Positions 1-64,000 of a stretch of 64,000 bases of DNA are shown here, piece by piece. Both the position numbers and the translations under genes were made by a program. The first letter of the stretch is position 1. The number at the start of each line of letters is the position of its first letter. The notes under the pieces are model-generated. The model had not been told where the DNA came from and searched no databases. It worked only from the letters and a program-made list of their open reading frames with translations. Origin of the DNA: Escallonia rubra (taxonomy: Eukaryota; Streptophyta; Magnoliopsida; Escalloniales; Escalloniaceae); NCBI GenBank assembly GCA_033065855.1, contig JAVXUO010002995.1, forward strand, positions 124,001-188,000, given 5' to 3'.

Positions 1-858
1 TCCATTACCGAATTGGTGCAATAACACTTAGCATTTCCATCACTACCCACATACTCCAAAAACACACCAATCTCCCCTCCCTTCTCCACCAACACCAGTA
101 CCCTAGGATTCGCGACAGGCAACTTACACGACTCCTGATTGCCCACTTCAACTGAAAAAATACCTCAAATGCAGCGGATTCTCCAACCTACACCCTTCAG
201 GCACATACACCACAATCAAATCAGGTGCACCCACACCGTGAATTGACCAAAACAAATCCCCCTCAAAATTCAACACGAACTCACCCACCCTATTCATAAC
301 AACCTCCGAATTTAAGCCTGACAATCCGTCAACAAACACCCCATCAGGCAATCCAGATACATTGGACAATGAATCCACGACATACCCATCAACTATTGCC
401 AGATTGGGCAATTGGTATCTTAATAAACGCCCAAAAGAGTGAAGGACTGAGGTGGGTGCGACGTGAGAGTGATATCAGACTGTGATGAAGGATGTGTCCG
501 TGAAGCGAAAAGGCTCGTCCTTGCGGGAGGGCCATGGGGTTGAGAGGAGGGATTCTGAGGAGGTGTCTCTGAGCTTTTGGAGAGGTGGTGGAGACGGGGA
601 TGAGGAGGAGGAGAGGGAGTCTTCGAGGGTCTTCGAAATTTGGAGGACAAATAGGTCAGAGTGGGCGGCAACAAGGGTGGTGGAGCTGGTTACATGGGGT
701 TGTTTGGTGGTGATTCTGGATGGTTTGGTGGCGATTCTGGGTGGTTTGGTGGCTTTGAATCTGGTTGGTTTTGGGAAAAATGTTGAGAGAGATGGTGGAG
801 TGCTGGGTTCAGACGGGTTGAAATGGAAGATTGGGGTGAAGGCCGAAACTGATGTCAT
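1..858 (-). pseudogene. ABCI7: ABCI7/SufD-like chloroplast Fe-S assembly protein, 5' part, frame-disrupted
   Basis: SufD-type subunit of the chloroplast SUF (SufBCD) iron-sulfur scaffold. On the minus strand the product starts at the ATG ending at 858 (MTSVSAFTP...), a Ser/Thr/Pro-rich segment typical of a chloroplast transit peptide. It continues through SDLFVLQISKTLEDSLSSS, STPWPSRKDEPFRFTDTSF, AIVDGYVVDSLSN, LPDGVFV, GDLFWSIHGVGAPDLIVVYV and NPRVLVLVEKGGEIGVFLEY, all of which match the order and wording of plant ABCI7. The reading frame changes near 480, near 415 and near 170, so no single frame covers it. The gene runs off the left edge, so only about the first 40-50% is present. A 9-residue upstream start at 882 is less likely. 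Either this is a pseudogene or the sequence has indel errors; the protein-level match is strong in every piece. Neighbouring DNA to the right is a low-complexity repeat, so there is no evident conserved promoter. Confidence 0.85.
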
Positions 859-1019
859 AATACTTCCTTTTGTTTGGAACAAAAGATAATTTAAATCACC
901 AAAATTTTATTTTGTGTTTGGAAAAACAAAGAAAACTGAAAGCGAATATTTTTTTAGACTATTATATACTTAATTTACGAGGAAACAACAATTACAGCAA
1001 GTGGTTTCACATATACTAG

Positions 1020-1695
1020 TTGCAATACATATCGGTCGCGGTGTCCGAATAGTAATGGTGTAAATGGTGGTGCAGCAGCATTGACGATGACAGTGATGGG
1101 TGGTCAATCGTGAAGATGATAGTGGTGGTAGGGACAATGACAGTAGTGAGGGTGATGGCATCGACGACGATGGTGGTTGTGGTGGTGTGGTGTCAGTAGT
1201 AGTGTTGTCCAATGGCATCAGCGATAGCGTACACCAGTAACGGTAGTGGTGGGGCAGTCTAGTAATGGTACCACTGGTAGTGGTGCTAGTGGTACCAGGA
1301 TGACACTAGTGATAATGATGGCGACAAAAGTTATGGTGACGACAACATCGACAATGGTGGTGGTGGAGGAGTTGTGTTCTTGGTAGTGGTGGTGGTGTGG
1401 CATCAACGGTGATGGTAGAGGGGGCAATGTAGTGATTCTAACGATGGTAGTGGTGGTGGTAGTATCTAGGAGATAATAGTGGCATGTTGGTGATAATATT
1501 CATCATGATGGCAGCAACAGAGACGACGATGGTGGCGGTGGTGACGATGGTGGCAGTGGTGATGACTATTATGTTGATCGCGACACAGTTGATACAGTGA
1601 AACCAATATTAGTAGTAGTTACAATGACGGTGGGTGGCAACATTGTTGGTGGTAGTAGTGGTATGGTGGCAGCACCGACGATGGTGGTGGTGGTA
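1020..1695. repeat. Degenerate GTG/GTA-rich low-complexity block, left half
   Basis: Imperfect trinucleotide-like sequence dominated by GGTGGTAGT, GTGGTGGTG and GATGATG on the plus strand. Apparent reading frames here are Thr/His/Val-rich artefacts. The same kind of sequence resumes at 12083, and both halves contain a GTGGTGGCAGCACC-like stretch. The block was therefore probably continuous before the CACTA element at 1696-12082 inserted. Confidence 0.7.
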
Positions 1696-1773
1696 TACTA
1701 CAATAAACTGCCCCAGCGGTGGTTGCTAAAGGGGGGAAACGCGGTCAGTAAACCATTTTAGCGACAGCAAAAA

Positions 1774-2040
1774 CACTGCAAGAAATAGTGCCTTTAGCGA
1801 CCGTCAGACGCGGTCGCTAAAGGTATAAAAGCGTTCGCTATAGGCCAGGTCGCTAAATTTTAGCGACCGCTTTTAAAATTCGGTCGCTAAATTTAGTGAC
1901 CACGTTGACTAGATTTAGTGACCGCCTTATGCGGTCGCTAAATGTTTTTTAATTTAATTTTTCTTTTAATATTTTTATTAAATTATATTATATCTTTAGC
2001 GACCGAATTAGCGACTAACAATTGTGGTCGCTAAACCAAC
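1774..2040. repeat. Left subterminal repeat region of the 10.4 kb CACTA element
   Basis: Contains about a dozen direct and inverted copies of a 9-12 bp motif around AGCGACCG / CGGTCGCT, for example near 1795, 1811, 1849, 1862, 1883, 1932 and 1998. In this superfamily such motifs are the binding sites of the second element protein (TNPA in En/Spm). The matching right block lies at about 11930-12070. Confidence 0.75.
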
Positions 2041-2244
2041 ATTGTCAACGGTCAATTTTCCAAACCAATCAGCGCTCATGCGCCCAAGACACGTGTTTTT
2101 CTTGCTTCGTGCGCGACTTAGACATTTCATTTTCACGTCGACATCACTAACGCTAGAACGTTTGTAACGCCAAGACCACCCGAGCACCTTTTCATCAAAA
2201 ACATCGGCCGACGACACATTTAGAGAAACGGGGTCAAGGGGCAA

Positions 2245-3010
2245 ATGGCCTTGGCCAACTTCAGGGGGTCGGCCTCGGCCTTCCCCATGCCATGGGGGTC
2301 GGCCTTGGCCTCCTACAGGGGTTGGCCTCAGCCATTTTCCCCCAGTGGTTCACCCCTTTGCCCCACACTCCTTTTTCGTACTTCTTTCCCCTTGTATGCT
2401 ACGTCCGTAACCTTGGCACCTTCCTCGCTACTTGGGCACCATTCTTCGCAACGGGGTCATAACACATCTTCCAGATTCGTCGGTGCTGACCAAGACTCCT
2501 ACCGACGGCGCGCCCGAAGGTCGCAAAGGGGGAAGTGGCCTGGGGCTTTGAAAATGGAAGTTGGCCAAATGGCCTTGGCCAACCCCAGGGGGTCAGCCTC
2601 GGCCTTCCCCATGCCATGGGGATCGGCCTCGGCCTTCTGGAGGGGTTGGCCTCGACCATTTTCCCCTGGTGGTTCACCCCTCTGCGCAAACCCCTTTTCG
2701 CACTTTTTTTGCTTCGTACGCTTTGCACGTGACTTTGACATCTCGTTCGTCATGTAGATAAGATTCACGTCAACACGCTTGTCATAATGCAACTTTCGGA
2801 TTTGTCTTTGCTCATCAAACCACCTACCGTCGGCGCGCCCAAAGTTCACCGAGAAGGGGGGAGTGGCCCTGGGCTCCTTCATGAGAGTTGGCCATTTGGC
2901 CTTGGCCAGCCTCGGCCTTCCCCATGCCTAGGGGGTCGGCCTCAGCCTCCAGGAGGGGTTGGCCTTGGTCTTCCCCCCATTTTGGCCTATGGTCTCCCCG
3001 CCCGCGCGCA
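2245..3010 (+). repeat. GC-rich tandem repeat, unit about 325 bp, about 2.3 copies
   Basis: The phrase ATGGCCTTGGCCAAC followed by CAGGGGGTC and CCTCGGCCTTCCCCATGCC recurs at 2245 and 2570. A truncated copy starts near 2890. The full unit, including GACGGCGCGCCC near its end, spans about 325 bp. Apparent open frames in all directions are by-products of the high GC. It lies between the left subterminal region and the transposase relic of the CACTA element. Confidence 0.75.
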
Positions 3011-3296
3011 CTTGTTTTCTCCAGTCTTTGCACCTCCCCGATGTTCACGGACGTTCGTACATCAACCTCGCGACGTCCGTCATGCATCAACCTCACGACG
3101 TCCGTCGTGCATCAACCTCGCGACGTCCGTCGTCCATGACCGCACACTGCTCCCGCAATGCCCATCGCCCAAAGTCGCGCGCTACCGCCGAATGACCCGT
3201 CGCCGATGACCGCATACCATCACTCCCAACTTTGTCACTACTACATGTTGTATTCATTATCTTGTTATGACAGGTACACTTAGCTCACATCCTGTC

Positions 3297-3860
3297 TTTG
3301 GGACACCCGACGCTCGTGCGCCATTTCCATGATACGTGCCCTCGATACCAAGTATTGCTTCGCGACGTTCGTCGCCGCGCCCGCGCGCCATCGTCTTTAT
3401 ACGTGACCCCGGCACTAAGTATTGCTCCGCGACGTTAGTCGCCGCGTCCTCGCGACGTCGCCTTGATACGTGCCCCCAGTACCAAGTATTGCTCCGCGAC
3501 GTTCGTCGCCGCGCCCTCGCGCCATCCTCATGATACGTGCCCCCGGCACCCAGTATTGCTCCGTGACGTTTGTCCCCGTGCCCTCGCACCTTCGTCATGA
3601 TACGTGCCCCCGACACAAAGTATTGCTTCGCGACGTTCGTCGTCGTACTACTTTCATAACACGTGCCCCCGCCCCAGGTATTGTCTCCGCGACGTTCGTC
3701 GCCGCGCCCGTGCGCCACTTTCATAACACGTGCCCCGGCACTAAGTATTGTCTTCGCGATGTTCATCCCCGCGCCCGTGCACCACTTTCATAACATGTGC
3801 CCCGGCACCAGGTATTGTCTCGTGCTATAGGCACCGCGCCCATGCGCCACAATCATGTTG
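3297..3860 (+). repeat. GC-rich tandem array, unit 65-69 bp, about 8 copies
   Basis: Each unit contains GTATTGCTCCGCGACGTTCG, then GCCGCGCCC, then a GATACGTGCCCCCGGCACC-like stretch. Copies begin near 3350, 3419, 3484, 3552, 3619, 3680, 3747 and 3813. Units are contiguous with no unique spacers, so this is a minisatellite rather than a CRISPR-like array. Confidence 0.8.
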
Positions 3861-3862
3861 CA

Positions 3863-4430
3863 TGCTACCGGGATGGGCTCACAACCTTATAGCCATCACC
3901 GTCTCAATCACAGGGGGGGTTTCGGCCCTCATACCGGGATGGGCTCGCAAGCTTATAGCCATCGCTGTCTCAATCACATGGGGGTTTCAGCCCTCGTACG
4001 GGGATGGGCTCACAACCTTATAGCCATCGCAGTCTCAATCACAGGGGGGGTTTCAGCCCTCGTACCGAGATGCGTTCACAACCTTATAGCCATCGCCGTC
4101 TCAATCACATGGGGGTTTTAGCCCTCGTACCAGGATGGGCTCACAACCTTATAGCCATCGCCGTCTCAATCACAGGGGGGCTTCGGCCCTCGTACCGGGA
4201 TGGGCTCATAACCTTATAGCCATTGCCGTCTCAATCACAGGGGGGCTTCGGCCCTCGTACCGGGATGGGCTCACAACCTTATAGCCATCGCCGTCTCAAT
4301 CACAGGGGGGGCTTCGGCCCTCGTACCGGGATGGGCTCACAACCTTATAGTCATCGCCGTCTCAATCACAAGGGGGGCTTCGGCCTTCATACCGGGATAG
4401 GCTCACAACCTTATAGCCATCGCCGTCACA
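3863..4430 (+). repeat. Tandem array, unit 60-69 bp, about 9 copies
   Basis: The unit carries GGGATGGGCTCACAACCTTA, TAGCCATCGCCGTCTCAATC and CAGGGGGG, then TTCGGCCCTCGTACC. Copies start near 3872, 3941, 4003, 4068, 4134, 4199, 4265, 4330 and 4396. Copies are very similar, so the array is younger or better homogenised than the surrounding transposon. The unit is unrelated to the adjacent 65-69 bp array. Confidence 0.85.
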
Positions 4431-5262
4431 GTCCCAGGGAGCTCCGGCACGAGGACCCCTCGCCATGGACTCAGAGCACTGGGCTGCGACCATATACGCT
4501 CATGTTACCATTGATCGCCGACATCACCAGGGCAATGACCCCCGCGTCACTCCGCGACGGGAGCAAGTCCTCGGAGGGCATGGCGCCTAGTTCGCCAGGA
4601 AGTTGGCTATAGAGGCACCCCTCACCACTGTCAGTTTCTCTGCGCGTCTCTTAAAGCACATTGTGGTATTCAGTAAGGGCTTGGATTGGTGGCTGGGGCA
4701 AGGGGATTACTCTGATCATGCCGTCATGGTATGGTCAGTCTTTTTAGACAGGTAGAGCGACGTTGTGCGAGGCAGACAACGCGAATTTGGGAATCGGCCG
4801 TCCAACAGAGAACTGATATTTTAGGACCCCCTGGTGACGTGTCACTCCGAGGGGATGACATGTGGTACTTTATCACATAAGCACATTGTTTCCTATAAAT
4901 AGTGAACTTACAACTCAAAAAAGGACTTCTTTATTCTCACAAAAATCACTTTCTCACTCTAGAATTGGAGAGCTCTTGGATTCTTGAGAGATAAACATAA
5001 AATTGGAAATGGCTTAAGATCGTACCATTGGACCGTGACTTGGACCTCGACTCGGACCCTGACATGGACTATCGACTGCTGGCCCTGTTCGTCTTAGCAT
5101 TCCCTTCGCAGCATTGCCAGTCCTCACGGCCTGTCTGGGAAGCCTTGCTCTCAGCCCTTGCTCCGTCCTTGCTGTCTCTTACTTTACATACTTGGAAGCT
5201 GACATGGACTATAGCCTTTGTGGTACCTCCACGTAAGTACGAACCCACTTTCCTTGACATCA
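4431..5262 (+). other. Unassigned segment between the tandem arrays and the transposase relic
   Basis: No coding sequence is recognised. It holds a TATA-like box (4894-4902) followed by an A-rich leader-like stretch. Short frames here have no family resemblance. It may include the promoter and 5' exons of the transposase gene, decayed beyond recognition, or a piece of another element. Confidence 0.4.
4894..4902 (+). promoter_or_regulatory. Candidate TATA box, TATAAATAG
   Basis: A good match to the plant TATA consensus, about 370 bp upstream of the first recognisable transposase segment and on the same strand. It is a plausible relic of the transposase gene promoter, supported by sequence and position only. 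Confidence 0.3.
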
Positions 5263-7306
5263 GGTATCAAAGGGAATACAAAGGATACTCTTAAAGCTCG
5301 CTTAGACATGAAAGATATGAACATACGACAAGAATTGCATCCAGTTGAAGTTGGTGCAGGCAAGTATATATAAGTTACCTGCTGCAAGTTTCACAATGTC
5401 CAGGGATGAGAAAAAGGATTTTCTCCATGTGCTGATGGCTACTCGTTAAATATCAGCTGCTGCGTACTTGAAAAAGATGCAAGATTTTAGGTCTTAAGAG
5501 TCATGATTGCCTTATCCAAATGCATCAAATTCTTCTGATAACACTAAGAGGGGTATTACAAGAGGATGTTTGCTCTTCTATAATTGACATATGTCAATTC
5601 TTCAAAGAGTTGTGTTCTAAAAATTACCGGGTAGAAGAATTTGAACGACTTAGTAGGAAGATAGTATTGACAATCTGTCATCTTGAGATGATATTTCCAC
5701 AGGCTTTCTTAGACATAATAGTTCATTTGCCTATTCATCTTGCGGAGGAGGCAAGGATCCTTGACCTGTACAGTATCGCCAAATGTTTCCATTTGAAAGG
5801 TAAAAAGCTTTTCATTATTTTTTATTTGATATTAGATGACACTTAAAGGTTAATGTAATTTATATTACATGATTATAGATACATGTTTAAGCTAAAAGGC
5901 TATATTCGATGCAAGAGCCGCCCCGTAGGGTTGATTGCAGAAGGGTTATTAGTGGAAGAGTGTTTAAGATTTTGCACATTGTACTTAGAAGGTTCTCATC
6001 CAGCACGGACTCGACCAGGAAGGAATAAAGATGGATATGTTGAAGAATTGACTGGAAGCTTGTACATTTTTGGCGTAAAGGTAGATTTTTAGGTACCTCC
6101 ACGACTCATCTAGATGTGAAGGATACAGAAACTGCACATCGCTACGTGTTGTTTAACTATGATGAGTTAGAAGAGTATCAAACGTAAGCAGTTTTCTCAA
6201 CGCATTGCTAAGATATTTAATTTTGGCTTAGTATATGGATAATACGTTATTACACGATGTCATTGCAGCCTATGTCAGGGTGTGTGCATAATGATGCTAG
6301 GAAGACGTAGAAAGAAACCTACACCAAGGGAAGGTGATATAATTGCATAAAAAATAAGTTTGCCAAATGGTTTACTGGTCATGTGAGTTCTCTTTATGTA
6401 TTCAAGATTAGTTTTTTTGAATTTGCGTTTGAGTATTTTCTTATTACTTGATTTGAAATTTCATAGGTAAAAACTTTGAGGGTTGGGGTTTTAAAGGAAA
6501 TAACTGCCCTTGCATGTGGTCCAAGTGATATTGTGAAGAGAGGCAATGGTTATTTGATAAACGGATATAGGTTTCACACTGAGCGCCTTGAGCAGAAAAG
6601 AAAAACACAAAATAACGGAGTGTTTGTCTCAGCTACTACATGTGGTTATTCATTGTCTAGAGATAGAAATCCTGCAGAAGACTTATTAGAGTACTTTGGT
6701 GTTTTGGAAGATATAATTGAGCTAGATTATTTTGGAGCAGGAAAGGTGATACTTTTTAAATGCAAATGGTACGACACTGTGAATCAAAATACAGGGATCA
6801 AAACAGATCCATATGGATTTACACTTGTTAACTCGAAGAGGTTTATTTATAAAGATGAACCATTTGTGTTGGCTTCTTAAGTGCAGCAGCTGTTCTTCAT
6901 GGATCATCCAAGGGACAGTGATTGGCATGTGGTTATTCGAAGAAGGCCAAGAGACTTTTGTGAAGACGTGGAAGAGGAAGACAATGAACATGAAGAGCAA
7001 TCATCACTATCCTGAAGTGAGCCACAGGTTGTTCAAGATGTAGAAAATATCACTTGGGCTAGAAATAACATTGAAGCCGAAATAGTCGAGGAATGTCCAG
7101 CAAAAAGGTCCAGAAACGCACAACCATTGGGGCAAGCTAAAAAGCGAAGATTTGAGACCTTTGTAGATGACGAGGAAGAGGAGGAGGGAAAGGGACATGA
7201 GGATGTGAATATGGATGAGGAGGAGGAGGCGGCGACAGAGGAAGATGAAAATGAAAATGAAGAGGAAGAGGCAGAGGCAGAGAGTGATTCTATAAGTAGT
7301 GATTGA
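5263..7306 (+). pseudogene. TNP2/TNPD-type CACTA transposase relic, C-terminal half
   Basis: Successive segments match the C-terminal part of plant En/Spm TNP2 transposases. They are GNTKDTLKARLDMKDM with ELHPVE (5263-5370); a DUF4218 core with LRGVLQEDVCSSIIDICQFF and FLDIIVHLPIHLAEEARIL (5520-5800); and LKGYIRCKSRPVGLIAEGLL with VEECLRFCTLYLEG (5880-6030). These are followed by AHRYVLFNYDELEEY (6135-6185) and a DUF4216 domain with RFHTERLEQKRKTQNNGVFV and FKCKWYDTVN (6470-6990). A Glu/Asp-rich tail ends near 7306. GT...AG boundaries are visible, for example after HLKG at 5800 and before 5880. Internal stops (after LHVLMATR near 5450, and before ESWL near 5490) and frame changes make it non-functional. 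The N-terminal catalytic half is not recognisable. Confidence 0.85.
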
Positions 7307-7504
7307 TTTTTTTTCTGTGTACTATTTTTTTCTGTGTACTGTATCTATTTCTGAATAAAAGTTCTAAATGAATCATGTCTTTGTTTGTTCATTTATTTTG
7401 TTTTTTGTAGTCGATGAATTAAAGGTTAACTTCAATTTTGCTTTCAGTCATTATCTATTCCAGTTTTGATTATGCTTACACAATATTTGTATCTATAGTA
7501 TTTC

Positions 7505-7702
7505 CATGCCTAATAAATGGCAGCTTCGAGCACGGGGAGGTCGCAGTGCACAAGTGCCATCACGAGATTCTCCCAATGTTGAGATCAACAAGCAGCACAA
7601 TGTCGAGGTACAAACTGATGCAAATGTCGCTGCGATTACTGACCCACCCAACATCGAGGATGAGGCGCTTGATGCTGAGATGACCAGTCATCTTGAGGGG
7701 TG
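7505..7702 (+). pseudogene. Possible first exon of the second CACTA gene
   Basis: Short frame MPNKWQLRARGGRSAQVPSR... with an Arg/Gly-rich start and acidic continuation. It lies just beyond the transposase relic and on the same strand, which is where the TNPA/Transposase_24 gene begins in related elements. Family assignment rests mainly on position. The downstream sequence is split by repeats and by the nested CACTA at 8559. Confidence 0.35.
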
Positions 7703-7719
7703 ACAAATTGACCCACCAT

Positions 7720-8558
7720 TCAGAGGTAAAGCTGAGTTTTGAGAAGGAAAAAGCTGATTTTATGCTATCTATATTGTCATAATTGGTAGTAAGAGAAGGA
7801 AAAGGCTGATCGGTAGTAAGATAAGGATGCAGAACACTTGCAAAGCCACAGGCACTCATAACAGATTGCTTGGGTATGGTTTAAGTGAAGCATACCGAAC
7901 TATATAAGTCTTGTCCATAGCTTTGCAGTTACTATCAAGTGAGGCCCTAGCTAGGCCCTAGTCCTTAAGAACTGTAAAGCACTCAACTGCCGTTAAATGC
8001 AACATTTGAGATGACACCATTGGCAAAGGCCTAGTCCTTAGTGAATTCCTGGCAGAAGTTGGCAAATGCCCTAGTTCGGTAATTGATCCCAACTGCCAAT
8101 AGAAATTAGGTATTCACTGCTGAAGTAGTAGTATACTCCAAATCTCCTTAGCTGACTGACAAGAGTAAAGTTAACGCTTAAAGTTTTCCCTGTGTGAGTG
8201 GTAGAAGAGGTATCATCAAGCAGAAAATGGCACCATTTATGTCTGTCTATAGTCCTTAGTCTATTTTTTCATAGTAGCTAGAAAATGAAAGCACACGTGG
8301 GGATGTTTCCAGCGAACCAAACCAACTCTCACCAGTGAAAAATTAGGCCTTTAGTCCTTAGTGAATTCTTTGCAGAAGCTGGTATGAAATAGAAGGGAGT
8401 TCCCAGTTCCCAGATCTGATGATCTCAGAAACATCTTAAGATTTGGCGGCATTATAAAAAATTGGTAATGCCTACAAAGAAGTTGTTCCCTCATGTTTAG
8501 TCCATAAAAGCAAAGTGTTCAATCCATTTTTAGTCCATAATGCCTACCAAGAAGCTGT
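7720..8558 (+). other. Non-coding interior of the large CACTA element
   Basis: No protein family is recognised. It contains loosely repeated phrases such as CCTAGTCCTTAGTGAATTC (near 8029 and 8353) and AATGCCTACAAAGAAG (near 8467 and 8540, again at 9682). This indicates local duplication of intronic or intergenic element sequence. Confidence 0.5.
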
Positions 8559-9598
8559 CACTACAAGAAATTTGTCATTTAGCGACAAATAAATCATCGA
8601 CAAACTTGGGTTCGTCAACAAAGGTATATGAACGTTGACGAATACTGTGTTCATCGATAATACTTCAATATTTCTTGACGAATACATTTATTCGTCAATA
8701 AATCAAAATTTTTATCGACGAATTTAGAAATTGTCAAAAGATGTTTGACGAGAAGTGACCTGGGAGAGAAGAATTTTTGGCACGTGTTTGAATTTATTTT
8801 TCACAATTAGAGACGAATATAGTTCGTCAAGAAAGCTGAAAAAAATAAGTTCTCATTTCCGCGCTTCCTTTCTATCTCTCTGTATTTCTCTCTTTTTCTC
8901 TCTCACCGTTAACTTTAAAAAAAAAAATTATACCGCCCCCCCTCTTTCTCTCTCTCTCTCCCTCCTCGATCTGGTGTGCAACTTCTCCACTCTCACTTTC
9001 GCATCTCTCTCTGGCCGACGGGCGATGGCCGGACGGCGACAAGGGCTTTCTCCTTCTCCCTCGAGTCAAGACAGCCCAAGAGAAGACCGGCCTGAACAAG
9101 GTCTTCAATTCTTCATTCTTGTTTCAGATTCGAGAGAAGACCGACGAGTGACCGGCGACGGAGGCGGGTGACCAGTGAAGGCTCCATCGGCCAACATTCC
9201 TCTGGTAAGCGATGAATCGGCGACGATATCTTTGATTCTCTCTGACCCCCGCAAATATGCAATCAACACATGCAAGTTCTGTTGTTCAAATTGATGCTTC
9301 AATAAATTAAACCATTCTTGACGAACTTGAACATGTAGCCACAAATTTTGGTGAACTATTCCGACGAAATTATTTGTCGTTAAATCTCAGACATTCATTG
9401 ACGAAGTGTAAAATCGTCAATAAATATGATTTTTAATGACGAACACTGATGTTCGTCGAGAAAAAACCTTTCTTGACACACCGCGTCCTTGATGAACTTA
9501 GTTACGATTTATTTTCGTCGTTGTATGGATTTCTTGACGAACATTCCGCCTTCCCTGGTGAACCACGTTCGTCATGAAAGGTCCAATTTCTTGTAGTG
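8559..9598 (+). mobile_element. Non-autonomous CACTA element, 1040 bp, nested in the larger CACTA
   Basis: Perfect terminal CACTACAAGAAATT at the left and its inverse AATTTCTTGTAGTG at the right, with TGT duplicated at 8556-8558 and 9599-9601. Subterminal sequence is full of TTCGTCAA/TTGACGAA-type motifs on both sides, distinct from the AGCGACCG motif of the host element. The middle (about 8860-9180) is CT-rich with a short frame starting MAGRRQGLSPSPSSQ. No transposase domain is present, so it must have moved in trans. The intact termini and target duplication show it is younger than the element it entered. Confidence 0.92.
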
Positions 9599-9600
9599 TG

Positions 9601-9890
9601 TTAACTTTCATGGGGCAAGGTATCTGAGGTGCATTAGTAGTAGACTTCAGTCTATTATTTGGTTATTAACTTCAGTCCATAATGCCTACAAAGAAGCTGT
9701 TGCCTCTCTCTTGTATATCATGTCTAGCTGAAAACTTGATCTGCTACTCTAAAAAGTCAATTAAGAGGTGCATTAAGGGCTACATTTCTTGCTTCACTGT
9801 AACTTTTTATGCGGCAAGGAATCTGAGGTGCATTAGTACTAGACTTCAGTCTATTATTAGCTTATTAATTTCAGTCCATTATGTGCCTGT
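9601..9890 (+). repeat. Direct repeat pair flanking the nested CACTA site
   Basis: The sequence around GGCAAGGTATCTGAGGTGCA, TAGACTTCAGTCTATTATT and CAGTCCATAATG at about 9601-9690 recurs at about 9797-9885. The second copy reads CTGTAACTTTTTATGCGGC across the point where the nested element inserted. It therefore serves as an internal model of the empty site. Confidence 0.75.
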
Positions 9891-10329
9891 CAGCAAGGTA
9901 TCTGAGTATGTATACATTCATTTCATAACTTCTGTGATTGTCTAATTTGTATACCAAGCAACATGTCTCTATGACCACACTTGCGGACTTTCCTGTGGTG
10001 AATATGCGTATATCATGCAGCATGCCTGGTGTTGGACTAATGGTCAGGGTCAGTCTGATTTCTTGGGACATGTTCTTTTCTTGCAGGTTATAGTTCATCA
10101 AATAAGCGAGGGAGACACACAAATATGTAGGGTATGAAAATTGGGGTCATGCTAATATTGGTGCATTTCATGAGCTTGGTACTTTTATTGGTTTTATCAG
10201 CAATTCCATTTAGATAAAGTGGGGTGCGTTCCCAAACTAAGAGAGAATCTAAAGAAAGACCATAGGGGAAGGGAATGCTTTCTTTTCTGCAGTGATTGGC
10301 TAAACATGTCATTGGAACGCTTGTAAGAA

Positions 10330-11090
10330 TAGCAGTTCCGTTTCCGTCCCTGCGGGATTGGCTGATAACTTACGAAATGGGTTGATGCATCGATCAGACC
10401 CTTCCCTTAAACGGAAGCCAAGTTCCATGGCCAGAACCCATCAAAGTGCGAGTTGAATCATGATCAGAGCAGCCAAGGGGTTTGATTTACAAATAGAGAT
10501 TCAATTGGGTGGCACGTTTGAGCAAGCTGTTACCAATTAATTACACCTTGGGCTGACGTTCCATAGGAGGACAAAGAAAAGGCTTGGGAGGAGATCAAGG
10601 TATTATTAAGTTATGCATTTCTTAAATTTATCCTAAGCTACACGTGAAATTTTTTATGCTATTGTACTTGTGGTCACAGAAGAGATTCACAACGGCTCAT
10701 CCTCTTGCTAAAAATGCTATAATGTGTACTTTTAACACCCGTTGGAAAGATTGAAAATGCTCGTTAAAGAGAAAATTCTTCAAGCCGGATGATATACCAG
10801 CTTCACATGCACTTGTTGCAGCTGGCAAAAGGGCAGATTAACTGTAGTGGCAAACCTTGTCGAGCTATTGGCAGCGTGAAGAAGTTATAGTATTAACTAA
10901 ACTTGGATTTATTTACATAATTCATGTTCTTCTTTGATATCTACTAATTAATATGCTTTAAATTGCAGAATGAGGCAAAGTTAAACAGCAAAAATACAAA
11001 GAGCATCAATGCAATTCCACATACCCTAGGCCGAACATCCAGTTCACGGAAGGAGGAAGAATATGTACACACTTTTAGTGACTTGTGTGA
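10330..11090 (+). pseudogene. Transposase_24/TNPA-type second CACTA gene relic
   Basis: Fragments resemble the plant Ptta/En/Spm Transposase_24 family in the right order. They are VPFPSLRDWLITYE (10336-10378), then KRFTTAHPLAKNAIMCTF with TRWKD (10680-10757), then WQTLSSYWQREEV (10851-10889). A probable intron ending in TTGCAG at 10969 follows, then NEAKLNSKNTKSINAIPHT with GRTSSSRKEEE (10970-11060). The WxxLxxYW motif and the basic-His-Thr stretch after the intron are the clearest family hallmarks. Frames shift between blocks and stops interrupt it. The product would bind the subterminal AGCGACCG repeats in a live element. Confidence 0.6.
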
Positions 11091-11149
11091 ATCATAGGTC
11101 TAGAGAATGAGAAGGAGAATCCTAGTTTCAATGTAAAGGATGGGTGAGC

Positions 11150-11284
11150 CAATGTTATAAGTCACAGCATAGCCTTTACCAGTATCAACTAATCATGAAG
11201 AGAAAATATATTTTCTCTTCTTAAATCTTTCACAAATGCCAATGTTATAAGTCACAACATAGCCTTTACCAGTATCAACTAATC
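11150..11284 (+). repeat. Direct repeat, about 48 bp, two copies
   Basis: CAATGTTATAAGTCACA, then CATAGCCTTTACCAGTATCA and ACTAATCA, occurs at about 11151 and again at about 11239, with one or two differences. It lies 3' of the second CACTA gene relic. Confidence 0.8.
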
Positions 11285-11930
11285 AAAATCCTTGCCTCAT
11301 CCTAGTTCGGCTCTATCAATTGAAACCTTAATCTTCCTCATTACAAAGGGAGAGGTGAAGAAAGTAAATTAAGCAGAGCGACAGATCTTTTCATTGGCAA
11401 ACGTTGTTCGATGGAAAAAAAGCAACAATTGGAAAACGTTGAACGAGACGAAAGCTCCATAACATGAGGGAAAACACGAAAAGTAGGCCGAACAACTAAC
11501 GAGAGAAACAATTAAACACATATATTGTAGCAAAGGAGTTCAAAACTACCAAAGCTCGTGTCTTGGTTTCACAATCTACTCAAAATTAAACCAAAAAATT
11601 AGACCAAGATTTTTAACATATGAATTGCAATTCCGATTAGTTAAAAAAAAAAAACAAGATTTACAACTAAATTGAACTACCATAATTAAAGATCCAACAA
11701 GTATAACATGTTTATGGTCGTACCTTGTTAGCTTGTGAGATGCAAGGTTGGAGAAGATTAATAGTCGCGGTGGTACGGCCAGCAATAGTGGCGGCGTGGG
11801 GGGCTTCGTAGTAAGTTAGGCTTACTGGCAGGTTTGCGGTGAGGTGGGTTGCCAGCGGGGGAGGGTTTGTGAAAATTAGGGGCCGACGGGAAGGATTCGC
11901 GTCGGGGAAGTGGTCTTCGCTGTCACGACT
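11285..11930. other. 3' non-coding part of the large CACTA element
   Basis: AT-rich to mixed sequence with no recognisable gene. A short GC-rich patch (11760-11930) precedes the right subterminal repeats. Confidence 0.5.
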
Positions 11931-12070
11931 GCTAAATTACGCGCCAATTTTTTGGTTGATCCCACCACATTTTGTCTACACTTAGCGATTGCTAATATAA
12001 CCAGTCGCTAAATTATGACTTAACGACTACTTTTTTGGGCAATCTCTAATCGCGGTCGCTAAGGGCCCTA
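11931..12070. repeat. Right subterminal repeats of the large CACTA element
   Basis: Copies of TTAGCGATTGCTAA, CAGTCGCTAAATT and GCGGTCGCTAAGG lie within 140 bp of the right terminus, mirroring the left block at 1774-2040. Confidence 0.7.
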
Positions 12071-12082
12071 TTTCTTGTAATG

Positions 12083-12360
12083 GTAGTACTAGTAGTGTGG
12101 TGGCAGCACCAACAATAGAATCTATTCATGGTAATGGTGGTCGTGGTAGTGATGTAACACACTTGACAATCGTGGTGGCTATGGTGGTGGTGGTTTTGTA
12201 TTGTGTGGCAGTTATGGTGAGTGTAACTGTTCAACAGTGGTGGGTATTACGTTCCAGTGGTGGTGTTAGTGGCGGTAATGCAATGGTGGCAACAGTAATG
12301 GCCGTGGCAATAGTGGAAGTAAAGGTGGTGGCGACAATGCAAATAAAGATGTATAATAGG
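12083..12360. repeat. Degenerate GTG-rich block, right half
   Basis: Continuation of the GTGGTGG-type low-complexity DNA seen at 1020-1695, including a GTGGTGGCAGCACC stretch also found left of the element. No gene. Confidence 0.65.
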
Positions 12361-13099
12361 ATAAATAAATTCTTTTAGTTTAAGTAAATCAAATCCTATG
12401 AAATCTGATCACTTTTCATCGGATTTCACACTATAGAAACAAATCCACCCAAATTATATGAAATCCAATTCAAACTCCTTTTTTAATGTTCCAAACAACA
12501 AAATTTGAGTATTTGAAATGAAATTTCATGAATTCTGTAGTTCCAAAGACACTGTTGGAGTAGTATGAAATGCAGTGGAAACGACATAGATCAAACAGAA
12601 AAAAGAAGGAAATTTCATCTATCTTCAATGATAACGAAGAAAAAGTATATAATGATTATATGCGATAGGGAGAGCTTATCAGGTTAACAATTCCATTTTA
12701 GCGATAAATGGTGAGGAAACGAATATAAGAAAATGAAAGTAACACCCTCCTATGAATAAAGTTACTCGAGTAGCTTTGGTTTGGACTTTCTTTGTTTCTA
12801 CTTGAATGAAGCTTCTCAAAGAAACTTAATAATTCGCTCATCTAAACACTAAATATGAATGATAATGCAGTGTATTACTAGGAACCTTTTATTACAAGAA
12901 AAGAATATGCTAAATTAAAAATTGAAGTAGAAAGATCGCTCTCTCTAATTCAGAAGATCGGATTTGTGCAATGTAATAGTGGGTTAAAATAATAAATGAG
13001 AAATAATGTCTGTTATTTGAATATTATTGCTTTCAGTACACTCTAGTGAAAAACAATACAGTGTCGCCATATATGGTCTTATGGTACTCGCCTAAAAGA
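12361..13099. other. AT-rich intergenic stretch
   Basis: No coding sequence or element boundary that I can support. A segment with repeated TGAAATCCAATTC/GAAATTTCAT-like phrases (12390-12540) resembles a decayed miniature transposon, but paired ends were not found. Confidence 0.4.
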
Positions 13100-14144
13100 C
13101 CCTAATCCTTGTTAATGGCATCTAATTTCAAAATTGTACTCTCAAATTTGTACCTTCAAATTCAAAATAAAGTCTGTCCTTATGGCCACGTGACAATCCT
13201 TTTTCACATTTTTAATGTACTTTTTTATAATTTCAATACAAATTGATTTTTCTCTCCTCCTTTCTTTCTCTCTCTACGTGTGACCCATCACCCATTTTTT
13301 CTCTTTTTTTTCTTTTTCTTTTCCCCCTCTCTCTCTGTCTCTCTCTCTCGCGCGCGCACACATACGTAGACCCACACCTACTTTTTGACTCTTTTTTTTT
13401 TCTTCTTCTTCCGAGGAAATTTTAATATTCAGTACGAAATTTTAAGATTGCTGTGGAAAACCTTGCAAACATATAGGGCACAACTGCTGCAATGGGTTCC
13501 ACTTGTGATGTGAACTGGTCCCACTGTGATGTATCCACTTCGACCACCAATTGAGGAACACACTGAGACAGTAGAGAAAGAGCAAAATCTACCGCCCAAG
13601 ATGTTAAATAGCCCAGATCAAGATGAATATCAAGGTGCACGGAGACGTTTTCTTGATCTAAATGAGCTTGCCCCTGGTTCTGGCTTTGATGACGGTCCCG
13701 ATTCGATGATGAAAGATGAAGATACAGATGACTTCTGAAGCTTTCCTCTTGGCCAGATAGCAAGAGTTGTACTTTCCTCATTGGGGAGCTACTCGTATGA
13801 TAGGTATTTCTAAATTGTGGGCTAAGCCCACTCCACAAGGAAGTTACGATTAGGGAGCTCCATATGGTTAGACAAAGCAACAGTCTTCATCCAGCTCGTC
13901 TATGATTTCCGGAAGGGAGAAACGTGATGCTGAGATAATTATGTAGTCATTTTTCAGCATATGGGCATTCAAAAAACCAACATTTGGTGAATCTGTTGGG
14001 AGTTCTTTGGTTCTAGTTATCCAGTCAGTGTACATTAACATTTTCACAGAGATTATGACTGGAAGTTTTTGTTTTTAGATGTTCGGGACCCCTTCACCTT
14101 CTATGGTTGTGCCTCTAAGAAATAGGGTTGGTTGGGGCTCTCTC

Positions 14145-14179
<35 letters not shown>

Positions 14180-14267
14180 AAATATGGGTTATGGGCTGCT
14201 CATTTTTAAAAAAATGGGTGATGGGTCTCCACATGAGAGAGAGAAAGGAAGAAGAAGAAAAATAAGA

Positions 14268-14299
<32 letters not shown>

Positions 14300-14590
14300 G
14301 AGAAAAAACTATCAATTTGTATTAGAATCGTAAAAAAAAAGTACATTGAAAATGTAAAAAAGGACTGCCACGAGGCCTAGGAACATACTTTATGTTATTT
14401 TTTTAATAATGTCAGTCCTACCCGTCTGACTTTTTAACTGTATCCGTGTTCCGTCAGCTTAGGTACTGATTTTGTACGCTTTTTAAAAGTTGGGTACTTC
14501 TTTGGCACACCTTCAAACTTGGGTACTAAAGCTGCACTTTGGGTAACTTGAGGGTACAGTTTTCAAATTAGGCCTAAAGTTGGTAAAAAA
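13100..14590. mobile_element. Mutator-like element with long inverted repeats and captured coding DNA
   Basis: About 13110-13330 and about 14260-14580 are imperfect inverted copies. Both contain CTAATTTxAAAAxTGTACxC at the outer end. Further in, both contain AATCCTTTTTCACATTTTTA or its variant, then TGTACTTTTTT and AATACAAATTGAT, then a CT/GA-rich tract. Long inverted ends of 200-300 bp around foreign sequence are typical of Mutator-like and Pack-MULE elements. The exact outer ends and a 9-bp target duplication could not be fixed, so the limits are approximate. No transposase is present. Confidence 0.6.
13433..13738 (+). pseudogene. Captured C-terminal gene fragment inside the Mutator-like element
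   Basis: Plus-strand translation reads LLWKTLQTYRAQLLQWVPLV, a stop at 13511-13513, then MYPLRPPIEEHTETVEKEQN and RRFLDLNELAPGSGFDDGPD, and ends at an acidic KDEDTDDF tail and a stop at 13736-13738. The mixture of a hydrophobic helix, a LDLNE motif and an acidic end looks like a real protein C terminus, but I do not recognise the parent gene. Its position between long inverted repeats indicates capture by the element. One in-frame stop separates the two halves. Confidence 0.5.
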
Positions 14591-14639
14591 GTTGATCCTC
14601 TCTTTGATTGCGATTTTAAGGGCCTTACAGGATTGGTAA

Positions 14640-15050
14640 GAATGAACCGCTACCTAGTTATTTGTATATAAGCTTAGGCAATGATGCCTCTCTTTCTTCC
14701 TCCTCATCTAGCACGGAAGGCCCAACAATTTCAATTTTCTAAATCGACGAAAAAGTATATCCCTATGTAAGTTGGTAGATCAAGTTGGAACGCAGATTCC
14801 ACAATCTTTTTAAGAATCCTAAAGGGCCCTTATCTGACCATTTTATCTTGCTACCTCTCCCTACAAACTTTCCTTTTTGAGTTGAAACCACACGAGGTCC
14901 CTAACTTTGAAGCCACAATCTGTCCTTATACCTTTGTTGTGACCGTAGTAAGTGTACTTCAACCTACTTATGTACTCTTGATTTTTTTTTCCCCAAGAAA
15001 CCTCTGAGCTCGTGCTTGTTCATCCTCTTCTTTACTGCTTAATGCTGATT
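14640..15050 (-). mobile_element. Ty3-gypsy pol fragment (integrase C-terminal region)
   Basis: The minus-strand translation contains GPFRILKKIVESAFQLDLPT, which matches the conserved GPFxVLxKIxxxAYxLxLP block after the integrase core of Ty3-gypsy elements. Weaker upstream similarity extends to about 15050. It is a broken, old fragment; no LTRs were found around it. Confidence 0.6.
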
Positions 15051-15540
15051 ATTAACAGTAAATAACATGTTAAACATAGTTTGTGGAAGATACCCTCAAC
15101 CAAGCCTCAAAAGCAGGGGCGGAGCTACGCTTGTACGAGAGAGGGGGGGGGGGGGGTAATGTATCCCCTTAGATTTTAAAAAAAAATCACTCGCAACACA
15201 CACACACACTCTCTTTCTTCTCTTCTCCTCTCACTCTCTCAGTTCACGAGCCACGACCGTCGACCTCTCACCGTCTCAGTGTCTCACGGCCACGGTGGTC
15301 GGCACCTCACCTCACAGTCACCAGTCACGGCGCCTCAGTCACCGGTCACGGTCTCACGGACGGCGGTCGAAGCCCGAAGATTTTCACCAACTCCGCTCAG
15401 ATCTAGCCTAGATCTATGAGCCGGCAGACGAAGTGATGAACCTCACCAGTCACGGTGCCTCAGTCACTGGTCACTGACGGCAGATGGCGGCCCTCAAGGC
15501 CTCGCCAACTCCACATGGCCAAGTTTATATGACTTTTGTT
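15051..15540. other. Dispersed-repeat piece and CT-rich spacer
   Basis: Contains GGGGCGGAGCTACG (about 15117), a phrase typical of the end of a widespread plant DNA-transposon repeat, then a G run, an A run and a short CA/CT tract. It is followed by GC-rich sequence with repeated CACGG/TCACC words to about 15500. No partner terminus and no gene were found. Confidence 0.35.
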
Positions 15541-15541
15541 A

Positions 15542-15690
15542 AATTAGTGTACGGTACATATACTAACTGCTTCGACAATTGGTGTAGTCTAGTGAACAGG
15601 GAGATTGTACGATCACTATCATAGTACATTTGCTTTGACGATAGGAGAAGTAGTCTTATGAATAGGGTGATTGTACAATCACCCTATAAA
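15542..15690 (+). repeat. Two imperfect 80-bp repeats ending in a palindrome
   Basis: The pair shares TAGTCT(A/T)(A/G)TGAA(C/T)AGGG and then GATTGTAC(G/A)ATCAC. The second copy ends in a perfect 26-bp palindrome at 15662-15687, with arm ATAGGGTGATTGT. The palindrome lies 4 bp outside the target duplication of the PIF/Harbinger element. Confidence 0.75.
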
Positions 15691-17319
15691 GTAAGGGTCT
15701 GTTTGGTAACATTGTCAGTTTTCAAATTTTTTTTATCTAAAAAAAAGGAGAAGAGTTCTGGTTTTTTTTTTTACCAGTTTAAAAAACTGGTGGCTGTTTG
15801 ACAGAGTTTATTTTTTCAAAAAACACAAAAGTCCAAGCGTTTGACAGGAAAGCTCTTTTGGTTTTATTTTTTTTTATTTTAACATAATTAAACATAATTG
15901 AACCGATATATTACAATGTCTTACACATAATTAAACATAATTCTCCAGATGTATTACAATAATGTCTTACAAATAATTAAACAAATACATTACAATGACA
16001 CTACAAGAAAATTGATCATTAGTGACAACGAAAGTTGTCACAATAAAATGTGAAGTTGTCACTAATTACTATAGTGACAAAAATTATTTGTCACGGTAGT
16101 TGTCACTATAGGCCCGTCACTAAAGACTATAAGTGACAACTTTGTTGTGACTAAATGTTCTCAAATATTGTCACTAGAACCCCGTGTTGTCACTAAAGAA
16201 CCCTCCTAATTGACTTGAATTGAGATCAAGTGACAAAATACCTTGTCAATGTTTCTGTCTAGTGACGAAAGCGATGGTGTCACAATCTCAAATATGTGAC
16301 AAGTTAAATGTTGTATCAAATTCAAATTTATGACATTTTCGGTTTGTTGTCACAATTGCCATTTGTGTCAATTATTTGTTTGTCACCGGAACATTCAGTG
16401 ACAACTCTCATTGTCACCGTTTTGGTTTTTTCCTGTTGTCACTATATACATTAGTGACGAACGTTTATTGATGTAGTGACAACTAACAACTTTTCTCTTT
16501 ACGGTAATGGCGACAATTGTAAGTTGTCACATGCTATCAAATCTTATTTCCTTTAAATATTACTCTTCCACAAAATAATGAGAATAAACTTCTTTTGTAA
16601 GAGAATTGAATTCAAAATCATCTATTATAAAGAAACCATCCATTACAAGATTTCTTAATATCAATACAAACAAAAAGGGTTCCATGTACGGAATCACTAA
16701 GTACAATAATGTACAATAATCTAGGATAAGCGTGTCACTGCGTCTTGGTCTTCAATATCTCATAGTCAATACCAACTATAGTTTTTCACTGCACAAAAAA
16801 AAATACCATGATCATCACACTACAAAACAAGACATCATAATAAGACAACTATAACCATATTAGAGAGGAACCTGTGTAGCAAATATTGATTAAAACATAA
16901 CAAATCCACCAAAAACGTAGACATATCATTACATATTTCCATTGGTATCCTGCACTCCCTTTCACCTTAGGAAACTTCAAGCCAATTCTATAACCAAACT
17001 CAGCAACAAACTCAATTTCCAGAAAAAGTACCAAATTCGAGCAAGTCAATCCAAGTCAAAAGTCCTCAAAGCCACACATAAATGGTCCAGATTACCCACA
17101 AAAAAAGACTTCCCTAATTTGCCCAGAAGATTACAAATTCACTAATCAAGTCAACCAAAGTCAATAGTCCTCGAAGGTAATTTAATCTAATGAGACACTA
17201 CAACAAATATAGTACTAATGCAACGTATATTCGTACTTCAATAATGCGAGTCAAGCTTAATTTAGATGTTATCACTGAATACCCTACTGTAACAATAAGG
17301 AATAAACACAAACACAATC

Positions 17320-17700
17320 CGCTATTGCAAGAGATTAAGGATCGTAAACAGGTACGGGATATAGCTAGCCAAAAAGATACCCTCCGGGTGAAATGGTGTC
17401 ATTCCTATATCATAAAAGGTAGGAATTTCTGGACATTTAAAGCCACTGCTGATGCATCATGGACTTGGTTGAAAATCCTAAAGCTAAGGAACAGATTACA
17501 AGAATGGATTTTATACAAAGTTGGGAATGGCAATTCTACCTGGTTGTGACTGGATAATTGGTTGTCTGGAGGTCCCGTGGTTAACAAATATGGTTAATTG
17601 GTTATAGACCTTTATATGATGCTGGTAGCAGCATTGATGCCAAAGTGAGCTCCATTATATCTCAGGATTGTCAACGGTCAGAAGGAAAAGAGGTGATTTA
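17320..17700 (+). mobile_element. LINE (L1-type) zf-RVT region fragment
   Basis: Reads LRVKWCHSYIIKGRNFWTFK, then SWTWLKILKLRNRLQ, then YKVGNGNSTWL, a stop, and LDNWLSGGPVV. This is the conserved segment between reverse transcriptase and the zf-RVT finger of plant L1 LINE ORF2 (family pattern WV+W+H.Y+, SW.WRKILKLR, VGNG.S..LW.D.W). It is a different lineage from the two full LINEs in this window. It has stops at 17548 and beyond and no ends. Confidence 0.7.
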
Positions 17701-17754
17701 ATCTATAATGAGACACATTGGAAGCATTGTCCAGTAGGTTGTAGTAACTCACTG

Positions 17755-18040
17755 TCAAGAGGAAGAGTTGCTGCTGCCATTTCGCAATTTTGCCAACAAA
17801 GATTGGAGTAGCTGGTTCATTTCCGTTTTTGAAGCCCTCATTTCTTGCATTTCTGTAGCCAAATCATTTGATTGTTGTTCACTCTGCTCTGCCCTTTTCT
17901 TTGTCTCCTTCAACTCTAATGATGGAAAGCGCATGAAGTAGTAGTGCAACCTAAGACGATTACACTGATATTGCCTCTGCATTTGTAAAGCTTTCTTGAA
18001 CTCCTGATTATCATCACCCTCAAAAGGTCCCTAAAATCAT
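17755..18040 (-). pseudogene. Probable Transposase_24-type C-terminal coiled coil
   Basis: The minus-strand frame has FKKALQMQRQYQCNRL upstream, and then KETKKRAEQSEQQSNDLATE and MQEMRASKTEMNQLLQSLLA. Such a Glu/Gln-rich coiled coil ends the second gene product of plant CACTA elements. The assignment is supported mainly by location inside a CACTA element; other coiled-coil proteins would look alike. Confidence 0.4.
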
Positions 18041-18961
18041 ATATTACATTTCCTATCAAAACTTAGAAGGATAAAAGGGAATGCTCTAGGAATCATACTA
18101 CACAACCACCATTATAGACATTAAACATCGGAACATGCTCGAAATCTATTCACAAACCTCAACGTGCAGAAAAAAGAAGATTCGTACTAGGACCAAATAG
18201 AAAGGACAGGAAAAGTAATGGTCAAGTTTAACAGACATCCGCAAACCTCAACGTGCAGAAGAAATAAATAAAAATAGTCCTCACTTGCCACACTTTTTTT
18301 TTCATTGAAATGCAAGAAGATGATATTATTGAAAAAATGAGATGAATCCAAACAAAGTCCTAAAGAAAGCACGTTGTCACTGACATTATAACTAATCAAC
18401 AGTCCAAAATCAACTTGATGGTACAACCGTAACTTTCAGCTAACTAGTGGGCAAGATAGCAGCCAATCCAGAGTCAGAGGTGAACTTGTCAACTACCAAA
18501 TTAACAAGCACAACGGAACTGGAAAATGATATCAGTTTAGGGATACTACCGCTGAGCAGCCAATTCAGAGTCCGAGGGAAGGTGACAGTCATGTTCACAT
18601 TGAAGAAGAACAGAGCCTCCAATATGAATTGCACCATGGAAGTTGTCCTCGCAATGAAGCAGCTTCAGCACTTGAAATGCAAGTGATTTATGTACTTCTT
18701 GTGCGTTGAATTCTGAGTCTGTGTCTATTTGTAGAAGTATATACTTCAACTGAATTGCACTTTTCCTATTATTTGTTGTGTGCTTCGATAGTTGAAAACA
18801 CAGTTTCTGATTCACTATTACGTGAGTGCCTCTGCAATATCCAGTTAATTCTTATGCTTTATAGCCTAGCTTATTTTGTAAGGCTCGAGTGTATGAATTC
18901 ACATTAGAATCACCAAAAGAAAAACCATAACATGCAAACGCATGCACGCACATACACACTT
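18041..18961. other. Non-coding interior of the nested CACTA with small duplications
   Basis: Contains paired short repeats: ACAAACCTCAACGTGCAGAA or its variant near 18153 and 18243, and GCAGCCAATxCAGAGTCxGAG near 18461 and 18557. No gene family is recognised; short frames here have no motif support. Confidence 0.45.
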
Positions 18962-19540
18962 TCATGTATGATCTCCCATAAGTATCTGACAAAGTGTAAG
19001 CAGGCCTTTTTATTCATTCTTTTGCCATAGCCTATCTCATATCTCAAGTAAGCTTTTGCGCTGAAAAATCTCATGACTTCGGTGTTCTCTATAACTCTAC
19101 CTCTACAGCAATATTGCTGAAACTCCCATTAATGACATTATGAAAGCTCTGTGCAGGTGTTGTTAGAGGGAGCTGGTGAAGCATACACTTCCACACTGCA
19201 GCAATATAAGGCTAAAACAGATTACTTCATGTGTGAGGAGGGTGGGAGTTTCATGTATAATCTACCATAAGTATCTGACAAAGTGTAAGCAGGCCTTTTT
19301 TCCATTCTTTTGCCACAGCCTATCTCATAACTCAAGTAAGCTTTTATTGCTGTGTAATACCATTACTCTGGTGTTCTTTATAACTCTACCTCTACAGAAA
19401 TATTGCCAAAACTCCCATTATTGACATAATAAAAGCTCTGTGCATGTGTTGTTGGAGGGAGCTGGTGGAGCATACACTTCCACACTGCAGCAATATAAGG
19501 CGAAAGGAGATTACTTCGTGTGTGAGGAGGGGAGGGTGGG
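18962..19540 (+). repeat. Tandem duplication, period 288 bp, two copies
   Basis: TTCATGTATxATCT, then CATAAGTATCTGACAAAGTG and TAAGCAGGCCTTTTT, starts at 18962 and at 19250. Each copy ends in a GTGTGAGGAGGG(T/A)GGG-like stretch. Copies are roughly 90% alike by eye, and no open frame spans them. Confidence 0.85.
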
Positions 19541-21079
19541 GGGAGTATGGGTGGATTAAAAAATCTGTACCCTTGATGTATGAAAGCCTAGAAAGGCAGT
19601 AAAGGAGGTGGGTCCATAGCACTATGCGTGGAAAGGCAGGAAAGAAGAAGAGAACATAATATTCTTTCTCATCTGATACATGAACATATTGAAAGATTCA
19701 AAATGAATATTGTCAGAGTTGTATTTATCGCACAAAGATGCATTTCTATTGTTTTTATGCGAGTGCGGGAGGGTGGGGGGTTTCAAGAAAGAAAAGTAAT
19801 AAGGGATGTAAAAAACAGAGTCGAGCTAAGCGTTGACTTCCTTAAGCATATACACAATTTCATCGGGCTTGAGTTTGACTTCTCCAATAACGAACTTAGC
19901 TCCAAAAGCTTGGTTCTTGTTGAAGAAACTTGACAAATTCTAAACAAATTAACCTAACTATACCAGGTTGCAATCTCAACGGGACTCTAACCAGGCAAAC
20001 ACAAGTCAAGAACGAATCGATCTCAACCAAGCTCTAACCAAGGCAAATACAAGTGAAGTATGAAAGGTACAAAAAATATTTGAAATCAATGCTTTATATT
20101 CATGTGTAATAACTAACAATGCATGAATGATTGTAAATGTTTGCACCCTAAATATCAACATTAATTGAGCCAATCAACCATTTAACCTGTAATACAACGC
20201 AAGTTTTACATTGATAATAATTATGAGGATTGGTCAAAGCATTCAAATTCATGAATAACATACAACTATATCCAAGGAGTTGTCTCTTCTAGCATCTCTT
20301 AAATTGAGTCCCCATGGGCCCAAAGACCAAGCAGTGTAGAACATGTCCTAAGCTAACAGCATGACTAAGGTCAATGATTGAGAAATTTTGACATCCATGC
20401 CACTGTAAGAAACAAAGAGGCCTTCATAAACGATTTTGTGGCACTTAAAAACTATGCCTAACTGTGTTTGTTCGTAAATTGGATAGTTCGCTAAAACTGG
20501 CTGAAAACCAAGTAGTTCTTGAACGACTACAAGAGAATTCGTTGCAACGCAACAGTGCCACCAGCGGATCACCAGCGCAGTGGTCATGCGCCGCCACGGC
20601 TGGAGACCCGTGCCTTGCGCCGCCACCAGAGACAGTGCAAAATCGCGCCGCAACAGCGACAACTCTTAACCCAAATCCCTACCCCCACAACCCAACCTCT
20701 ACTTCCAAATCCCTAACATAAACAATTCATCAATGGTTCAATCGGAACCCCCAATTGCACCAATTCCATTATACAGAAGATAGACAAAGAGGAAGTGTGC
20801 ATTACACACCTGAGAAAGCACGGCGGAATTTAGCCTCCCGTCACACCCTGGGAATTGATTTTGCGGCTCAAACCCGTAGACAGAGAGCGCAGGAGACCGA
20901 GTAGACCCAGTAGAGTGAGAGAGAGGTATTGGCGCTCGTACGGAGTGTCTTTGTGTTTTGATAGTATTGGAAGACTTAAAATGAAATGGAATCGGGAAAC
21001 AATATTTTGCATTTTGCCAAAAGATTAAAATGAAATGGAACCGGGAAACAATATTTTGTATCCCGCCTAAAGATTTTTG
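19541..21079. other. Right interior of the nested CACTA, no gene recognised
   Basis: Mixed composition. A GC-richer patch at 20550-20650 gives Arg/Pro-rich frames on both strands without family resemblance. A pair of GAAATGGAA(T/C)CGGGAAACAA copies lies at 20980 and 21030. Nothing further can be supported. Confidence 0.45.
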
Positions 21080-21574
21080 TGACAATAATAGCTTTGTCAT
21101 AATTTATTTGTCTTTTCAACTGTGTCAACATAAAAATTTTGTCACTATCGCTTATTAAAACAGTGACAACACTTTTAACATTGTCACTATTACTTTTTCA
21201 CACTATGACTAGTGACAAAATTAAGTGACAACTTTGTCGTTGTCATTAGATATTGCATTATGGCAGACCAATTGTGACAACCTTTGTAGTTGTCACAGTT
21301 GGTGATAATTAGTGACAACTTTTATGTTGTCTCTAGAAAAGTTGTCACAAATGACATATTTTCTTGTAGTGTGATGTCTTACAATGTCTTACACACAATT
21401 AAACATAAGTAAACAAATATATTACAATGGTTTACATTCCTAGTTCTTGATTCAAGTGGTATAAACCGAGGAATCTCAACAGTAAAAATCAACGTCTGTG
21501 GTTCCAAATTTTTTCAACAATGCGGTTTCTAACTTCCGCCATTCTTTTTTGCAGTTGAGGGTTACTTAAATACA

Positions 21575-22923
21575 TTTAGTTTTGATCTTGTGACACGCCG
21601 ATCTGAGCGCCGTCAACAATCATATCTTCCCTCACAAAATCCAGAAAATCTGGATCACCTCGATCTTGTCGTCTAATAAAGTTGTGGATAACGCAACAAG
21701 CAATTGGTATGTAACTTTGAGTTTTAATCGAAAAAATTGGCATCTTACTCAGAATTGGAAAACATTTCTTTATAACACCAAAGGACCTTTCAATGACATT
21801 TCGTAGTGACGAATGCCTGTAATTGTACAATTCTGTGATACCTGTTGGTGGCCCAGTTCGTTTAAACTCTTCTAAATGGTATTGTTCGCCTCTATAAGGT
21901 GCCAGGAACCCAGTCACGTTTGTATAACCAGAATCGACAACATAATAACGATATGAAATGTCGAGAAAAAGTTGTAAGTATGACTACTTGTGAATTGATA
22001 TAATATAGGATCAAACTCAGTTATAATGCATGGATGTGTGTACCTCCTATAGGCATTGGAAACTTATTAACGAGGTTAGTAATTGTCTCAAAAATCACTC
22101 TGGCATCATGTGCACTTCCTTCCGAACCAGCCATAACAAAAGTGAAGCACATGTCAAAAGAACACACGAACAAGAGATTATGCGTTGTGTGAATCATCTT
22201 TCCACGGTAAGCAATTTTCTCGCCAGCCGGTATGCATGCATCAATATGAGTACCGTCAATTGCTCCAATACATTTTTAACACATAAGCAAATTCATATCA
22301 TCTACAGATATCAAACCATTTGACAATTTGATATTCATAGGAGGAATGTTTACCTTAAAATAAGGCCAATACTTGGGGTTATTTTTAATTTCTAGTGCAA
22401 CTTCACTTTGATTTGGAGGAGAAATGATTTGCGGTGCAAGCCTACACACTTTCTTCAAAACATGATTGAAGTAATACGATATGGTCTCGCCTGAATGTTA
22501 GAGCCGCTCCGCAGCGTGACGATTGCTTGAGTTTTGTACGAGTATAAATAGGAAAATTACTAATTGTTCTAGGGCGGTCAGCTGTCTAGAATCTTCCAAA
22601 CTAGTTTCAGCCTTCAAAAGTTCACATAATGCTATAAGAACTGGCGGTCTCATCCTCAACATATCATAGCATCTACCTTCATGACCATTAATTAACTCTA
22701 GCACATAATCATGTCCTCTAAGTGCTGAATTTCTCATGGGCCTTTTGCTCGTATTCATGTCTTTATATTCCACAAATCCTATAGCGCCCAAAACCTCTGC
22801 CACATCAAACTCCTCTTTCTCAAACTCCTCTAACTCATCAAGCAATTGATAAGCATCATAAATCCTAACCAAATTTCGGTCCATCCTGTTTAACAACATA
22901 GGCAATATTAATGAATTGAACAT
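21575..22923 (-). pseudogene. PIF/Harbinger DDE_Tnp_4 transposase relic
   Basis: From the N terminus (minus strand) there is RNSALRGHDYVLELINGHEG with LRMRPPVLIALCELL, the helix-turn-helix region, ending NRHAAERL and an in-frame TAA. HSGETISYYFNHVLKKVC follows directly in the same frame. Next come KYWPYFK and a likely intron, then CIGAIDGTHIDACIPAG with the first catalytic Asp and MAGSEGSAHDARV with the second. YYVVDSGYTN, TGFLAPYRGEQYHLEEF and RHSSLRNVIERSFGVIKK with the catalytic Glu close the core. It ends IACCVIHNFIRRQ and then an acidic tail. All three DDE residues are present. The in-frame stop near 22510 and frame changes between blocks that may not all be introns make a functional product unlikely. 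Confidence 0.85.
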
Positions 22924-23109
22924 AACAACATAGGTAGAGAAAAGTTATCGTTAACACGCAACAAAATCCATTTATTACAATTATTAGTGAGGGGAAACCC
23001 CACTAGTTCAAGCACACAAACTAAAAGATAACATTACATCAAAATAAATAATGTCACTTCAAATAAGCACGCCAATAAAAGACATGTAATCACGCCGCAA
23101 TATCACTTC

Positions 23110-23300
23110 AAATTACGGACCACGTCAACCTTCCTACTATCCGGAATATCCATAAACATGTCCCTCCAAAGTGCATCGCTACACATTCTCTCAAAGCCTT
23201 TAGCATACTGCTCCCCATCAATGCTTTCATGAGATCCTAAGCACGCAAGAGCATCTTTAACCTTCTTCTTAGACTCATCACTTTCAACTGTGGCATCTGT
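23110..23300 (-). pseudogene. Myb/SANT-like accessory protein C-terminal relic of the Harbinger element
   Basis: The minus strand reads ESDESKKKVKDALACLGSHE, then MCSDALWRDMFMDIPDSRKV and DVVRNLK, then a stop. The ALWRDMFxDIPxxxKxxxxR pattern matches the C-terminal part of the Myb-like ORF1 product that accompanies PIF transposase and helps it bind and enter the nucleus. The N-terminal trihelix part is not visible. Confidence 0.55.
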
Positions 23301-23420
23301 GGTCGCCGGCGGAGTGCTGTTTCTTCAAGATCTGGTCGCCGGTTGGAGATCTACAAGGTGGGTTCAAACCGTTCAGTCGCGTGGCATCACCAGTCGTTAC
23401 GTCCACTGTCCACCGGTGAG

Positions 23421-23452
<32 letters not shown>

Positions 23453-23688
23453 CGCGCACCGAGTTGTGGTCTCGGGGAACAGAGTATCGGGAACGGGGTG
23501 GTGCGATTCCCGAAAACCAAAAACCTTTTTTTTCTTTCAGAAGTGAGGGGGTGCTCGGAGGTTTTTTTTTTCTTCTTCAGTTTAAAAACTGATTTTTTAA
23601 ACTGAAGAATAAAAAAAATAGTAACCAAACGCAACTTTTTTTTTGCAATTTCCAAAACTGGAAAAAAAAGTTGTGTCAAACGGCCTAA

Positions 23689-24269
23689 GCATTTGACTTA
23701 TTTTTTATAATTCTATGGTATAATAGGGCTTATTTGGTTGTAGTTTCACTTGCTATCAAATTTGCGGGCATTGTGGTAGTTTTGTATTGGGGAAGTGATT
23801 ACAAACCTTACTATACATGTTTGTTCACATCTTATTTTGAGTGTCCAAAAATACTTGTTATGCAAGCATTTCCTTTTGGTGACAAAATCGAGTCCTTTCT
23901 TGTTTTTTGATTAGCGTTAAGGTTTAATTTGTAGTTATCTCGACTTAATCATCATATAGATGGTGTATAATTATGTATGTTAAGTTTTCGGTTACGAGAC
24001 ATTGGTTGTGTGCGCCTTCATTAACCTCTTTCTTTTCTTCTCTGTACTGCGCTCTGTTTCCACATGGATCAACTACAAGATCCGTATATTTTTAGACCCC
24101 AACCTTTTCTAGTTGCACTTTCTGTAGATGCTTAGTGTTACTTGTCCATCTTTCGAGGAATATATACCCTCAAGGACGAATGTGCTATACATAAAACTGA
24201 TACACACATAGAGAAACAAACATTCCACGCGCACACATGCATATGGAATTGTGTGTGTGCAAGCGCGCC

Positions 24270-24302
<33 letters not shown>

Positions 24303-24800
24303 TATATATATATAACTTCCCCTTTAACCGCTACTTGTAATAGTTGTTAGCCTTCTTCTCTACCTCCCCCCCCCCAGCTTCCCGCCCAAGCTATTTAAGA
24401 TACCTTCAATCCAAGTGGGCCCCTAAGCGCTACTAAGTATAGCGGTTAGTATACAAAATATCCAATATGAGCTATTCACAACCTCTAGTAGACACCTTGC
24501 GGGCAATCTCAGCTAAGTTGTCTGTGCGATTTGGCCGTCCATCCCTTAGATCTAAGTTTTTTTTTAAATAGCCATCTGCTATGTAGAAGACATGTATTTT
24601 TGTCCAAAATTCCCCCATATCCCATCCTTTCTTTAGAACAGTACCCATCCGTTACATTATCTAGCGGACGACCTTTGACTTGACATTTTGTCAACCAAAA
24701 GACGTTCGTTACACAGTGTAGCGAACGACCATTTGTTGCCACCCGTCACATCTATCCCCTATCCGTTTGCTACATTATTTGGCGGACAGAAAGGGGACAT
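23689..24800. other. Intergenic stretch right of the Harbinger element
   Basis: AT-rich with no gene. It contains a CA dinucleotide tract (about 24270-24296), a short C run (about 24366) and three variants of a GTTACATTATCTAGCGGACG-like phrase (24650, 24700, 24765) that look like a local short repeat. Confidence 0.5.
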
Positions 24801-25290
24801 CTAATTTGCACTTGTCATGCCACTATTGACCGTCATCGCCACCACAACTACATGCAATTGCTGCCATTGCAGTCGGCCACTGACCATTGCCACTCATGAC
24901 CACAGGTCAATGTCGTCGTCACCATATGTTGTCTTTTATAGCCATTCTTCTTCCACCATTTTTTCATCGACGCCATTGCTCTCCTCGTCATCTCCCTATA
25001 ATCATGACTCTTTCTTGGGTCAATAGAACTGTAGTTATGTGGATTCTAGATCTACAAGGTTTAGATAGTTGGCTTAACAATAGTAGTTGTGGTTATGGCT
25101 GTGGTGATGGACTGCTAGTGGTCGTGGGTATGAAGGCGATACACCCACTAAACCTCCTAGCTTCACCAATGATATTGGCAGTTGTAGTGTGACGGGTGGT
25201 TGTTCAGATGGTGTTGAGACTCGTGGTGTTGTGGTTGTAGTTGTGTGTGGTGGTAATTGTGGCTGGGAAATGGTCAATCATCCATTTAAA
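24801..25290. repeat. Low-complexity CCA/TGG-rich stretch
   Basis: Similar in style to the GTG-rich blocks at 1020 and 12083 (ATTGCCACT, GTGGTTGTAG, GTGGTGGT). Frames on both strands are composition artefacts. Confidence 0.45.
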
Positions 25291-26325
25291 CCAAACTTAT
25301 TTAACCTACCCCCACGCCCTTGATATCCCTAAAATTGTAAATATCATGTCTAACCGTCTTTGAAGACTAGTTTTGACCCTGTGCATTCCACATGGAAGCA
25401 ACAACTGCTAAAATACTTATTGAGAAAGCCCATTGAAATTATATTTTAACCCTTTTTAAGAGTTTTCTATCACTTTTTTTTTTGTGGTTAAAATGAACTT
25501 TAGTAATAATTGCTAGTCATTTAGAAACAAAAAGGAGGCAAAATATAAAATAGTAGAAATAGTCTTTGTCAAATAATAATGACAATGATAATATTAATAT
25601 TAACATATAATGATGATAACTCATGTTTTGATGTTTGTACTAATTAAGCCCATCAAGAAGAGAATAAAAAGCTATAAAATATGAGAAAAAATTATACACG
25701 AGTGCACGCTCGAACACATATATACCTTGTCATCTGATAGTGAAAGGACGAAAGCAATATATTGTATTATGGCCTAAAATAAAAGGAGTGATATTAGGTT
25801 TGTTAGATTGTGTATATATATATAAAGGGGGTGGGGGTGGGGGGGGGGGGGGGGGGATTTCGACAAAATATGAGGAATTAATGGAATTGAAAATATGTTA
25901 ATGAAAATTTTGAAGTCCGAATCACAAAATGATAGACATCTCAAGTAGAAAAGAGAAAATTAACATTCTCTCAGTTCTAACTTTATTATTTATACAATTA
26001 AATTAGCTGCAGTGTAACTATTAATCGGCATCAATGTATCAATAGACATGTGAATATTTACTGAAGGACCTCATATGCTTGCTAGTTTGTTCTACTAGTG
26101 AAAGTGAACAACTAAATCCACCCCAGCAAACTCTTATCAGACACCCCTAGTACCACCCCATTCTGAAAATACTTCGTATGCGGATTCTTTAATTTCTATT
26201 TAAAAATTAATATAAAACTTCATCAACAGGTTCAAAGTATATAGATTTGGTAGTGTTCAACTACGTATGTCAATATTTTCGATTCACTGATCAATCTTAG
26301 GTTTCATTTTTGGGACATGAATTAT
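25291..26325. other. AT-rich intergenic DNA with a long G run
   Basis: No gene. A TATATATATATA tract precedes a 25-30 bp almost pure G run at about 25826-25857. Tract length is likely unreliable in sequencing. Confidence 0.5.
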
Positions 26326-27151
26326 CTATATCTATATCTATATAATATATAATAAGCGAAGCGAAAAATACACTGATAACTTCTTTGCGCGACACATCAT
26401 TACTTCTTTATATGACACGTCATCAGATCCTTATTTTAAGATTAATTAACTTCTATATTAGTAAGTTTTATTTAATTTAAAACTAATTCTAATCATTCTA
26501 AAATTCTACCTAATCAATATACTAATCTATATATTAAGACTTCTTTTTGACAATTATCTCCTCAAATTTTAAAAAACTAATTCTAATCAATCTAAAACTC
26601 TATCTTATCATTATACTAACTTATTACGACTCAATATTGACAATGATATCTTCAAAACTACTCTCTAATATAAATGTAAAAACTCATATATATAAAAACG
26701 AAAATAATACTTTCGATTTAGAAGAAAAAATTAGTCTCCAAAACTAATTCTAATCATTCTAAAACTCTACCTAATCAATATATTAATCTATTAAGACTTT
26801 ATTTTGACAATCATCTCCTTAAAAGTGTTTTTTAATATGAAAATTAAAATTCATAGACCCAAAAATAACTTATGAGAGTTAGAATAAAGACGTGATCTAA
26901 TAATTAATAAAATTTTGATAGGATCCTTCTTTTTATATCTAATTAATTTTGCAAGAGTAATGAGGGTTTTCTGTAAGCCTAATTCAAAAACTAATTCTTT
27001 TCATTCTAAAATTCAACTTGATCATCATACTAACTTATTAAGACTTAATACTGATTATTGTGTCTTTAAAACTACTCTCTAATATGAATATAAAAACTCA
27101 CACACACGTGCGCACACACACACATATCGAAATAGTACTTTCGAATTGCAG
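26326..27151 (+). repeat. AT-rich repeat region with four copies of an ACTAATTCTAATCATTCT unit
   Basis: The unit AACTAATTCTAATCATTCTA, then AAACTC(T)ACCTAATCA, TATACTAATCTATTAAGACT and TTGACAATxATCTCC, begins near 26479, 26574, 26738 and 26986 with varying length. The region opens with ATCTATATCTATATAATATA followed by AATAAGCGAAGCG, which resembles the 5' end (A|TC) of plant Helitrons, but no matching CTAG hairpin end was found. It ends at the splice-acceptor-like TTGCAG before the helicase fragment. Confidence 0.5.
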
Positions 27152-27596
27152 TCCTAGGAGTTACCGCATGGTTTATGGGCTTGGTACAGCATACCCTCAA
27201 ATATGACACTTCTGGATTGGGAGATGTACTTCTATTTGGTAATGGTAAGAGAATGAAGATTCAGGATTGTGAAGAACTTCTTAGTAAGCATGTTGCTAGT
27301 CTTGCAGCCTGTTTTGCTCCATTTTCCGGGTGGAAAGGTAGCATGGACTCGATGATTCTTCTGTTCGAAGACCCTGAAGAGCTTTACAGTTTATACATCG
27401 AAAAAAGAAAAATCGAAAGGAAAGGACGGTGAGGATGACAACGGGGAGGATGATTTCAAGGATGGATTCCTGGAAAGGGTATCTCAAGCCAAATACCAGA
27501 TGAAGAAGAAGAGGTCAAAAAAGTTTTGACATTTGAACAGTTTCTAGTAAAGAAATTTCTCGACATTGGAGAGAAACTAATGAACTGTATTACAAT
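27152..27596 (+). pseudogene. Fragment of a plant SEN1/TRANK1-like P-loop helicase gene
   Basis: Translation gives LGVTAWFMGLVQHTL, GLGDVLLFGNGKRMKI, LAACFAPFSGWKGSMDSMIL, LFEDPEELYSLY and, in another frame, VLTFEQFLVKKFLDIGEKLM. Plant UvrD/SEN1-type helicases (the family with TPR-and-ankyrin-containing relatives) have LLFGNxxRMKI, CFAPLSGWKxxLxSMxxLLEDP and LTFEEFVxKKF in this order. An acceptor-like TTGCAG lies immediately upstream at 27146-27151. A stop at 27430 and two frame changes break it, and the copia insertion at 27597 cuts it. No continuation is recognised beyond the copia element, so it is a truncated exon. Confidence 0.65.
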
Positions 27597-28017
27597 TGTT
27601 AATAAATTGGGTCAATGGACCCATTATCCGCCCACTAACAGATAATGTGTATTTGTTAGTCTGGATAATTACAGTTAATTAGAGGATATTTATCTCCTAA
27701 GTGTTTGAGGTAAATACATCTTTATCTCTTAAGAGTTTGAGGTAAAGTCAGTCTCTAATTGTATCTCTATATAAAGGCTAGAGATATCTCCATAAGTCAG
27801 AAGATATAGCAATAATCCCTCTCTCTAGAGCAATCACCAAGCTCTGTTCGTGGACGAAGAATTCGACTCTAGTAGCCATTTTCGTACCTGCGAAAAAGAT
27901 CAAGCGTGTTGGAGGCTCGTAATAACAAGGATCCTACGTCGTAATTTTCGGAGACTTCGTACGGTATGTTTTCGAACCCATTACATTATGTGGTAAGTGC
28001 ATTAAATAGTTTCAACA
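27597..28017 (+). repeat. Left LTR of the copia element
   Basis: Starts TGTTAATAAATTGGGTCAA, carries CTCTATATAAAGGCTAGAGA (TATA-like) in the middle, and ends TTTCAACA just before the primer-binding site. The TG...CA ends fit an LTR. Confidence 0.85.
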
Positions 28018-28018
28018 T

Positions 28019-28030
28019 TGGTATCAGAGC
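28019..28030 (+). other. Primer-binding site of the copia element
   Basis: TGGTATCAGAGC is complementary to the 3' end of plant initiator methionine tRNA and lies one base after the left LTR. Confidence 0.85.
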
Positions 28031-31000
28031 ATGATTACTTGTTGATTCGCCTTTAACATGCTAGAATAAGTAACGTGCATGTTGCGATTTTTTCCGGATA
28101 CATGAACGAGACTCATTACAAAAATTCGAAATTTATTGAGCATGTTTTCCGAAAAATAATTATATGTTTTTGTTCTCCTATGGTTGAGGATGAACTTCAT
28201 AAAATTTCGTGATTATTGGATGCATGATTTGTGAAAAATCATGATTTTAATTTTCATGAAAAATGTGGTTTTCTCGATTTTTGGGACTCAAATTCGGAGC
28301 ATGATATTCAGTTCCTATCATAATCGGCTGGTACATAATTAATCTATGTCGCATAAGCTTTCCAACGATATATCGTACGCATTATTTGGCTTAAAAACGA
28401 GAGAGATATGGCCTTCGAAAGTTGGCATCGCGACATGGCGGCGCTGGGAAAATTAGGGTTTTCCTACGAAGAAGATGAACAGTGGAATCACGCGCGTCAC
28501 GCGCTTTAGCCGAGCTGCGACGCGCCACCCAAACCGTTCACGCGTGCCACGCGCTCAAGCCGAGCCGCAGACGCGTAACACGCGCTCCCACGCGCCATGT
28601 GAGGTTGCCAACACGCGCGAGCCACGCTCCTGCATGCATAGACACGCGCTAGCCAAGGCTGTTGTCCCACGCTCCCACGCGCGGCTGAGTCTACACGCCC
28701 ACGCGTGCGCGTGCTTCACACGCGCCTGCTCCAAGAACCTGTTGCGCTGTCCCACACGCAGGGTGGCGCGTGGAGACGCGTGCGGGCTTTGTTTTTGGCC
28801 GGTGTTTGTCACCGCCGGCGAGTGGAGCCTTGTCGTGCTTTCTGAATTTTTTCTATGGTATTAAAGTTACGTTTATACCCTCTATATGTATTCTATTTAA
28901 TTTTTAAACGACTTTTTCTAAAGAAATTAGTCTTAAAAATTTTTGTTTTGATGCACACATAATTTTTCTTTAAATCCAGAGGGTATATTAGGGTCAAATT
29001 TACTGTTTGTCATCTTTTAAGAATTTATCTCTCGATTTTTGGTCATTTGTGAGTATTTTTGTGGTACTTTTTGTGATTCCCAAAAAATACGAATAATGCG
29101 TAAATATTATATTTTGCACTCCGTGAGTAGCAATAAATATTTTTGGAGAGTTATATGACATAGATAAATTATGTCTAATTTGTTACATGCTTGCCTTGAT
29201 TTGTGTTATGGTTTAAATATACTTTTGAGGTATATTTGTTGGATTTTTGGTAAGTCCACACTTTTAAACCATTTATTTTTTCAAGGCCTTGTCACACGTT
29301 TTCCTTGGAAGGAGAATGTGACATATTCATCCATTTTATTACCCTTTAACTTGTTATTTGAGGATGCTAGTTTTAGGTTAAATGGATGAATATTAGATTG
29401 GCATTCTAAAGAAACTTATGTTAATGTGTTTACTCTTGTTTTAAGAAAATTCTTTTGAGAATAATGTGTTGTGCGGCATCTCCATTTGTTTTATTGGAGT
29501 AGTTTGTAATAGGATTTTCAAAGTTGTTGTATTCTATTATTTCCATGTATATTTCAAGAAAGCCTTGTACGGGGATGTAATTTCGCACGCACATTATTCA
29601 AGCCAGAATTTTCTTAGCATAAGTTATTAGAATGTCAATAGGCCTAAATGGAGTCCTTGCACACTTAATTGCATGGTGCAATTTTATATTGTTCTAAATT
29701 ATCATGTGGATGATTTATATTGTGGCTTATATGATGATGAAATTTATTGCGAAAAATTACTTGAAAAATATTTTTCCCAACTCACATACATGGGAGATGA
29801 TTACGAGCTTAGCAGATTTTCGATTGTGAGGAAGGATTATGTTTTCATTTGAATTTTTTGAAATAAATAGAAGGATGTATAATTAATGTCTTTTCCTTGC
29901 GCAATCTAATGTAGTGAATATAATGGCCACCAAGAATGTCATAGTTGATCTCGTTAAGGGTGAGAAACTTAACGGAGATAATTATGACGTTTGGCACAAA
30001 AAGATGAAATTCATGCTGAACGAACAAGAGCTCGAGAATCACTTGACCAAGGAGATGGTCGCGCCAACTGAGGCGCAACCCCTAAGAGACCACACTGCCT
30101 ACCAGAAATGGAATGAGAAAGATCGTAATGCGCGCTACACCTTGTTGAGCAGCTTGCAAAATGATCTTATTGAGCAATTTGATGAACTTCCAACTTGCAA
30201 AGTTTTATGGGATCAACTAAAGTTCTCTTTTGGTGGAACCTCAACTACGCGGCTTCGTAGCCTTGTGATCAAGTTTGAGGAGTACACAAAAGACCCTAAG
30301 CATACCATGAGTGAGCATCTAAGGGTGATGTCCAATATGATTGGTAAGCTAAGGGATGCTGGCCATGCGCTCACAGATGAGCAGCAAGTCAGAGCTGTCA
30401 TAAGGTCCCTTCCTGCCTCATGGGCCAATATGAAACAGATATTGACCCAAAGTGAAAACATCAAGAACTTTTCTGATGTTTCATATATTTCATGTCATCC
30501 TTGAGGCTAAGACTCGAGACGCTGACAAGATTCTTACTTATGTCACCCAAGAGGGATCGCGCAATGCAAATGGCAAGCGCGGAAGACAAAGTAAGAAAGG
30601 CGAGGCTAGCACTTCTGCGCCAAAGGAAGGGAAAATAAAGAAACGCAAGGGGGTTCGCGCAATGCAAATGGCAAGCGCTGATGTTTTCCTTTGTTTTTAG
30701 GGGTAATAAGTTGGACATCTTTTTGGATGATGTTTTGTTCGGACATGGTTTTCGCATGGATAGTCTTTTTCAATTGGATTTAATTGATTCTCAGTCCTCT
30801 TATTCTTATGTTGTGAATGATAATATTATGAATGATTCTACCACCTGGCATACGAGGCTGGGTCACATAGGCCAAGATAGAATGACTCGTTTGGCTAGAG
30901 AAGGCCTTTTAGGCCCACTCGCAAAAGTCAATCTACAAACTTGTGAGGCTTGTTTGGCCGGTAAAGCATGCAGGAAGCCTTTTGGAAAGGCTGTGAGAGC

Positions 31001-34000
31001 AACTCAACCACTTGAGCTAGTTCACTCTGACATATGTGGACCTATGAGTGTAAAGGCACGCCATGGCGCCTCTTATTTCCTTACACTGATAGACGATTAT
31101 ACGCGATATGGTTATGTGTATCTGATATCTCACCGCTATGAAGCTTTGGACTGTTTCAAACGCTTTGTAGCAGAGGTTGAGAATCAGAAAGAGAAGAATT
31201 TAAAAACTCTTCGCACTGACCGGGGACGCGAATATTTGTCAGATCACTTCAAGAAGTTTTGTGAGGAAAAAGGGATACCCAGGCAACTTACATTCTAATA
31301 CTCCATAACAAAATGGTGTTGCGGAAAGAAGGAATTGAACATTGTTATACATTATTAGGTCTATGATGGCGCAAGCAAACCTTTCAATATCTTTTTGGGG
31401 GGATGCTCTTTTGACTGCAGCCTATATACTTAATTGTGTGCCTTGACAGTCCATCAAATCCACCCCATGTGAGCTTTGGAATGGTCAAAAGCCAAATTTG
31501 GATAACTTGCGTCCATGGGGCTCAGCAAGTTATGTTCATAGTATTTCTCATAAGTATGGGAAACTAAGGCCTAGAGCAAAGAAGAGTATCTTTCTAAGGT
31601 ATTCTGAAAACTCTAAAGGTTATGTGATGTATGGTGAACATCCAAATGGTGGAAGGACTGAAATAAAGTCTCGTGATGTCGATTTCCTAGAGAGGGATTT
31701 TCCTAGCATTGGAGACGCGAGTAAGAATCTTAACCTCCATGAGTTAGAGGAGGTTGAACCCACTTTACCATCTCCAATCGAAGGTGGGGAATTAGTTTCT
31801 CGTCCCGTTGTCGCTGAAGATAGTGTAAGTGACCTTCAAACTAGTGGGAGTATCCCAGACAGTGGGAGCACACCACAAGGACCATTAGGTCAACAAGATT
31901 CTCAACTGCGTAGAGGTGCACGAGGAAGAGTTCCACGTCGTCGTTTTGAGATTGATGGAGAAATTCTTATGTGCACTCCAAATGATGAAGACGAGTCTAC
32001 TTCTATGGAAGAAGCCTTATCTTCGTCTGCTAGCAATGAATGGATGACTGCAATGAAGGATGGGTTGAGCTCAATGGAAAAAAATCAGGTCTGGGAGTTG
32101 ATTGACCTTCCGCCAGGGGCGCAAGACTATTGGAAACAAGTGGGTTTTAAAAGTTAAGCGCAAGGCAGATGGGTCAATTGACAAGTATAAGGCACGTCTT
32201 GTGGCGAAAGGCTATACCCAACTGCGGGGTGTGAACTATAAAGATACGTTCTCCCCGGTGGTGAGATTTGCTTCAATCCGCCTGATCCTAGCTATTGTCG
32301 CCCAGCAGGATTTAGAAATTTTTCATATGGATGTTAAGATTGCGTTTCTCAATGGAGAACTAGACGAAGAGATTTATATGGCTCAACCCGAGGGTTTTGA
32401 AGTCAAAGGACATGAGCGCAAAGTTTGCCGTCTCAAACGTTCTATATATGGTCTCAAACAATCGTCTAGGCAGTGGTACTTTAGGTTTCATCATGCCATT
32501 ACCTCTATAGGTTTTGAAATGATTGAACAAGACCATTGCGTTTACGTAAAACGATCCAAGAAAAGTATTCTGATCCTTTTTTGTATGTGGATGGCATTCT
32601 TTTAGCTGGGAATAACATGAGTTCAATTGTTGCCACTAAGCAGTGGATGTCCTCAACTTTTGAGATGAAGAACATGGGATAAGCTAATTATGTGCTCGGA
32701 GTTAAAGTCGTACGTGATAGTTCAAAGAGACTTATCGGTTTGTCTCAAGAGACATACATCAAGAAAGTCATTGAACGATTTCGTATGCATAACTCAAAAC
32801 CCATAGACACTCCAATGGACAAGGCGTGTACTTTAACAACAGACCAATGCCCAAAGAATGATGAGGAAAAGAATCGGATGTCCAAGGTGCCTTACGCGGC
32901 TGCAGTAGGAAGTCTGATGTACGCTATGCTGTGTACGCGTCCAAACATCTGCTATGCCGTTGGATTGGTGAGTCGTTATCAGAGTAATCTTGGACCCGCT
33001 CATTGTGATGCGGTGAAGAGGATCCTTCGATACCTGCGTGGAACCGCTGATCTCGTCCTGTGTTATCATGGTGGAGACTTGAGACTGAGAGGATTGGGGC
33101 GCTGATAGAGATAAGCGCATATCCACTTCAGGTGGAGCTATCTCTTGGTGCAGCAAGAAAAAGTCTTGCATCGCCCTATCCACAATGGAGTCAGAGAATG
33201 TTGCTTGTTCAGCAGCAGTCCAGGTTGCTGTGTGGTTGAGGTCATTCATACAGGCTCTAGGGGTTACAGCTCATATAGATGAGGCTGTCGTTGTTCATTG
33301 TGAAAATACAGTTGCCCTAGATTTTGTAAAGGACCCCAAATATCATGCAAAGGCCAAACACATAGGCCTTCGTTATCACTTCATTAGAACTTTAGTTGCG
33401 CAAGGAGAGGTGTCCATGAAGCATATACCTACTGGCAGAATGGTGGCTGATCCTTTGACCAAGCCCATTGCTAGAGATGTTTTCCTTTCTCACATTAGGA
33501 GTATGGGACTCTGTAGTTTTTGATATGTTTATGGCATCTTATGTACTTCACATTTATTATATTAAATTTTCGTTCCTTGATTTGAGTTTATTTTGGAATG
33601 AATGGATAATCTTTGTGACTACATTTACATCCTTATTGAGAGTGTCACCAGGCTCGAATTGACCCACTCACACGGGTAATTCACCTTGGCCCTAAGATAG
33701 CGAGCAAGATGAGACATAATCGTCTTAGGCGCCAAGTGGGCGAATAAGATGATATAGTTTGTAATGCAAACATGTCGCCTTAGTTGGAGCTAAGATGAGA
33801 CCTAAAAATGAAGGTCGATCATAGAGTATCTCCACAACTCTATGTAGTCTGTTTATAGCCGAATGTGAGATTTCAGGCAGGCACTATGAGAGTGACTGGG
33901 CTGAAAAATTCAGGTTAGGCGTTTGTACAGTGACTAGACTCAGATTCATATGGCGTATTTTATACATCTATGTGACACGCCTTTACGGGTTACGCCATAG

Positions 34001-34608
34001 CATGCAAATCATACTGCATGTGCTAACTGCAGACTGATAGTGGGAGTGATGAATGAATCGCTGCTTCGTCACTGTGTGAGCCACTTGGATCGAAATATTT
34101 TTTGATCCTATGTAATACCCTTTTCACCTTAGACTATGTCATGAAGAGGATACTCAATGTCGCTACTTTAGCATGTACCCTTGGATCATGGATGATAAGG
34201 TCTCGCGGGGCATGTCTAGGAAAACGGTTGAGTCTAATTGGGATGACATGAGGACTTTGGGAAAAAAGTTAAATATTACACCATGTTGTGTGATTCATAG
34301 CCCGAACGACTTTGTCGATTTTTGTTTCGATATGAGTCATGAATACATAACATATGAGAGGTTTAACACTGCTCATTACGATGGATTTTAGAGTGTTTAA
34401 TTTGGTGTAGTTGGACTATCTGGGGTACATACGAGATTTATTGGAGTGATGTATTGTGTTAGTTTGGTGATAACTTAATAGAATACTCCTCAACTGGACA
34501 TCCTTTCTCGTAGGTCGCACGTTCCATTTTCTGTATGAGGAGATGAGTGGACGAGAGATAAAGAGGGACTGTACGATTTATTTGCCCTGTGTGTGGGCGA
34601 GTGGGAGC

Positions 34609-34968
34609 TGTTAATAAATTGGGTCAATGGACCCATTATCCGCCCACTAACAGATAATGTGTATTTGTTAGTCTGGATAATTACAGTTAATTATAGGATA
34701 TTTATCTCCTAAGTGTTTGAGGTAAATACATCTTTATCTCCTAAGAGTTTGAGGTAAAGTCAGTCTCTAATTGTATCTCTATATAAAGGCTAGAGATATC
34801 CCAATAAATCAGAAGATATAGCAATAATCCCTCTCTCTATATAGCACTCTCTCTAGAGCAATCACCAAACTCTAGGATTTGGTTCGTGGACGAAGAATTC
34901 GACTCTAGTAGTCATTTTCGTACCTGCGAAAAAGATCAAGCGTGTTGGAGGCTCGTAACAACAAGGAT
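34609..34968 (+). repeat. Right LTR of the copia element
   Basis: Matches the left LTR from TGTTAATAAATTGGG onward, with a purine-rich GTGGGAGC directly upstream as expected of a polypurine tract. Confidence 0.85.
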
Positions 34969-35027
34969 AATCGCTAATGAGAAAGGCACAGTCCTTGGAA
35001 GATTCAATTCAGGTACATCAAAACGCC

Positions 35028-35070
<43 letters not shown>

Positions 35071-35257
35071 TCTTTCTTAGCTGCGTCTCCTGTTGATTCA
35101 CTTTCTGTTGGCATTAAATTATAGGCCCTTCTTGGTGCTCCTGAAACTAGTATAGACTCATTTGTGTATTTAGATTGATTATTGGTGTTACATCCATTAT
35201 TTTAGGTGGAACAGTGAACAACGATCTTATTGTGGCTATGCCTATGATACCTTTAAA
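34969..35257 (+). other. Spacer between the copia element and the first LINE
   Basis: Contains a (TC)n(AC)n microsatellite at about 35025-35070. An acceptor-like ATTTTAG at 35198-35204 is followed by sequence open in one frame (SEQRSYCGYAYDTFKAKSST) that continues on the far side of the LINE at 41753, so the LINE may have split a small exon. The resemblance to any gene is not recognised. Confidence 0.4.
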
Positions 35258-35274
35258 GCCAAAAGTTCAACATT
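35258..35274. repeat. Target-site duplication, LINE-A, left copy
   Basis: GCCAAAAGTTCAACATT here is identical to 41736-41752. Confidence 0.9.
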
Positions 35275-35299
35275 TTTTTTTGGTACAAAGGAAAGATAA

Positions 35300-38200
35300 A
35301 AGCAGTTTACTTGGAGGGCCTCACGAATGCCACTCCAGACAAATCAGCCAAAATCAGGCTGTTCAGATCTCTAGGAGTTTCAGTGATGTGTACATATTGT
35401 TCATTTTGTTCGGCACCTAGGTTCGCTAGAAAATCGGCACATTGATTGCCTTCTCGCATAGTATGAGTGATGGCACTTCCCATCTGCCTAATGATAGTCC
35501 TGCAGTCTTCCACCAAAGCTCTGAGAGGGTGATTCTATATCTCTTGTTCCATGATAAGCTGTAGTGCGGAAGTGGAGTCGGTCTCAATTGTAGCTTGCTG
35601 CCAGTTTCTCTCACGGATGGTGGTGAGCCCTCCGTGGATACCCCTAACTTCAGCATTTAGACTAGTGTTGTGTCCAATGTTTCCAATGAAGCCTTCTAAC
35701 CATCTGCCTTGGTCATCTCTAATTATCCCTCCATAACCACTTTGGCCCGGGTTTCCTTTGGATGCTCCATCCGTATTGATTTTGATGAATCATGCCTCTA
35801 GGAATTTCCATGTAATCAGTTTAGTTGTAAGAATAACATGATTACTATATGTTAAATGGAAAGCTTCAGATACTTCCCTTGTGAGCTGCTTGTTGGAGTA
35901 TAGAGCTTCCATGGTGCTGGTACTATGATTGTCAAAAACTCTTTTGTTCATGCATTTCCGGTTAGTCCACATGATAGAGATGAAAATAATATTCCAGGGA
36001 ACATCTTGGCCATGGTTGTTTTTCAAATGGAGCCCTTTCCAGAACCATTGTCTCACCTGAAGGTTTTGCATTTGTTGCATTTGGTTGTTGTCTAGGCTTT
36101 TGGACCATAAATCAGAGGCATGAGAGCAATTCCATAGGACATGCAAGGTGGTTTCTTCAAAGGTAGAACATCTAGGGCATATATTAGAAGCAGTCATCCC
36201 TCTAATTTGCCTTAGGGAATTGGTAGGCAATCTATCATGAAGAACAGTCCAAATAAAACTTTTAATTTTTTGGGGAATGGGCAAGCTCCAAAGTTTTTTC
36301 CAGTAGATTAAAGCAGAGAGGTTTTGGGTAGAATTAGAATTGGTCAGCAGGTCAAGAACTGCTTTAGTCGAGAAAGTGCCATTACCTGAATTACCCCAGC
36401 TAGGGGTATCCTGGATAACGCTAAACTTAGCAAGAGGGGTATTGGTTATTTCATTTTTCTCAGTCAAGGATATGTCGTCCTTAATGGAATTAATGTTCCA
36501 ATCTTTATCATCTATGATACTGAGAACTTTGATATCCTTATCACCTCTTTCACTAATCTGATTTAAGGGTTTGGTACCACACCACCAATCCTCCCACAGA
36601 GATATGTTAGATCCATTCCCAACAATCCATTTGATGCCTTTCACAAGGATATCCTTAGCATTTAGAATGCATTTCCAGATGCTAGAGGCTCTTTTCCTTT
36701 TTACGCATTTGCTAGGATTGTTGGAGATTTTATATTTATCTTTTAGAACCTCAATCCAAAGTTTTTGTTCCCCCTTAATGATTTTCCAGCCAAGTTTAGC
36801 TAGCATAGCAATGTTATTTTCCCTAGTCTTTCGAATGCCAAGACCACCAAGTTTTTTAGGTTTACTCACAGTGTCCCAGTTGACAAGGTGGATCTTTTTG
36901 GAGCTGGTGGTGTCCCCCCAAATGAAGTTTCTGTTGAGTCTATCAAGCATGTGACAGGTAGCAGTAGGAATAGGGGTGGTTTGCATAGTGTAAATGGGTA
37001 GGGCAGCTGTGACAGCCTGCACCAAGGTCACTCTACCACCCAAAGACAGCAACTTAGATTTCCAGCCAGCTAACTTATTCTGAACTCTATCAATGAGGTA
37101 AGAAAAATTGTGTTTAGAGAGTCTATTGTGTATGAGAGGGATACCAAGGTAAGACCCAAGGTTGGCAGATAAGGGGATCCCACACATGGCACTAAGGCTA
37201 CAGGCCTCATGTCTGGGGATATTGTTGGACACAAACATTTTAGATTTAACAAAATTAATACTCTGCCCAGCTTCATCACAGAACATGTTAAGGACCTCAA
37301 GCATATGTTTACAGTTTTTCTTGTTAGCTTTAGCAAAAAGCATGAGGTCGTCAGCATAAAAAAGATGGGAAATAGAGGGTCCCTTTTGAGAAGCCCTTAA
37401 ACCAGTCCATTTTTTTCCAAGAGTTTTCATACAGATGAGGTTTGAGAGTCTTTCCATACACAGCACGAAGATGTAAGGGGATAGGGGGTCTCCTTGCCTT
37501 ATACCTCTCCCAGGTTTAATAGGGTTGGTAATGTTCCCATTCCAAAGAAAATTCATGAGGTTTCCTACAATACAGTCCATGATTAGTTCGATGAGGTTTT
37601 TGGGAAAGTTAAACTCTTGGAGAGTGTGAAGAATAAAATCCCATTTTAATTTGTCATAAGCCTTTTCTAGATCGATTTTCCAAACCATGCCACCTTGTTT
37701 TCCTTTTTTGGAGTTAAGGGAATGAAGGATTTCTTGGGTGATACAAATGTTATCAGCAGTATGTCTTCCAGGCAGGAAGCTGCTCTGGAAAGGGCTGATA
37801 ATATTGGCAAGCAAAGGACGAATTCTAATGACAATGATCTTGGTGATAATTTTATAATTCACATTAAAGAGACTAATGGGTCTGAATTGCGAAATTTTTT
37901 CAGGTAGATCAACTCTGGGTATAAGAGTAACCAGGACATTCTTATCCCGGGCAGGAAATTGATCATTATGGAAGAAAGACTTGGCATAAAGGCAGATAGA
38001 AGGGCCGATCTCATTCCAAAATTTCTGATAAAGCAGGGAAGGTATACCAGCGGGACCAGGGGCCTTGTTGGCCTTTATCTCGAAGGTGGCTCTTTTAATT
38101 TCAAAGTTTTCCACAGGTTTAGAAAGAGAAACTAGGGTGTCAGGATCTAAAGCCATATTATGAATCCAGTTAGGATATTGCCTGGAAGGTTCATTATCCT

Positions 38201-39411
38201 CAAATAGGTTATTGAAATTAGAAGTGATGATATTTTTTTAGATCTTCAGGGTCATCAGTCCAAACATTGTTACTATTTTTTAGGCCTTCAATTTTATTCC
38301 TTTTCCTTCTTTTGAGGGTAGTAACATGGTAGAATTTAGTGTTTAACTCACCAAGAGTTAGGGATTGAGATCTGGATTTCTGGAACCAGAAGATAGCTTC
38401 CTGATTAAGGATGGTATTATATTCTCTTTTAAGTTCTCTATCAAGTTGTTCAAGGTTGAAACTGAAATGATTAGATAAAGCCGATTGTATACCATTCAAT
38501 CTGGCCAGGATACGTCTTTTCTTTCTGAAGAGATTACCAAAATTATCTTTATTCCAGATAAAGGCAAGGTTCTGAAACTTTTGTTTGGCAGGGTTAAGCG
38601 CAGCATTATTGTCCCAAGCTTTCTCAACAATGGTTTTAAAATTTTCATGTTCGAGCCACATGGCTTCGAGGCGGAAAGGTCTATTACGAGTATTCAATTT
38701 AGCAATGCCATGTAAATGTAAGATTAAAGGAGAATGGTCCGAATACATACGTGGCAGGTTCGTGACGGTAGCCTCAGGAAACTTGATTCTCCAGTCGCTG
38801 TTCGCAACGGCACGGTCCAGACGTTCCTTGGTGTTGGCGAAGCCTTGGCGCCCATTATCCCAGGTCAGCTTCGGTCCTCTGCTTCCCAGGTCCATGAGCC
38901 CACAGTTGCTAAGGTTATTGTTGAAGGTTTGGCACCTTTGGAAATCGTTGAAAGGGGTGAAGCTTCGTCGTTCGGACTGACCAGAATAGTCGTTAAAATC
39001 GCCCGCAGCAACCCAAGGAGAAGAGAAAGAATCGACAAAATCATACAGGTTTTCCCACAGCTCAGCACGGGTAGCTTGGTGAGGGCTGCCATACACCGCC
39101 GAGAAGAACCAGTTGTCGGAGTTGTTTTTCTTTACCTCAATGTGAACTACTTGTCTGTGGGTTTGGATAGGGGTGACCGTAACTTCCTGAGGGTTCCAAA
39201 GGACCCAGATTCCTCCAGAACGGCCTTGAGGATCAATAATGCTGGAGCTAGATAAACCAAAGTTTTCGAAAAATCCATTCATCGTCTGGAATTCTACCTT
39301 AGTTTCCATCAAAGCGACGATATACGGTTTGAACTCCTGAAACAACTGTCTGAAGTTGTTCTTGAATCTTTTGTTTCCGGCGCCTCTAACATTCCAGATT
39401 AATGCTGTCAT
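35300..39411 (-). pseudogene. LINE-A ORF2: endonuclease, reverse transcriptase, RNase H
   Basis: Starts MTALIWNVRGAGNKRFKNNF at 39411. Endonuclease motifs are VALMETKVE, GGIWVLWN, VAAGDFNDYSG and MYSDHSPLIL. A frame change near 38220 separates the endonuclease from the reverse transcriptase. The reverse transcriptase block (38156-35790) is one open frame with ANKAPGPAGIP, FRPISLFNVNYKIITK, GGMVWKIDLEKAYDKLKWDF, GIRQGDPLSPYIFVL and the catalytic LFYADDLMLF. The zf-RVT finger follows (WTVLHDRLPTN, ICPRCSTFEETTLHVLWNC). After a stop near 35790 the RNase H continues as INTDGASKGNPG, IETDSTSALQL and MREGNQCADFLANLG. Catalytic residues are present in every domain, but breaks near 38220 and 35790 prevent a full product. 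Confidence 0.9.
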
Positions 39412-39451
39412 CGAGTGATTGTGCAAGATATCTTCTTCAACAAAGGGGAAT

Positions 39452-41317
39452 TTACCTTTCAGCAGAGATTTCATTTTCTCCATTCCAAGAGACGGATGCG
39501 TCAAGGCAGACATCTTTGTTTCTGAGGGGGCTTCTACTTCGATCCACTTTCCTTCTGTTAGTATCATTCTGAAACTCTCTATTAATGTCGCTATCGCGGT
39601 GAAAGCTATCATTTCTTCTTCGATCTGTTCTATCACCTCCAATCCCAGAAGATTGCGTTTTCGAAGCCCGAATTGTTTCCTCATGGCTGCGACGCAGAAG
39701 ATAAGGGTCAGGGGGTTTATTTTTTTGGACAGAAAGGGGGGTCGTAACAGTAGGTGTTATGGTTTCGGTTGAGATCGAGGAATTGGGGGAAAGGGGAAGA
39801 GAAATTATCTGGGCGGGATGCGGCGCTTCACGTGTAATGACTTCAGGCTTAGGGTTTTCTGTGTGAATGTCGTCGGCTTGGATTGATACAGGTGGCATGA
39901 TCATGTCTGTAGAAGAATTCGTACAAGTAGAAGTGTTTGGATCTTTAGGATCCGAAGACAGATTCACTTTCTTCTTAGGATTGAAGGCATAAGGCTGAAG
40001 GTTGGTCATGGGCTGGGGTTTAAGAGAGCCCTGACTTCTATCTGATGCTTGGTCCAGGACAGGGATAGCATTTTCGGGGTTGAGGGCTTCAAATCTGTTA
40101 TTGTTTTTCCTGGACCCCTGGTTTGGGCCTTCACTTATTTTCCTTTGCCCCATAGGGCTGTTTTCTGAGTGTTTTCATTGGGCATTAGGCCCAAACCTAT
40201 GTGCTTTTCGCTTGACTATCATCCATGTTCCATAGCTAGATTTGTGCAGGCTCTGAGCAGATCTGGTACCTGTCTCTGTCAAGACATGGGCGTTACTATT
40301 CAGGACGTTGGATTGTTGCAGGTTACCGTTGATATCTGTCAGCTTGCCTGGATCTCTATGGGAATTGGGCTCCGGTGTGCTCATCTTCTCCGGCCGGTTG
40401 GTGCAGTTTTCTTTCCGGTGTCCCACACGTCCACACTCAAAGCAGATTTGCGAGAGGAATTCATACTCTACTTTGTATTCCTTGCCGGCGAGCAAATAGG
40501 CTGGGATAAAAGGCTTTGACAGATCAATTTCAACGCAGATACGAGCGCATTTGCCTATGATGGATGAAGCTGTGTTGAAATCAACCTTTACAAGTCTACC
40601 AAAATTGGCAGCAATTCTTCGGAGCACTAGTTCACTGTAGTATTCTATAGGTAGTTCAGGTAACCGGAGCCATATCGCAGTAGCCGTTTCTAAGGCTTCC
40701 GAAGGTTTAAAATTGGGCTCCCATTTACGGACAGTCAGATAGTGATTTAGAATGATCCATGGGCCGCCATTTAGAACCTTAAGAGCATCTTGACTAAAAT
40801 CAAATTTGATGAGGAAGAACCCATCATCTAAGTCGATCATTTCAAAATCTCCTTGGATATCCCAGATAGTTTTGAGTCTTGTGGTCAGAGCTCTGTATCC
40901 AATGTTTTTACCCAGTAATTTGATTATAATGGATTCCTGCCACTGTGCCCTTATAGAGTTGCCACTGTGCCCTTATAGAGTGGATGAGGGTTGAAGGTAG
41001 GATGATTTCAGGAATGCAATCTCTATCCCGGTGGTGAGGGGGAATGGTGCTATCTGGAGCTTCGTCGAAAGAAGGGTCTTCCATTTCGTCAATAAAGTAA
41101 ACTGCTTTGTCTGTTTGGCTTTTGAAGACCGCGTCTCTGTATGATTTGTTCTGCGTAGTAAACGGAGGTTGGGGTGAAAGAAGGGGGTGGGGACCAGAGC
41201 TCCATTGTCTTGAAGAGGGGTTATTAATTCCATGGCAGAGTCGGTTGTGGGCCGTAGGGTGCATTCTGGTAGTAAGACAGAGTTGCTCTCTTTTGGTCCT
41301 AGTTCTATTTCTCCCAT
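39452..41317 (-). pseudogene. LINE-A ORF1: DUF4283 and CCHC zinc-knuckle protein
   Basis: RNA-binding ORF1 product of plant L1 LINEs. From the N terminus there is NKSYRDAVFKSQTDKAVYFI with EMEDPSFDEAPDS, then a frame break at a 22-bp tandem duplication (TGCCACTGTGCCCTTATAGAGT on the plus strand, twice, 40936-40979). The DUF4283 core follows: FEMIDLDDGFFLIKFDF, GGPWIILNHYLTVRKWEPNF, AIWLRLPELPIEYYSELVLR. The knuckle ICFECGRVGHRKENC (Cys-x2-Cys-x4-His-x4-Cys) follows near 40400. An in-frame TGA at 40175-40177 precedes a long low-complexity C-terminal part that ends at 39452. LINE-B ORF1 has the same layout uninterrupted, which makes the breaks clear. Confidence 0.85.
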
Positions 41318-41332
41318 AATAACATCCTTCTC

Positions 41333-41716
41333 TTATCTCTTCACACTCTCATCATCTTTAAGATTTTGATGAGCTTTCTTGCCTTTCTTAGAGTTTCTCT
41401 CACTACCATTAGGACCTAGAGGCTGAGTTTTCTGGACAGGGGATGCAGATATTTCCAGATATTTGAGTGCTTTTGGGTAAGAGATTTCCATATCATGATC
41501 ATTGGATTCTTCCTCTTCCGCCTCATCAGTAGAAGTCCAAAATTTTCCGGGGAAACAAGGATCGGGCGGAGGGTCAGGTCTTGGAGGGCTAAGGTGAGAT
41601 GGTTCAGAACTGGGGTTAGCTGGGGGAGATTCATCGACGACCAAAGGGGGATGGGGGTTGAAAGATTGGGGGGGATGGTCGGGGATAATTCTCAGAGCTG
41701 ATTCCTCTGTTTTCAT
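41333..41716 (-). CDS. LINE-A extra 5' reading frame (127 aa), unrecognised
   Basis: Begins at an ATG 20 nt from the 5' end of the element (MKTEESALRIIPDHPPQSFN...). The product is Pro-rich (PPRPDPPPDPCFPGKFW), then acidic (DEAEEEESNDHDMEISY), then Lys-rich, and ends 16 nt before the next ATG (41317), which opens the main ORF1. Nothing equivalent precedes ORF1 in LINE-B, whose ORF1 starts about 110 nt from its 5' end. It could be the original N terminus of ORF1 separated by a frameshift, or a short upstream ORF of its own. No family is recognised. Confidence 0.45.
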   Translation of the reverse strand: MKTEESALRIIPDHPPQSFNPHPPLVVDESPPANPSSEPSHLSPPRPDPPPDPCFPGKFWTSTDEAEEEESNDHDMEISYPKALKYLEISASPVQKTQPLGPNGSERNSKKGKKAHQNLKDDESVKR

Positions 41717-41735
41717 TTCACCTTTTGAGCTTTTT

Positions 41736-41752
41736 GCCAAAAGTTCAACATT
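41736..41752. repeat. Target-site duplication, LINE-A, right copy
   Basis: GCCAAAAGTTCAACATT, identical to 35258-35274. Confidence 0.9.
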
Positions 41753-44012
41753 GATGTATCATGATTGTCAATATCTTAGTTGGTTCTGTCTAGTGGCATA
41801 ATTCAGGTAAAAAAAGGCCAATTTAAAAGCACTGAATGGGTCATTCAAAATCTTGGGACGTCTTTCAAATTCCTGCGACATCTATATATAAGGTTGCTAA
41901 GGGCTTACCTTAACAGGTTGCACTTACTACCACCTTACAGTGCAAAACTCGAAGTTCCGCTTTCTAACAACTTTTCATGTTTGACTCATATAGTTCATGC
42001 TTATTAGGGGATGGTTTGTGACATTTCCTTGGGATGCTTTTGTTAGATATACAAAATGAGTTGGAAAGTTGTCGCGTTGTACTTGTGATCTTTAACTTGT
42101 ATGGCATCTGAAATTTGCGTTGACTCGGCGTTGACTCGTTGTGCTCTATTTACAATCATTTTTTTAGTTTCATGAATTTTATGAAACTGCTTTATATTAG
42201 TTTCATAAATTTTAGCAAGATGAGGATACAAAGTGAACTATATTGGTAGCAAGCATGACGAACTTTCAACCAAGTGTTCTACTTCAGCTAGGAACATTCT
42301 TGCAAGTTCTCGACTAAGCATCTAATAGCAAACCCTAAACCACTTGGTTACCCTTTTCAATTTCTTTCAGTTGGGAAAGCTTTGGTGCATGGTTGGGTTT
42401 AATGTCGGTATATGACCCTTTTGCTTCATGTTTAAATGATTAACCTTCTGACTTCATAACATGCCTTGACTGGAACCATATCTACTAAGGGTTCTAACGC
42501 TGGCGTCGTCTTTAATGGACCACTGTAAAAGATGTTACCCACTTTCGAGAAGGTGGTGCAATTTTTTAAATCCTCCTTAACATTACCTTATTCTCAAAGA
42601 CAATTGAGTCTTAGCAAAATTGGATGGTTGTCAAAGATGATGGCATCTCCAAGGGGAGTCAATATTACAGTCGTTAAGTACCTTGCGTCACTTGCTAAGG
42701 TAAGACCTTTCCGTTAACATCTAGGAAGTACTAACACCTCATATGGATCGAGGTATGCTTTGCGACACCTACCGATACCTCGACACTATGACGACACCTC
42801 CATATACGTGTTCGACACCTCTAAGCGGTGTCCGAATTTATTTGTTTTAGTTACTGGACATCGTGTCAAACACATATCGAAGAAGTATCCACACGTATAG
42901 GGCCAAAATCTAATATTGCAAAATTATTTCGGGATTAGTGTGTAATAATTGACAAATCTGGGACTTTTTAGAAATAAAATTTTAAGCCAAACCCTAATCA
43001 GATCGACCCTAACCTTTTGTCTTCTAAGTCTTCTTCTATGCTGCTGCTGTCAGCCTAACCAAAAGAAAAGAAGATGAAGCAGACAGAAAGCCAAGCTTCT
43101 CGCTGGAGGATCTCGCCGTAAAAGGTACCCTTCTTCTTTCTCTTTTTACTCTTTCTTATTATCAAAAGCATCCAAGCTTACCGGTCCAGAGGAATATAAG
43201 TCAACATCTCCAACCTCATTTACCGACCCATCGGCTATATAAGATCCCTTTTTCACGCCTTTGGTCCCATGTCATTTTCCTTCTTTCTTGTTACTCTTAA
43301 AACTCTAGTCTTGGTACTCGGTAATATTGATATTTCAGCTCCTTTCTTGTCACCAAAATACTATTTTATGTTACCTTCTTTCTTTGTCAACCATTTTGAG
43401 AGAAATTCAGCTACTACAATTGATGTTTACTTTTTCATGTACATAAAAATATATTAAAGAACTTTACAGTGTCCAAAATTTGATTTTTTTGAAATTGCGG
43501 TGTCCCAAACGGTGTTGGTGTCAGACATGGTGTCCGTGCTACCTACCTTAAAATCAAATGTTATTTTGCTTGTGCTTTATGAGTTGGAATTCTAGTGGAT
43601 ACCTTTAGTATATGTACATTTGTCTAATTTTGCATTTTACTTGTAGTTAAATTAGATGGAACTCCACTTTTCAAACGCCGTGTAAATGCTAATGGAAAGT
43701 TGAGCTGAGAATTTGCATGCAAGATTTGGAGTTATCTTCATCGATTTGACATTATAGCTATCCAGCATATCTTTCAAACAATGCTACCTTACACAAGTAG
43801 ATTTTTAAAGTTGCTCACTTGCTTCTATAATAGACGACAAACTTTGTGCCATATACATTTAGAATTTGTTGATCTCACATATTAGGTGTCGTACTAAGAA
43901 GACGATTGTATGAGTTGTACATTTTATAAGTGAAGTAACATCTTTTTTTAGTATTACCATTATAATTTTTTGAGTTTTCAAATTGGTTTAATGCTAGCTC
44001 GTTTATTGAATA
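41753..44012. other. Intergenic stretch between LINE-A and the Helitron
   Basis: No gene can be supported. Segments at 42730-42900 and 43495-43540 share the GTGTCCGA/CGGTGTCC wording of a common dispersed plant repeat. A 60-residue frame near 42532 (VVQFFKSSLTLPYSQ...) ends before a donor-like GGTAAGAC and could be an exon remnant, but no family is recognised. Confidence 0.4.
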
Positions 44013-44016
44013 CTAG

Positions 44017-45979
44017 CTAAGGGACCCGTGCAACACAGGGGCGTTCTCTAATTTCTCAAATATTGTCTAATATTTATTTCTATATATAGATATTTTACAA
44101 CCGTTAATTTTCCTAACTTTCTAAATATAGTTTTTAAAATGTGTTTTTATTGATTATTTATAACTGTTATTGTTTAAACTGCGGACAAAAAATTTACTAT
44201 ATAGAAAATTGCCTTTGAATAGAATTTTTAAAAAATTAGCATTATAAAAGCATACCTTAATAACAAAAGTAGAATGCATGATTTAATATGATCAGTTTTT
44301 AGTCCAAAATAAGATGTGGACGTTACAATTAAAAGAAAACCGTCTTATGGACTTAGGATGCCTTTTCATTAACGTTTACCGATGACATATGGCAACATTC
44401 TCGTACTACTATTTAACTGAATTTAATATTTGGAGTTTTGTAGATATTATCGCTAGTATGTATCAATGATATATCCGGAACCAATATGATTAAAAAAAAG
44501 TCAGTTATTTGTACCATCACTTCTAGTTTTTTGTGAGTTTAATCTAGTAAAAAGTATTATAACTTATTTACTGGTGGGGTATATGAACCTCAATTTTCCT
44601 ATAAGCATAAAGGTCAAATTCACTCACCTTCTTTCTTCATGAGAAACTCTTTGTGTGTGTTATTTGTCCCGTGCATAATGAAAAGGAAAAATAGCATTGA
44701 AAGTATTTCTATCTATACATAACTTATTAAAGTTTTGCTAACATGACTTAATAAAAATACCATTGGAATGTTAGATTAGTGTAGCCAGGTGCTAGAAAGT
44801 GGTTAACCACAAAAACACTGTCTTGCCTAATTAACGAAACTTTAAGGAATCAAAACGTGGGACCAAAATCAAAATTGAAAGATAAAAGTCATTCTAGGGA
44901 AAAAAATTTACTGCTTCTAGTCCTGGATATAGTTTATGTACCTTCAAGAGTTCAAGTTGCTGGTAGAACTAACCTAAAATCATTATGTTTTTATTTAAGT
45001 TCATCCCTTGTCTGCATAAGATACTCGGCATAACCCGTCCACGAATACTACACTAACACTACCTCCAAATACCTTAATTAGCGCTATCATTGCCACTACA
45101 AATGTTACCTTCACCATAGTCATAACTTTTGCTCGTTAGTGCACTATTTCTATCGTCAGTTTTTTTAGGTTTATCACTTGTTCAATCCAGATTTAGATCA
45201 TAACTTATCAATCAGTACTGTAATGTACATCAATATTACCTCAAAACACCTTAGTGCTACCACTACAACAACACTAACAACAACCATCACCTCTTGCACT
45301 ATGACCATTTAGTTATGACTATCACCATCACAAGTATCAGCATACTACACGCCAACGCCGCTACAACCACATGTTGTCACTGCATAATCCAAATCTCACT
45401 ACCAACACTACAATTCTACCAAATTAGCATGGCTGATCACTCGCATAATTGTCTATATTACCACCCTCACACTCTCATATCTAGAACCGACATTTCGGTT
45501 ATACCATTACCACCCTAGGGCCACCAGGGCTTCTCCCTTTTGTAGTTGTTTATGAAGGGTAAATAATTGTTATAACTAATTTATCTTTTCGTCTTTTTTA
45601 TTCTACAAACTTATTCTTAGCTTGTCACAAATTATTCTTCAGTCGGTTTTAATTTTTTTCTTGGAGATCCAATATAATTGGTTCTGAATATTTTGTTCAT
45701 ATTGTGCATAACATGTTAGATTTTAAGAAGATTGGTGCAAAAGATGAAAGTTACAATAAAGCTTATGGAGAAATAAGATTTCTTTAAAAAGGAAAAAAAA
45801 AACGCCAAAACAAATAGGATGATCTTTTGCATAACTAAAAGATCGAGGTAAAAACCAAAATATACGCTATGAAAAGCTTACTTTTTAATTTGTAAAGATT
45901 AACCTTTAATTTCATACATGATTTTGTTGTTTACATTTGCGAGATTTTATTTATATTTGCGAGATTTTATTTTATTTAT
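44017..45979. other. Left part of the Helitron interior, no gene recognised
   Basis: AT-rich. A stretch at 45010-45500 rich in CACTACxACxAC words gives Thr/His/Ile-rich frames that are composition effects. Nothing else can be supported. Confidence 0.5.
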
Positions 45980-46529
45980 TTTAAGTGTTTTTAAGAAGTT
46001 TAGTAGTCCAAATTGAAGCCTTTTTGAATTGTGTAGAGCTTTAAAAGAGGTAGATTTGGTTTTTTAATTTTATAAGATTTACAAAAGTCGGGCCAATGAT
46101 CATACTAAAGAATTAGTAAGTAGGGTATGATTTTCGTATTCTACATTTTTGAGATTTTAAAATTTTATTTTAAAGTACTTTTGAGGTTTTAATAATCAAA
46201 ATTAAGGCATAATGTATAAGTATATTTATTAGGTAGAGTTTTAGAAGGTATATAATTAGTTCCTTAGTTTTATAAAGTTTAAAAATATTGCATAAATTAT
46301 ACCTACGAATGTTTTAGGGCAAATTACACTTATATCCCTGAGGTTTAGGGGTAATTACAGCCAAGGACAATAGTTTGGACAAATTACACTTATGTCCATT
46401 GACCAAACGGAATCTTAAAAACCCTAACGGTTTTAATGAAAAGACTTTATTACCCCTGAGTTGGAACCTTATTTATTTTTCAATGCCATTATTTCATCTT
46501 CTTATTTTTTAATGCCATTAATGTCATTA

Positions 46530-47000
46530 CTCCCCCCCCCCCCCCTCACCCCCAAGCCCATTTGGCCATTTCTGTCTCAACACCATCGACAGCACCCCTT
46601 CCCCTTCCCCGTCGCCCCCACCCTCCCCCTTCCCTTTCCCGTCGCCGGCGTCGCCTTCCCTCGAGATGGCGCCGGTGATAAATCCCGGGCGGTGGTGGCA
46701 GTTGCGAGATGCTTGCGGCGCTGAGGCGTTGGTGATGGCGCTCGGTGAAGGAGGGTGGGGCTGCTGATCAGAATTGCTGGCCGGCGATTGGCTGCTGACC
46801 GGACGGTTGCAGTGGTAACGGCACGGTTGCATCGGCGCGATGCTCGCAGAGGCACGATGAAGGGGCATTTCGGTGAAGGCGCGGGGAACGAAGTTAGTCG
46901 TCGGCGACCGCGTGTGCTGCCGGTAGTGGGGCTGCCATGGCGTGTAAGAGGGAAGGGACTGCCGGCGTAGGGTGAGGGGAAGGGGCTGCCGGCGAGTTAG
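46530..47000. other. GC-rich captured-looking segment inside the Mutator-like element
   Basis: Strongly GC-rich in a region that is otherwise very AT-rich. It starts after a C run at 46530-46545. Frames on both strands (for example Arg/Ala-rich products at 46577-46855 minus and 46755-46970 plus) match no family I recognise. Mutator-like elements are known to carry GC-rich gene fragments, so capture is plausible, but the source is unknown. Confidence 0.45.
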
Positions 47001-47097
47001 CCGGGGAAGACAAAATAATTATTCTAAAAACCTTAATCCAAAAATCCTTAATCCTAATTTGAACATTTGAACATTTAAACTATTATATTGGATATTT

Positions 47098-47345
47098 TTC
47101 AAGAACACCCTAATTTACAAATTAGGGTTTCAAGAAAACCCTAATTTACAAATTAGGGTTTCAAGAAAACCCTAATTTTGGGTTTCAAGAAAACCCTAAT
47201 TTGTAAATTAGGGTTTCAAGAAAACCCTAATTTGCAAATTAGGCTTTCAAGAATATCCTAATTTGCAAATTAGGCTTTCAAGAATATCCTAATTTGCAAA
47301 TTAGGCTTTCAAGAATATCCTAATTTGCAAATTAGGGTTTCAATA
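47098..47345. repeat. 31-bp tandem array of palindromic units with telomere-like words
   Basis: About eight units of CAAGAAAACCCTAATTTGC then AAATTAGGGTTT, each an imperfect inverted repeat pairing CCCTAATTT with AAATTAGGG. One unit is shortened to 24 bp, and the last three carry ATATCCTAA in place of AACCCTAA. The CCCTAA/TTAGGG words echo the plant telomere repeat, but spacing and symmetry differ from telomeric DNA. Confidence 0.85.
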
Positions 47346-49000
47346 ATATCTTAAAACTAAAACTGATAAATAAATCATATATAATAATAAACAAATATTT
47401 TTCAATATATACAGTACAAGGGGTAGTATCGTCATTTTAAAAATACATATTGATGACATCATACAAAAAGTATAATTTTTGGATGGAACCCTAACGGATG
47501 GACACGACTGATACAGTTTAAAAGTGTTTGGTCACAGAATGATACATTTTGAAACTTGTTGTCCTTGACTGTAATTATACCCTAACCTCAGGGATATAAG
47601 TGTAATTTGCCTAATTTTTTAATAATGAATTAAAGTAAAGAGTAAAATAGAGAAGAAAAAGAAAAGAATACCAAAACAAAAAGGATTCTTGAAACTTGGA
47701 CTCTAAATAAAGAGACCAACTAAGTTAGGGGACTATCACATGCAAAGTTGAAGTAGGTAGAGTTTTAGAAGGTGTATAATTAGTTTCTTAGTTTTATAAA
47801 GTTTAACAATATTGCGTACATTATACTTACAAGTTTTGAATAATAAATTACAGTAAATAGTTAAATAGAAAAGTCGGGCCAATTATCATACTAAAAAATT
47901 AGTAAGTAGGGTATGATTTTCGTAAGTGTTTTTAAGAAGTTAGTAGTCCACATTGAAGCCTTTTTGAATTATGTAGAGATTTAAAAGAAGTAGATTTAGT
48001 TTTTAAATTTTATATGATCTACAAAAGTTGGGCCAATGATCATACTAAAGAATTAGTAAGTAGGGTATGATTTTTGTATTTTATATTTTTTAGATTTTAT
48101 ATTGTTATTTTAAATTACTTTTGAGGTTTTAATAATCAAAATTAAGGCTTAGCGTATAAGTATATTGATTAGGTAGAGTTTTAGAAGATTTATAATTAGT
48201 TTCTTAGTTTTATAAAGTTTTAAAAAATTGCATAAATTATACCTACGAAATTTTTAATAATGAATTAAAGTAAAGAGTTAAATAGAGAAGAAAAAAAAAA
48301 GAATACCAAAAGAAATAGGATTCTTGAATCTTGGACTCTAAATAAAGAGACCAACTAAGTTAGGGGACTATCATATGAAAAGTTGAAGTAGGTAGAGTTT
48401 TAGAAGATTTATAATTAGTTTCTTAGTTTTATAAAGTTTAAAAAAATTATACTTACAAATTTTTAATAATAAATTTTAGTAAAGAGTTAAATAGAAAAGT
48501 TAGGCCAATGATCATACTAAAAAATTAGTAAGTAGGGTATGATTTTCGTATTTTACATTTTTGAGATTTTATATTGTTATTTTAAAGTACTTTTGGGGTT
48601 TCAATAATCAAAATTAAGGCCTAATGTATAAGTATATTGAATAAGTAGAGTTTTAGGAGGTGTATAATTAGTTTCTTAGTTTTATAAAGTTTTAAGATAT
48701 TGCATAAATTATACCTACGAATTTTTTAATAATAAATTATAGTAAAGGGTTAACTATAGTAGAAAAGGAAAAGAATACCAAAATAAATAAGATTCTTGAA
48801 TTTGATATATCTAATTCAAAAGAGTTGGATTCTAAATAAAGAGACCAATTAAGTTGGGGGACTATCACATGCAAAGTTGAAGCTGACGTGTCAGAAGGAG
48901 GATACTCTTAAAAAGTCCTACTTGTAGCAAAGATAGAGTTCCAAAAATTCAATGTGTCGCAATTTTAAACAAAGGTTTCAGCTTTTTATATATATATAGA

Positions 49001-50285
49001 TTGGAAGTTGTAATAAAAACTTATCAAAAATATTTTTTCTTGAAAAGATTTATCTTGGGACGTTGGAAAGCACCCTAAATAATATATAACAACTCAGAAA
49101 AGCGTCCCAACATGGCCTAATGTGGTGCACCTTTTAGGACGTTGAATTGTGCTTTGTCAGGCTTTACTATTGCTGAGTCGCTTATGTGCGCTGTAATAAC
49201 TTATTGTGACGACCTCTACTAGGGTGACGTTAAGACACCATTCAAAGCGCTCTTATATGATACTTGTAAGGACGCTAGGTGTAAGGCGAGCTTACCATGG
49301 AAGTGTGGATAGAGAAAGGAGCATTAGAAATGGAGAAGTTTGAATATTTTGGTGGAGTAATTGGTATAATGGGGATGAAGAGGAGATTAGTGGGGTAGAG
49401 CGGTTATTTTGTTAAATGTTGAGAATTTTTCAACATTGACCTTAATTAACTATGTTTTATTTGATATTAGTACGTTATAACACGGTATAATTTGAAGTTA
49501 AAAAAGAATTTACCATAAGGGTTACCTTAACCTAGTGTCTCTGGCCTCAGACATTGTGAGGCATCCCCCTGCAACCTCTTGATATGATCAATTTCTCTGT
49601 GGCTTCCGAGTCAGAGCTATGGATCCCACGTTAGCCTTTTTCCCTTAAGATTGGCTTCTTTGACAAAGCAAGATTAGGAAATATATTGAGTTGTCGTTGT
49701 CTCTTGGTTGGGGGGGGGGGGGGCGTAAACGTAAGTCAGATAACTGTAGATATAAAAGTGCTGTTGAAATAAGTTGCTATATGGTGCCCTTCAATGTACT
49801 TGGACAAAGCCCGATAATGGACGGCATTAGTCTTCAGCCACTGACTCAAGCGATAATAATAATTAGATAACGGAGACTTTGGGAGTGAAAGTCTGGAAGA
49901 ATTATTTAGACATTAGGAGTCTTTCCTACAAACGAGTTGGACATTAAGCGTATTTAACACAAACGAGTTGGCCATTAAGTGTATTTAACTGGTACACATT
50001 TTTCATGTTTACAGGAAAACAAATTATTGTGAGGATAAAATGACAAAACAGGCAGATGATTAACAACAGGGATACCAGATATAGAATCATGAGCTGATCT
50101 TTTTGTCAAACTTCATGTACCACGAAATTAGTGGTAAACTCACCCCACGATGTGTGACTCTACACCACGTTGTTTAAATACAATTCTTCTATGTTTATAA
50201 AAGAAAATCAACTCGAGCAATAATAATATAATAACGGCGACTATGGGATTGAAAGTCCACAAGAAATATTTAGACATATCCTGGC
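49001..50285. other. Intergenic stretch right of the Helitron
   Basis: No gene. Contains a G run (about 49711-49723) and two diverged copies of a host repeat, 49848-49940 and 50214-50293 (AATAATAAT...AACGG(A/C)GACT(T/A)TGGGA, then TGAAAGTC and TTTAGACAT). The second copy is cut at 50293 by the 10.5 kb insertion. Confidence 0.6.
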
Positions 50286-50730
50286 ACTAGGAGTGTGTTT
50301 GGATGTGGAATTTTGAAATACTGAGTACTTTTAAATTCTCTTATTTTGAAATTCATTCATTTACAAATCCCATCATTACAAAACATTTTGTTTGGAATTT
50401 TTATTTTATGAATTCTTACTGGGTATTTCTTATGAGTATTAATGCATTCAAGACTTTCTTAAAAAGAAAAAGGATACAAATAAGCTGTTAAAAGAGTGGG
50501 GAGCAGATATCTTAAAAAGTACTGGAAAATATATATCCTAGAAATTAGGCATAAATTACGTAGGGACTGTACGTTTACCCAATTTCGTCTTCAATTTGTA
50601 ATGATGATAAAAAAGATGCATTTTTTCGTGTATTTTTATTTTTTTTAATTTCGTTTTGAATAAAAAATTCAAACAGTAGTGAAAAAAATGAAAACGTTTT
50701 CACCATTTTTCAGTGCTCGGATTCTCTGTC

Positions 50731-50744
50731 ATCAGAGAATACCA
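50731..50744. repeat. Target-site duplication, LINE-B, left copy
   Basis: ATCAGAGAATACCA, repeated at 56867-56880 directly after the poly-A tail. Confidence 0.9.
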
Positions 50745-50856
50745 GTAACGTGCTTTCAGTGTGGATCTCCCAACAATTCGACTGTTTCATAACTTTTTCT
50801 CTACTGTAGAAAGCCTTCTCTACTGTAGAAAGCTTCTTTAGGGAAGGAAAGTGAGA

Positions 50857-52680
50857 ATGGTTCCCGATCCAGGCGATGCTGACGATCCTGTTTATAGAGG
50901 TCAAGGTCCTATCCTTTCCCCTGGGAGAGATCTCCTTATGAAGGACTCAAGTCCTCCCTCGTCTCTAAAGCTGAACCAGGGAACAGAGTCCCCCTGTTTT
51001 CAAGTCTCGAAACCAAAGTCATACCGTGACATTGTATCTACATCTCGTGGAAGAGAGATTGATTTCGAAGGTTACATGGAGGATTCAACATCTGATGAAG
51101 ATGAAGAAGAACAAGGCAACCTGCAAGAAGGCAACCTGCCTCTAGGTGGGGAGTTCATCGATAACCCACTAAAACCGAACATATCTCTGTCGCCCAAGCT
51201 CATCCGGAAGATTAGGAAGAAATGGGAAGGTACTTTAATTGTCAAGCTGTTGGGTAAATTGATTGGATTTCGAGCTCTCTCGACTAGACTCCGATCCATA
51301 TGGAATCTTCAAGGGGATTTCGAGCTTATCGATCTGGATGGGGGTTTTTTCCTTGTGAAATTTGATTACATACAGGATTATCAATATGTAGCTAGTGGAG
51401 GACCTTGGATAATCCTGAACCACTACCTCACGGTCCGAAAGTGGGAACCCAATTTTAAGCCATCGGAAGCCTCTCCATCTAGAACGGCCATTTGGATTCG
51501 TCTCCCGGAGCTGCCTATTGAATACTACAATGAAAGGGTTTTGTTGAAGATAGCTAAGAGATTCGGTAAACCCCTGAAAATTGACCTAAACACGACGACT
51601 TCAATCCGGGGGAAGTATGCTCAGATCTGTGTTGAGATGGATTTGAATCAACCCCTCATTCCTGCGTTTGTAATATGTGGAAGGGAATTCAAGGTTGAAT
51701 ACGAATATCTGAATAACATCTGTTTTAGCTGTGGATGTGTGGGACACCGCCGGGAACTTTGCCCGGAGAAGAGAATGAAGATGCCAGAAAATCTGAACGG
51801 AATGGACCAAACAGACTCCCGTAGAAGTGACGTCACTAGCCACGTGAATGAGGAACGGGTGACAACCGACTATTTCCAACGGATACTTGAACCAACGGCT
51901 CCAAATGAGTTTGGACCGTGGATGCTTGCCAAAAGGAGGCCTCGCAGACCTCCAGTGTTAAGGCCCAACAATGGGGCCCAGAAATCTAACCGTTTTCAAG
52001 CCTTTCAAAACACGGGGGAGAAAAAAAACAACCAAAGTGTGAATCTAGAACTCGTGCTCTCCCCGAAGCCCGCAATTGAGAAATCCCTAAGCCCTGATCC
52101 AGTTCAGGCTAGCCCCCGTTGCATGGCCCAAGTTAACTTGGCCCAAGAAGATATAAGCCTTGAAGCCCAATTGACTCATTCTAGCTTCCCCATCAGGGGA
52201 ACATCCAGGCCGTCCGATGAAAGTATGTATCCTATGGTGGAGGAACCTCCTCTGATTTCTAAGGAGATAAGCCTATCCCTTCAGAATCACCCAACCGATC
52301 AAACTTCTTGTTCCACGCCTATTCCCCATCTCCTCGAGATTACCCCGTACGTTCACCGCCTTGGCCAGATCCCCTGCACTAGTCAACCGGTGTTAATGGA
52401 GACTGTTGAGGTTCATCCAAACAGATCTTTAGGTAGAGAACCCCCCAAACCCCCCTCCCTATTACACCAACCAGAGAGTACCCGTCATCAATCCCCTTCT
52501 CTGCGTCACCGATCTTTCTCTCCGGAGGCCAGGAGAGGTAGATCGGATATATCTTCTGTTTCTGATCTTCATGAAGAGGACACTAGAGAAGTGTTGAAGG
52601 TCAAGGGATCCAGAACCCTTCGTCATGAAAGAATAACCATGAAAGATGGCCCGATTCAACAAATGGATCCCCAGGATTAA
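50857..52680 (+). CDS. LINE-B ORF1: DUF4283 and CCHC zinc-knuckle protein (607 aa)
   Basis: RNA-binding partner of the LINE ribonucleoprotein. The ATG at 50857 (MVPDPGDADDP) is chosen as the first ATG of the open frame. Residue numbers below count from it. An acidic region (TSDEDEEEQ) near 80 is followed by DUF4283 at about 123-265 (LIGFRALSTRLRSIWNLQGD, GGPWIILNHYLTVRKWEPNF, IRLPELPIEYYNERVL). The knuckle CFSCGCVGHRRELC follows at 289-302. The remaining half is Ser/Pro/Arg-rich and probably disordered. There are no stops or frame changes, so this ORF should be translatable. It lies 39 nt upstream of ORF2 on the same strand, an arrangement that in L1 elements implies reinitiation or a bicistronic RNA. 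Confidence 0.92.
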   Translation: MVPDPGDADDPVYRGQGPILSPGRDLLMKDSSPPSSLKLNQGTESPCFQVSKPKSYRDIVSTSRGREIDFEGYMEDSTSDEDEEEQGNLQEGNLPLGGEFIDNPLKPNISLSPKLIRKIRKKWEGTLIVKLLGKLIGFRALSTRLRSIWNLQGDFELIDLDGGFFLVKFDYIQDYQYVASGGPWIILNHYLTVRKWEPNFKPSEASPSRTAIWIRLPELPIEYYNERVLLKIAKRFGKPLKIDLNTTTSIRGKYAQICVEMDLNQPLIPAFVICGREFKVEYEYLNNICFSCGCVGHRRELCPEKRMKMPENLNGMDQTDSRRSDVTSHVNEERVTTDYFQRILEPTAPNEFGPWMLAKRRPRRPPVLRPNNGAQKSNRFQAFQNTGEKKNNQSVNLELVLSPKPAIEKSLSPDPVQASPRCMAQVNLAQEDISLEAQLTHSSFPIRGTSRPSDESMYPMVEEPPLISKEISLSLQNHPTDQTSCSTPIPHLLEITPYVHRLGQIPCTSQPVLMETVEVHPNRSLGREPPKPPSLLHQPESTRHQSPSLRHRSFSPEARRGRSDISSVSDLHEEDTREVLKVKGSRTLRHERITMKDGPIQQMDPQD

Positions 52681-52719
52681 TTTTCTCATGGTTGCTTTCC
52701 CCTTTTCCCATTTAGTTTT

Positions 52720-55700
52720 ATGGATTTTATGTTTTGGAATTGTAATGGTGCCGGTAACAATAAGTTCAGAAGGGATTTTCGGGAGATGGTGAGAAGATTT
52801 AAACCTTCGGTGGTGGCGATCTTCGAACCGATTGTTAAGATGGAGCAGATGGGAGATTTCTTCTCCAACTTGGATTTCTCGGATCATTTGGCCATGGATC
52901 CCGAAGGACGATCTGGGGGCATTTGGCTGCTGTGGAACTCCAGATGCATAACTATTTCGATCATCCAGGCTCTTCCTCAAGTCGTCCATGCCCTGGTTTC
53001 TAACCCTAGTTCTGATAACTAGATCCTGTCTACGATTTATGCCAGCCCGAACTGGGCTAAGCGCAAAGAACTCTGGGAAGACCTTAAAGTCTTTGCGGCC
53101 AGTATCTCCATCCCGTGGCTGCTGGGTGGGGACTTTAATGATATAGCGGATTTGAGCGAAAGGAAGGGTAGCCGCGACTTACTGGACTGCAGCAGAATTA
53201 AAAGGTTCAACGATAACATTAACCAATGTAACTTGGTGGACCTGGGTTGCTGTGGACCAAGACTGACATGGACGGATGGCAGAAAGGGAATGGCGAACAC
53301 CCAAAAAAGGCTGGACCGGGCTATGGCCAACCCTGAATGGTGCATCAAATTCCCAAATAATCAGGTGTACAACTTTCCTAGAATTTCTTCTGATCACTGT
53401 CCTATATTTTTGAGCTGTTCTGGTAGTTTCGTTCATTCGAAGAGAATCAAACCTTTTAGATTCGAGGTTGCCTGGGCGACCCATGAAGGTCTTCTTCCCA
53501 TTGTGGAAGAGGCCTGGAGGCCTAATAATAATAATATTCAGAACCTGAGTCAGAATATAATTTTGTTTAGAAACAAAGTCCAGGTGTGGAATAAGAATAC
53601 CTTTGGGAACATATTCCATCGAAAAAATAGATTGTGGTCCAGACTTGTTGGCATCCAAAAAGCCTTATCTGTTAATTCTTCCCACAACCTTCATCTGCTT
53701 GAGAAGGAGCTTAGAAACGAGTACAATAGTACTCTGCTCCAGGAACAACTTTTGTGGTTCCAAAAGTCTAGAGTTAAGTCCTTGGAATTAGGTGATAGAA
53801 ATACTAGATTTTTTCACATGTCGACTGTGATTAGAAGGAAAAGAAACAAGATCGAAACTCTTAAAAATGAGCTTGGGAATTGGATTACTAATCAGCAAGA
53901 CCTCGCGAATCACATAAGCAAATACTTTCAGGAGCTGTTTAACCTTNAAACCTTTGATCCCCAGGATATTAATGATATTTATATTGATGTTAGGGGTCCC
54001 AAGATTGATGATCTTGAGTCCAGGATGTTATGGTCCCCTCTTGTTGACTGTGAAATTCATAGGGCCTTTCTTAATATTAGTCCCTACAAAGCCCCGGGCC
54101 CTGATGGTCTTAATGGCTTTTTCTTTCATAAGTATTGGGAGATCGTTGGGTCTTCTTGCTGCAAATTCATTAAGGATTGCTACAATAGTGGGATCATGCC
54201 TAGTGACAATAATCTTGCTTATGTGACCTTGATTCCTAAAGTTGATATTCCCCAAGATATTGCCCAGTTTAGGCCCATAAGTCTCCTTAATGTTACTTAT
54301 AAAGTCCTGTCTAAACTTTTGGTGACTAGATTGAGGCCTATCCTTCATAAAATTATTGGGCCTGCTCAGTGTAGTTTCATACCTGGTAGATCTACCATTG
54401 ATAACACCATCATTACTCAAGAGATTATTCACACCCTTAAACATGCTAAAGGGAAGAAAGGTGGGATGATTTTTAAAATTGATCTTGAGAAAGCTTATGA
54501 TAGAATGAGTTGGAATTTCATTGATCAAACTCTGAGATATTTCAACTTCCCCCTGAACTGGATTAATATCATTATGAGCTGCATTACTAGTGCCTCCATG
54601 TCTGTCCTTTGGAATGGTATTCCTTTACCCCCTTTTAAGCTTGGTAGGGGTTTAAGACAAGGAGATCCTTTGTCTCCTTATATTTTTGCCTTATGTATTG
54701 AGAGACTATCTCACATGATCCACCACATTAATAAGGACAAAAAGTGTCTTGGGTTGAGAGCTTCCAAAAATGGGCCTTTTATCTCTCATTTATTTTATGC
54801 TGATGATCTCATGTTATTTTGCTCGGAGAGTAATTATAATTGTGATACTTTCATGCATATTTTGAATGATTTTTGTTGCATGTCTGGGCAAAAGGTGAAC
54901 CTCCAGAAGTCCAAACTTTACTTATCCCCTAATGTCCCTAGTATTAGAGCTAAGGAACTTAGCCTCAGATGTGGTATCCCCCTCACTTCTAACATTGGGA
55001 CTTACCTGGGAATACATATGGTGCATAAGAGAGTTTCTAGAGGCCTTTATGATAGCATAATTAAAAAAATGCAGAGCAAACTTGCTGGTTGGAAAACTAA
55101 ATTCCTTTCTTTGGCTAGAAGATCTGTTTTAATACAATCTGTTACTTCTAATATGGCTAACCATGTGATACAAACCCAAATGCTGCCTAAGAAAATTACT
55201 GATGAGATGGATAGGTTAAATAGGAATTTCCTGTGGGGGGATACTGCTGCTGTCAAGAAAATTCACTTGGTTAATTGGAATAGTGTCTGTCAGCCTAAAA
55301 GAAATGGAGGGATTAACATTAGGAAAGCTCACCTAAACAACTTAGCCCTGACTTCTATGATCAGTTGGAAGCTTATTACCAATGAGGATCACCTGTGGGT
55401 TAAGGTTCTCAAGGCCAAATATTCTGAGAATGGTAATCACAGAAGTTGGCCAAAGAAAAGTGGGGGATCTCACATCTGGAGAAGTATTAGAGCCACCATG
55501 CCTGTTTTGAATGTGGGGGTTAAATGGAATGTTCATGATGGCAAGTCCATATCTTTTTGGCAGGACTGGTGGACTGGAAATGGGCCCATTAACCCTAACC
55601 CTGACCTTGAAACTACCTTGACTGTTGATAAGTTTATTTCTCTAGACAGGAGCTGGAAGGTTCAGGACCTATCTAGGTATATCTCTAGCAATATGATTCA

Positions 55701-56835
55701 GGCCATTACTAGGATCCATCTGCCTTTGCACCAACCTGAAGTGGACTTTCCTTTCTGGGGGGTTGTGGGTAATGGTAAGTTTTCAACCTCTAGTGCCTAT
55801 AGAATAACCTCTTCTCTGGATGTGAACAATGCCACATATCCTGAGTTTGATTGGATATGGAGGCTAAAGATCCCCCCGAAATTCAAAACTTTTCTGTGGA
55901 CCATCAACCATGGAAGGCTGCCTACTAATGAGCTGAGAGCTATTAGAAATTTCTGTCCTAATGCCATCTGTAGTAGATGCAAAATTGAAGCTGAAACTAT
56001 AGACCATACTCTTAGATCTTGTTCTAAAGCTAAAAGCTTATGGACAAATTTTTTTGACTCTAGTGTGTTTGAGCAGGAGCTTGGAACTAACATAATTGAT
56101 TGGATTAAAAGGAACCTGAAGGACTGTGATAATCAGTTGTTCATGAATCTAAATTGGAATTCTGTTTTTCTAGCTTGTATGTGGCAAATTTGGAAGGAAC
56201 GCAACAAAGAAAGCATTGAAGGGATCACCTTGCCTGTGTGGCAGTCTTGGAAAAGAGTGATGGAACTGGCTACTGATCTGGATTCGGCTAACAGTAAGCT
56301 CCCCCCCCTCCACTGTAAAACTCCTATGCTTATCAAATGGTTATTGCCAACTGCAGGTACCCTTAAATTCAACACTGATGGCTGTGCTAAAGGAAATCAA
56401 AGAGGTGGATATGGAGGCTTGATCCGTGATGACATTGGGCAATGGAAAGGTGGTTTCTTTGGAAGCATGTCCACGGAGGATAACCTGGAAGCTGAAATAC
56501 ATGGGATTTTCAAAGCTTTACAAATAATCAAAGAACAACAGCTCCGTGAAGTCACGGTTGAAACAGATTCCCTCATGGCGCAACAATTGATGACTACACC
56601 CGAGATCGAATCTTTTCATCCTTTATCTACTATTATTAGTGATTGTCGCTTTTTGCTCATAGCGACTAAGACTAGAATTAAACATGTTTTTAGAGAGGGC
56701 AACCACTGTGCTGATAAGCTAGCCAATCTAGGAACTAGATATGAGGGGGATTTTGTTTATCTCAACCAACCCCCGGTTGAACTTAGTTCTCTGCTTCTGG
56801 CTGATGTAATTGGGGTGGAATACCCTCGCAATTAG
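52720..56835 (+). pseudogene. LINE-B ORF2: endonuclease, reverse transcriptase, RNase H; one stop codon
   Basis: Starts MDFMFWNCNGAGNNKFRRDF (52720). Codon 101 is TAG (53020-53022), where the context SDN*ILSTIYASP suggests an original tryptophan. The rest is one open frame of more than 1,200 residues. Endonuclease motifs are VVAIFEPIVKM, GGIWLLWN, LLGGDFNDIADLSE and SSDHCPIFLS. Reverse transcriptase motifs are YKAPGPDGLNGFFF, FRPISLLNVTYKVLSKL, GLRQGDPLSPYIFALC and LFYADDLMLF. The zf-RVT finger is WTINHGRLPTN with ICSRCKIEAETIDHTLRSC. Plant-type RNase H follows with FNTDGCAKGN, NLEAEIHGIF, VETDSLMAQQL and FREGNHCADKLANLG, so the catalytic acids are kept. The undetermined base at 53947 makes a codon NAA, which is sense unless N is T. 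This is the only near-complete retroelement protein in the window. Confidence 0.92.
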
Positions 56836-56866
56836 GTTGTCTTTTGTTCCTTTTAATAAAAAAAAA

Positions 56867-56880
56867 ATCAGAGAATACCA
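56867..56880. repeat. Target-site duplication, LINE-B, right copy
   Basis: ATCAGAGAATACCA, same as 50731-50744; its first A is shared with the tail. Confidence 0.9.
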
Positions 56881-57059
56881 AATCCTTTCCACTATTCACA
56901 ATTTTTTGGCCGAGCCCTCTGACCCTAGCTGCAATGTCAAGTGGGAGACAGTCCCTAGCTCTCCCCTCTCTCTCTCCCTCTCACATTTATCTCCTCTACT
57001 TTCCATGAATAACAGCTCCTGAATTCATTCTCACGCCCTTCCCATATCTACCGAAATCA

Positions 57060-57213
57060 ATGGAAAAGCTGCACCGAGACGGATTGCCTTTGGCTGCCGA
57101 AGACCCAGTCTAGATACTATGGACACGACGCCGGTACCCGCCATCTCCCAAACAAGCACCCACCATTCCGTGACCAGAGAGAACGAAGTCCCATCTCCTG
57201 CACAACTCTTCAA
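57060..57213 (+). CDS. Possible first exon of an unrecognised gene
   Basis: Preceded by a CT-rich leader-like stretch (56960-57000). One frame is open from before 57050 and reads APRRIAFGCRRPSLDTMDTT then ENEVPSPAQLFK, ending at a donor-like CTTCAAG|GTTTTG. The sequence that follows (TTTCGTCGATCGATCCGCTA, T-rich) looks like a first intron. I do not recognise the product, and no second exon is found before the ALDH2B and PPR fragments. It may be another captured piece. A competing ATG at 57059 gives only a 17-residue frame. Confidence 0.3.
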
Positions 57214-57837
57214 GGTTTTGACCATCTCTCTCTCTTTTACTTTTTCGTCGATCGATCCGCTACTCTCCTTTTAATTTCTGTTTTCTCTTCGTTGATTTCG
57301 ATGTTTGGTTCGGCTGTTGATGATTATCGAGATTTCTCTGTGATTTGTCAAAAAGTAGTCTAAATTGTTCTGTTTTGAGTAATTTAATTTGATGTGGGTT
57401 GTCTATGATCTATGAACTCTAGGGATTTTGGTTTATGACAAGGGTTGTCTCAGATTGGTGCCGAACAGCTTGTGAGTCTGCAGATTATATTGGGTTAGTT
57501 GGTCAGAACTTAGAAGTTTTGGACTGCTTGGCTTTTAGTAGCTTTTTGTTAGGCATTTGGAAGAATTTGCAGCTTTGGTTTTGTTCTAAAGTTCTTTGAT
57601 GAGATTCAGTTGATGGCTTGATAATGTGTGACATTCCATCTCGAGGTGTGACTTTAGTTCCAGGGCTTCTAACGTGTCTAATTTAGTTTTTAGTAGCTTG
57701 TTTTATGGAAGTATGGTTGTTTTAGATGGTGTGATTGAGGATGCTGTGGTTGAAAGTATGGATCATTGACAGAGTTTTATGGAAGTATGGTTGTTTTATG
57801 GAAGTATGGATCATTGACAGAGTTTCCTTCATGCCTA
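57214..57837 (+). other. Intron-like spacer with a short tandem duplication
   Basis: T-rich, no coding motifs. TATGGAAGTATGGTTGTTTT and GAAAGTATGGATCATTGACA variants recur two or three times between 57704 and 57830. Confidence 0.5.
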
Positions 57838-57966
57838 TAGCAGCGTGTTGTACACAACCAAATTGGGTTCAACCCCAACAGCCTTCATCTCCTGCAACAC
57901 ATACCTAATACCATCATAATCACCAGCCTCACCAAACATCTTCCCCAGCACAGAAAAAGCACAACT
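57838..57966 (-). pseudogene. PPR protein fragment joined to ALDH2B exon 2
   Basis: The minus-strand frame reads SCAFSVLGKMFGEAGDYDGI, RYVLQEMKAVGVEPNLVVYN and TLL, then a stop. YVLQEMKAVGVEPNLVVYNTLL is a typical pentatricopeptide-repeat half (xxMxxxGxxPNxxxYNxLL). It starts directly where the ALDH2B homology ends at about 57970, with a frame change at the junction. The piece is 43 residues, so it is a captured scrap, not a gene. Confidence 0.7.
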
Positions 57967-57970
57967 AGTC

Positions 57971-58083
57971 TTTTCCAATAAGAAGCTTGGTGTAGTTGAC
58001 TTGAACAGGTGGAATAATTAGTTCCTCAATTGCTGCAGCAGTGCTAAACCTGTGGATGCCCCTACCCAAGCTAGAATTTCTTC
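57971..58083 (-). pseudogene. ALDH2B: ALDH2B exon 2, 5' part, inverted relative to exon 1
   Basis: Follows an acceptor-like AATTTTCAG on the minus strand and translates as RNSSLGRGIHRFSTAAAIEE and then LIIPPVQVNYTKLLIGK. Plant mitochondrial aldehyde dehydrogenase 2B proteins read (G)RNS..GRGI.RFSTAAA.EEPI.PPVQVNYT.LLI.G at this point. The first two nucleotides of the exon complete a Gly codon with the single trailing G of exon 1 found at 58522, as in the intact gene. It stops mid-exon and is joined to a PPR fragment. Confidence 0.8.
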
Positions 58084-58440
58084 CTGAAAATTAGTATTTC
58101 ATAAATAAATAACCTTGTCTTCTTCGCACTCCTTTTTTCTGCTTATATTAGTCCCTTATCGAATGGACCTTCTTTTTCTTGCTTTTCCAATTTGAAATAA
58201 GCATGACTCTGTGATAGAATTGGTGACCCATCATCGGTCATCCTCTCACATGTTCAACATAATCACAAATAATCATCTAGATATCGTTTACAGAATTTAC
58301 TGAGTCTATCTACTCATGACTCAAGAGAGAGTAGCAGCCGGTGCAGTCTTTTTTACTGGAATTGAAGCCATAAACTCACTCTGTATATGTACCCGTGAGT
58401 ATATGTGAGAAGAAGGGGAAATTTTGGAACTTATACGGCC
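58084..58440 (+). other. Spacer upstream of ALDH2B exon 1, probable captured promoter or leader
   Basis: No coding motif. Directly upstream of the exon 1 ATG it would hold the ALDH2B 5' leader if the capture included it; no convincing TATA box was found. Confidence 0.35.
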
Positions 58441-58522
58441 ATGGCAGTCCGCAGGATATCTTCCTTGCTATCTCGTTCCCTCTATCTCCCTTCTGCTTCT
58501 GCTTCTCCCTTCCTTTCTCAAG
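58441..58522 (+). CDS. ALDH2B: ALDH2B exon 1: mitochondrial presequence
   Basis: Reads MAVRRISSLLSRSLYLPS then ASASPFLSQ, closely matching the N terminus of plant mitochondrial ALDH2B (MAARR+SSLLSRS...). It is Arg/Ser-rich with no acidic residues, as expected of a mitochondrial targeting peptide. The exon ends in phase 1 at CTCAAG|GTGACT, a good donor. The following 390 bp resembles the natural intron 1. The next plausible acceptor in the same phase is at 58913, before the RNase H1-N domain. Exon 2 of the same gene lies 360 bp upstream on the other strand, so the original order was rearranged. Confidence 0.75.
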
Positions 58523-58913
58523 GTGACTACTCACCACCCCTTTTCATTTCCCCCGCCCAATTGCTTAAATATGTTTACGTGTCTGTGTTGGGATATTTAG
58601 TCTTAATTGCTCTTCATATTTACTAATGATGGTGGTCTTTTTTTTGGTTCTGTTTGTTCTTTTATGCATATGACTCTGTTTAAGGTTCTCTGGTTCTTAT
58701 ATAGTACTTGTCTCGTTTGCACATATGCATAGGCTGGATTTATATCAGATTTGATTGACAATTGAGGAATTAATCACCAGTTTTTCAATAAATGTCTTTT
58801 TGTAACACAACTAGTCAAGACTTGCTAGCAAATGGCCTTGTTTTTTCAGTTTAAATGCTAACACTAAAAGCTTTGAGAAATCTGATGCTGTAAATGTCCT
58901 TTTTTTATGTTAG

Positions 58914-59243
58914 GGATAATAATGTCTCGTTGGTATGTTGTATTTGTCGGTCGAAGGCCCGGCATCTACGAGACATGGGAAGAATGTGAGCTGCACGTGT
59001 CTGGATTTCCTAACGGTGTTGTTAAAAAATATTGTAAACGTAGTGATGTCAGTGTTGCATATGTTCTTTACAAATCTCAGTGGGAAAGACGTATTGAACC
59101 TCCCGAACAACCTCCTCCTCCTCCGGCAGCACCACCCATGGCCAACCTAGCAATTGCTTCTCAAAGTTTTGGCAGACAAAGCGGAATGCAATTCCACGAC
59201 GAGTCTCCACCACCCTTTCCCCCTATGCCCTTCCCCTTGAATT
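58914..59243 (+). CDS. RNase H1 N-terminal (viroplasmin-like) hybrid-binding domain exon
   Basis: Preceded by the acceptor-like TTTTTTTATGTTAG. Reads GIIMSRWYVVFVGRRPGIYE, TWEECELHVSGFPNGVVKKY and CKRSDVSVAYVLYK. WYVVFxGRxPGIYxTWEECxxxVxGFP is the signature of PF01693, the domain that binds RNA-DNA hybrids in RNase H1 and occurs alone in many plant proteins. After the domain comes a Pro-rich tail (PPEQPPPPPAAPPM). A donor-like TAT|GTACAATG follows near 59241; read through, the frame ends at 59398. The local ATG at 58922 could start the protein, or ALDH2B exon 1 could splice in because the phase fits. Confidence 0.7.
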
Positions 59244-59399
59244 TTATATGTACAATGACAATGCCGGTTAAACTTGGATTTTTTTCTTACTCTTTAATAA
59301 TTTATGTCTTCATTTTTTATTCATGGCCTTGTGTGTCACGCTTCTGTGGTAAATTAATTAATTATATGCACGTTGTAATATGCTTATCAACGCGGTGAT

Positions 59400-60044
59400 A
59401 AACTTATTAAAAGTTTTTTTCCAAAATTTTTCCATCTCTTACTTGTATATGTATAAGAACAAGAGGTAAACTCGAATGTTTTCTATTTTTGAAAATGTTT
59501 GTTAAATAATGAGTCTTTTTTTTTCCTTACTTTATTTATTTTCGTTAAAGTGAACCATATGTAAAATAACCTTCGTAATGCTTGGTGGTGAGGGATTGTT
59601 GAACTGTGATTTTTTTTTTTACTTATTACTAAAGGGAATTTAATTGAAGGAGGCCGTAAATAGTAACTCCTGACGCTCTCAGCAAACTATAAAGACCCTT
59701 GTCATGATAATATATTTTATCCAAGAAATTGAAAAAGACAGGGACCTCTTCAGAAAAAAAAAAAAAAAAAGTTGATCATGTATTAGAGAAAGTCAAAAAT
59801 ATCTTTTTGCGTAAGTATGTTTATAAATAACGATATATCCTTTTAAAAAGTTACTTCTCTGCGTTTCATTTTAATGTGAATAATTTTGCTAAATTCTTTA
59901 CCCACGCAAACGATAATTTTGTTCAATCTTTTAATCTCGTTTTCACTTATCCGCTTCTTTTACATTTAATTTAATTAGTGGAAGATTGATTCAAGGATGC
60001 ATTTTTTCACGGATGGTAGGTTAAGAATAAAAAATAAAAGAAAA

Positions 60045-60080
<36 letters not shown>

Positions 60081-60751
60081 CCACACGAACAGGGAAGGGG
60101 AATGGGAAATCATGAAGGGGAAGGGGAAGGGGAAGGGGATGTCACACACCTATATGTGGCCCAGACAAGAAAGGAAGGGGGAGGGGAACATTGGCGTGAA
60201 GCAAGTATTGGGGTGGCCCTATGTGGAGGGTTTTGTCACAAATTGAGTGATGACTTTACTGGGAGACGTGAAGCATGAATTGGGTGGGCCCTACGTGAAG
60301 GGTTTTTGTCACAAAGTGAGTGATGACTTTACCGTGAGAAATGAAAAAGTAGGTACGAAGGATAATTGAGAAGATAGTCCGAAAGTATAAAAATAATTTG
60401 TTAAGTTAAAAATAAGATTAAAATGAGAAAATATGTGCATAAATAGTGTAAAAACAGAAGAGAATGAATTTTAAAAAGTTGGTGAAAATAAAAATAAAAA
60501 TAGTAAACGTACAGAAAAAAGTAAATACGGAAAAGATTAAAAGTATACAATATGATTTTAGAACTGAATGCTAAAATCTGAAAAATAAAAACAGAATACA
60601 AAACACGAAAACAAATTACGTAAACATACGCCCCCGTAGTGATTTTACAAATTATTTTTTTTTGAAAAGATTTGATAAAACTATTTGACTGTAAATTTAG
60701 AGGCCCCAAATATTCGTTCAAATTCTTTCAAAAAATTTGCAAATTCTCTTT
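59400..60751. other. AT-rich right part of the 10.5 kb insertion
   Basis: No gene. Contains a GA microsatellite (60047-60077), a GGGGAAGG run (60115-60140) and two copies of an 84-bp repeat (about 60198-60350: GTGAAGCA, ATTGGGGTGG, TTTTGTCACAAA, GAGTGATGACTTTAC). Confidence 0.55.
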
Positions 60752-61203
60752 CGTATAATTTAATCAAAAAAAATTCTAAAAACATTTTCAAAGTAAAAAT
60801 TCTCGATTCAAATTTCTAACTCCAAACACACGCTAGGAGTCTTTCCTAGGAACGACAAGAAAATTAATACAAAAAACTGTAAGAAACAAGTAGGAGAGTA
60901 ACATGTTCTCTTACACAATCGTTCACGTGACTTTGTACAGCGCACTACTCTCAAGCAAAATCATTGACGTGACTTTGTACACGTATAATTTAATCAAAAA
61001 AAATTCTAAAAACATTTTCAAAGTAAAAATTCTCAATTCAAATTTTTAACTCCAAACACACGCTAGTAGTCTTTCTTAGGAACGACAAGAAAATTAATAC
61101 AAAAAACTGTAAGAAACAAGTAGCAGAGTAACATGTTCTCTTACACAATCGTTCACGTGACTTTCTACAACGCATTACTCTCAAGCAAAATCATTGACGT
61201 GGC
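60752..61203 (+). repeat. 230-bp tandem duplication forming the TNL leader
   Basis: CGTATAATTTAATCAAAAAA begins copies at 60752 and 60982. Each runs through AACTCCAAACACACGCTAG, GAGTAACATGTTCTCTTACA and TCAAGCAAAATCATTGACGT. The copies differ at about a dozen positions (roughly 5%). Each copy contains the terminal part of the 10.5 kb element, so the duplication happened after that insertion. Confidence 0.9.
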
Positions 61204-64000
61204 TGCCTCTTCGTCTTCAACCCCGCCGCGCTGGATGTACGACGTGTTTCTGAGCTTCAGAGGCGAAGACGTCCGCAAGAACTTTGTGGACCATCTGCAT
61301 GTCGCTTTGGGTAGACATAACATCCGCACCTTCAAGGACGATGAGGATCTCGAGAGTGGAAGCTCAATCTCGCCGGAACTCGTCAAAGCCATTGAAGGGT
61401 CGCGGTTCGCCATCGTCATTTTCTCCCAGAACTATGCTTCGTCGTCGTGGTGCCTGGATGAACTCGTGAAGATCATTGAATGCAAGAACCTGGGGGGACT
61501 GACGACGGTCCTTCCGGTCTTCTACCATGTGGATCCATCGGATGTGCGTAAACAAACGGGGAGTTTCGCTAAAGCCCTTGAGCACCATGACAGGATCAAG
61601 GTATCTAATTGGAGGCAAGCATTAACTGAAGCCGCCAACACATCAGGGTGGGATGTCGAGAAAGAGGAAAATGGGTAAGCACCAATTCAAATGCCAATCT
61701 CTCTGCATCAAAATATTGATATGGCATCTAACCGAATTATGCCTAGAAAACTAGCAAATGTTTATGCAAACTTACATCCTTTCCACTTGCAGGCATGAAG
61801 CCAAAGTTGTCAGCAAACTTGTTGCGGAGGTCTTCCGCGAGTTGGATCATCCAGTTTCAAACGTTGAGGAGGATCTAGTTGGAATAGATTCTCGTGTTGA
61901 CGAGGTTAAATCGTTGCTGGAGTTAGGGACTGATACCGTTCGCTTTATTGGGATATGGGGCATGGGCGGAATTGGTAAGACAACGGTTGCATGGGAAGTG
62001 TTTAAAAACATCTGTTCTCAGTTTGAATGTGCCATTTTTGTTCATGACGTTAGAGAAAAGTCAAAGAAATATGGTTTGGAGAGTCTGCAAGAAATAATGA
62101 TTTTAGAAATCCGAAGACAAAGGGATGTGAAGGTACGTAGTATTTTGCATGGAGTTCAACTGATATGGAGATATGTGAGCAATAAAAGAGCTCTTGTCAT
62201 TCTCGACGACGTGGATCATATGGCCCAAGTAAATGCATTTGCTGGAGGTCGGAATTGGTTTGGTAAGGGGAGTAGAATTATCATAACAACAAGAGATAAA
62301 AAGATATTGGTTGATACCAATGTAGCTAAGATACACCCGGCTGGTTTGTTAGGACCGACTGACTCTGTCAAGCTCTTTAATAAGAATGCCTTCAAGAATA
62401 TCCATCATCCAGAAGAGTTCAAGGAGCTCTGTGATCTCATAGTAAAATATGCTGGAGGCCTTCCTTTAGCTCTTAAAGTGTTGGGTGCATTTTTACATGG
62501 TAGAGACATTGAAATGTGGGAAAGTACAGTGGCTAGGCTAAGAGATATTCCAGAAGATGATATTATAAAAAAACTTAGAGTGAGCTTTGATTATGGGCTG
62601 AAGCCAATAGAGCAAGAAATATTCCTCGATATTGCATGCTTTCTCAAGGGGATGAAGGTAGATTATGCCAAACAAGTACTTGACAGTTTTGGTTTCCACA
62701 GTAAGATTGGAATCCCAGTTCTAGTTGACAAATCTCTCATAGTTATTTCAGAAGGTGAGCTCCAGATGCACGACTTGATGCAAGAAATGGGACGGCATAT
62801 TGTTCGCCAATTCCACCCAAGACACCCTGAAAAACGTAACAGATTGTGGGATCCTCAAGAAGTTGTTGAATTATTGACACAAAATACGGTGAGAATCAAA
62901 GTTTTGCTAGAATGTGTTTTTGTATTTAGATGAAATATAATTTTTCTAAGTTGTACAAAAAGCACTATTACAATAAGTTATTTTTTTCTCTTTTTTTGGG
63001 TTGAACATTAAAATAAGTCATAACCTTATGTTTTGCTCTTGCGGTTGGTTATTAGGGGACAGAGGCAGCTGAAGGCTTACAACTGGACTTACCAGAGCCA
63101 ACGGAAGTAGACTGCAGTAGTGACGCCTTAAAGAAGATGGACAGGCTAAGGCTACTCATATTTCGTAATGTCTACTTTTCTCAAGGCGTTGAATATCTTC
63201 CAAATCAGTTACGTTGGCTTTCCTGGCATGGATACCCTTCAAAATCGCTACCAACAACTTTTAAAGCGGCAAACCTTGTTGGGCTTGACTTGCCTTGGAG
63301 TCAACTTGAACAATTTTGGACTGAAGGAAAGGTACAGTGTCTTTTTATGTTTCTTTTCAAGTTTTTTTTAAACCTGAGATCTATCTAACAAAAGGAACGG
63401 GTCAGATATATAACCTGGCTTATGTTTTTTATGCAAGTTTTCATAATTTTAAATGCATATTAATGATACAATATACATATCAGTTTTATTATTTCTGCAT
63501 TGTTTGAACAGAGAGGAAACAAGCTGAAATTCATCGATCTTACACACTCGCAAAAGCTAATTGGGACCCCAGACTTCAGCGAAATCCCGAACCTTCAGAT
63601 ATTGGTTCTTCAAGAGTGCATAAGTTTGAAACAGGTCCACGAATCTATAGCATTTCACAAGAATCTTGTTCTCTTGGACATGGGAGGTTGCAAAAAGCTG
63701 AGAAGTCTTCCGGACAAAATTCAACTGGTATCTCTTGAGAAACTTAATCTTTCTAACTGTATAAGACTTGATAAGTTTCCAGACATTCAAGGAGATATGA
63801 ATAGCTTATCTGAGCTTTATTTGGATGAAACTGGTATAGAAGAGCTTCCATCATCGATTGAACGCCTCAAAAACCTCGGTACACTTGATTTATCCAGGTG
63901 CAGATGCCTTAGAAGTCTGCCGAGTAGCATATTCAGTCTGCGGTCTCTAAGGTCTCTTGATCTCTCTGGCTGTGAATTGCTTCTAAAGTTTCCAGACATT
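61133..64000 (+). CDS. TIR-NB-ARC-LRR (TNL) disease resistance gene, 3' end outside the window
   Basis: Intracellular immune receptor; its TIR domain acts as an NADase or signalling module on effector recognition. Exons by splice signals and phase are 61133-61674, 61793-62888, 63056-63331 and 63512 onward, the usual TNL pattern (TIR, NB-ARC, linker, LRR). TIR at residues 36-170 has [16 protein letters not shown] and a putative catalytic Glu region ([14 protein letters not shown]). NB-ARC motifs are the P-loop GMGGIGKTT (237-245), kinase-2 LVILDD (315-320), [15 protein letters not shown] (340-349), GLPLAL (403-408) and MHD (506-508). LRRs begin in exon 4 ([36 protein letters not shown]). No break was found in the visible part. 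The common TNL start [10 protein letters not shown] reads [10 protein letters not shown] here; an ATG 66 nt upstream adds 22 residues. A start at Met35 (MYDVFLSF) is an alternative. Confidence 0.93.

What the first reader, a model, noticed from the sequence alone, without database searches (positions are those of the whole stretch)
50294..60831. A 10.5 kb insertion with short inverted ends that carries pieces of several host genes and split a host repeat next to a resistance gene
The ends share TGTGTTTGGA in inverted orientation, and the flanks CACTAGGAG/CGCTAGGAG look like an 8-9 bp target duplication. A nearby uninterrupted repeat (49848-49940) reads straight through the junction (AGGAGTCTTTCCTA). 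Inside are an unrecognised exon, a PPR scrap, ALDH2B exon 2 (minus), ALDH2B exon 1 (plus) and an RNase H1-N domain. Capture of multiple gene pieces is known for Pack-MULEs, Helitrons and some hAT/CACTA elements. Here the class is unclear, because the inverted ends are short and no transposase is visible. If it is one element, it is an exon-shuffling vehicle immediately upstream of a TNL gene.
Basis: partly seen in the sequence, partly recalled or inferred. Interest (0 to 1): 0.75.

Follow-up and report, generated by a model that had tools for sequence, protein, structure and literature searches.

The report
Gene-scrap transposon with retrotransposon inside
A 4.4 kb plant DNA transposon carrying scraps of several genes probably landed just upstream of a disease-resistance gene and was later split by a 6.1 kb LINE retrotransposon, so what looked like one puzzling 10.5 kb insertion is best read as two mobile elements of known kinds, one nested in the other.

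Summary
The ends are real: TGTGTTTGGA at 50294-50303 recurs inverted at 60821-60830 (20/25 over 25 bp), with 9-bp flanks CACTAGGAG/CGCTAGGAG matching at 8/9. None of 60 shuffles gave so good a pair. A sister repeat at 49844-49947 reads across the site, apart from a 10-bp indel, and no other candidate end in the ranges tested fits as a partner.

Without it a 4.4 kb element remains, with no transposase found. It holds an unidentified exon-like stretch, a PPR scrap (-), ALDH2B-like exon 2 (-) and exon 1 (+), and an RNase H1-N exon (+). A 230-bp tandem duplication (96%) later copied its right end into the 5' region of the TNL gene.

Best class: Pack-type element, probably Mutator-like by its 9-bp duplication, though its TIRs are short for that class. 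No plant genome was available to look for other copies. New member of a known kind.

The parts
50285..50293 (.). left target site duplication CACTAGGAG
   Evidence: 8 of 9 with the right copy
50294..50303 (+). left terminal inverted repeat TGTGTTTGGA (20/25 over 25 bp)
50294..60830 (.). Pack-type DNA element, 10537 bp with the LINE, 4.4 kb without it
50731..50744 (.). LINE target site duplication, left copy ATCAGAGAATACCA
   Evidence: 14 of 14
50745..56866 (+). nested full-length L1-type LINE, 6122 bp, with A-tail
50857..52680 (+). LINE ORF1 (607 aa): DUF4283 and weak zinc knuckle, uninterrupted
52720..56835 (+). LINE ORF2: endonuclease, RT, zf-RVT, RNase H; one in-frame stop at 53020, one N at 53947
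56867..56880 (.). LINE target site duplication, right copy
   Evidence: 14 of 14; its first A is shared with the A-tail
56881..57215 (+). unidentified exon-like stretch, GC-richer (51%), followed by GT
   Evidence: no Pfam or PDB hit
57838..57999 (-). PPR scrap; the first residues of this frame overlap the ALDH2B-like piece
   Evidence: PPR_3 E 1.3e-7 on residues 22-54; PDB designer PPR proteins
57973..58083 (-). ALDH2B-like exon 2 (part), preceded by acceptor TTTTCAG
   Evidence: (recalled reference)
58441..58522 (+). ALDH2B-like exon 1, followed by donor GTGACT
   Evidence: (recalled reference)
58914..59240 (+). exon-like stretch with RNase H1 N-terminal domain, preceded by acceptor TTAG; right limit approximate
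60821..60830 (-). right terminal inverted repeat
60831..60839 (.). right target site duplication CGCTAGGAG
60752..61204 (.). 230-bp tandem duplication (214 of 223 identical) carrying the element's last 79 bp and host flank; second right end at 61051-61060
49844..49947 (+). uninterrupted sister copy of the target repeat
61133..64000 (+). TNL resistance gene (TIR, NB-ARC, LRR) running off the window

Best explanation
The interval is a nested pair of mobile elements. First, a non-autonomous cut-and-paste DNA transposon of about 4.4 kb, with 10-bp perfect ends TGTGTTTGGA and no transposase found, inserted into a repeat upstream of a TNL gene and duplicated 9 bp. Its interior is a patchwork of short gene pieces in both orientations: an unidentified exon-like stretch, a PPR piece, an ALDH2B-like exon 2 and exon 1 head to head, and an RNase H1-N exon. 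I infer that they were picked up by break repair with template switching, as proposed for Pack-type elements, and that a transposase encoded elsewhere acted on the ends. The 9-bp duplication makes a Mutator-like element the most likely class. Later a full-length L1 LINE inserted into it (14-bp duplication and A-tail, as in target-primed reverse transcription) and more than doubled its length. Separately, a 230-bp tandem duplication copied the right end into the TNL 5' region. Shown: the ends, both target duplications, the nesting, the PPR and RNase H1-N domains, the tandem duplication. Inferred: the superfamily, the capture mechanism, mobilisation in trans. The ALDH2B name rests on a recalled reference.
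For: Ends and flanks with a shuffle control, 0 of 60 as good. Sister repeat reading across. No rival partner for either end in the ranges tested. LINE: DUF4283 E 2.9e-30, RVT_1 E 1.9e-37, zf-RVT, RVT_3, human L1 ORF2 structures at about 1e-50, 14 of 14 duplication; that duplication also shows that the left 0.45 kb and the right 4 kb were contiguous before the LINE came. Gene pieces; ALDH2B. MULE duplications of 8-11 bp and uptake of gene fragments: PMC6446971 (passages); up to 2 mismatches accepted for MULE duplications of 9 bp or more: PMC3903597 (passages).
Against: The TIRs are short for a MULE (commonly hundreds of bp, PMC6446971). The 9-bp duplication has one mismatch. The sister repeat lacks 10 bases found left of the junction. 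No second copy, autonomous relative or empty allele could be sought. Donor genes are in no collection searched, so capture by the element is inferred. PDB and Pfam do not confirm ALDH.
Confidence: 0.72

Rival explanations
1. The same nested structure, but the DNA element is of the hAT superfamily (Pack-hAT) with an 8-bp duplication.
For: Short TIRs suit hAT better than MULE (recalled); an 8-bp reading ACTAGGAG/GCTAGGAG matches at 7 of 8 (read). hAT elements found by packFinder in rice and maize have 8-bp duplications (PMC8903248, passages).
Against: The 8-bp reading makes the element ends unequal by one base; the 9-bp reading is symmetrical and matches at 8 of 9. The ends do not start like hAT ends (consensus recalled).
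Confidence: 0.15
2. A small DNA element inserted first and the gene scraps were filled in later at this very site by repair of breaks inside it, so the element never carried them anywhere.
For: For animals, most single-copy Pack-TIR elements are attributed to transposition-independent gap-filling (PMC8277862, passages). Nothing here shows that the loaded element has another copy.
Against: Not excluded by anything tested. Multi-copy Pack elements that move their cargo are known in plants (PMC13317346, passages).
Confidence: 0.25
3. The two ends belong to two independent short elements, and the region between them is ordinary genome with scattered pseudogene pieces.
For: The ends are only 10 bp perfect, and the pair was picked out of a long sequence by a reader looking for such things. 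Four other pairs in the window pass the weaker flank test.
Against: 0 of 60 shuffles as good; sister repeat reads across; no alternative partner among 96 and 54 sites with flanks above 5 of 9, apart from the duplicated right end.
Confidence: 0.08

Closest known systems
Pack-MULE (Mutator-like element with gene fragments)
   Same: Target duplication of 9 bp, no transposase found, pieces of several genes between the ends, position beside a gene.
   Different: Inverted ends only 10 bp perfect (20 of 25), where MULE TIRs are commonly hundreds of bp; no family copies could be examined.
Pack-hAT and Pack-CACTA elements (PMC8903248; CACTA element Tgm-Express of soybean, PMC1947982, listing only)
   Same: Short inverted ends (recalled) and captured gene fragments.
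   Different: Duplication of 9 bp instead of 8 (hAT) or 5 nt as reported for CACTA in PMC8903248 (3 bp recalled); ends are not CACTA.
Plant L1-type LINE
   Same: DUF4283 and zinc-knuckle ORF1, endonuclease-RT-zf-RVT-RNase H ORF2, A-tail, 14-bp target duplication.
   Different: Nothing notable; one in-frame stop and one unresolved base in ORF2.

Membership tests
Pack-MULE | target site duplication of 8-11 bp (up to 2 mismatches accepted at 9 bp or more) | tested here: met
   9 bp, 8 of 9; rule from PMC3903597 passages
Pack-MULE | long terminal inverted repeats (typical form) | tested here: not met
   10 bp perfect; best local alignment of the ends spans about 40 bp with gaps. PMC6446971 (passages) lists plant MULE groups with TIRs from 14 bp up and groups with none, so this lowers the claim without excluding it
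Pack-MULE | gene fragments between the ends | tested here: met
   PPR, RNase H1-N; ALDH2B by recalled reference only. Host origin of the RNase H1-N exon not proven
Pack-MULE | related coding Mutator element with the same ends | not testable with these tools
   no genome held for the window
hAT | 8-bp target site duplication | tested here: inconclusive
   7 of 8 with ends unequal by one base; the 9-bp reading fits better
CACTA | ends starting CACTA | tested here: not met
   ends TGTGTTTGGA; a CACTA occurs only in the left flank
Helitron | no inverted ends and no target duplication (recalled) | tested here: not met
   both present
L1 LINE (nested element) | ORF1, ORF2 with endonuclease and RT, A-tail, target duplication | tested here: met

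The most novel reading that the evidence does not exclude
A family of short-ended (TGTGTTTGGA, 9-bp duplication) Mutator-like elements that builds mosaics from very small pieces of several genes, here four or five pieces in about 2.4 kb including exon 1 and exon 2 of one gene head to head, and whose right end, duplicated into the 5' region of a TNL gene, now acts in that gene's control.
Probability: 0.15. Interest if true: 0.45.

Novelty: new member of a known kind. Interest (0 to 1): 0.3.

Why it matters
Transposons that carry gene fragments are an established source of chimeric genes in plants. This locus shows how such an element and a later LINE, stacked, can be misread as one large exon-shuffling vehicle, and it places one next to a TNL gene whose 5' region has since been rearranged. 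If the ends define a short-ended Mutator family, annotation that expects long inverted ends would miss it.

Tried and rejected
Considered and rejected: a single 10.5 kb element (the LINE has its own 14-bp duplication); two independent small elements; Helitron and CACTA (ends and duplication do not fit).

Led nowhere: the window's own genome (none held); an exact 25-base end pattern in the prokaryote collection genome contigs (0 matches, uninformative for a plant); PDB (0 hits) and Pfam (no aldehyde dehydrogenase; two sub-threshold unrelated families) for the ALDH-like peptide; Pfam and PDB for the stretch around 57023-57271 and Pfam for 57013-57360; Rfam at gathering threshold over the window (0 matches). 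Full-text search for TGTGTTTGGA with 'transposon': 3 papers, by title and abstract start unrelated (listing). Search for GTGTTTGGA with TIR/TSD terms: none of the 15 listed, of 433, holds the motif (listing). Searches were seen as listings only. Papers of which I saw passages: PMC8903248, PMC6446971, PMC13317346, PMC8277862, PMC3903597. All other papers: listing only or recalled.

Limits of what was scanned: 8 distinct reading frames inside the element went to Pfam, not every frame listed; outside the element, 22 of the window's frames were scanned.
Full report
Ends and target site. The inverted ends are TGTGTTTGGA at 50294-50303 and its complement at 60821-60830; over 25 bp they match at 20 positions. 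The 9-bp flanks are CACTAGGAG and CGCTAGGAG, 8 of 9. A scan of the whole window for 10-bp perfect inverted ends with an 8- or 9-bp flank repeat (at most one mismatch, up to 15 kb apart) found 5 pairs. The finding is the only one with 20 of 25; the other four have 13 to 16. In 60 block-wise dinucleotide shuffles the mean was 1.17 pairs (sd 1.11); none reached 20 of 25 and one reached 19. The real total of 5 is above the shuffle mean, so the flank rule alone is weak evidence; the length of the end match is what stands out.

Independent support for an insertion. The sister repeat 49844-49947 holds, side by side, the two host segments that flank the insertion (49/59 and 27/34 identities). The fit is not perfect: the split copy has ten extra bases, ATCCTGGCAC, just before TAGGAG. 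I take them as an indel between the repeat copies, because the duplication and the inverted end follow directly to the right; this is inference.

Two independent elements? Of 96 plus-strand sites within 3 mismatches of the end at 45.0-60.8 kb, only 50294 has a flank matching that of the right end at more than 5 of 9 (8 of 9). Of 54 minus-strand sites at 50.3-64.0 kb, only 60821 (8 of 9) and its duplicate at 61051 (7 of 9) do so for the left end. Within these ranges the ends belong together. The other test, copies and empty alleles elsewhere, could not be run, because no genome is held for this window.

The missed LINE. The stretch 50745-56866 is a full-length L1-type LINE of 6122 bp. ORF1 (50857-52680, 607 aa) has DUF4283 (E 2.9e-30) and a zinc knuckle below Pfam's cut-off. 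ORF2 (52720-56835) has endonuclease, reverse transcriptase (E 1.9e-37), zf-RVT and RNase H domains. The larger ORF2 piece matches human L1 ORF2 structures at about 1e-50. ORF2 has one in-frame stop at 53020 and one unresolved base at 53947. The LINE ends in a run of A and is bordered by ATCAGAGAATACCA on both sides, 14 of 14. It therefore inserted into sequence already in place, and the 0.45 kb left of it was contiguous with the 4 kb right of it. A second, more decayed LINE lies at about 35.8-41 kb on the minus strand, about 66% identical where the two align.

What is left is an element of 4.4 kb: AT-rich ends (28% and 31% GC) around a more GC-rich interior with pieces of up to 51%. From left to right the interior holds: an exon-like stretch that I could not name; a PPR piece on the minus strand (PPR_3 E 1.3e-7); abutting it, an ALDH2B-like exon 2, also minus; an ALDH2B-like exon 1 on plus; and an exon-like stretch with an RNase H1 N-terminal domain on plus (E 3.3e-12; PDB 1qhk E 4.2e-5). 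Exon 1 ends CTCAAG before GTGACT, and exon 2 begins GAAGAA after TTTTCAG; joined they read SQ-GRN in phase. The joined peptide has 36 of 66 identities to Arabidopsis ALDH2B4. No transposase domain was found in the 8 reading frames inside the element that were scanned; not every frame was scanned. Whether the RNase H1-N exon comes from a host gene is not settled.

After the insertion. A 230-bp tandem duplication (214 of 223 identical) copied the last 79 bp of the element together with about 145 bp of flank. A second right end therefore lies at 61051-61060, about 70 bp before the first ATG (61133) of the reading frame that carries the TIR domain. The TNL has TIR, NB-ARC and LRR domains. Any effect on its expression is untested.

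Class and mechanism. A 9-bp duplication fits Mutator-like elements (8-11 bp, PMC6446971 passages; mismatch rule in PMC3903597 passages). The short ends do not fit the usual long-ended form, though plant groups with ends from 14 bp up, and groups without any, are tabulated there. A hAT reading with 8 bp is possible but fits less well. CACTA and Helitron do not fit. Gap-filling and template switching are the published models for Pack-TIR elements in animals (PMC8277862 passages), and Pack-TYPE elements are described as widespread in plants (PMC8903248 title and passages). Small pieces from different sources, with two exons of one gene head to head, are what repeated template switching would give. 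The same paper attributes most single-copy animal cases to filling-in after insertion, so I keep open that the scraps were gathered at this site and never travelled. These steps are inferred: donor genes and sister copies could not be searched.

Verdict. The insertion is real on present evidence and its ends belong together, but the '10.5 kb exon-shuffling vehicle' is a 4.4 kb Pack-type element plus a 6.1 kb LINE. It is a new member of a known kind, of moderate to low interest.

Noticed in passing
35793-40972 (-): A second L1-type LINE (DUF4283, endonuclease, RT, zf-RVT in several frames), about 66% identical to the nested one where they align.
   Followed up: partly
29887-32602 (+): Decayed copia-type LTR retrotransposon coding region: gag, pre-integrase and integrase, SH3-like, RVT_2 in separate frames.
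   Followed up: partly
21579-21983 (-): Fragment of a DDE_Tnp_4 transposase, Harbinger-type by recall.
   Followed up: no
3328-4439 and 6467-6877: GC-rich tandem arrays (units of 67 and 65/131 bp) and, nearby, a DUF4216 domain, which I recall from CACTA-type elements.
   Followed up: no
61133-61237: Where a TNL start ATG before GCTGCCTCT would be expected (recalled analogy) there is GTG at the very end of the duplicated unit; in-frame ATGs lie at 61133, inside the unit, and at 61235, just before YDVFLSF.
   Followed up: no
47097-47343: Tandem array of a 31-bp unit with AAACCCTAATT motifs.
   Followed up: no
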